From Acidimicrobiales bacterium (GTDB lineage Bacteria > Actinomycetota > Acidimicrobiia > Acidimicrobiales > Acidimicrobilacustridaceae), in the NCBI GenBank assembly GCA_025455885.1, contig JALOLR010000021.1, positions 1 through 35,706 on the forward strand: 35,706 nucleotides of DNA. The letters run 5' to 3'. A program made the translations under genes and the position numbers. Positions 1-35,706 of this stretch are shown piece after piece (the first letter of the stretch is position 1; each line of letters starts with the position of its first letter). A model generated the notes under the pieces. The model was not told the DNA's origin, did no database searches, and was given only the letters and a program-made list of their open reading frames with translations.

Positions 1-99
1 GTGAACACCGGTCAGTTGATCCAGGGTCCCCCGATCGGGACCAACACCACCGGCCAGGAAGCCGAAGGCCCCCACTGCGTCGGCGGAGGAAGCCACTGA
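1..99 (+). CDS. C-terminal end of an unidentified protein (partial)
   Basis: An open frame enters from the left edge and ends in TGA at 97-99; only about 32 residues are visible, ending in Gly-Gly-Gly-Ser-His. The stop overlaps the ATG of the downstream cytochrome c gene (ATGA), which argues for a real, translationally coupled gene. Codon use is GC-rich at third positions like the neighbours. The fragment is too short to place in a family. Because the next gene is a dihaem cytochrome c, a cytochrome b or Rieske subunit of a bc complex is a reasonable guess, but that is inference from context only. Confidence 0.55.
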   Translation: MNTGQLIQGPPIGTNTTGQEAEGPHCVGGGSH

Positions 100-1220
100 T
101 GTCCGTTCTGTCCACCGTCGTGATCGCCGATGTGCAGCGCACGATCGGCATCGTGATCGCCCTCGTCATCATCGGCGCGTTCGCGGTCGCCGTGATCGTC
201 AACATGCGCAAGGGGCGGGCCGAGGTCGGCTCCGAGGTCGAGCTGGCGGCCAACCGCAAGCCGTACATGGACGACGACGAGCTCGAGACCAAGAAGCTCG
301 ACCGGACCCTCGGCCTCGGGCTGGTGGTGCTCGCCGTCATCGGCATCACCCTCCCGCTCTACTGGTTGGCCGAGCCGGGTCGCCAGACCGGGGCGGTCGA
401 GACGTTCGAGGAGACGTTCGTGTCCCGGGGCGAGGAGCTCTACAACGTGGGCGCCAACTGCGCCGCCTGCCACGGCCCGAACGGTGTGGGCGGCGTGGCG
501 TCGTTCACGGTGACCTCCGACGGGCAGTACGTCGCCACGGTGAGCTGGAAGTCGCCGGCGCTCGACACGGTGCTGTTCCGCTACACCCGTGAGGAGGTGA
601 AGTCCATCCTCATCTACGGCCGGGGGTTCTCGCCGATGCCGGCGTGGGGTGCCGAGGGCGGTGGGCCGCTGACCGACCAGCAGCTCGACAACATCATCGA
701 CTACCTCTTCAGCATCCAGCTCCCCGCCGAGGAGGCGGCGCGCCTCCGCGACGAGCAGATCGCCAAGGTCTGCGCGCCCGACGCCGAGGGGCGCTGCACC
801 ATCCCCGACCCCGGGAGTCCCGGCGGGACGCGCACCTACGCCACCCTCGGCGAGGCGATCTTCAACCTCGGGCTCTACGACGGGTTCGCGGGCGGGGCCT
901 ACTCGTGCGGCCGGTGCCACACCAAGGGGTGGTCCTACGGCCAGCCCGAGGTGTCCGGCGGCGGGGCCATGGGCCCGAGCCTCCGCGACGGCGCCACGTT
1001 GCGCCAGTTCCCCACCGCCGAGTCGCAGATCGAGTTCGTGACGAACTACCAGCCCTTCGGCACGTCCTACGGCGTGAACGGGCTGTCCGAGGGGGCCATG
1101 CCCGGCTTCGGCGCCAACCCCAACGTCGCCGACCCGGAGACCGCCGTGCTCAGCCCTGACCAGTACATGTTCACCCAGGAGCAGATCGCTGCCGTGGTCG
1201 CCTACGAGCGGAGCCTCTGA
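99..1220 (+). CDS. Membrane-anchored dihaem cytochrome c
   Basis: The protein has 373 residues. Two hydrophobic segments (about residues 14-36 and 71-91) flank a short charged loop and anchor the protein. Two cytochrome c domains follow, with haem-binding CAACH at 121-125 and CGRCH at 270-274. Candidate distal Met ligands are visible in each domain (SPMPAW after the first haem, GAMPGF after the second). The role should be electron transfer on the outer face of the membrane, probably from a bc-type quinol oxidase towards a terminal oxidase. The ATG overlaps the upstream stop, and the stop overlaps the next ATG, so it is in an operon. It differs from actinobacterial QcrC in having its membrane segments in a pair at the N-terminus; the exact complex is not proven. 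Confidence 0.85.
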   Translation: MSVLSTVVIADVQRTIGIVIALVIIGAFAVAVIVNMRKGRAEVGSEVELAANRKPYMDDDELETKKLDRTLGLGLVVLAVIGITLPLYWLAEPGRQTGAVETFEETFVSRGEELYNVGANCAACHGPNGVGGVASFTVTSDGQYVATVSWKSPALDTVLFRYTREEVKSILIYGRGFSPMPAWGAEGGGPLTDQQLDNIIDYLFSIQLPAEEAARLRDEQIAKVCAPDAEGRCTIPDPGSPGGTRTYATLGEAIFNLGLYDGFAGGAYSCGRCHTKGWSYGQPEVSGGGAMGPSLRDGATLRQFPTAESQIEFVTNYQPFGTSYGVNGLSEGAMPGFGANPNVADPETAVLSPDQYMFTQEQIAAVVAYERSL

Positions 1221-2161
1221 TGCTCGCCACCGTCCAGACCTTCGCCGGCCTCGCCTGGGACCCGGGCATCCGCGGCATCCTCATCGTCGCGGTCGCCGTG
1301 GCCGTCCTCATGGGTTCGGTGTACCTGCTGCTGGCCACCAACGTCGGTGCCCGTCTCGGGATGCTGGTCGCCCTCACCGGCCTCTTCGGGTTCATGGTGA
1401 TCCTCACCCTGATCTGGTGGCTCCAGCCGCCCGCCATCGGTCCGCGGGGTGACGCCAACACGTGGGAGCCGGTGGAGGTCTTCGTCGAGGGGGGAGAGGC
1501 CCCACGGACGGCCCAGGCCGCCGAGCTCCCCGTGCCGAGCGACATCCCGTCGCCGGAGCAGATCCTCGCCGACAACCCCCAGCTCGCCGAGGAGTACCCC
1601 AACGGGTTCGTCCTCTCCGACCTCGCCGCCAACAACCCCGAGATCCTCGAGCAGTACGCCAGCCAGGAGGCCCTCGCCGGCTGGAGGGTGATCCCCTCCA
1701 GCGAGGCGGGCGAGGCGCAGGCCACCGCCGACGTGGTGTTGGCCGAGGCCGGCATCTTCGGCGGGCCGACCGAGTACAAGAAGCTGAACGTCTTCTCCTA
1801 CGGGGGCAAGCCCACCCGCGACGAGGAGTGCCCCGACGGTGGGCTGCTCTGCCGGGCGTGGTACCGGGTGCGCACCCCCTTCATGACCAACCCCGAGCAC
1901 TACGCGGTGGTGCAGGTGCAGGCCGTCGTCGAGCAGACTCCCGTGCCCGGTGAGGCCCCGCCGCTGCCCAAGGTCGACGAGAGCCAGCCCGTCATCTCCG
2001 TCGTGCTGGTGCGCGAGCTCGGCACCGTCCGGCTCATCCCCTTCCTCTACTTCGTCATCTCGACGGCGCTCTTCGTCCTCTTCGCCTGGGTCCTGCACAA
2101 CCGTGACAAGACCCTCATGAAGAACAAGGCCGCCGCCGAGGCCGTCGCGCAGGGGACCTGA
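1220..2161 (+). CDS. Membrane protein of unknown function in the cytochrome c / nuo gene run
   Basis: The protein has 313 residues and I do not recognise the family. Two adjacent hydrophobic helices lie near the N-terminus (about residues 14-35 and 43-64). A hydrophilic middle of about 200 residues follows, and a third hydrophobic helix lies near residues 273-295 with a Lys-rich end that should be cytoplasmic. The middle part would then face the outside. No haem motif or iron-sulfur motif is seen. Its ATG overlaps the stop of the dihaem cytochrome, and nuoA1 starts 4 bases after its own stop, so it is probably co-expressed with both. An accessory or assembly subunit of the cytochrome module is the simplest idea, but it is only inference. 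Confidence 0.75.
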   Translation: MLATVQTFAGLAWDPGIRGILIVAVAVAVLMGSVYLLLATNVGARLGMLVALTGLFGFMVILTLIWWLQPPAIGPRGDANTWEPVEVFVEGGEAPRTAQAAELPVPSDIPSPEQILADNPQLAEEYPNGFVLSDLAANNPEILEQYASQEALAGWRVIPSSEAGEAQATADVVLAEAGIFGGPTEYKKLNVFSYGGKPTRDEECPDGGLLCRAWYRVRTPFMTNPEHYAVVQVQAVVEQTPVPGEAPPLPKVDESQPVISVVLVRELGTVRLIPFLYFVISTALFVLFAWVLHNRDKTLMKNKAAAEAVAQGT

Positions 2162-2165
2162 CCGG

Positions 2166-2639
2166 ATGGCCCAGTACCTCCCGATCCTCATGCTCCTCTG
2201 CCTGGCCCTGGTGTTCGCCGGGCTGAGCCGGTTCGCGTCGAGGCTCCTGGCCCCCCGTCGTCCGTCGTTGCCGAAGGCGGCCCCCTACGAGTGCGGGATC
2301 GTGCCCGGCAAGGAGCCGCCGGAGCGGTTCCCGGTCAAGTTCTTCCTCGTGGCGATGATCTTCATCGTCTTCGACATCGAGATCATCTTCTTGTTCCCCT
2401 ACGCCGTCGTGCACCGCGAGCTGGGCGCGTACGGCCTCGTGGCCGTCGTCATCTTCGTGGCGCTGGTGTTCGAGTCGTTCGTGTACCTGATCGGCAACGG
2501 CGCCCTCGACTGGGGCCCGGTCAAGCGGCTCCGCGAAGCGGCCGTGGTGTCGCCGGCCCGCACCGTCTCGACCACCGTCCGGCGGGTCGGCACCGAGGGC
2601 CGCGAGCCCGTTGCCGCCACGACCACCGAGGCGGCCTGA
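2166..2639 (+). CDS. nuoA: NADH-quinone oxidoreductase subunit A (complex I, first operon)
   Basis: Small membrane subunit of complex I that helps form the quinone-cavity entrance with NuoH and NuoJ. The 157-residue protein shows the three-helix NuoA pattern. It carries the family signature YECG near residue 39, then [15 protein letters not shown] with the conserved Asp-Ile-Glu in helix 2. About 35 extra C-terminal residues, rich in Ala, Thr and Arg, extend past helix 3, making it longer than most NuoA proteins. It opens the 14-gene nuo run; the stop overlaps the nuoB ATG. Family assignment is secure. Confidence 0.95.
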
Positions 2640-3226
2640 TGTCGAGCGAGACCCGTCCGACCGGGGGACTGCTCGATTCAGGCCTCGAGGGGCTGCAGCA
2701 CAACTTCCTCACCGGCACCCTCGAGGAGTTCGTGAAGTGGTCCCGGGCCCGCTCGGTGATGCCCGCCACGTTCGGCCTGGCCTGCTGCGCCATCGAGATG
2801 ATGGCCGCCGGGGGCCCGCACTACGACCTCGCCCGCTACGGCATGGAGGTCTTCCGGGCCTCGCCCCGCCAGGCCGACCTGATGATCGTCGCCGGCCGCG
2901 TCTCGCAGAAGATGGCCCCGGTGCTGCGCCAGATCTACGACCAGATGATGGAGCCCAAGTGGGTCATCTCCATGGGCGTGTGCGCCTCGTCCGGGGGGAT
3001 GTTCAACAACTACGCCATCGTCCAGGGGGTCGACCAGATCGTTCCCGTCGACGTGTACGCCCCCGGGTGCCCGCCCACCCCCGAGACGCTGATGCACGCC
3101 ATCCTCACCCTGCACTCCAAGATCCGCGCCGGCGAGTTGACCAGGCGTCCCGGTGAGGGAGCCGGGATCGTCATCGAGCAGCACCACGACGGCGCCCCCA
3201 CCCCCGTCTCGCTCGGGCGGAGCTGA
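2639..3226 (+). CDS. nuoB: NADH-quinone oxidoreductase subunit B (cluster N2 subunit, first operon)
   Basis: Peripheral-arm subunit carrying the terminal 4Fe-4S cluster N2 that passes electrons to quinone. The 195-residue protein has the adjacent Cys49-Cys50 pair in [10 protein letters not shown], Cys115 in GVCASSGG and Cys144 in APGCPPTPE, the complete N2 ligand set. The usual FRASPRQ segment is present. The start is the ATG that overlaps the nuoA stop; a longer open frame upstream is only the shadow of nuoA. Ends two bases before the GTG start of nuoC. Confidence 0.96.
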
Positions 3227-3228
3227 CC

Positions 3229-3765
3229 GTGGCCGACGACGAGACCGCATCCGGTCCGGAGGAGGCGCCGGGCGAGGCCGACCACGCGCCCGAGCTCCGG
3301 CACGGCGCGCCGGTCGTGCACTCCCACGGCCAGCAGGTGCTCGTCGTCACCCGGGAGCAGTACCTCGACGTGGTCCGGGCCCTGCACGACGAGGGCTTCC
3401 ACATGTGCGTCGACCTCACCGGCGTCGACTACCTCACCCATCCGGGGCGCGACCTTCCGGCCGGCATCGCTCCCGAGCGCTTCGAGGTCGTGGTGTCGCT
3501 GATCTCCCACCGCCGCCGCGAGCGCATCCGCATCCGGGTGCAGGTGCCCGAGTCCGATCCGGTGCTGCCGTCACTGTTCGGCCTCTACGCCGGCACCGAG
3601 GCGCTCGAGCGTGAGACGTTCGACATGTTCGGGATCGCCTTCGACGACCATCCCGACCTCACCCGGATCCTCATGCCCGAGGACTGGGTCGGACACCCCC
3701 TGCGCAAGGACTACGACCCCGGCCGGATCCCCGTGCAGTTCAAAGCTGCGCCTGCCAGCCGCTGA
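3229..3765 (+). CDS. nuoC: NADH-quinone oxidoreductase subunit C (first operon)
   Basis: Structural subunit of the connecting part of the peripheral arm, binding NuoD and NuoB. The 178-residue protein carries the 30-kDa subunit signature ERETFDMFG beginning at residue 127 and HPLRKDY at 156-162. The GTG start has a GGAG ribosome-binding site about 9 bases upstream. NuoC and NuoD are separate proteins here, unlike the fused NuoCD of enterobacteria. The N-terminal 30 residues are acidic and probably disordered. Confidence 0.95.
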   Translation: MADDETASGPEEAPGEADHAPELRHGAPVVHSHGQQVLVVTREQYLDVVRALHDEGFHMCVDLTGVDYLTHPGRDLPAGIAPERFEVVVSLISHRRRERIRIRVQVPESDPVLPSLFGLYAGTEALERETFDMFGIAFDDHPDLTRILMPEDWVGHPLRKDYDPGRIPVQFKAAPASR

Positions 3766-3784
3766 CGAAGGTGGTGACCCCCCG

Positions 3785-5122
3785 ATGACCGCGACCGACC
3801 ACGCCCCGCCGGCCAACGTCGCCCAGACCGCCGAGGGCGCCCAGGAGATGACCGGCCGCGCCGTGCTCGACGCCGCCGAGCGGCTGCGCGAGGTCGGAGC
3901 CGTGCTGCGCCTCTCCGAGGCCGAGGCGGCGGCGATCGAGGCGGAGGGCGCCCCCGACGACGAGACGATGCTCATCAACATGGGCCCGCAGCACCCGAGC
4001 ACGCACGGGGTGCTGCGCCTGATGCTCGAGCTGAAGGGCGAGACCGTCCAGCGCTGCAAGCCGATCATCGGGTACCTGCACACGGGCATGGAGCGCACCG
4101 GGGAGGAGCTCACCTACCTCCAGGGGCCCACCAACGTCACCCGCATGGACTACGCCGCCCCGCTGTTCACCGAGCTGGCGTTCTCGCTCACCGTCGAGCG
4201 GCTGCTCGACATCGAGGTGCCGCCCCGGGCGATGTGGATCCGCATGCTCATGACCGAGATGAACCGCATCTCGTCGCACCTGCTCTTCATGGCCACGAAC
4301 GGCATGGACCTCGGCGCCGTGTCGATGATGCTCTACGGGTGGCGGGAGCGCGAGGAGGCGCTGCGGTTCCTCCAGGAGGTCACCGGCCTGCGGATGAACC
4401 ACAACTACATCCGCCCCGGCGGGGTCGCCGCCGACCTGCCCGACGGGTGGCGAGACGGCGTCCTGCGCCTGCTCGACCTCCTGCCCGAGCGGCTCGGCGA
4501 GTACGAGACGCTGATGAACAACCAGCCGATCTGGCGCGACCGCCTGCAGGGGGTGGGCTCCATCACCGCCGAGGAGTGCATGGCCCTCGGCGTGACCGGC
4601 CCGATCCTGCGCTCCACGGGCTACGCGTGGGACCTGCGTCGCGACATGCCCTACATGGGCTACGACGAGGTCGACTTCGACGTGGTGGTCGGCACCTACG
4701 GCGACTGCTACGACCGCTTCGCCATCCGACTCGCCGAGATCCGCGAGTCGATGTCGATCGTGCGCCAGTGCCTCGACAAGATGCCCAAGGGCGACTACCG
4801 CATCCAGGACAAGAAGGTCACCCCGCCCCCGAGGGCCCGGATCGACGAGTCGATGGAGGCGTTGATCCACCACTTCAAGATCTTCACGGAGGGCTTCAAG
4901 GTGCCCGAGGGCGAGGCCTACGTCGCCGTCGAGAGCCCTCGCGGCGAGCTCGGCTGCTACATCGTCAGCGACGGGAGCCCGAACCCCTACCGGATGCACG
5001 TGCGGGCCCCCAGCTTCGTCAACCTCCAGTCGCTGCCCCACATGATGCACGGAGGTCTCATCGCCGACGGGGTGGCCTGCATCTCCTCGGTCGACCCGAT
5101 CCTCGGCGAGGTGGACCGCTGA
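3785..5122 (+). CDS. nuoD: NADH-quinone oxidoreductase subunit D (quinone-site subunit, first operon)
   Basis: The 49-kDa-type subunit that, with NuoB, forms the quinone headgroup site. The 445-residue protein has about 55 extra N-terminal residues before the conserved GPQHPSTHG. Site residues are intact: His74, Tyr123 in RMDY and Asp175 in MDLGA, at the fixed family spacing of 49 and 52 residues. The C-terminal DPILGEVDR also carries its Asp437. The position equivalent to the methylated Arg of mitochondrial NDUFS2 is Thr100 (LHTGMER). The chosen ATG follows a good site, AAGGTGGTGA; an in-frame extension upstream overlaps nuoC and was rejected. The stop overlaps the nuoE ATG. Confidence 0.96.
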   Translation: MTATDHAPPANVAQTAEGAQEMTGRAVLDAAERLREVGAVLRLSEAEAAAIEAEGAPDDETMLINMGPQHPSTHGVLRLMLELKGETVQRCKPIIGYLHTGMERTGEELTYLQGPTNVTRMDYAAPLFTELAFSLTVERLLDIEVPPRAMWIRMLMTEMNRISSHLLFMATNGMDLGAVSMMLYGWREREEALRFLQEVTGLRMNHNYIRPGGVAADLPDGWRDGVLRLLDLLPERLGEYETLMNNQPIWRDRLQGVGSITAEECMALGVTGPILRSTGYAWDLRRDMPYMGYDEVDFDVVVGTYGDCYDRFAIRLAEIRESMSIVRQCLDKMPKGDYRIQDKKVTPPPRARIDESMEALIHHFKIFTEGFKVPEGEAYVAVESPRGELGCYIVSDGSPNPYRMHVRAPSFVNLQSLPHMMHGGLIADGVACISSVDPILGEVDR

Positions 5123-5736
5123 TGGCCCGCCTCACCCCTGCCAACGTCGCCCTGGCCCATGAGATCGTGGGCCGCTACCCCCGACCCAAGTCGGCGCTCA
5201 TCCCGCTGCTGCACCTGGCCCAGGAGCAGGACGGCCACGTCACGGGCGACGCCATGGCCCACATCGCCGAGCTGGTCGACGTCACCCCGGCCGAGGTCTA
5301 CGGCACGGCCAGCTTCTACGAGATGTTCAAGTTCGAGCCGGTGGGCCGCTACATGGTCAACATCTGCACGAACATCTCCTGCCAGCTCATGGGAGGCGAG
5401 GAGCTCCTGCACCACGCGGAGCAGCGACTCGGGATCGTCCCCGGCCAGACCACCGCCGACGGTCTCTTCACCATCGAGGACGTGGAGTGCATCGCCGCCT
5501 GCACCGAGGCCCCGTGCCTGCAGGTGAACTACCGCTACTTCCACCGGATCACCCACGACGAGTTCGACACCCTCGTGGACGACCTCGCCGCCGGGCGCCG
5601 TGACGACATCCCGCCCCACGGCACCCTGGCCCGGGTCCGCCAGCAGATCCCCGCCGATCGCCGCGCCGGGTCCGTCGCTCCCGAAGCCACCGAGGTCCCC
5701 GTGTGGATGACCGCCCCCGAGGAGGCGCAGGCCTGA
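5122..5736 (+). CDS. nuoE: NADH-quinone oxidoreductase subunit E (2Fe-2S, first operon)
   Basis: The 24-kDa-type subunit of the NADH dehydrogenase module, holding the off-path 2Fe-2S cluster N1a next to the FMN in NuoF. The 204-residue protein has an N-terminal helical domain and a thioredoxin-like domain with the ligand pattern Cys82-x4-Cys87 and Cys123-x3-Cys127. EVYGTASFYEMF in front of the first pair is typical of the family. The C-terminal 40 residues look like a flexible tail. It starts at an ATG overlapping the nuoD stop and ends in an ATGA overlap with nuoF. This subunit has no counterpart in the second operon. Confidence 0.96.
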   Translation: MARLTPANVALAHEIVGRYPRPKSALIPLLHLAQEQDGHVTGDAMAHIAELVDVTPAEVYGTASFYEMFKFEPVGRYMVNICTNISCQLMGGEELLHHAEQRLGIVPGQTTADGLFTIEDVECIAACTEAPCLQVNYRYFHRITHDEFDTLVDDLAAGRRDDIPPHGTLARVRQQIPADRRAGSVAPEATEVPVWMTAPEEAQA

Positions 5737-7082
5737 TGACGGTCACCGACGCACCGAAGATCGTCACCAGCCGGTTCGGCTACGACGACGGGCACACCCT
5801 GGCCCGCTACGAGGCCACCGGCGGCTACCAGGCGCTGCGCACGGCACTCGGCATGACGCCCGCCGCCGTCCACGACGAGGTGAAGACGGCCAGCCTGCTC
5901 GGTCGGGGCGGCGCGGGCTTCCCCGCCGGCGTCAAGTGGGGCCTCACCCCCGCCGACGTGTGGCCCCGCTACCTCGTCGTCAACGGCGACGAGAGCGAAC
6001 CGGGGACCTACAAGGACCGCCTGCTCATGGAGCGCGACCCCCATCAGCTCATCGAGGGGATCCTGCTGGCGTGCTACGCCGTCGGGTGCGGACAGGCCTT
6101 CCTGTACGTCCGCGGCGAGATGGCCTTCGCCCAGGAGCGCCTGGCCGAGGCCCTGAACGAGGCCTACGCCGCCGGGTACGTGGGGCGCTCGATCCTCGGG
6201 TCGGACTTCTCCGTCGACGTCGTCCTCACCTGGGGCGCCGGCGCCTACATCGTGGGTGAGGAGACCGCCCTCATCGAGAGCCTCGAGGGCAACCGGGGCA
6301 TGCCTCGCCTCAAGCCGCCGTTCTTCCCGGCTGCCAAGGGCCTCTACATGCAGCCGACCATCGTGAACAACGTGGAGACGCTGGCCAACCTCCCGTGGAT
6401 CGTCGCCAACGGGGGAGCGGCGTTCGCCGCCCTCGGTGCCGAGGGCTCGAAGGGCACGCGGGTGTTCGCGGTGTCGGGCCACGTCCGCAACCCGGGCGTG
6501 TTCGAGGTCGAGTACGGGGTCACCACGTTCCGCGACCTCATCTACGCCCCGGTCTACGCCGGCGGCATCCGGGGGGACCACACCCTCAAGGCGTTCATCC
6601 CCGGCGGGGCGTCGGCCCCCTGGTTCTTCGAGGAGCACCTGGACCTCCCCCTCGAGAAGGTTGCCGTCGACCGCGCCGGCTCGATGCTCGGCTCGGGCGC
6701 GGTGGTCGTCATGGACGACACGACCGACGCCGTGAAGGCCTGCCTGCGGGTGGTGCGGTTCTTCGCTCGCGAGTCCTGCGGGAAGTGCACGCCGTGCCGG
6801 GAGGGCACGACCTGGTTGGAGACGATCCTCCAGAGGATCCTCGACGGCCACGGGCGGCCCACCGACCTCGATCTGCTCCTCGATGTCTCCGACAACATCT
6901 CCCCGGGCATCGCCTGGCCCCCGAAGCAGACGACCATCTGCCCGCTCGGCCCGTCCGCCGTCTCGCCCATCGCCTCGGCCCTGGGCCGGTTCCGTCCCGA
7001 GTTCGAGGCCGCCATCGCCCGCGCCGAGGACGCCCGGATGTCGGTCGCCGTCGACCTTCCCCGCACCCCCGCCCATGCCTGA
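5736..7082 (+). CDS. nuoF: NADH-quinone oxidoreductase subunit F (NADH/FMN-binding, first operon)
   Basis: Catalytic subunit that oxidises NADH at FMN and passes electrons to cluster N3. The 448-residue protein contains the NADH/FMN motif GRGGAGFPAGVKWG, the flavin segment NGDESEPGTYKDR, and GAGAYIVGEETALIESLEG. The 4Fe-4S ligands are Cys348, Cys351 and Cys354 in ESCGKCTPC, with Cys402 in TTICPLGPS. The last spacing is a few residues longer than in textbook NuoF, with a WPPK insertion just before the Cys. The ATG at 5736 overlaps the nuoE stop. Present only in operon 1. Confidence 0.96.
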   Translation: MTVTDAPKIVTSRFGYDDGHTLARYEATGGYQALRTALGMTPAAVHDEVKTASLLGRGGAGFPAGVKWGLTPADVWPRYLVVNGDESEPGTYKDRLLMERDPHQLIEGILLACYAVGCGQAFLYVRGEMAFAQERLAEALNEAYAAGYVGRSILGSDFSVDVVLTWGAGAYIVGEETALIESLEGNRGMPRLKPPFFPAAKGLYMQPTIVNNVETLANLPWIVANGGAAFAALGAEGSKGTRVFAVSGHVRNPGVFEVEYGVTTFRDLIYAPVYAGGIRGDHTLKAFIPGGASAPWFFEEHLDLPLEKVAVDRAGSMLGSGAVVVMDDTTDAVKACLRVVRFFARESCGKCTPCREGTTWLETILQRILDGHGRPTDLDLLLDVSDNISPGIAWPPKQTTICPLGPSAVSPIASALGRFRPEFEAAIARAEDARMSVAVDLPRTPAHA

Positions 7083-9720
7083 CGCCGACGCTCCTCCCGT
7101 CGACGGCGTGACCGTCGAGATCGACGGCCACGAGGTCGTCGCCCGCCCCGGCGAGCTGCTCATCGCCGCCGCCGAGCGCCACGGCGTCTACATCCCCCGC
7201 TTCTGCTACCACGAGCGGATGCAGCCGGTCGGCATGTGCCGGATGTGCATCGTCGAGGTCGACACCGGCCGTGGACCGGCGCTGCAGCCGAGCTGCATGC
7301 TCTCGTGCACCCCCGGCATGAAGGTCGACACCGAGTCCGACACCGTCAAGAAGGTCCAGGACGGCATCCTCGAGTTCCTGCTCATCAACCACCCTCTCGA
7401 CTGCCCGGTGTGCGACAAGGGCGGCGAGTGCCCCCTCCAGGACCAGACGATGGCGTACGGACCGGGGGAGAGCCGCTTCGTCGAGGAGAAGCGCCACAAG
7501 GAGAAGCCGATCCCGATCAGCGAGCTCGTGCTGCTCGACCGGGAGCGCTGCATCCTGTGTGACCGGTGCACCCGCTTCGCCAAGGAGGTCGCCGGCGACC
7601 CCCTCATCCACTTCATCCACCGGGGCAACAACACCGAGGTCAACACCTTCCCCGACGAGCCGTTCTCGTCCTACTTCAGCGGCAACACCGTGCAGATCTG
7701 CCCGGTCGGGGCGCTGACCGCCACGAGCTACCGCTTCAAGGCCCGCCCGTGGGACCTCGACAAGACCGAGTCCACGTGCACCGCCTGTTCGGTCGGCTGT
7801 CGCATCTCGGTCGAGTCGTCGCGTGACCGCGTCCTGCGCTACTCCGGCGTCGACGTGGATCCGGTCAACTGGGGCTGGCTCTGCGACAAGGGGCGCTTCG
7901 GCTTCGAGGCCGTCGACGCCGAGGGACGGCTCGGGGACCCGCTGGTCCGTGTCGGCGACGACCTGCAGCCGGCTCGCTGGGCCGACGCCCTCGACCGGGC
8001 CGCCGACGCGCTGGGCAAGGCCGGCGGTCCCGCCGCGATCGGGGTGATCGGCGGCGCCCGGCTCACCAACGAGGACGCGTACGCGTGGGCCAAGCTCGCC
8101 AAGGGCGTCCTCGGCACCGACAACGTCGACGCGCAGCTCGGGGACGGCCTTCCCGCCGACGTGGTGCTCGGCCTGCCGAAGGCCACGATCGACGACGTCT
8201 GCCGGCCCGGCGGCACGGTGGTCCTGCTGGCCCCCGACGTGAAGGAGGAGCTCCCCGTGCTCTTCCTGCGCCTCCGCCATGCGCTCACCGAGGACCGTGT
8301 CCGGGTGGTCGAGGTCGGGGCGCGCTCGAGCGGCCTCTCCGACCTGGTCACCACCTCGCTCCTCTACCGGCCGGGGGAGGCGGGCGAGCTGGTTCGGGCC
8401 CTGGTCGCTCCCGCCGACGCCACCCGCGAGGTCGCGGGCGTCGCCGCCGAGGCCGTCAACGCCGCCCGCGTCGTGCTGGCCGCCGCCGACGGCCCCGTCA
8501 CCGTCGTCCTCGGTCGCCCGTCGGTGGCCGAGGCCGCCGACGGCGTGGTCGAGGCCGCCGACGCCCTGCTCGGAGGGCTGCCCGGGGTCCGGTTCCTGTC
8601 GGCCCTGCGCCGGGGCAACGTGCACGGTGCGCTCGACATGGGCCTGGCTCCCGGCGTCCTGCCGGGTCGGGTCGGCCTCGACGAGGGGCGCGAGTGGTTC
8701 GAGGAGGGCTGGGCGGCGGTGCCGTCGGCCGTCGGCCTGGACACCCGGGGCATCCTCGAGGCCGCCGCGGACGGTCGCCTCGACGTCCTGGTCCTGCTCG
8801 GTGCCGATCCGGCGGTCGACTTCCCCGACCACGACCTCGCCGAGCGGGCGTTGGCGGGTGCGCGGACGATCATCGCCGTCGACACCTTCCTCACCGATTC
8901 ATCGCGTCGCGCCGACGTCGTGCTGGCTGCCGCGGGCTTCGCCGAGAAGGCCGGCACGACCACGAACCTCGAGGGCCGGGTGAGCGCGTTGACCCAGCGG
9001 GTCACGCCCCCGGGCACGGCGCGGGCCGACTGGATGATCGCCGCCGAGCTGGCCTTCCGCCTCGGCGCCGACCTCGGCCTCGAGTCGATCGAGGGCGTGT
9101 GGGACGAGATCGAGCGGTTGGCCCCCTCCCACCGGGGCGTCACCCGTGAGGTGTTGCTGGCCGTCGGTGGTGCCGACGGTGTCGTCGTCCCCCTCCCCGC
9201 CGACCCCGCGCCCGTCGACGAGGTCGCGACGCCCGCCGCCGACACCGAGGACGGAGCGCCCGCCGACGACGGAGCCGCCGACGACGGAGCCGCCGACGAG
9301 GATGCCGTCGAGGAGCAGGAGGCGCCCGCTGCGGCCGCCGAGCGCCCGACGTGCCTCGTCCACACGCCGGGCTCGGCGACGAGCCCGCCCCCGGTCGACG
9401 CCTACTCGCTGCGCCTCGTCGCCACCCGCAAGCTCTACGACCTCGGCACGCAGGTGCAGGCCGCTCCCTCGCTGGCCCCGTTGGCACCCGGCACCGTCGT
9501 GCGCATCAACCCGTACGACTTCGACCGCCTCGGCGTCGGCGTCGGCGACCGGGTCCTCGTCCGGTCGGCCCGAGAGACCTTCACGCTTCCCGTGGTCGCC
9601 GATCCGGGCGTGCCCCGCGGCGCCGCCGCCCTCGTCGTCAACCAGCCCGATGTCCGGGTCACCGACCTCGTCGACGGCGGGGCAAAGGTCACCGAGCTGC
9701 GCATCGAGACCGCCCCGTGA
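7075..9720 (+). CDS. nuoG: NADH-quinone oxidoreductase subunit G (iron-sulfur subunit, first operon)
   Basis: Large iron-sulfur subunit carrying electrons from NuoF towards NuoI. The 881-residue protein has a 2Fe-2S domain (Cys44, 55, 58, 74) and a His-ligated cluster (His106, Cys110, 113, 119). A 4Fe-4S site uses Cys159, 162, 165 and 209, consistent with N4. A further four-Cys site (235, 238, 242, 270) matches the extra N7 cluster seen in some bacterial NuoG. A degenerate molybdopterin oxidoreductase fold follows. Residues about 718-759 are an Asp/Ala/Glu-rich linker made of near-repeats, and a molybdopterin-dinucleotide-binding-like domain ends the protein. The ATG overlaps nuoF by eight bases. 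Confidence 0.95.
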   Translation: MPDADAPPVDGVTVEIDGHEVVARPGELLIAAAERHGVYIPRFCYHERMQPVGMCRMCIVEVDTGRGPALQPSCMLSCTPGMKVDTESDTVKKVQDGILEFLLINHPLDCPVCDKGGECPLQDQTMAYGPGESRFVEEKRHKEKPIPISELVLLDRERCILCDRCTRFAKEVAGDPLIHFIHRGNNTEVNTFPDEPFSSYFSGNTVQICPVGALTATSYRFKARPWDLDKTESTCTACSVGCRISVESSRDRVLRYSGVDVDPVNWGWLCDKGRFGFEAVDAEGRLGDPLVRVGDDLQPARWADALDRAADALGKAGGPAAIGVIGGARLTNEDAYAWAKLAKGVLGTDNVDAQLGDGLPADVVLGLPKATIDDVCRPGGTVVLLAPDVKEELPVLFLRLRHALTEDRVRVVEVGARSSGLSDLVTTSLLYRPGEAGELVRALVAPADATREVAGVAAEAVNAARVVLAAADGPVTVVLGRPSVAEAADGVVEAADALLGGLPGVRFLSALRRGNVHGALDMGLAPGVLPGRVGLDEGREWFEEGWAAVPSAVGLDTRGILEAAADGRLDVLVLLGADPAVDFPDHDLAERALAGARTIIAVDTFLTDSSRRADVVLAAAGFAEKAGTTTNLEGRVSALTQRVTPPGTARADWMIAAELAFRLGADLGLESIEGVWDEIERLAPSHRGVTREVLLAVGGADGVVVPLPADPAPVDEVATPAADTEDGAPADDGAADDGAADEDAVEEQEAPAAAAERPTCLVHTPGSATSPPPVDAYSLRLVATRKLYDLGTQVQAAPSLAPLAPGTVVRINPYDFDRLGVGVGDRVLVRSARETFTLPVVADPGVPRGAAALVVNQPDVRVTDLVDGGAKVTELRIETAP

Positions 9721-9864
9721 GCGCCTCCCCGCCCGTCCTCGTCGGCGGCCCCCACACGGAGTTGCGCACCGTCACCGCCGCGCGATGGGCTAAGGCGTCC
9801 GAGCCGGCCCGACCGCCTCGGACCACGGTGGACGCGGCGTCGACGCACGGAGGAGGTGACCACG
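9721..9864 (+). other. 144-base gap inside operon 1 with a small inverted repeat
   Basis: This is the only sizeable gap among the 14 genes of the first nuo operon; all others touch or overlap. A 7-base inverted repeat, GTCCGAG at 9797-9803 and CTCGGAC at 9817-9823, could form a hairpin with a 13-base loop. There is no T run after it, so it is not a convincing terminator. A 53-codon open frame from the GTG at 9717 crosses the gap and runs into nuoH in another frame; it shows no protein-like features. No promoter was recognised. Confidence 0.5.
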
Positions 9865-11070
9865 ATGTTCGGAGGTGATCCCCTCCTGGCCGGCGACGTC
9901 GACCTGACCGTCGTGGCCATCGTCGCGGTCAAGGTGCTGGTCGTCTTCGTGTTCCTGCTCCTCGCCACGATGCTCATGGTCTGGTTCGAGCGCAAGGTCG
10001 TCAGCGACATGCAGAACCGGGTGGGCCCCAACCTGGCCGGCCCGTTCGGCATCCTCCAGACCCTGGCCGACGGCACCAAGTTCTTCTTCAAGGAGGACCT
10101 GATCCCCGACCGGGCCGAGCGCCGGGTCTTCATCCTCGCCCCGCTCCTGTCGGTGATCCCGGCGTTCCTCCTCTTCTCCATCGTCCCCATCGGGGGCGAC
10201 TTCTCCGACGGCGGGAACGGCACGGTGGAGATCTTCGGACGCGAGACGTTCCTGCAGCTCGCCGACCCCCCCATCGGCATCCTCTTCGCCCTCGCCATGT
10301 CCTCGATCGCCGTGTACGGGGTCATGCTCGCCGGCTGGTCCTCGGGGTCGAAGTACCCGCTGCTCGGCTCCGTGCGGGCATCGGCCCAGATGGTGTCCTA
10401 CGAGGCGGCTCTCGGCTTGTCGGTGGTGGCGGTGGTGCTGGTGAGCGGCTCGCTCAGCACCCACGACATCGTCCGCAGCCAGTCCGAGGCGGGGTGGGGC
10501 GTCCTGCCCAACTGGAACGTCCTGCTCACCGGGGTGGTGCCGTTCATCGTGTTCCTGATCGCCAGCCAGGCCGAGCTCAACCGCCCGCCGTTCGACCTCG
10601 TCGAGGCCGAGCAGGAGCTCGTGGGTGGGTTCCACACCGAGTACAGCTCGATCCGCTTCGCGCTCTTCTTCCTCGCCGAGTTCATGAACAGCGTCACCAT
10701 GGCCGCCATCATCGTCACGCTGTTCCTGGGCGGACCCGCCGGGCCGGCCATCCTCGGCCCGCCGTGGCTGTGGGGCGTGTTCTGGTTCTTCCTCAAGGTG
10801 GTCCTGTTCCTCTTCGCCTTCGTGTGGGTGCGCGCCACGCTGCCCCGCGTCCGCTACGACCAGCTGATGGACCTCGGCTGGAAGGTCCTCATCCCGCTGT
10901 CGCTCGGGTGGGTCCTGCTGCTGGCGATCATCGGCGTGGCCGGCGACGAGGACTGGAACCCGTTCGCCGTCACCATCGGCTCGGCCGTGCTGTTCCTCGT
11001 GGGCTGGGGCCTCCTGCGCCTCGCCAAGGCCACGGCCCGGGAGCGGCGCCTCGAGGGGGTGGTCGACTGA
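9865..11070 (+). CDS. nuoH: NADH-quinone oxidoreductase subunit H (first operon)
   Basis: Membrane subunit linking the quinone cavity to the pump modules. The 401-residue, roughly eight-helix protein has the canonical WFERK at the end of helix 1 (Glu42-Arg43), then QNRVGPN. Further on are FKEDLIP, SKYPLLGSVRASAQ and the E-channel segment NRPPFDLVEAEQELVGGFHTEY with all acidic residues in place. It is longer than usual (about 325-340) because of an additional C-terminal hydrophobic helix. The start is the ATG at 9865, eight bases after a strong GGAGGAGG; the GTG at 9856 lies inside that ribosome-binding site and is less likely. The stop overlaps the nuoI ATG. Confidence 0.95.
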   Translation: MFGGDPLLAGDVDLTVVAIVAVKVLVVFVFLLLATMLMVWFERKVVSDMQNRVGPNLAGPFGILQTLADGTKFFFKEDLIPDRAERRVFILAPLLSVIPAFLLFSIVPIGGDFSDGGNGTVEIFGRETFLQLADPPIGILFALAMSSIAVYGVMLAGWSSGSKYPLLGSVRASAQMVSYEAALGLSVVAVVLVSGSLSTHDIVRSQSEAGWGVLPNWNVLLTGVVPFIVFLIASQAELNRPPFDLVEAEQELVGGFHTEYSSIRFALFFLAEFMNSVTMAAIIVTLFLGGPAGPAILGPPWLWGVFWFFLKVVLFLFAFVWVRATLPRVRYDQLMDLGWKVLIPLSLGWVLLLAIIGVAGDEDWNPFAVTIGSAVLFLVGWGLLRLAKATARERRLEGVVD

Positions 11071-11789
11071 TGGGCTACCTCGGAGGGTTCCTCGTCAGCA
11101 TCCGCCAGATCGGGCGCAAGCAGCGCGTCACCACCGAGTACCCGAAGGAGAAGGCGCCGAAGCCGATCCGGGTGCACGGCCGTCACGTCCTGAACCGGTA
11201 CGAGGACGGGATGGAGAAGTGCATCGGGTGCGAGCTCTGCGCCGGTGTGTGCCCGGCGCGCTGCATCTACGTGCGCGGCGCCGACAACCCGCCCGACGAC
11301 CCCGTCTCGCCGGGCGAGCGGTACGGCTACGTCTACGAGATCAACTACCTGCGCTGCATCCACTGCGACCTGTGCGTCGAGGCCTGCCCGACCGAGGCCA
11401 TCACCGAGACGAAGATGTTCGAGTTCTCCTTCACCAACCGCTCCGACGCCATCTACACCAAGGACGAGCTGGTGGTCGGCGATGACGGGCGGCCGCGGCA
11501 CCTGCCGTGGGAGGACTGGCGCCCCGGCGAGGACGAGCACACCTCGGCCTGGATGCGGGCCACGTCGCCCTCCGGCGACGCCCGTTTCGAGGGGACGGTC
11601 GGCTGGTCGGGCGAGCTCGGCTACGGCCTGCGGGCCCCCGAGGACGCCCAGGAGGACAAGGACCGCGCCACCACCACGATGGATTTCGTCGACGAGGGCC
11701 ACGGCGACCACCATGACGACCACGGGGACGACCACGGGGACGACCACGGGGACGACCACGGGGACGACCACGACGGCGGGGGGCACTGA
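11070..11789 (+). CDS. nuoI: NADH-quinone oxidoreductase subunit I with a His/Asp-rich tail (first operon)
   Basis: The 8Fe ferredoxin-type subunit (clusters N6a and N6b) that feeds cluster N2. The 239-residue protein has two CxxCxxCxxxC motifs: Cys51, 54, 57, 61 and Cys96, 99, 102, 106. The ferredoxin core is standard up to about residue 130. A long C-terminal extension then ends in roughly 30 residues (210-239) that are almost only His, Asp and Gly, with nine His and twelve Asp, encoded by a 12-base tandem repeat. Such a tail could bind divalent metal ions, but no function is known to me. The second-operon NuoI lacks it. Confidence 0.95.
   Translation: MGYLGGFLVSIRQIGRKQRVTTEYPKEKAPKPIRVHGRHVLNRYEDGMEKCIGCELCAGVCPARCIYVRGADNPPDDPVSPGERYGYVYEINYLRCIHCDLCVEACPTEAITETKMFEFSFTNRSDAIYTKDELVVGDDGRPRHLPWEDWRPGEDEHTSAWMRATSPSGDARFEGTVGWSGELGYGLRAPEDAQEDKDRATTTMDFVDEGHGDHHDDHGDDHGDDHGDDHGDDHDGGGH
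11715..11774 (+). repeat. 12-base tandem repeat encoding the NuoI His/Asp tail
   Basis: Four perfect copies of GACGACCACGGG run from 11715 to 11762, followed by a fifth copy (11763-11774) that differs in its last two bases. The period is a multiple of three, so every copy encodes Asp-Asp-His-Gly in frame. Copy number may vary between strains because of slippage. Confidence 0.95.
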
Positions 11790-11793
11790 ACCG

Positions 11794-12390
11794 ATGGAGA
11801 CGTTCGTGTTCATCGTCTGCGCGGTGATCGTGCTGGCCGGGGGCCTCGGGGTCGTGGTCTCGCGCAACCCGGTCCACTCCGCGCTCAGCCTCGTCGCCAC
11901 CCTCTTCGGCATCGCCGTGCTCTTCCTCAACCAGGACGCGCAGCTGCTCGCCGCCGTCCAGGTGATCGTCTACACCGGCGCCATCGTGGTGCTCATCCTC
12001 TTCGTGCTCATGCTCCTCGGGGTCGACAAGGACGAGGACATCACCACCGAGCCCCTCGTCGGCCAGCGCGCCCTCGCGGGCCTCGCCGGCGTGGTCCTCG
12101 TCGGTGCCGTGCTCGCCGTCCTCGTCATCGGCGGCAGCGACGCCGTCACCGGGGCCAGCTCGGTCACGGCCCCCCTCGAGGCCGGCGCCGGGAACATCGC
12201 CCAGATCGGCCGGCAGCTCTTCACCAACTACGTGTTCGCGCTCGAGATGACCGCCGCCCTCCTCACCATCGCCGTCGTCGGGGCGGTCGTCCTGTCCCGT
12301 CGGGAGAAGGACCCGCAACCGATCTCCGAGCCGGCGTCGATGACCGACCAGGGTGACAGCCCCCTCACCGCCGAGGGGGACGGGCACTGA
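11794..12390 (+). CDS. nuoJ: NADH-quinone oxidoreductase subunit J (first operon)
   Basis: Five-helix membrane subunit between NuoH/NuoA and NuoK. The 198-residue protein has the NuoJ hallmarks: early SRNPVHSALSLV, then QVIVYTGAIVVLILFVLMLLG with the characteristic Tyr-Thr-Gly-Ala of helix 3. A polar loop follows, and a final hydrophobic helix ends in LSRREK. The last 30 residues are hydrophilic. The ATG lies four bases after the nuoI stop, and its own stop overlaps the nuoK ATG. Confidence 0.94.
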   Translation: METFVFIVCAVIVLAGGLGVVVSRNPVHSALSLVATLFGIAVLFLNQDAQLLAAVQVIVYTGAIVVLILFVLMLLGVDKDEDITTEPLVGQRALAGLAGVVLVGAVLAVLVIGGSDAVTGASSVTAPLEAGAGNIAQIGRQLFTNYVFALEMTAALLTIAVVGAVVLSRREKDPQPISEPASMTDQGDSPLTAEGDGH

Positions 12391-12695
12391 TGGCGAACCT
12401 CGACGTGGCCTACCTCGTGCTGTCGGCGGTGCTCTTCGGCATCGGCGCGGTGGGGCTCATGGTCCGACGCAACCCCCTCGTGATGATCATGTGCGTCGAG
12501 CTGATGCTCAACGCCGTCAACCTGTCCTTCGTCACCTTCGGGAGCATGCTGGACGACATCACCGGCCAGATGATCGTGCTCTTCGTCCTCGTGGTCGCCG
12601 CCGCCGAGGTCGTGGTGGGCCTGGGTCTCGTCGTGGCCGTCGTGCGGCGCCAGCCCGGTGCCACCGCCGACGACATCACGTTGCTGAGGGGCTGA
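12390..12695 (+). CDS. nuoK: NADH-quinone oxidoreductase subunit K (first operon)
   Basis: Small three-helix membrane subunit of complex I, part of the proton-transfer path. The 101-residue length is exactly typical. The two conserved membrane Glu residues are visible, one in MCVELMLNAVNL (helix 2) and one in VVAAAEVVVGLGLV (helix 3). It starts at an ATG overlapping the nuoJ stop, and nuoL begins eight bases after its stop. Confidence 0.95.
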   Translation: MANLDVAYLVLSAVLFGIGAVGLMVRRNPLVMIMCVELMLNAVNLSFVTFGSMLDDITGQMIVLFVLVVAAAEVVVGLGLVVAVVRRQPGATADDITLLRG

Positions 12696-12703
12696 GCGCA
12701 ACC

Positions 12704-14725
12704 ATGGTCGAACTGCTCTGGCTGGTCCCTGCCCTTCCGCTGGTCGGGTTCGTGACGTTGCTCTTCTTCGGTCGACGGATCGGCGAGCCCCTCGCCGGCT
12801 GGTTCGCGACGGCGATGGTCGCGGCGTCGTTCCTGGTGGCGGTGGGCGTCTGGTTCGACCTGCGCTCCATCGCCGACAACACCTACGAGGTGTCGTTCTT
12901 CACCTGGATCCCGGCAGGCAACTTCAGCGTGGACTTCGGGTTCCTCCTCGACCCGCTGTCCATGACCATGGTGCTGTTCGTCACCGGCATCGCAGCTCTG
13001 ATCCACATGTACTCCATCGGGTACATGCACGGCGACGAGCACTTCCCCCGGTTCTTCACCTACCTGAACCTGTTCGTCGTCTCGATGCTGCTGCTCGTGC
13101 TCGGCGACAACCTGGTGCTCACGTTCCTCGGCTGGGAGGGCGTGGGGGCGTGCTCGTACTTCCTGATCTCGTTCTGGTTCACCAAGGACGCCAACGCCTC
13201 CGCCGGCAAGAAGGCCTTCATCACCAACCGGATCGGTGACTGGGGCTTCATGATCGGCACCTTCGCCGCCTTCTTCGCCTTCGGCACCGTGAAGTACACC
13301 GAGATGCTGCCGCTGGCGCCCGGCCTCGCGGTGGGCGTGGCCACGTTCATCGCGGTCATGCTGCTCATCGGCGCCACCGGCAAGTCGGCCCAGATCCCGC
13401 TCTTCGTGTGGCTCCCCGACGCCATGGCCGGCCCGACGCCCGTCTCGGCGCTCATCCACGCGGCCACCATGGTGACGGCGGGCGTGTACCTGCTGGTGCG
13501 CGTGAACCCGATCCTGGCGGCGTCGGCCGACTGGGTGCTCCCGTTCATCGCCTGGCTCGGGGTGCTCACCGCGCTCCTCGCCGCGACGATCGCCGTCGCC
13601 CAGACCGACATCAAGAAGGTCCTGGCCTACTCGACCGTCAGCCAGCTCGGCTACATGTTCCTCGCCGTCGGCACGGGGGCCTACGCGGCGGCCATCTTCC
13701 ACATGATCACGCACGCCTTCTTCAAGGCGTTGATGTTCCTCGGCGCCGGTTCGGTCATCCACGGGATGCACGACGAGCAGGACATGCGCCGGATGGGCGC
13801 GCTGCGCAAGGTCATGCCTGTCACCGCCGTCACGTTCCTGGTCGGCGCCCTCGCCATCGCCGGGGTCCCGCCGTTCTCGGGGTTCTGGTCGAAGGACGAG
13901 ATCCTGTCGTTCGCGTTGCACGAGAACCCCGCGCTCTACGTCGTCGGCCTGGTCACCGCCGGGCTCACCGCGTTCTACATCTTCCGTCTGGTCTTCATGA
14001 CCTTCTACGGCGACGCCCGGTGGACCGCCTCGCTCGAGGCCGAGGCCGAGGCGAAGGCCGCCCACGCGGTGGCCGGTGACGCGGGGGCCACCGACGCCGG
14101 GGCTGCCGACGCCGACCCGACCGGTGATCCGGCGCCCGCTGCAGCGGCCGGCGCGACGGCGGTGACCACCGAGGCCCACGGACCGGCTCCCCACGAGTCG
14201 CCGTGGGTGATGACGGTGCCGCTGCTCGTCCTCGCCGTCGGGGCGGCGTTCGCCGGCCTGTTGAACCTGCCCTTCTCGTCGTCCACCGAGATCCTCACCC
14301 ACTGGTTGGAGCCGGTGATCGGCGCCAACGAGACGGTGTTCGACCTCAGCACCGCCAAGCTGATCGCCGAGCTCACGGTGTCGACGATCGTCGCCGCCCT
14401 CGGCATCAGCGCCGCCTACTTCGTGTACCTGCGCCACAAGCTCGATCCGGCCCGGATCGAGCTGCCGCTGTTCGCCCACGGGTGGTACATCGACAGCTCG
14501 ATCACCGCCTTCACCGGCGGTGCCGGTCGGCACCTCTTCGAGCTCGTGGCCATGTTCGACCGGGTCGTCATCGACGGGGCGGTGAACGGCGTCGGCCGGG
14601 CCACCCGTGGCGGGGCGGCCCGCCTGCGTGGCCTGCAGAGCGGCTACGTCCGTGCCTACGCCCTCATGATCGCGGTGGGAGCCGTGCTCGTGGTGGCCTT
14701 CATCCTCACGCAGGTGACCTTCTAG
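12704..14725 (+). CDS. nuoL: NADH-quinone oxidoreductase subunit L (antiporter-like, first operon)
   Basis: Distal antiporter-like proton-pumping subunit. The 673-residue protein contains FLGWEGVGACSYFLI with the key Glu, GATGKSAQIPLFVWLPDAM with the key Lys, GPTPVSALIHAATMV, and DIKKVLAYSTVSQLGY. FSGFWSKDEIL marks the later half. A low-complexity Ala/Asp/Glu-rich loop at about residues 441-491 is inserted between late helices. The lateral helix and final transmembrane segment at the C-terminus are present. It is joined to nuoM by a TAG/GTG overlap. Confidence 0.95.
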   Translation: MVELLWLVPALPLVGFVTLLFFGRRIGEPLAGWFATAMVAASFLVAVGVWFDLRSIADNTYEVSFFTWIPAGNFSVDFGFLLDPLSMTMVLFVTGIAALIHMYSIGYMHGDEHFPRFFTYLNLFVVSMLLLVLGDNLVLTFLGWEGVGACSYFLISFWFTKDANASAGKKAFITNRIGDWGFMIGTFAAFFAFGTVKYTEMLPLAPGLAVGVATFIAVMLLIGATGKSAQIPLFVWLPDAMAGPTPVSALIHAATMVTAGVYLLVRVNPILAASADWVLPFIAWLGVLTALLAATIAVAQTDIKKVLAYSTVSQLGYMFLAVGTGAYAAAIFHMITHAFFKALMFLGAGSVIHGMHDEQDMRRMGALRKVMPVTAVTFLVGALAIAGVPPFSGFWSKDEILSFALHENPALYVVGLVTAGLTAFYIFRLVFMTFYGDARWTASLEAEAEAKAAHAVAGDAGATDAGAADADPTGDPAPAAAAGATAVTTEAHGPAPHESPWVMTVPLLVLAVGAAFAGLLNLPFSSSTEILTHWLEPVIGANETVFDLSTAKLIAELTVSTIVAALGISAAYFVYLRHKLDPARIELPLFAHGWYIDSSITAFTGGAGRHLFELVAMFDRVVIDGAVNGVGRATRGGAARLRGLQSGYVRAYALMIAVGAVLVVAFILTQVTF

Positions 14726-16416
14726 TGCTGACGCCTTCCGTGCTCGCGGCCGAGTCCGCCGGGTTCCCGGTCCTGCCGGCGATGGTGTTCGTGCCGTTCG
14801 TGTCGGCGCTGCTCATCGCGGTGATCCCCCGGTCGCGACCCGAGCTGCACCGCCAGATCGCCATCGTCGCCGGGCTCGTCACCTTTGTGCTGTCGGTGGC
14901 GATGCTGGTGCAGTTCGACACCGCGGACGACGGCTTCCAGTTCGTCGTCACCCAGACCTGGGTCTCCTCGCTCGACATCAAGTTCTTCCTGGGCGTCGAC
15001 GGGATCTCCCTCTTCCTCGTCGTCCTGACGGGTCTGCTGTTCCCGATCGCCCTCTTCGCGGCCAAGCCCGATCACGACCCGAAGGGCTACTACGCGTGGC
15101 TCACGCTGCTCATGGGCGGGTGCATGGGCGCGTTCATGGCCCTCGACCTCTTCCTGTTCTTCCTGATGTTCGAGATCACCCTCGTGCCGCTCTACATGTT
15201 GATCGGCAAGTGGGGCCACGGACGGCGGGTCTACGCCGCCACCAAGTTCTTCCTCTACACGATGCTCGGCTCGGCGTTCATGCTCGTCGCCATCGTGGCG
15301 CTGGCCGTCCTGGCCAAGGCCGGCGACGGCGGAACGGTGAGCTTCGACTTCACGAAGATCATCGCCAGCGACTCGCTGGCCCAGAACACCGGCCGGTGGC
15401 TCTTCCTGGGCATGGCCATCGCCTTCGCCGTCAAGGTGCCCGCCTTCCCGTTCCACACCTGGCTGCCTGACGCCCACACCGAGGCCCCCACCGCCGGCTC
15501 CATCGACCTCGCCGGCATCCTCCTCAAGCTGGGCACCTACGGGTTCCTGCGCTTCGGGTTGGAGCTGTTCCCCGAGGCGACGGTCTGGTTCGCGCCGGTG
15601 ATGCTCACCATCGCCACGATCGGCGTCGTCTACGGCGGGATCGTCGCGGCGATGCAGCGCAACCTGAAGCGGCTGGTCGCCTACTCCTCGGTGGCCCACA
15701 TGGGCTTCGCGTTGATGGGCATCTTCGCCCTCAACGTGGAGGGCCTCCAGGGTTCGGTGCTGCAGATGGTGAACCACGGGATCAGCACCGGCGCCCTGTT
15801 CATCCTGCTCGGGTTCCTCTACCGCCGGCGTCACACCTACGAGATCGCCAAGCTGAAGGGCATCGCCAAGGCGGCCCCGGTGTTCGCGGGCATCTTCACG
15901 GTGGTGATGCTGTCCTCCATCGGCCTCCCGGGCCTCAACGGCTTCGTGAGCGAGTTCCTGGTGCTGCTCGGCACCTTCGTCGCCCACCGGTGGTGGGCCG
16001 TCGTGGCGGCGACCGGCGTGATCATCGCCGCCCTCTACCTGCTGTGGGCCTACCAGCGGGTCTTCAACGGCGAGCCCGACGAGGACAACCGTGCCTTCCC
16101 GGACCTGAAGCTCTCGGAGCGCCTCGTGATGGTCCCGCTGCTGGTGCTGATCGTCTTCCTGGGCGTGTACCCCAAGCCGGTCCTCGACCGGATCGAGCCG
16201 TCCGTGCAGCGGGTCGTGAACCGCCTCGAGCTCCAGGTGGAGCGCTACGACCAGCCGGTCACCCAGGACGGCGGTGAGCTCGACCGGTCGCGCATCGAGG
16301 CCGCCGAGGAGCGCGAGTCCGACGCCGGGAACGAGGGAGAGCCGCCCGAGGGGGAGTCCACCGAGGGGGAGTCCACCGAGGAAGAAGCGGCGCCGCCGGT
16401 CGGGGGAGGCTCGTGA
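14725..16416 (+). CDS. nuoM: NADH-quinone oxidoreductase subunit M (antiporter-like, first operon)
   Basis: Middle antiporter-like proton-pumping subunit. The 563-residue protein has GVDGISLFLVVLTGLL, FFLMFEITLVPLYMLIGKWG with the key Glu, and FAVKVPAFPFHTWLPDAHTEAPTAG with the key Lys (each motif is continuous in the sequence but only partly listed here). QRNLKRLVAYSSVAHMGF carries another conserved Lys. About 50 hydrophilic residues extend the C-terminus; they include a perfect 15-base duplication (16348-16377) encoding Glu-Gly-Glu-Ser-Thr twice. The GTG start overlaps the nuoL TAG stop; its own stop overlaps nuoN. Confidence 0.95.
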   Translation: MLTPSVLAAESAGFPVLPAMVFVPFVSALLIAVIPRSRPELHRQIAIVAGLVTFVLSVAMLVQFDTADDGFQFVVTQTWVSSLDIKFFLGVDGISLFLVVLTGLLFPIALFAAKPDHDPKGYYAWLTLLMGGCMGAFMALDLFLFFLMFEITLVPLYMLIGKWGHGRRVYAATKFFLYTMLGSAFMLVAIVALAVLAKAGDGGTVSFDFTKIIASDSLAQNTGRWLFLGMAIAFAVKVPAFPFHTWLPDAHTEAPTAGSIDLAGILLKLGTYGFLRFGLELFPEATVWFAPVMLTIATIGVVYGGIVAAMQRNLKRLVAYSSVAHMGFALMGIFALNVEGLQGSVLQMVNHGISTGALFILLGFLYRRRHTYEIAKLKGIAKAAPVFAGIFTVVMLSSIGLPGLNGFVSEFLVLLGTFVAHRWWAVVAATGVIIAALYLLWAYQRVFNGEPDEDNRAFPDLKLSERLVMVPLLVLIVFLGVYPKPVLDRIEPSVQRVVNRLELQVERYDQPVTQDGGELDRSRIEAAEERESDAGNEGEPPEGESTEGESTEEEAAPPVGGGS

Positions 16417-18080
16417 TGGGCGTGCTCACCCCGATCCTCGCCCAGTCCGGCACGACCGTTCCCGCCGCGCCCGAGGCGGTCACCGACGTCGTCACCGTCA
16501 GCGGCCCCTCGGTCGACTGGGCCGGGCTCCTGCCCCTCGTCATCCTGCTCGTCGGCGCGCTGTTGCTGTTGACGGTGACGTCGGTGCTGCGCACGCGCAC
16601 CCCCCGCTCGTTCAACGCCATCTGGACCGTCACCGTGGCCAGCGCCGCCGCGATCAGCGCCATCCCGCTGTGGGGCAGGGTGCAGGGCTGGGACACCGTG
16701 CTGTGGTGGGACAACACCCCGGACCGCTTCGGGCCCTTCAGCACGATGGGCGGCATGGTGGGGATCGACGGCTTCGCCATCTTCCTCACCATCGTCATCT
16801 GCCTGGCCGTGGCCCTCACCGCCCTGCTCGTCGACGGCTACCTGCGGCGGGAGGGCCTCGACGACGGCCCGGCCCTCTACGTCCTGATGCTCCTGTCGGC
16901 CTCGGGCGGCGTCATGATGGCCGTCGCCAACGACCTGCTGATCGTGTTCCTCGGCCTCGAGACCCTCTCGATCGCCGTGTACGTGCTCGCCGCGATGCAC
17001 CTCAAGCGGGCCCAGTCCCAGGAGGCCGGCCTCAAGTACTTCGTGCTCGGGTCGTTCTCGTCGGCGTTCCTCCTCTACGGCATCGCCATGATCTACGGCG
17101 CCACCGGCTCGACCAACCTCATCGACATCAAGAACTTCATGTCCGAGGTCATCCCCGTGCAGAACGGGCTCCTCCTCCTCGGTCTCGCCTTCATCCTGGT
17201 CGGGCTGGCCTTCAAGGTCTCCGCCGTCCCGTTCCACGCGTGGAGTCCCGACGTCTACGACGGATCGCCCACGCCGGTCGTGGCCTTCATGGCCTCGGGC
17301 GTCAAGGTGGCCGCGTTCGCCGGGATGGTGCGGGTGTTCGTGCTGACCTTCGAGAACTACGGCTCCACCTGGCGACCCCTCGTCTACGGGCTCGCCGTGC
17401 TGTCGATGGTGGTGGGCGCCGCCCTCGCCATCGTGCAGAGCGACGTGAAGCGGATGCTGGCGTTCTCGTCGATCAGCCATGCCGGGTTCATCCTGATGGC
17501 CGTGGAGGCCGCGTCCGCCGAGGGCAACGCCGCAGTGCTCTTCTACCTGGCGGCCTACACCTTCATGGTCGTCGGCTCCTTCAGCGTCGTGACGCTCGTG
17601 GGGCGACGGGGCGACGGGCGCCACTCCCTCCGCGACTACCGGGGGCTGGGCCGGACGGACCCGCTGCTGGCCGCGGCGTTCACGGTGTTCCTCTTCGCAC
17701 AGGCCGGCGTGCCCTTCACCGCCGGCTTCTTCGCCAAGTTCTACGCGGTCGTCGCCGCCGTCGACGCCAGCTCCACCCCGCTGGCGATCATCGCCATGGT
17801 CTCCGCGGTCATCGCCGCCTTCCTCTACCTGCGCCTCGTCGCGGCGATGTTCATGTCCGGTGCCGACGACGGCGACGACGGTGCCTCCCCGGCGCGCGCC
17901 GAGCGCATCCGCATCCCCGCCGGTGCCGGCCTGGTCATCGGCATCTGCGTCGTGGTCACCATCGGCTACGGCCTGGTCCCCGACGCCCTCGTCTCGCCCG
18001 CGCGGGAGGGTCAGCCCGCCCTGGTACAGGTCGACGACCCCGCCACGGCAGCGGCGCCCACCACCCCCCGCGGGCCGTGA
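16416..18080 (+). CDS. nuoN: NADH-quinone oxidoreductase subunit N (antiporter-like, first operon)
   Basis: Proximal antiporter-like proton-pumping subunit. The 554-residue protein shows LGLETLSIAVYVLAAMH with the key Glu, then GLAFKVSAVPFHAWSPDVYDG with the key Lys. Next come SPTPVVAFMASGVKVAAF and DVKRMLAFSSISHAGF with Lys345. The ATG at 16416 overlaps the nuoM stop; an in-frame GTG directly before it is possible but adds only one residue. It is the last gene of operon 1: a terminator-like hairpin follows within 90 bases. Confidence 0.95.
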   Translation: MGVLTPILAQSGTTVPAAPEAVTDVVTVSGPSVDWAGLLPLVILLVGALLLLTVTSVLRTRTPRSFNAIWTVTVASAAAISAIPLWGRVQGWDTVLWWDNTPDRFGPFSTMGGMVGIDGFAIFLTIVICLAVALTALLVDGYLRREGLDDGPALYVLMLLSASGGVMMAVANDLLIVFLGLETLSIAVYVLAAMHLKRAQSQEAGLKYFVLGSFSSAFLLYGIAMIYGATGSTNLIDIKNFMSEVIPVQNGLLLLGLAFILVGLAFKVSAVPFHAWSPDVYDGSPTPVVAFMASGVKVAAFAGMVRVFVLTFENYGSTWRPLVYGLAVLSMVVGAALAIVQSDVKRMLAFSSISHAGFILMAVEAASAEGNAAVLFYLAAYTFMVVGSFSVVTLVGRRGDGRHSLRDYRGLGRTDPLLAAAFTVFLFAQAGVPFTAGFFAKFYAVVAAVDASSTPLAIIAMVSAVIAAFLYLRLVAAMFMSGADDGDDGASPARAERIRIPAGAGLVIGICVVVTIGYGLVPDALVSPAREGQPALVQVDDPATAAAPTTPRGP

Positions 18081-18085
18081 CGCCG

Positions 18086-18097
18086 GTCTGATCAGAC
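18086..18097. repeat. Perfect 12-base palindrome GTCTGATCAGAC
   Basis: A perfect palindrome lies five bases after the nuoN1 stop and about 110 bases upstream of the putative nuoA2 promoter. It could be a dimeric regulator site or part of the termination region. Only the symmetry is seen; no regulator can be named. Confidence 0.4.
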
Positions 18098-18130
18098 GTC
18101 GCCCGCGGCTGTGCCGCGGCGCCCGCCCTG

Positions 18131-18162
18131 GGGCCGTCGGGAGCGTCCCGAGGCCCGATTTT
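18131..18162 (+). terminator. Probable intrinsic terminator of the first nuo operon
   Basis: GGGCC, a one-base bulge and TCGGGA (18131-18142) pair with TCCCGAGGCCC (18146-18156) around a GCG loop. The 11-base-pair stem is followed by GATTTT. A second 7-base-pair hairpin (18103-18119, loop TGT) lies just upstream. In such GC-rich DNA the T run is notable and supports termination here, separating the two nuo operons. Confidence 0.65.
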
Positions 18163-18180
18163 CGCCCATGGGGAGAGGAT

Positions 18181-18219
18181 TTCCTGCCGTGTGCAGCCGT
18201 TCACTAGGCTCAGCCGCCG
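18181..18219 (+). promoter_or_regulatory. Probable leaderless promoter of the second nuo operon
   Basis: TAGGCT at 18205-18210 fits the actinobacterial -10 pattern TANNNT and ends nine bases before the nuoA2 ATG. Transcription would therefore start at or within a few bases of the start codon. No Shine-Dalgarno sequence is present in GCTCAGCCGCCG before the ATG, as expected for a leaderless message. The -35 region (TTCCTG at 18181-18186) is weak. Confidence 0.5.
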
Positions 18220-18594
18220 ATGTCTGAGTACTCCGATTTCTTGCGGCAGTACCTGACCGTCGCCATCTTCGCGGGTGTCGGGGTCGGTCTCGCTCTCCTC
18301 ATCCTCGGCGCCGGCAAGCTGCTCCGCCCGAGCCGGCCCCAGGAGCAGAAGTACCTGGTCTACGAGTCCGGTGTCGACGCCGTCGGCTCGGGTTGGTCCC
18401 AGAGCCAGATCCGGTACTACATCCTCGCCCTGATGTTCGTGGTCTTCGACGTGGAGGCCGTGTTCGTGTTCCCCTGGGCCACCCGGGTCGACACCTACGG
18501 CTGGTTCGGAGTGGTGGCGATGGCCGTCGTCATCGTGATCCTCGGTCTCGGGCTGCTCCACGCCTATCGCAAGAAGGTGATCCAGTGGGCCTAG
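18220..18594 (+). CDS. nuoA: NADH-quinone oxidoreductase subunit A (second operon)
   Basis: Three-helix membrane subunit of the second complex I. The 124-residue protein shows [15 protein letters not shown] where NuoA proteins usually have YECG, so the usual Cys is replaced by Ser. [22 protein letters not shown] follows, with the conserved Asp-x-Glu (stated here in part). It is shorter than the first copy and lacks its C-terminal tail. It is the first gene after a terminator and probable promoter. Its stop lies ten bases inside nuoB2. Confidence 0.94.
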
Positions 18595-19085
18595 TCGAGA
18601 GCGGTCGGATGCCGAAGTCGGTGTCGAAGCTGTTGAACCTGAGCCGGAAGTACTCCATCTGGGCCTACCAGTGGGGCCTGGCCTGCTGCGCGATCGAGAT
18701 GGGCGCGGCGTTCGCGTCCCCCCGCTACGACGTCATGCGCCTCGGGGTGATCCCCTTCCCGGCGACCCCCCGCCAGGCCGACCTCGTCGTCATCGCCGGG
18801 ACCGTCACCGACAAGCTCTCGCCGGCGGTCCTGCGGCTCTACGAGCAGATGCCGGACCCGAAGTACGTCATCTCGATGGGCTCCTGCTCCAACTGCGGCG
18901 GCCCGTACTGGGACAGCTACTCGGTCACCAAGGGCGTCGACCAGCTCATCCCCGTCGACGTGTACGTCCCGGGGTGCCCGCCGCGGCCCGAAGCGCTCCT
19001 CGAGGGCATCGTCCTGCTCCAGGAGCGCATCGCCAACGAGGACATGGCGGCGCGCTGGCGAGGTGATCCCATTGTCGTCGGCTGA
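18585..19085 (+). CDS. nuoB: NADH-quinone oxidoreductase subunit B (cluster N2 subunit, second operon)
   Basis: Carries cluster N2 of the second complex. The 166-residue protein has Cys34-Cys35 in [10 protein letters not shown], Cys101 and an extra Cys104 in GSCSNCGG, and Cys131 in VPGCPPRPE, so the N2 ligands are complete. CSNCGG differs from CASSGG of the first copy, and FPATPRQ replaces the usual FRASPRQ, so one Arg near the cluster is Pro. The GTG start gives Met-Gly-Leu-Val, has AAGAAGG eight bases upstream and overlaps nuoA2 by ten bases. The ATG at 18609 is an alternative. Confidence 0.94.
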
Positions 19086-19764
19086 CACCACCGTCGAGCC
19101 CGAGGCCGAGGAGGCCGTCGAGGCCCCCGTCGTCGACGAGCGCCGCGACGCGCTCCTCGAGTGGCTCGTCGGCGAGCTCGGCGACGCCGTCGTCGGTTCC
19201 CACATCCGTCCCCTCGACGACCTCTGGGTCCGGGTCGACCGCGACGCCTGGCCCACCGCCGCCGAGGTGCTGAAGGCCAAGGGGTTCACGTTCTTCGACT
19301 ACCTCTCGGCCATCGACTGGCTCCCGTCCCCCTTCGGCCGCGACATGGACGCCCAGGAGGACCTCCTCGTCAGCGGCGCGGCGCCCAAGGACCCCGGGCC
19401 GATGGAGCAGGGCTACGCCGGGGGCGCGACCCGGTTCCAGGTGATCGGGCGCCTCTTCTCGATCGCTGACGGGCTCGGCGTGCACCTGAAAGCCGACCTC
19501 CCCGACGACGACCTCCGGGTCGGCACCTGGACCCCCCACTTCCGGGGCGCGAACTGGCACGAGCGCGAGTGCTTCGAGATGTTCGGGGTCGAGTTCATCG
19601 GCCACCCCCACCTGGTCAAGCTCTACCTGCCCGCCGACTTCCAGGGGAACCCCCTGCGCAAGGACTTCCCGCTGCTGAGCCGACGCGTCCGCCCCTGGCC
19701 GGGGATCGTCGACGTCGAGCCCATGCCCGGCAGCGACGACGACGAGGAAGGGGACGGCGAGTGA
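19072..19764 (+). CDS. nuoC: NADH-quinone oxidoreductase subunit C (second operon)
   Basis: Connecting subunit of the peripheral arm. The protein of about 230 residues has an acidic N-terminal stretch, the signature ERECFEMFG and a C-terminal [13 protein letters not shown], both diagnostic of the 30-kDa family. An insertion of about 25 residues with [16 protein letters not shown] interrupts the core compared with the first copy. The start is uncertain: TTG at 19072 follows an almost perfect GAGGTGATCC ribosome-binding site at 19060-19069. The GTG at 19063 lies inside that site and would add three residues. The C-terminus ends in a run of Asp and Glu. Confidence 0.9.
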
Positions 19765-20936
19765 CCGCCATCAGCGAGCGCGACCAGATGGCCTTCATCG
19801 CCGCCCGGGCCGCCGACGCCCGGGTCAACATCGACCTCGAGACCGAGGGCATGACCCTCAACCTCGGCCCGCAGCACCCCGCCACCCACGGCACGCTGCG
19901 CATCGTCGCCAAGCTCGACGGCGAGCAGATCATCTCCGCCGAGCCGGTCCCGGGCTACATGCACCGCGGCTACGAAAAGCTCACCGAGGTCCGTACGTAC
20001 CCCCAGGTCACGGCGCTGGTGAACCGCATCGACTGGCTGGGGAGCTTCGCCAACGAGGTGCCGTTCATCCTCGCCGCCGAGAAGCTGATGGAGGTGGAGG
20101 CCCCACCCCGGGCCCGCCACATCCGCACCATCCTCTTCGAGCTCGCCCGCATCGCCAACATCTCGCTGTTCCTCGGCGACTTCGGTCTCCAGCTCGGTGC
20201 CCTGACCATGGGGTTCTACGCCTTCCGCGACCGCGAGCACGTGCTCAACCAGATCGAGTCCGCGACCGGTGGGCGCTTCCACCCCAACTTCGACCGCATC
20301 GGCGGCCTGAAGGACGATCTGCCGAAGGGCTGGATCGCCGACACCAAGCGGGCCATGGCCAAGCTGCGCGACCTGTGCGACGAGACCGAGACGCTGATGG
20401 TCGGCAACGAGATCTTCCAGGCCCGGACCCGCGGCATCGGGGTGATCCCCCCCGACGTGGCCCTCTCCTACGGCCTGTCCGGCGCCAACCTGCGCGGCTC
20501 GGGCGTCGACTGGGACATCCGCCGCGACGCCTGCCCGCCGGGCCTCGCCTACGACGACGTCGACTGGCAGGTCTGGACCCACCCCGACGGTGACTGCTTC
20601 TCACGCACGTGGGTCCGGCTCCAGGAGACCCGCGAGGCCACCCTCATCGTCGACCAGCTCCTCGACACCATCCCGTCCGGGCCGGTCATGGCGAAGGTGC
20701 CCCGCATCATCAAGGTCCCCGAGGGCGAGGCGTACGTGGAGACCGAGAACCCGCTCGGCGCGATGGGCTACTACGTCGTGTCGAAGGGCGACCTCGTGCC
20801 GTTCCGGGTGAAGATCCGCACGCCGTCGTTCAACAACATCTCGGTCGTGCCGTGGGTCGCCAAGGGCGTCTACGTCCCCGACCTCGTGGCCATCCTCGGG
20901 AGCCTGTACTTCATCCTCGGTGACATCGACCGATGA
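19761..20936 (+). CDS. nuoD: NADH-quinone oxidoreductase subunit D with altered quinone site (second operon)
   Basis: Quinone-site subunit of the second complex, 391 residues. The family is clear from [28 protein letters not shown] and the C-terminal GDIDR. The site His43 is kept, but three other conserved site residues are changed at the exact family spacing. The Tyr of RMDY is Trp92 (RIDW), the Asp that pairs with the His is Gln144 (LQLGA), and the Asp of the C-terminal DPxxG is Tyr383. The Arg equivalent to methylated NDUFS2 Arg85 is present as Arg69. The GTG start overlaps the nuoC2 stop by four bases; the stop overlaps the nuoH2 ATG. Confidence 0.95.
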
Positions 20937-21970
20937 TCGCCGTCCTCGCCTCCTTCGACCCGCCCTACTGGCTGTCGACGCTCATCAAGGTCGTCGTCGT
21001 CACCGCCGTCGTGCCGACCACGGCGCTCATCCTCGGCATGGTCTTCCTGTTCAAGGTCATGAGCTGGATGCAGAGCCGCATGGGCCCCCAGGAAGCCGGC
21101 CCGCGCGGTCTGCTCCAGCTCGTCGCCGACGGGGCCAAGTTCCTCCAGAAGGAGGACCTCATGCCCGAGGGGGCCGACCGCTTCGTCTTCCGCGCCGCAC
21201 CGGTGGTGGTGCTGGTCTCGACGTTCCTGCTCTACGTCGCCATCCCCGCCTCGCCGAACCTGGTGGTCGCCGACCTCGACCTCGGCATCTACTTCGTGCT
21301 GGCCGTCGCCTCGCTGTCGGTCATCGGTGTGCTCATGGCCGGCTGGGCGTCGGCCAACAAGTACTCCCTGATCGGCGCCCTGCGCGCCGCGGGGCAGCTC
21401 ATCGCCTACGAGCTCCCCCTCGTGCTCGCCGTGGTCGGCGTCGTCATCCAGGCCGGGACGCTGAGCATGAACGGCATCGTGGAGGCCCAGAACAGCGGCG
21501 AGATCTTCGGGTGGGGCGGCATCGGCAACCCGTTCATCCTCACGCAGTTCGTGGCCTTCGTGATCTTCATCGCCGCCGTCCAGGCCGAGCTCACCCAGCC
21601 CCCGTTCGACATGCCCGTCGCCGAGTCCGAGATCGTCAGCGGCTACCAGGTCGAGTACTCGGGGTTCCGGTTCCTCCTGTTCTTCCTCGCCGAGTTCGCC
21701 ACCGCCTTCGCCTTCGCCGCCATCGCCTCCGTCCTCTTCCTCGGCGGGTGGGCGGTCCCCTGGCTCAGCACCGACAGCGACCTCTACTGGGTGCTCGGAC
21801 CGATCGTGCTGTTCGCGAAGGTCATGCTGGTCTCGTTCATCATCTTCTGGGTGCGCTTCACGTACCCGCGGTTCCGCGAGGACCAGCTGCAGTCCTTCGC
21901 CTGGAAGGTCCTCATCCCCGTCGCCCTCGTGAACCTCATGGTCACCGGCGTGTTCAAGGTGGTGTTCTGA
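20933..21970 (+). CDS. nuoH: NADH-quinone oxidoreductase subunit H with altered channel residues (second operon)
   Basis: Membrane subunit joining the quinone cavity to the pumps, 345 residues, close to the usual length. It shows QSRMGPQEAGPRGLLQ, FLQKEDLMP, NKYSLIGALRAAGQ and PPFDMPVAESEIVSGY. Compared with the first copy and with Thermus Nqo8, the Glu-Arg at the end of helix 1 is Leu39-Phe40. The Arg before PPFD is Gln222, and the first Glu of the EAEQE acidic run is Val229; Glu219, Glu231 and Glu233 remain. The ATG overlaps the nuoD2 stop, and the stop overlaps nuoI2. Confidence 0.95.
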   Translation: MIAVLASFDPPYWLSTLIKVVVVTAVVPTTALILGMVFLFKVMSWMQSRMGPQEAGPRGLLQLVADGAKFLQKEDLMPEGADRFVFRAAPVVVLVSTFLLYVAIPASPNLVVADLDLGIYFVLAVASLSVIGVLMAGWASANKYSLIGALRAAGQLIAYELPLVLAVVGVVIQAGTLSMNGIVEAQNSGEIFGWGGIGNPFILTQFVAFVIFIAAVQAELTQPPFDMPVAESEIVSGYQVEYSGFRFLLFFLAEFATAFAFAAIASVLFLGGWAVPWLSTDSDLYWVLGPIVLFAKVMLVSFIIFWVRFTYPRFREDQLQSFAWKVLIPVALVNLMVTGVFKVVF

Positions 21971-22470
21971 TGCCCAAGGTCCCCGGCCTCATCAAGGGTC
22001 TCGGCGTGACGTTCGGTGAGATGGTCACGACCCTGAAGGACGGCCCGCAGACGACGCAGTACCCCCACGAGAAGGAGGTGCCGGCGCCCCGGGCCCGCGG
22101 CGTCATCACCCTCCAGGAGGACAACTGCACCGCCTGCATGCTCTGCGCACGCGAGTGCCCTGACTGGTGCATCTTCATCGAGGCCCACAAGTACCTCGCC
22201 CCGCCCCGCCGCGAGGGGGGCAAGCCTCGCCAGAAGAACGCCCTCGACCGCTTCGACATCGACTTCTCGCTGTGCATGTACTGCGGGATCTGCGTCGAGG
22301 TGTGCCCCTTCGATGCCCTCTTCTGGAGCCCGGAGTACGAGTACTCCGAGGTCCGCATCGCCGACCTGCTCCACGACAAGACCCGGCTGGGGCAGTGGAT
22401 GCAGACCGTCCCCGACTTCCCGGAGTACGAGGCCGGGTCGGAGGCGAAGGTCAAGAAGGTCCCCCGCTAG
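21970..22470 (+). CDS. nuoI: NADH-quinone oxidoreductase subunit I (second operon)
   Basis: The 8Fe ferredoxin-type subunit of the second complex, 166 residues. Both CxxCxxCxxxC motifs are complete: Cys53, 56, 59, 63 and Cys102, 105, 108, 112. The segment after the second motif, with EYEYSEVRIADLLHDKTRL, resembles the EYELS...L...L ending of cyanobacterial-type NdhI as I remember it. That type belongs to 11-subunit enzymes without an NADH module. It has no His/Asp tail. It ends in a TAG/GTG overlap with nuoJ2. Confidence 0.94.
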   Translation: MPKVPGLIKGLGVTFGEMVTTLKDGPQTTQYPHEKEVPAPRARGVITLQEDNCTACMLCARECPDWCIFIEAHKYLAPPRREGGKPRQKNALDRFDIDFSLCMYCGICVEVCPFDALFWSPEYEYSEVRIADLLHDKTRLGQWMQTVPDFPEYEAGSEAKVKKVPR

Positions 22471-22979
22471 TGCTCGCCCTCCTCGTCGCCCAGAACATCG
22501 CGTTCTACGTGATCGCCGCGCTGATGGTGTTCGGCGCGGTCCGCGTCGTCACCTGCCGGAACCTCGTGCACGCCGCGCTGTGGCTCGTCCTGGTCCTGTC
22601 GGGCGTGGCGGCCCAGTACATCCTGCTCGCCGCCGAGTTCGTCGCCGTCACCCAGGTGCTCGTCTACCTCGGCGCGGTGATCGTGCTCTTCCTGTTCGGC
22701 ATCATGCTCACCCGGGCCCGTACGGGGCTCGACGAGGACCTCGACAACCCGACCCCGGCCAAGGTCACCGCCGGGGTGATCGGGGTGGCCCTCCTCGGGG
22801 TGCTGAGCTACGCCCTCTGGGACGGCTTCCGCGACCGCGAGTTCGGCGACATCGCCGTCCAGCGCACCGCGCAGGTGAGCGATTCGATCTTCTCGACCTT
22901 CCTGCTGCCGTTCCTGGTGATCTCCGTGCTCCTGCTGGTCGCGCTCATCGGCGCCATCGTCCTGGCCAGGAGGGACTGA
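22470..22979 (+). CDS. nuoJ: NADH-quinone oxidoreductase subunit J (second operon)
   Basis: Five-helix membrane subunit, 169 residues. Typical features are CRNLVHAALWLV near residue 29, AEFVAVTQVLVYLGAVIVL, where Tyr-Leu-Gly-Ala replaces the usual Tyr-x-Gly-Ala, and a last helix ending in VLARRD. The GTG start overlaps the nuoI2 TAG stop. An AGGAGGG at 22968-22974 within its 3' end serves as the ribosome-binding site of nuoK2. Confidence 0.92.
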   Translation: MLALLVAQNIAFYVIAALMVFGAVRVVTCRNLVHAALWLVLVLSGVAAQYILLAAEFVAVTQVLVYLGAVIVLFLFGIMLTRARTGLDEDLDNPTPAKVTAGVIGVALLGVLSYALWDGFRDREFGDIAVQRTAQVSDSIFSTFLLPFLVISVLLLVALIGAIVLARRD

Positions 22980-22982
22980 GCC

Positions 22983-23297
22983 GTGTTCGTCAACCAGTTC
23001 CTCATCCTCGGGGCGATCCTCTTCTGCATCGGCGTCTACGGGGTCCTGGCGCGTCGCAACGGCGTGCTGATCCTGATGTCCATCGAGCTGATCCTGAACG
23101 CCGTCAACATCAACCTCGTGGCCTTCGGTGCGATGTGGCACGCCGGGGACGTCGCCAACATGTCCGGTCAGGTGTTCGCGCTCTTCGTGATCGCCATCGC
23201 CGCCGCCGAGGTGGGCGTGGGCCTCGCCATCGTCTTGATGATCTACCGCAACCGCCAGAGCATCGATGTCTCCGAGCTGGACCTGTTGAAGGGCTGA
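22983..23297 (+). CDS. nuoK: NADH-quinone oxidoreductase subunit K (second operon)
   Basis: Three-helix membrane subunit, 104 residues. Both conserved membrane Glu residues are present, in [12 protein letters not shown] and [13 protein letters not shown]. The GTG start lies nine bases after AGGAGGG. It is clearly the same family as nuoK1 but diverged, so the two operons are not a recent duplication. Confidence 0.94.
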
Positions 23298-23304
23298 CGT
23301 CGTC

Positions 23305-25509
23305 GTGATCCCCAATCTCCTCGACAAGGTCTGGATCCTCCCCGCCGTCATGGCGGCGTCGTTCCTGATCATCCTGTTCGTCGGCAAGCGCCTCGGCACG
23401 CGGGCCACCTCCGGCATCGGCATCGGTGCGGTGGGCATCTGCTTCGTGCTGTCGCTGGTCGTGGCGGGCCAGTGGATCGATCGGGTCAACCACCCCCCGG
23501 AGGTCGGCGAGGGCACCGAAGAGGTGCAGCCCGGCGGAGAGGAGGAGGCGCTCGTCCCCGTCGCCGCGGTCGCTCCCGGCGACGGTGAGGTCGCCGCGGG
23601 CCCGACCGAGGCCGCCGCCGGTGCCACGGAGCTGGCCGCCGGCGCCGAGGGCAAGGAGGAGGAGGCGGTCCCGCCGGTCGTGACCTCGGTGCCGTGGTTC
23701 ACGTTCGGTGAGATCGAGTTCGACGCAGGAACCCTCGTCGACGGTCTGACGGCGATGATGCTCTTCACCGTCACGCTCATCTCCCTGTTGGTCCACATCT
23801 ACTCCACCGAGTACCTGCGCGGCGACGTCCGCTACACGCACTACTACGCGTTCCTCTCGCTGTTCACGGCGTCGATGCTCTTCTACGTCGTCAGCTCGAA
23901 CACCCTCCAGATGCTGGTCGGCTGGGAGCTGGTCGGCCTCTGCTCGTTCGCCCTCATCGGGCACTGGTGGGAGGAGAAGAAGAACAGCGACGCCGCCCTG
24001 AAAGCCTTCTTCACGAACCGCGTCGGCGACGTCGGGCTCATCCTCGGCGTCATCATCACCTTCTTCGCGGCGGGGGCCACCAGCTTCGGGGTCCTCCACA
24101 TCAACGAGTACGCACTGTCGCCGGGCGCCAACACGACCCTGCTCCTCGTCGGGTGCCTCTGCCTCTTCGCGGGCGTCACGTCGAAGTCGGGGCAGTTCCC
24201 GCTCCACACCTGGCTCCCAGACGCGATGGCCGGCCCCACCCCGGTGTCGGCGCTCATCCACGCCGCCACGATGGTCGTCGCCGGCGTCTACCTGATCGCC
24301 CGGTTGTTCCCGGCCTTCTGGACGGGCCTGGCGATCGGCTCGAGCTCCATGCACTACGTCGCGCTGATCGGGGGGATCACCACGATCATCGGCGGCGTCC
24401 TCGCCTTCGTGCAGTACGACATCAAGAAGGTGCTGGCCTACTCGACGATCTCTCAGCTCGGCTACATGGTCATGGCGCTCGGTGTGGGCGCCTGGACCGC
24501 CGGCGTGTTCCACCTGTTCACCCACGCCATCTTCAAGGCCTGCCTGTTCCTCGGGGCCGGGTCGGTGAGCCACGCCGCCCACCACACCTTCGACATGCGC
24601 AAGATGGGCGGGCTGCGCACGCACATGAAGACGACCCACATCACGTTCGTCATCGCCTCGCTCGCCCTCATCGGCATCTTCCCGTTCGCCGGGTTCTGGT
24701 CGAAGGACGAGATCCTGGCGGGCGCCAACGCCGGCCAGGGCAACCCCTACACGGTGATGCTGGTCATGGGCCTCGTCACCGCGTTCATGACCGCCGCCTA
24801 CATGGGGCGGGCCTACTGGATGACCTTCCGCGGCGAATACCGGGGCCACGGGACCCCCCACGAGTCCCCCCGGGTCATGACCGTCCCGCTCGTCGTCCTC
24901 GCCGGGCTCGCGGTCTTCATCGGCTTCCTCAACTTCCCCAGGTCGTTCTTCGGCCTCGAGCTCACCGAGGGAGCGGTCGTCCGCTTCGAGCACTACGTCG
25001 AGCCGAGCTTCGCCTTCCCGACCATCTCGCACGCCTCGTTCACGCCGTGGATCGCCATCCTGTCCACGGTCCTCGGCATCACCGGTCTCTACGTCGCCTA
25101 CGCCTACTACGCGAAGAACCTCGGGCCCCACGGGCTCACCAGCCGCAACCGGTGGGCCGCCGGCGGCTACACGTTCCTGGAGAACAAGTACTACCTCGAC
25201 CACCTCTACACCGACGTGATCGCCGGCGGGGTCAAGGGGCCTCTCGCCCGGGGCGCCGACTGGGTCAACCAGCACGTCATCGACGGGGTCGTCAACGGGG
25301 TCGCCGCCGTCTTCCGGCGGGCGGCCGTCATCGTGTACCGCAACATCGACCAGTTCGCCGTCGACGGCCTCGTCAACGGTTCCGGGACCGTGTCCGAGGA
25401 GTCCGGTCAGATCCTGCGTCGTCTGCAGACCGGCAAGGTCCAGCAGTACGGCGCCATCCTCTTCGCCGGGGCAACCGTGCTCGCCGGCGTGTTCGTGTTC
25501 GTCCTCTGA
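23305..25509 (+). CDS. nuoL: NADH-quinone oxidoreductase subunit L (antiporter-like, second operon)
   Basis: Distal proton-pumping subunit of the second complex, 734 residues, about 120 longer than E. coli NuoL. Pump residues look intact: Glu in LVGWELVGLCSF, Lys in TSKSGQFPLHTWLPDAM, DIKKVLAYSTISQLGY and FAGFWSKDEIL. A Glu/Ala/Gly-rich, Cys-free low-complexity loop at about residues 67-130 follows the second helix and is absent from the first copy. The C-terminus carries the long lateral helix and last transmembrane segment. The GTG start lies seven bases after the nuoK2 stop. Confidence 0.94.
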   Translation: MIPNLLDKVWILPAVMAASFLIILFVGKRLGTRATSGIGIGAVGICFVLSLVVAGQWIDRVNHPPEVGEGTEEVQPGGEEEALVPVAAVAPGDGEVAAGPTEAAAGATELAAGAEGKEEEAVPPVVTSVPWFTFGEIEFDAGTLVDGLTAMMLFTVTLISLLVHIYSTEYLRGDVRYTHYYAFLSLFTASMLFYVVSSNTLQMLVGWELVGLCSFALIGHWWEEKKNSDAALKAFFTNRVGDVGLILGVIITFFAAGATSFGVLHINEYALSPGANTTLLLVGCLCLFAGVTSKSGQFPLHTWLPDAMAGPTPVSALIHAATMVVAGVYLIARLFPAFWTGLAIGSSSMHYVALIGGITTIIGGVLAFVQYDIKKVLAYSTISQLGYMVMALGVGAWTAGVFHLFTHAIFKACLFLGAGSVSHAAHHTFDMRKMGGLRTHMKTTHITFVIASLALIGIFPFAGFWSKDEILAGANAGQGNPYTVMLVMGLVTAFMTAAYMGRAYWMTFRGEYRGHGTPHESPRVMTVPLVVLAGLAVFIGFLNFPRSFFGLELTEGAVVRFEHYVEPSFAFPTISHASFTPWIAILSTVLGITGLYVAYAYYAKNLGPHGLTSRNRWAAGGYTFLENKYYLDHLYTDVIAGGVKGPLARGADWVNQHVIDGVVNGVAAVFRRAAVIVYRNIDQFAVDGLVNGSGTVSEESGQILRRLQTGKVQQYGAILFAGATVLAGVFVFVL

Positions 25510-25531
25510 GAAGCAGGGAAACGTCAAGCCG

Positions 25532-27079
25532 ATGAACGACTTCTTGAACGACTGGGGCCTCAGCCTGGCGGTGTTCCTGCCGCTGGTCGGCGCCGCCGTG
25601 ATGCTCGTGATCCCGAAGAGGGAAGAGGAGCTCCACAAGATCGTGGCCCTCGTCACGAGCCTCGTGGTGGCCGGCGTGGGCGTCGCCCTGTTCACCGAGT
25701 TCGACTACAGCGACGGCGGGCTGCAGTTCCTGGTCGACAAGGCCTGGATCCCGGTCATCAACAGCCGCTACATCGTCGGCATGGACGGGATCTCCCTCCC
25801 GCTCATCGCCCTCACGATGCTGGTCGTGCCGCTGTGCATCGTCTACTCGTGGAACCACTTCCCCGAGCCGCGCAACCCCAAGGCCTTCCTCATCCTCATC
25901 CTCATCCTCGAGACCGGGATGATCGGGACGTTCGTCGCGCAGGACCTGATCCTGTTCTTCGTGTTCTTCGAGGTCGTCCTGCTCCCGATGTACTTCATGA
26001 TCGGCGTCTGGGGCGGCGAGAAGCGCCAGTACGCGTCGATGAAGTTCTTCCTCTACACCCTGTTCGGGTCGGCGCTGATGATCGTCAGCTTCCTGGCGCT
26101 GTACTTCCTGTCCGACGAGGTGATGGTCGACGGCGAGATGATGCACTCGTTCTCGATGATCCTCCTGCCCGACCTGGCGCAGGGGATCTCGATCGGTGCG
26201 GCACTGTGGATCTTCGGCGGCATGTTCATGGGGTTCGGCATCAAGGTCCCCATCTTCCCGTTCCACTCGTGGCTGCCCGACGCCCACACCCAGGCGCCCA
26301 CCGTGGGTTCGGTCATCCTCGCCGCCGTGCTCCTGAAGCTCGGCACCTACGGCTTCGTGCGGATCGCCCTGCCGATCCTGCCCGAGGCGGCCGAGCGCTG
26401 GGCGCCCTTCATCGGGCTGTTGGCGGTGATCGGCATCATCTACGGCGCGCTGTGCTGCCTCGCCCAGACCGACATGAAACGGCTCATCGCCTTCTCCTCG
26501 GTCGCCCACATGGGCTTCGTGATGCTCGGCATCGCCACGCTGACCGACATCGGCATCAACGCCGCCATCTTCGGCATGGTCGCCCACGGCCTCATCACCG
26601 GGATGCTCTTCTTCGTGGCGGGCTCGGCCAAGGACCGCTACCACACCCTCGACATCTCCCGCCTGGGAGGCATGTTGAAGCAGGCCCCCCGGATGGGCTG
26701 GATCCTCGGTCTCTCGGCGATGGCCTCGCTCGGCCTCCCCGGCCTGGCCGGGTTCTGGGGCGAGTTCCCGGCGATCCTGGCCGCCTACAACCCGGGCGCC
26801 GATCTCAACGTCGGCCTGTTCCGGGTCTACATGGTGGTCGCCGCCCTCGGCACCGTGCTGGCGGCCGCCTACCTGTTGTGGATGTACCAGCGGGTCGCGT
26901 TCGGCACGCCCAAGGAGGAGTTCGCCGACAACCCCGAGATCAAGGACATGACGCTCACCGAGTACCTGGCCTGGACCCCGTTCGTGGTGTTGATCGTCGT
27001 GCTCGGCATCGTGCCCAACCTGATCTTCAAGGTCACCGACCCGGCCATCGTCACCACGATGTCGGCCTTCGGGATCTGA
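25532..27079 (+). CDS. nuoM: NADH-quinone oxidoreductase subunit M (antiporter-like, second operon)
   Basis: Middle proton-pumping subunit, 515 residues, standard length. It has GMDGISLPLIALTML, VFFEVVLLPMYFMIGVWGG with the key Glu, and GIKVPIFPFHSWLPDAHTQ with the key Lys. QTDMKRLIAFSSVAHMGF and LPGLAGFWGEF follow. No C-terminal tail like that of the first copy. A 22-base spacer after nuoL2 holds AGGGAAA as a weak ribosome-binding site. Only one NuoM is found in this operon, so it is not the 2M type of complex I. Confidence 0.95.
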   Translation: MNDFLNDWGLSLAVFLPLVGAAVMLVIPKREEELHKIVALVTSLVVAGVGVALFTEFDYSDGGLQFLVDKAWIPVINSRYIVGMDGISLPLIALTMLVVPLCIVYSWNHFPEPRNPKAFLILILILETGMIGTFVAQDLILFFVFFEVVLLPMYFMIGVWGGEKRQYASMKFFLYTLFGSALMIVSFLALYFLSDEVMVDGEMMHSFSMILLPDLAQGISIGAALWIFGGMFMGFGIKVPIFPFHSWLPDAHTQAPTVGSVILAAVLLKLGTYGFVRIALPILPEAAERWAPFIGLLAVIGIIYGALCCLAQTDMKRLIAFSSVAHMGFVMLGIATLTDIGINAAIFGMVAHGLITGMLFFVAGSAKDRYHTLDISRLGGMLKQAPRMGWILGLSAMASLGLPGLAGFWGEFPAILAAYNPGADLNVGLFRVYMVVAALGTVLAAAYLLWMYQRVAFGTPKEEFADNPEIKDMTLTEYLAWTPFVVLIVVLGIVPNLIFKVTDPAIVTTMSAFGI

Positions 27080-27082
27080 CCC

Positions 27083-28594
27083 GTGCTCGCCCAGCTGGCC
27101 GTCCTCGCCTGGGAGACCCCCGCGGTCGACCTGCACGCCCTCGCGCCCGAGATCATCGTCGTGGCGACGGTCTGCGTGGTGCTGCTGGTCGACGCCTTCA
27201 CGGGCGAGGACGCCCGCTGGACCGTGTCGTCGCTGTCCGGGATCGGCCTGCTCCTGGCCCTCGTCCCCATCGTCACCCTCGCCATGGACGGCACCGACCG
27301 GGTCATGTTCGGCGGCGCCTACGTGGTGGACGACTTCGCCCTGGTGCTGAAGGCGTTGTTCGTCCTGTCGGCCTACGTGGTCATCCTGCTCTCCACCAAC
27401 TACATCGCCGAGGGCGACTACTGGGAGAGCGAGTACTACATGCTCGTCGTGGGCTCGGTGGTCGGCATGATGTTCATGGCGTCGAGCCGGGACCTCATCA
27501 GCCTCTTCGTGGCCCTCGAGATGCTCTCCATCCCCGCCTACATGCTGGCGTCCTGGCGCAAGCGCGACGTCAAGGGCAACGAGGCGGGCCTGAAGTACTA
27601 CCTGATGGGTGTGTTCGCCTCCGCGATCCTGCTCTACGGGATGTCGTTGCTGTACGGCCTCACCGGCTCCACGATCCTGGCCGACATCGGTGAGGTCGTC
27701 GACGGGTCGGCCGACACCGCCCCCCTCGTGACGCTGGCCATCGTCTTCGTCGTGATCGGCTTCGCCTTCAAGGTCTCGGCGGTCCCGTTCCACTCGTGGG
27801 CGCCCGACACCTACGAGGGGGCCCCGACCCCGGTCACGGCCTTCTTCGCCGTGGCCACCAAGGCCGCCGGCTTCGTCGGGCTCATGGCCCTCGTCTTCGT
27901 GGGCTTCTACGGCCGCGAGGACGTCTACGGGCCCCTGCTGTGGGTGCTGGCCGTGCTCACCATGACCATCGGCAACCTCGTCGCGCTGCGCCAGACCAAC
28001 GTCGTGCGCATGCTGGCCTACTCCGGCATCGCCCAGGCGGGGTACATCCTCGCCCCGCTGGCCGTGGCCGGCGCCAACGGCGACGTCGGCACCCAGTCGC
28101 TGCAGGCGATCGTGGTGTACCTGCTCATCTACGCCAGCATGAACCTCGGCGCCTTCGCCGTCGTCATCGCCGTGGCCCGCAAGACACGTTCGGCGGAGCT
28201 GTCCAGCTTCGGCGGCCTGTTCTCCTACGCCCCGGGCCTGACCGTCGCCATGACGCTGTTTCTGTTCGCGCTGGCCGGCATCCCGCCCGCCGCGGGGTGG
28301 TTCGGCAAGCTGGAGATCTTCCGTTCGCTGGTCAGCGCCGACAACCTCGCCGGGTACTCCCTCGCGGTGTTCGTCGCCGTGAACTCGGTGATCGCCTTCG
28401 CCTACTACGGGCGGCTCATGCGGGTGATGTGGATGGACGAGGCGCCCGACGGGGACCGCACGCCGATCAAGGTCCCGGCCTCCCTGGCGGCCGCCGTCGT
28501 GCTCACCGCGGTGCTCACCATCGTCATCGGGGTGTTCCCCGCGGTCTTCACCCGCTTCACCGACTCCGTCACGCTGCTCGGCCTCGGCGGCTGA
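27083..28594 (+). CDS. nuoN: NADH-quinone oxidoreductase subunit N (antiporter-like, second operon)
   Basis: Proximal proton-pumping subunit, 503 residues. It shows FVALEMLSIPAYMLASWRKR with the key Glu (Lys/Arg follow) and GFAFKVSAVPFHSWAPDTYEG with the key Lys. In the later motif that reads DVKRMLAFSSISHAG in the first copy, this protein has NVVRMLAYSGIAQAG. The Lys is Val308 and the His is Gln, an unusual loss. The GTG start lies three bases after nuoM2. It is the last structural gene; a MidA-like gene follows after 13 bases. Confidence 0.94.
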   Translation: MLAQLAVLAWETPAVDLHALAPEIIVVATVCVVLLVDAFTGEDARWTVSSLSGIGLLLALVPIVTLAMDGTDRVMFGGAYVVDDFALVLKALFVLSAYVVILLSTNYIAEGDYWESEYYMLVVGSVVGMMFMASSRDLISLFVALEMLSIPAYMLASWRKRDVKGNEAGLKYYLMGVFASAILLYGMSLLYGLTGSTILADIGEVVDGSADTAPLVTLAIVFVVIGFAFKVSAVPFHSWAPDTYEGAPTPVTAFFAVATKAAGFVGLMALVFVGFYGREDVYGPLLWVLAVLTMTIGNLVALRQTNVVRMLAYSGIAQAGYILAPLAVAGANGDVGTQSLQAIVVYLLIYASMNLGAFAVVIAVARKTRSAELSSFGGLFSYAPGLTVAMTLFLFALAGIPPAAGWFGKLEIFRSLVSADNLAGYSLAVFVAVNSVIAFAYYGRLMRVMWMDEAPDGDRTPIKVPASLAAAVVLTAVLTIVIGVFPAVFTRFTDSVTLLGLGG

Positions 28595-28607
28595 TCCACC
28601 GGCGTCC

Positions 28608-29744
28608 GTGGTGCCTGCCGCGGTCCCGCTGGCCGAGCGCCTCCGCCGCCGCATCGCCGACGAGGGCCCGCTGGCCTTCTCGGCGTTCATGGACGCCGCG
28701 CTCTACGACCCGGACGACGGGTTCTTCGCCTCCGGGGGCCGGGCGGGGGGTCGCGGCGACTTCCTGACCAGCGTCGAGGTGGGGCCCCTCTTCGGGGCGG
28801 TGCTGGCCCGGGCGCTCGACCGGTGGTGGGAGGAGCTCGGACGCCCCGACCCGTTCGTCGTCGCCGACGTCGGGGCCGGTCTCGGCACCCTGGCCCGCAC
28901 GGTCACCCGCGCCGAGCCGCGGTGCACGCCGGCGCTGGTGTACGTGATGGTCGAGCGTTCGGAGCGCCAACGGCGGCGGCACGCCGAGCACCTGAGGGGC
29001 TTCGCCGGTGAGCTGGGAGTCGACGTCCCCGTCGACCTGGTCGTCCGACCCCGTGCGGGGGCGGGACCGGTCACGGTGTCCTCGGGAGCGCTCCCGCCGC
29101 CGGGCTTCACCGGCGTCGTGCTCGCCAACGAGCTGCTCGACAACGTGGCCTTCGACGTGGTCAGGGCCGGTACCGACGGTGGGGTCGAGGAGCTCCGGGT
29201 CGGGTCGGGCGACCACGGTGACTTCGTGGCGACGGTCGTCGCCCGCCCGGTCGCCGACGCCGCCGCGACCCTCGAGGGTGTGGCGGCCGGGGTGTGGGTA
29301 CCGCACCAGGCGGCGGCCGCGGCGTGGGTGGGCGAGGTGCGCCGCCACCTCGACGCCGGCTTCGTGGTGGTCCTCGACTACCTGGTCACCGATCAGCGGC
29401 TCGCCCTGGTCGACGACCTCGGGTGGCTCCGGACGTTCCGGGGCCACGAGCGGGGGAGCCACCCGCTCGCCGAGCCCGGCAGCCAGGACATCACCGCGGA
29501 CGTCGCTGTCGACCAGCTCCTCCGGCGCCAGCCCGGCGCGTCGGTGGTGACCCAGCGTGACTTCCTCCTTGCCCACGGGATCGACGAGCTCGTGGAGGAG
29601 GGCCGGCGCACGTGGGCCGAGCGGGCCCATCTCGGTGACCTCGAGGCGGTGCGCGGCCGCAGCCGGATCAGGGAGGCCGAGGCCCTGCTCGATCCCGCCG
29701 GCCTGGGAGCCTTCGGCGTGCTGCGGTGGACCGTCGATCCCTGA
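28608..29744 (+). CDS. SAM-dependent methyltransferase, MidA/NDUFAF7 family
   Basis: The protein has 378 residues. It starts with [15 protein letters not shown], which matches the FMxxxLYxPxxGYY opening of the MidA (DUF185) family. [17 protein letters not shown] and the SAM-binding motif [12 protein letters not shown] (about 84-96) follow, then [14 protein letters not shown] near 171-184, where the family has ANE-hD. Mitochondrial NDUFAF7, the family member studied best, dimethylates an Arg of NDUFS2 (the NuoD homologue) and is needed for complex I assembly. Here the gene begins 13 bases after nuoN2 with no terminator, so it is probably in operon 2. NuoD2 has the target Arg (Arg69), NuoD1 does not. 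Confidence 0.88.
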
Positions 29745-29750
29745 CACCGG

Positions 29751-29791
29751 CCGGCCGGGCCGAGGGGACGGCCCACTAGTGTCCCGGCCGG
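29751..29791. repeat. 9-base inverted repeat upstream of acetyl-CoA synthetase
   Basis: CCGGCCGGG at 29751-29759 is perfectly repeated in inverted form as CCCGGCCGG at 29783-29791, with 23 bases between. The spacer contains the palindrome CACTAGTG, inside which TAGTGT (29777-29782) could be a -10 box for the acs gene. There is no T run, so it may be an operator or transcript structure rather than a terminator. Confidence 0.4.
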
Positions 29792-29817
29792 AGACGACGC
29801 GAGAGGGGTGGGCCGCC

Positions 29818-31751
<1,934 letters not shown>

Positions 31752-31755
<4 letters not shown>

Positions 31756-32267
31756 ACCCGGGCCATGCTGGGGACGTGACGTTCCGCGAGCCCGACAACT
31801 GGCAGTGGCGCGACGGTCGGGTCCCGCCCGGGCCCGCGGTGGTGTTCGACATGGACGGGGTGCTCTCCGACGCCTCCACCCGCCAGCACTACCTCGACCG
31901 CCCGTTCCGCGACTGGGAGGCCTTCTTCGAGGCCTGCGGTGAGGACGAGCTGATCGCCGAGGTGGCCCGCCTCCTCGACGTGCTCGACCCCGACCTCCAC
32001 GTGGTGCTGCTCACCGCCCGGCCGGGGAGGGTCCGGCCCCAGACCGTCGGGTGGCTGAAGCGCTACGACCTGCGCTGGGACCTGCTCGTGATGCGCGACT
32101 GGGACGACCACTGGTCGAGCCGGTCCTACAAGCAGCGCACCGTCGGTGAGCTCCGGGACTACGGCTTCGACCTGCGGCTGGCCTTCGAGGACGACCGCCG
32201 CAACGTCCACATGTTCCACACCGAGGGCGTCCCCTGCGTCTACATCCACTCCGGCTACTACGACTGA
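31752..32267 (+). CDS. HAD-family phosphatase resembling the PNKP phosphatase domain
   Basis: The protein has up to 171 residues. HAD motifs are in order: [11 protein letters not shown] with nucleophile Asp33 and Asp35, LLTAR with Thr88, Lys127 in SYKQRT, and FEDDRRNV with the acidic pair near 147-148. The segment WDLLVMRD, then K, then [11 protein letters not shown] resembles the 3'-phosphatase domain of polynucleotide kinase-phosphatases, with no kinase domain attached. The substrate is unknown. The GTG at 31752 overlaps the acs stop; a GTG at 31776, nearer the conserved part, is an alternative start. Probably co-transcribed with acs. Confidence 0.78.
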
Positions 32268-32270
32268 GTT

Positions 32271-32299
32271 TCGGGCCGAAAGGAGACCTTTCGGCCCGA
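32271..32299. terminator. Perfect 13-base-pair hairpin at the end of the acs-HAD unit
   Basis: TCGGGCCGAAAGG (32271-32283) pairs perfectly with CCTTTCGGCCCGA (32287-32299) around an AGA loop, starting three bases after the HAD stop. No T run follows on either strand. It most likely ends or stabilises the acs-HAD transcript and may also act on the convergent yajQ message. Confidence 0.5.
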
Positions 32300-32347
32300 G
32301 TTCGGTGGAGCCTCGCTCCGCTCGGCACTCACGGTCCTCGGAGGGGA

Positions 32348-32510
32348 ACCCTCCTGCGGCCGTACTGCGGGGGCAACGCCCCCGCACCCCCGGGGGGGGG
32401 GGACCCTCCGGCGGCCGATCTGCGGGGGCCAAGGCCCCCGCATCCCCGGGGGAGAGCCTCCGGCGGCCGTTCTGCGGGGGCAACGCCCCGCATCCCCAGA
32501 CCCCCCGGGG
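32348..32510. repeat. Three tandem GC-rich hairpin repeats
   Basis: Three units of about 52-56 bases begin at about 32348, 32403 and 32455. Each starts with CCTCC(T/G)GCGGCCG and contains TGCGGGGGC-loop-GCCCCCGCA: 32366-32386 with loop AAC, 32421-32442 with loop AA, and 32473-32492 with one unpaired G. The units end in C-rich and G-rich runs, including G11. They look like a REP/BIME-type intergenic repeat family rather than coding DNA. Confidence 0.75.
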
Positions 32511-32583
32511 TCAGGCGGCGAGGGGAAGCGCCAGCGACCGAGGCGCATCGCGTTCCGAGGAGGCGCAGCCGACGAGGGCGCCG

Positions 32584-33072
32584 TCAATCGCGGAAGTTCT
32601 CGAACTGCAACGGGATGCCGAGGTCGGCGTCCTTCAGGGCGGCGATCACCGACTGGAGGTCGTCGCGCTTCTTGCCGGTGACCCGGACCTGGTCGCCCTG
32701 GGTCTGGGACTGCACGCCCTTGAGCCCGAGCGCCTTGATGGCCTTGTTGACTTCCCGGGCCTTGTCGGAGCTGATCCCCGCCGACAGCGTCGAGACCTGG
32801 CGCACCGTCCCCCCGGCGGCGTCCTCGACCTTGCCGTGCTCGATGCCCTTGAGCGAGACCTTGCGCTTGACGAGCTTCTCCTCGAGCACCTGGCGCAGGG
32901 CGTTGAGGCGGTCGGAGCTCGCCGACCGCATCTCGATCTCGGTCCCGTTCAGCTCGATCGACGAGCCGGTGTTCTTGAAGTCGAACCGCGTGGCCACCTC
33001 TCGGGCGGCCTGGTCGACGGCGTTGCGGACCTCCTGGAGGTCCACCTCGGAGACGATGTCGAAGCTCGGCAT
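32584..33072 (-). CDS. yajQ: YajQ-family nucleotide-binding protein
   Basis: The 162-residue protein matches the YajQ (DUF520) family along its whole length. It opens with MPSFDIVSEVDLQEVRNAV, then RFDFKNT, ELNGTEIEM, GKVEDAAGGTVRQV and KAIKALGLKGVQSQ, and ends in PLQFENFRD. Some family members bind cyclic di-GMP and act as transcription co-regulators; whether this one does cannot be seen. The ATG start fits the conserved N-terminus. It is the last of a minus-strand run behind tRNA-Tyr. Confidence 0.93.
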   Translation of the reverse strand: MPSFDIVSEVDLQEVRNAVDQAAREVATRFDFKNTGSSIELNGTEIEMRSASSDRLNALRQVLEEKLVKRKVSLKGIEHGKVEDAAGGTVRQVSTLSAGISSDKAREVNKAIKALGLKGVQSQTQGDQVRVTGKKRDDLQSVIAALKDADLGIPLQFENFRD

Positions 33073-33158
33073 GTCCCGTTGTCTACCGCGACCGGAGGCC
33101 CGGCGCGCATCGACCGCCCCGGGGGGCGGTCGACATCACCCGGCCATGGGGCCGGAGC

Positions 33159-33243
33159 TGGTGGGCCGGGATGGATTCGAACCATCGAAGGCAGAACCGA
33201 CGGGTTTACAGCCCGTTCCCTTTGGCCACTCGGGCACCGACCC
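33159..33243 (-). tRNA. tRNA-Tyr (anticodon GTA)
   Basis: Read on the minus strand, the acceptor GGGTCGG (33243-33237) pairs with CCGGCCC (33169-33163) with one T-G pair. The anticodon loop is CTGTAAA in a CGGGCTGTAAACCCG arm, giving GTA. A long variable arm makes it a class II tRNA, as expected for bacterial tRNA-Tyr. The T arm is GATGG-TTCGAAT-CCATC. The CCA end is encoded (33161-33159). Confidence 0.95.
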
Positions 33244-33255
33244 AGCGGGGGAACT

Positions 33256-33783
33256 CTAGCGACGTGGCGCCCCGGGCTCGAAACCGGCGTCGACGGGCCC
33301 GAGCATCCGCTGCATCACCACGACGTCGAGCCAGTTCCCGAACTTGCGGCCGACCTCGCGCTCCACACCCACGACGTCGAACCCGACCCGGCGGTGCATC
33401 TCGATGGACGCGGTGTGGTGCCCGACGATCCTGGCCATCACGGTGTGGAAGCCCTGGGCGGTGGCGACGTCGACGATCTCGGTCAGCAGCGCCCGGCCGA
33501 GCCCGGTGCCGCGCCGGTCGTCGCGCACGTAGACCGAGTCCTCGACGGTGGTGCTGTAGGCGGGACGGTCCCGGTACACGGACAGCGAGGCGAACCCCAC
33601 CACCTCGTCGTCCTCCTCGGCGACCACCACCGCGAGGGCCCCCGACCGGTCGCGGAGCCACTGCTGTTGCTCCTCCAGCGTGCGGGGGCGCAGGTCGAAG
33701 GTGACCGTCGAGCCGAGGACCTCGGCGTTGTAGATGTCGAGGATGGCCTGGGCGTCCCCGAGTCGGGCGAGGCGGAGCAGCAC
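33256..33783 (-). CDS. GNAT N-acetyltransferase, phosphinothricin-acetyltransferase-like
   Basis: The protein has 175 residues. It has the GNAT fold signature: YSTTVEDSVYV near 76-86, acetyl-CoA-binding RRGTGLGRALL at 90-100, SIEMHRRVGF near 126-135 and the C-terminal GRKFGNWLDVVVMQR. This set is typical of the PAT/Bar-like group that acetylates small amino compounds; the true substrate is unknown. The GTG start lies four bases after the stop of the upstream minus-strand gene, and tRNA-Tyr begins 12 bases beyond its own stop, so all are probably co-transcribed. Confidence 0.87.
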   Translation of the reverse strand: MLLRLARLGDAQAILDIYNAEVLGSTVTFDLRPRTLEEQQQWLRDRSGALAVVVAEEDDEVVGFASLSVYRDRPAYSTTVEDSVYVRDDRRGTGLGRALLTEIVDVATAQGFHTVMARIVGHHTASIEMHRRVGFDVVGVEREVGRKFGNWLDVVVMQRMLGPVDAGFEPGAPRR

Positions 33784-33787
33784 CGCC

Positions 33788-35065
33788 TCACCGTACCGGC
33801 GCGCCCTCCACCAGCCCGACCTCTCCGGTGAGGGCCTCGACGCGGCTCCACGCCGCGATGTCGGGGTCGCCGGTGAGGAAGATCACCTGCCGGGAGCGGG
33901 ACGCCTCGACGAGCTCCTCGAGCATCGCCGGCTTGGCGGCCGGATCGAGGTCGACCAGCGGGTCGTCGCAGATGAGCGGCAGGGACTCCGAGGTCGGCCT
34001 GCCGACCGAGCGGATCCCGAGGTTGGCCCGCAGGCGCGTGAGCGCTTCGGCGGCGGCCTCGTCGACCGCCGGCCGAACCGCTGCCATGGGGCTGCGGTCC
34101 TCGGAGCGCCGTCGCGCCGCGGCGGCGTCACGGACCTCGTTGCGATGGGCGAGGGCCCACTCCACCTCGATGGTGCCCGCGAGCAGCCCCCACTCGGCGA
34201 GCGCGGCCCGGTGCGCGGCGGCGGCGTCGGTCATCTGGCGGCGACGGCTCTCCGAGCCCATCACCCGCTCGACCCTGGCGATCTGGAACGCCATGAACGA
34301 CCCCGCGCCGGCCTCGTCGAGGGCCTCCTGCTCGGCGCGGCGGGCCTGTTCGACCACCTGCCACTGCCGAGCGGACCACGCCGTCATGACGCCGGCCAGG
34401 ATCAGCAGGGGGACGGCCAGCCACCATCCGACGAGTGCGGCCACCGGAAGGGCGAGCAGGGCGGCGTTGGCGCCGAAGAGCAGCCACACGCGTTGGCGGC
34501 GCTGCTGCTCGGCCTGCGCGGCCTCGAAGGCGCGGTGGCGGTCGTCGACCGTGGCCACGAGGCCGGGGTCGAGGTCGTCGACGTCGCCGGCCACCTCGGC
34601 GAGCTCGTGGGCACGTTCGTTGACCTTGTCGGCCACCTCCCACAGCCGGGCCTGGTCGAGGCGGGCGAGGGTGGCGACGCGGTCCTCCACCGACGACCGG
34701 CTCTCCAGGTCGTCGGGCCCCAGCACCATCCGCTTCGTGGCCTCGCCGCGGACGACGCCGCAGCTCGCCGCGAGGTCGGGGCGGCCGTCGACGTCGGCGA
34801 AGGTCGCGGTGACGTCGACGGCGTGGTCGACGTCGACGACCCGGGCGGGACGGCCCGGCGGCCGGAAGACGGCGAGGTGGCGGTCGTCGTCGGCGCGGAC
34901 CTCGAGGTGCAGGCCGCGGCGCCCTGGCCCGATCGCGGTGACGAGGGCCTGGGTGAGGCTCCTGCGCTCGGCGGGCTCGAGGCCCGAGACGACCGCGAAA
35001 CGGGGGTGGAGGTCGAGCCGGAAGGCCCTCCCGTCGGACTCGAGCACCACGCGCGTCAACCTCAC
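33788..35065 (-). CDS. Membrane protein with degenerate RecF/SMC-like ATPase ends
   Basis: The protein has 425 residues. The N-terminus (about 1-45) resembles the first strand and P-loop region of RecF/SMC-type ATPases, but the place of the Walker A motif reads SGLEPAERRSLTQAL with no GKS/T. Two hydrophobic helices lie at about 193-229, flanked by coiled-coil-like segments with many Ala, Glu and Arg (about 126-190 and 234-345). Near the C-terminus, LPLICDDPLVDLD (362-374) looks like Walker B plus D-loop, and VIFLTGDPD like the following H-loop strand with Gly in place of His. It is probably an inactive or non-ATP-using relative of YhaN-like proteins. The GTG start is the best available; TTG six bases on is possible. 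Confidence 0.75.
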   Translation of the reverse strand: MRLTRVVLESDGRAFRLDLHPRFAVVSGLEPAERRSLTQALVTAIGPGRRGLHLEVRADDDRHLAVFRPPGRPARVVDVDHAVDVTATFADVDGRPDLAASCGVVRGEATKRMVLGPDDLESRSSVEDRVATLARLDQARLWEVADKVNERAHELAEVAGDVDDLDPGLVATVDDRHRAFEAAQAEQQRRQRVWLLFGANAALLALPVAALVGWWLAVPLLILAGVMTAWSARQWQVVEQARRAEQEALDEAGAGSFMAFQIARVERVMGSESRRRQMTDAAAAHRAALAEWGLLAGTIEVEWALAHRNEVRDAAAARRRSEDRSPMAAVRPAVDEAAAEALTRLRANLGIRSVGRPTSESLPLICDDPLVDLDPAAKPAMLEELVEASRSRQVIFLTGDPDIAAWSRVEALTGEVGLVEGAPVR

Positions 35066-35118
35066 CTCTCGGTTCTCGACCGGTCCGGGAACCGCCTTGA
35101 GGGTCGCCGGGGGCGGAG

Positions 35119-35148
35119 TTGGGGAGCAAGGGGGGGCCGTGGCATAGT
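35119..35148 (+). promoter_or_regulatory. Probable promoter of tRNA-Thr / tRNA-Met
   Basis: TTGGGG (35119-35124) and CATAGT (35143-35148), spaced by 18 bases, resemble -35 and -10 boxes. Transcription would start about 30 bases before tRNA-Thr. No other good candidate is seen between the divergent minus-strand gene and the tRNA. Confidence 0.45.
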
Positions 35149-35184
35149 GGTCGCCCTGTGCCCGGCGTCTCGTGCGCCAGGCGC

Positions 35185-35257
35185 GCCCCCTTAGCTCAGT
35201 CGGCAGAGCGTTTCCATGGTAAGGAAAAGGTCGACAGTTCGATTCTGTCAGGGGGCT
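35185..35257 (+). tRNA. tRNA-Thr (anticodon GGT)
   Basis: The acceptor GCCCCCT pairs with AGGGGGC at 35250-35256; the D arm is GCTC...GAGC. The anticodon arm is TTTCC-ATGGTAA-GGAAA with GGT at positions 34-36. The T arm is GACAG-TTCGATT-CTGTC. It has 73 bases with T as discriminator; CCA is not encoded. Confidence 0.95.
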
Positions 35258-35290
35258 CCCTCCGGCGAGGCTCGGCCCCGTCGGGGTCTC

Positions 35291-35367
35291 GTCGGCGTAG
35301 CTCAGATGGTTAGAGCACTCGGCTCATAATCGAGTGGTCGTCGGTTCGAGTCCGACCGCCGACACCA
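35291..35367 (+). tRNA. tRNA-Met (anticodon CAT)
   Basis: The acceptor GTCGGCG pairs with CGCCGAC (35357-35363). The anticodon arm CTCGG-CTCATAA-TCGAG gives CAT. The T arm is GTCGG-TTCGAGT-CCGAC. CCA is encoded at 35365-35367. A fully paired first acceptor position suggests the elongator rather than the initiator tRNA. It lies 33 bases after tRNA-Thr. Confidence 0.94.
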
Positions 35368-35431
35368 ACCCGTCTGGGCCCCCGGTCGGGCATCCCGCAG
35401 CACCTGCGAAAGGCACCCAGGAGACAGCACG

Positions 35432-35706
35432 ATGGCGCGTGAGAAGTTCGAGCGGACCAAGCCCCATGCGAACGTCGGGACGATGGGCCACATCGACCAC
35501 GGCAAGACGACGCTGACGGCGGCGATTCGCGAACATCGACAAGGCACCCGAGGAGCGTGAGCGGGGCATCACGATCAACATCGCCCACGTGGAGTACGAG
35601 ACGGGGGACCGTCACTACGCCCACGTCGACATGCCCGGCCACGCCGACTACATCAAGAACATGATCACCGGTGCGGCCCAGGTCGACGGGGCGATCCTGG
35701 TGGTGT
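35432..35706 (+). pseudogene. tuf: Elongation factor Tu gene with internal deletion and frameshift (partial)
   Basis: AGGAG at 35419-35423 precedes the ATG by eight bases. The frame encodes [16 protein letters not shown], the P-loop GHIDHGKTT and LTAA, all typical EF-Tu. At about 35525 the frame breaks: normal EF-Tu sequence resumes in another frame from TTC at 35526 ([17 protein letters not shown]) through [20 protein letters not shown] to the window end. About 14-16 codons plus two bases of the effector (switch I) region are missing, and the original frame stops after 13 wrong residues. It is either a true pseudogene or an assembly error at a duplicated gene; the sequence also runs off the right edge. 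Confidence 0.85.

Follow-up and report, generated by a model that had tools for sequence, protein, structure and literature searches.

Proteins of the MidA/NDUFAF7 family are already known as arginine methyltransferases for complex I, and for the mitochondrial enzyme a role comparable to the one considered here has been proposed (the accessible parts of PMC8042128, PMC9006661 and PMC12455994). According to the excerpts available from PMC3750175, the target arginine is symmetrically dimethylated in mammals, Pichia and Paracoccus and is not so modified in E. coli, and Thermus has a threonine at that position of its 49-kDa subunit. This threonine is one half of an inter-subunit switch, in which the side chain of an arginine from the NuoB homologue fills the same space (PMC8042128, in its accessible part). 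Two nuo clusters are likewise already known in actinobacteria; the second cluster of Ca. Actinomarinales, which is without E, F and G, has been compared with an F420-linked archaeal enzyme (PMC7771536, available portion).

The window, by which we mean the whole 35,706-nucleotide stretch of Acidimicrobiales DNA analysed, holds two adjacent nuo operons, both on the + strand. The first (nuoA1 to nuoN1, with nuoE, nuoF and nuoG; 2166–18080) gave family matches for A1, B1, D1, F1, G1 and H1, its remaining genes being named by eye from their translations; the second (nuoA2, B2, C2, D2, H2, I2, J2, K2, L2, M2 and N2; 18220–28594) gave family matches for all genes, and no nuoE, nuoF or nuoG was seen within it. 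Directly after its last gene, nuoN2 (27083–28594, +; PF00361, 226 bits), stands midA (28608–29744, +), which has a GTG start and encodes a predicted SAM-dependent methyltransferase of 378 residues. The gap from the nuoN2 stop at 28594 is 13 nt, the spacing that an earlier note on this DNA had given, and a scan of 28300–30000 for promoters and terminators found none. Upstream of nuoA1 the + strand encodes a cytochrome c-domain protein (99–1220; PF13442, PF00034) and, directly next to nuoA1, a protein without a Pfam match (1220–2161); 73 nt downstream of midA lies a gene for an acetyl-CoA-synthetase-type AMP-binding enzyme (29818–31755; PF00501, PF13193, PF16177).

The proposed substrate, Arg-type NuoD2 (19761–20936, +; NF004739, 388 bits against 360), whose GTG start overlaps the nuoC2 stop, has His43 and, within MHRGYEK, Arg69, the proposed methylation site (codon 19965–19967, +; CGC in atgcaccgcggctac); NuoD1 (3785–5122, +; NF004739, 550 bits), with a presumed ATG start at 3785, has His74 and, within LHTGMER, Thr100 (codon 4082–4084). 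In both proteins the site follows the histidine by 26 residues, which we take to be the spacing of bovine His59 and Arg85 as well. PDB alignments set Arg69 with the Yarrowia-type HRGTEK motif, and Thr100 with the HTG found in both Thermus 2fug and 8e9g, where human HRGTEK has its arginine. Codons and alignments thus agree with the earlier note in placing the target arginine at NuoD2 Arg69 and a threonine at NuoD1 position 100; its claim that the arginine occurs only in NuoD2 stands within the window but not beyond it, where arginine is a widespread state of complex I.

The NuoB subunits carry the reverse residues at the switch position, arginine in NuoB1 (2639–3226, +; PF01058, 100 bits; codon 2897–2899) and threonine in NuoB2 (18591–19085, +; PF01058, 97 bits; codon 18801–18803), with both codons computed from the alignment and the nuoB1 start deduced from its overlap with nuoA1. 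Operon 1 is therefore Thr-type and Thermus-like (NuoD1 Thr/NuoB1 Arg), and operon 2 encodes an Arg-type rather than a Thr-type complex I (NuoD2 Arg/NuoB2 Thr). Among loci in which both subunits could be read, the 163 unique NuoD/NuoB pairs comprised 105 Arg/Thr, 57 Thr/Arg and a single Arg/Trp, so that the published switch is obeyed by 162. Because NuoB1 has arginine and NuoB2 threonine, and given these pair counts, we conclude that both halves of the switch are present in the window and that the threonine of NuoD1 reflects a different design, not a lost site. A chance point substitution behind the Arg/Thr difference is ruled out by the two-subunit pattern. The sole NuoB read with tryptophan at the switch (VAGWCSIK; L238 3858–4265, genome G186) has an Arg-type NuoD as its partner.

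Assignment of the midA product to its family comes from several sides. It matches PF02636 (COG1565) at 92–93 bits, against a Pfam cut-off of 23.3, and is the only PF02636 match in this genome; NCBIfam returned no family for it. Three PDB sequences match at E 0.001, namely 4f3n, 1zkd and 5ztz, the last a Dictyostelium NDUFAF7 homologue. An AlphaFold2 model built on 42 aligned sequences (mean pLDDT 92.3, pTM 0.90) has 4g67, 4f3n, 5zu0, 5ztz and chains A and B of 1zkd as its six best PDB folds, with query TM scores of 0.73–0.80, and the next match after these MidA-family structures reaches only 0.34. Across the 42 homologues G89, G91, G93 and N174 are kept at 90% or above and E175 and D178 are invariant; the three glycines presumably form SAM motif I, and N174, E175 and D178 the NExxD signature of MidA. 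With a score above the family cut-off, a full-length fold, both motifs and a target-arginine NuoD in the same genome, the protein belongs to the MidA/NDUFAF7 family, as the earlier note had proposed for this reading frame and as Pfam, PDB sequence matches and fold concur. At a further motif, Streptomyces-like MidA proteins (L135 10287–11459; L139, L141, L146) read TSVHAS, the window MidA TSVEVG, and others TSPE or TSPH; the glutamate of T-S-x-E, a motif conserved elsewhere, is absent from the Streptomyces-like proteins.

We compared the distribution of midA with that of nuoD2 in 198 genomes of the order, each at least 90% complete, calling NuoD2 by tblastn (E ≤1e-100) and MidA by PF02636 (E ≤0.001). 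NuoD2 was found in 129 genomes and PF02636 in 138: both in 128, NuoD2 alone in 1, MidA alone in 10 and neither in 59, so that MidA is present in 128/129 genomes with NuoD2 against 10/69 without it, raw counts that shared ancestry inflates. A Fisher test on this table takes no account of ancestry, and we give its p value no weight on its own. Equal conservation of midA in relatives lacking the second operon, the outcome that the earlier note had set against its own proposal, is thus not what the order displays, and the same table rules out MidA as a general housekeeping gene of the order. The sole NuoD2-only genome (G145) has its nuoD2 on a 4.8-kb contig. Weak PF02636 matches (E >1e-12) account for 7 of the 10 MidA-only cases and for 12 of the 128 co-occurring ones, of which 11 are no farther than 20 kb from NuoD2; with the MidA limit at E ≤1e-12 the 198 genomes divide into 116 with both, 13 with NuoD2 only, 3 with MidA only and 66 with neither (116/129 against 3/69). 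Strong MidA matches with no NuoD2 detected occur in G299, G303 and G414. Of the 128 genomes with both genes, 107 have MidA no more than 20 kb from NuoD2 (in 105 of them downstream on the same strand), one has it at 20.4 kb and 20 have it on a different contig.

For gene neighbourhoods we read the best 80 loci out of 483 relatives, most of them from metagenome-assembled genomes of Acidimicrobiia and other actinobacteria. Among these best 80 loci, 72 have nuoN2 as the closest nuo gene, on the strand of midA and upstream of it, with a nuoN2–midA gap of 291 nt or less in 66; the other eight show no nuo gene, the contig ending within 3.2 kb upstream in seven of them and the eighth, L323, having full 10-kb flanks without any nuo gene beside midA. 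Wherever NuoD could be read in these 80 loci it has arginine (48/48). Some records carry unexpected labels. A 15.8-kb contig labelled Rubrobacter sp. LC3_4 (L261 and L333; contig C498 of G141, JADDPU010000310.1) has an Acidimicrobiia-like second nuo operon with midA and a NuoD2 81% identical to that of the window, and G141 also has a NuoD of a different type (HRSKEK); the contig looks mis-binned. Two records labelled Acidobacteria (L282 and L340) have the Acidimicrobiia-type nuo2–midA arrangement, and their label or binning may be wrong.

Across the phylum, in 246 genomes drawn evenly, PF02636 was found in 76. By the matches listed, on which all phylum NuoD counts rest, Arg-type NuoD occurs in 135 genomes, 72 with MidA and 63 with no PF02636 match; 36 genomes had only Thr-type NuoD read, some of them with a second, weaker NuoD-like match outside the reading, and two of these (G092 and G208) have MidA; the other 75, with no NuoD match or an unread one, include two with MidA, G178 (83% complete) and G242 (68%).

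Of the 76 MidA-bearing phylum genomes, 39 have MidA at most 20 kb from NuoD2, or 40 if G113, at 20.4 kb, is counted. Of those 40, 19 have NuoD1 on the same contig, at a greater distance than NuoD2 every time, 16 have it on another contig, and in five it is absent from the listed matches. In the remaining 36, MidA is not within 20.5 kb of NuoD2, partly through assembly; in G081 midA and nuoD2 are each well inside a long contig of their own and genuinely separate, and in G167 a distance of 25.7 kb lies between them.

The two genes also stay together outside the operon. In 29 phylum genomes, several of them 7–10 Mb in size and apparently Streptomyces-like in genus, no nuoB lies near nuoD2. A Thr-type nuoB2 is found elsewhere in 28 of these (the exception is G149), and none of the 14 nuoB2 operons read at length has a nuoD of its own, L235 holding only the Thr-type nuoD1 of operon 1. 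Measured between match ends, the distance from the stray nuoD2 to MidA is at most 20 kb in 26 of the 29 genomes and at most 1 kb in 16; the two are on opposite strands in 22 of the 26. In G149 and G224 MidA is on another contig, and in G160 none was found. Therefore midA usually stands beside nuoD2 where nuoD2 stands apart. In one group (f16), the nuoD2 of G006 and that of G021 are outside the operon with midA close by, and G036, without midA, has its nuoD2 inside.

The reading that we favour, and consider probable, makes the midA product a SAM-dependent protein arginine methyltransferase for the maturation of the Arg-type second complex I, most likely through dimethylation of NuoD2 Arg69. The analysis establishes its family and fold, the place of its gene in the operon, its tight co-occurrence with NuoD2, its nearness to NuoD2 and not to NuoD1, and the Arg/Thr switch; its catalysis, target residue, type of methylation and effect on assembly we infer. 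MidA would use SAM to dimethylate Arg69, which is predicted to sit in a loop beside iron–sulfur cluster N2 at the NuoD–NuoB interface; methylation would come before or during the docking of NuoD2 to NuoB2 and would help the two to join. Complex 1 would need no such step, because NuoB1 supplies the equivalent arginine. A dedicated maturation factor for the second complex, as the earlier note had put forward, is thus supported both by the counts in the order and by NuoD1 being always the more distant where both NuoD genes share the contig. In its favour, too, E. coli, whose arginine is not dimethylated as it is in Paracoccus, Pichia and mammals, gave no PF02636 match as one of 14 control genomes. 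Against this role count the 63 Arg-type phylum genomes without MidA, the strong MidA matches without a detected NuoD2, the two MidA-bearing genomes with only Thr-type NuoD, the 12/128 weak matches, the 36/76 unlinked cases, an identity of 19–27% to solved MidA-family structures and the T-S-x-E motif without its glutamate in Streptomyces-like MidA. To these is added E. coli, whose motif we take to be HRGAEK and which does not fit the pattern described below. It keeps its arginine unmodified, by the accessible part of PMC3750175.

As a predictor of MidA, the arginine alone is ruled out by those 63 of 135 genomes. The residue two positions on (Arg+2, the X of HR-x-X-E; Tyr71 in the window NuoD2, codon 19971–19973, +) appears to follow the presence of MidA more closely, a pattern found post hoc by scanning 365 NuoD columns after the counts had been seen. 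Genomes with and without MidA number 29 and 1 for Tyr, 28 and 2 for Ala, 5 and 0 for His, 4 and 0 for Val, 1 and 1 for Met, and 1 and 0 for Leu, as against 3 and 35 for Phe, 0 and 15 for Gln, 1 and 6 for Ile, and 1 and 3 for Lys; these figures cover 134 of the 135 genomes, the one missed by the pattern being MidA-positive G006 (HRGYEK), and G141 and G186, with two Arg-type NuoD each, are counted under two residues. Among the Tyr and Ala genomes that lack MidA, the contig of G145 is cut, and completeness is 81% for G160 and 84% for G245.

On a tree of 139 NuoD with the motif masked, and with a residue class (Tyr, Ala, His, Val, Thr, Met and Leu against the rest) chosen after the counts were seen, MidA changes at least 13 times and the class 7 times. 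Of 10 independent pairs with a difference in MidA, 4.7 have the class differing in the same way, 5.3 show no difference in class and almost none go the opposite way (median p 0.0625); over 5 pairs differing in class, MidA goes the same way in 4.4 (median p 0.13). These pair tests are suggestive only. Two of the 365 columns separate a Phe clade of 25 rows, three of which (G040, G052 and G064) do have MidA, from the compared MidA-positive rows without overlap, in a comparison from which G141 and G186 were left out, and of the two Arg+2 alone changes in both sister contrasts as well (G036/G021; G239 and G067/G029). Enlarging the contrasting groups yielded no new genomes: there are three in each, all already in the sample. 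We regard the association of Arg+2 with MidA as a post hoc lead. A more specific version of the proposal, which we put forward tentatively and would sooner doubt than believe, is that nuoD2 and midA form a substrate–enzyme module that stays together outside the operon, and that the Arg+2 residue sets the dependence on methylation: Phe (or Gln, Ile or Lys) would let Arg-type complexes dispense with it, so that MidA would be lost upon the change.

The best-surviving alternative, though an unlikely one, is that MidA is a complex 2 factor which acts on another residue or subunit, or serves mainly as a binding chaperone. In the order midA is linked to the whole operon, through its place after nuoN2, and methylation of the target is a prediction; against this, MidA keeps within 20 kb of nuoD2 in 26 of the 29 genomes where nuoD2 has strayed from nuoB2, the only NuoD column to separate the contrasts tried lies (post hoc) two residues from the arginine, and the SAM-site glycines of MidA are kept. 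Much less probable still is a general methyltransferase hitch-hiking in the operon, such as the DNA methyltransferase proposed for Wolbachia, whose MidA, expressed in E. coli, gave m4C and m6A marks according to a 2025 paper, a result called preliminary in the available text of PMC12455994; part of the phylum does have MidA unlinked to nuoD2, but co-occurrence with NuoD2, absence from most close relatives without NuoD2 and the several gene arrangements are unexpected for a general enzyme. That MidA serves both complexes, or the first, is hardly credible: the two operons are adjacent in the window and G092 and G208 have MidA with only Thr-type NuoD seen, but NuoD1 has threonine at the site, separation of the operons leaves MidA with operon 2 (distances to NuoD2 and NuoD1 of 20 kb against 3.55 Mb in G113, 0.3 against 906 kb in G204 and 0.5 against 146 kb in G023), and, in the phylum sample, all six members of the order with only Thr-type NuoD read are without MidA.

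The proposed maturation of the Arg-type complex by MidA can be set beside the described systems. In the open-access literature, taken by titles and abstract openings (a scope outside which a 2018 Cell Reports paper on MidA falls), we recognised no link of midA to a second nuo operon or to a separate nuoD2–midA pair. The association suggests a function for a methyltransferase gene of 138/198 order genomes and of genomes that we take to be Streptomyces-like in genus. With human and Dictyostelium NDUFAF7/MidA the window protein shares PF02636, the fold (query TM 0.77 for 5zu0 and 5ztz) and an equivalent target arginine in NuoD2, at 19–20% identity to the Dictyostelium structure; it differs in that its gene accompanies those of one complex I isoform in a genome that has two, and its activity is predicted. 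Paracoccus denitrificans likewise offers a bacterial complex I, in which the equivalent residue, Nqo4 Arg65, is symmetrically dimethylated (PMC3750175, in the excerpts available), but Paracoccus is a proteobacterium. Ca. Actinomarinales likewise has two nuo clusters, one of them (the second) lacking E, F and G, but the accessible portion of PMC7771536 mentions no methyltransferase with that second cluster. The switch itself matches that of Thermus thermophilus and Yarrowia, with a 49-kDa threonine facing an arginine of the NuoB homologue or the reverse; there, however, it runs between species (accessible part of PMC8042128), whereas a single genome combines the two states here, as relatives do. 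These bacteria thus have in the same cell one complex I open to methylation and another in which the arginine is naturally switched, and the probable enzyme is linked to one of the two, so that the part played by the modification in assembly and in the N2 potential could be compared in a single background.
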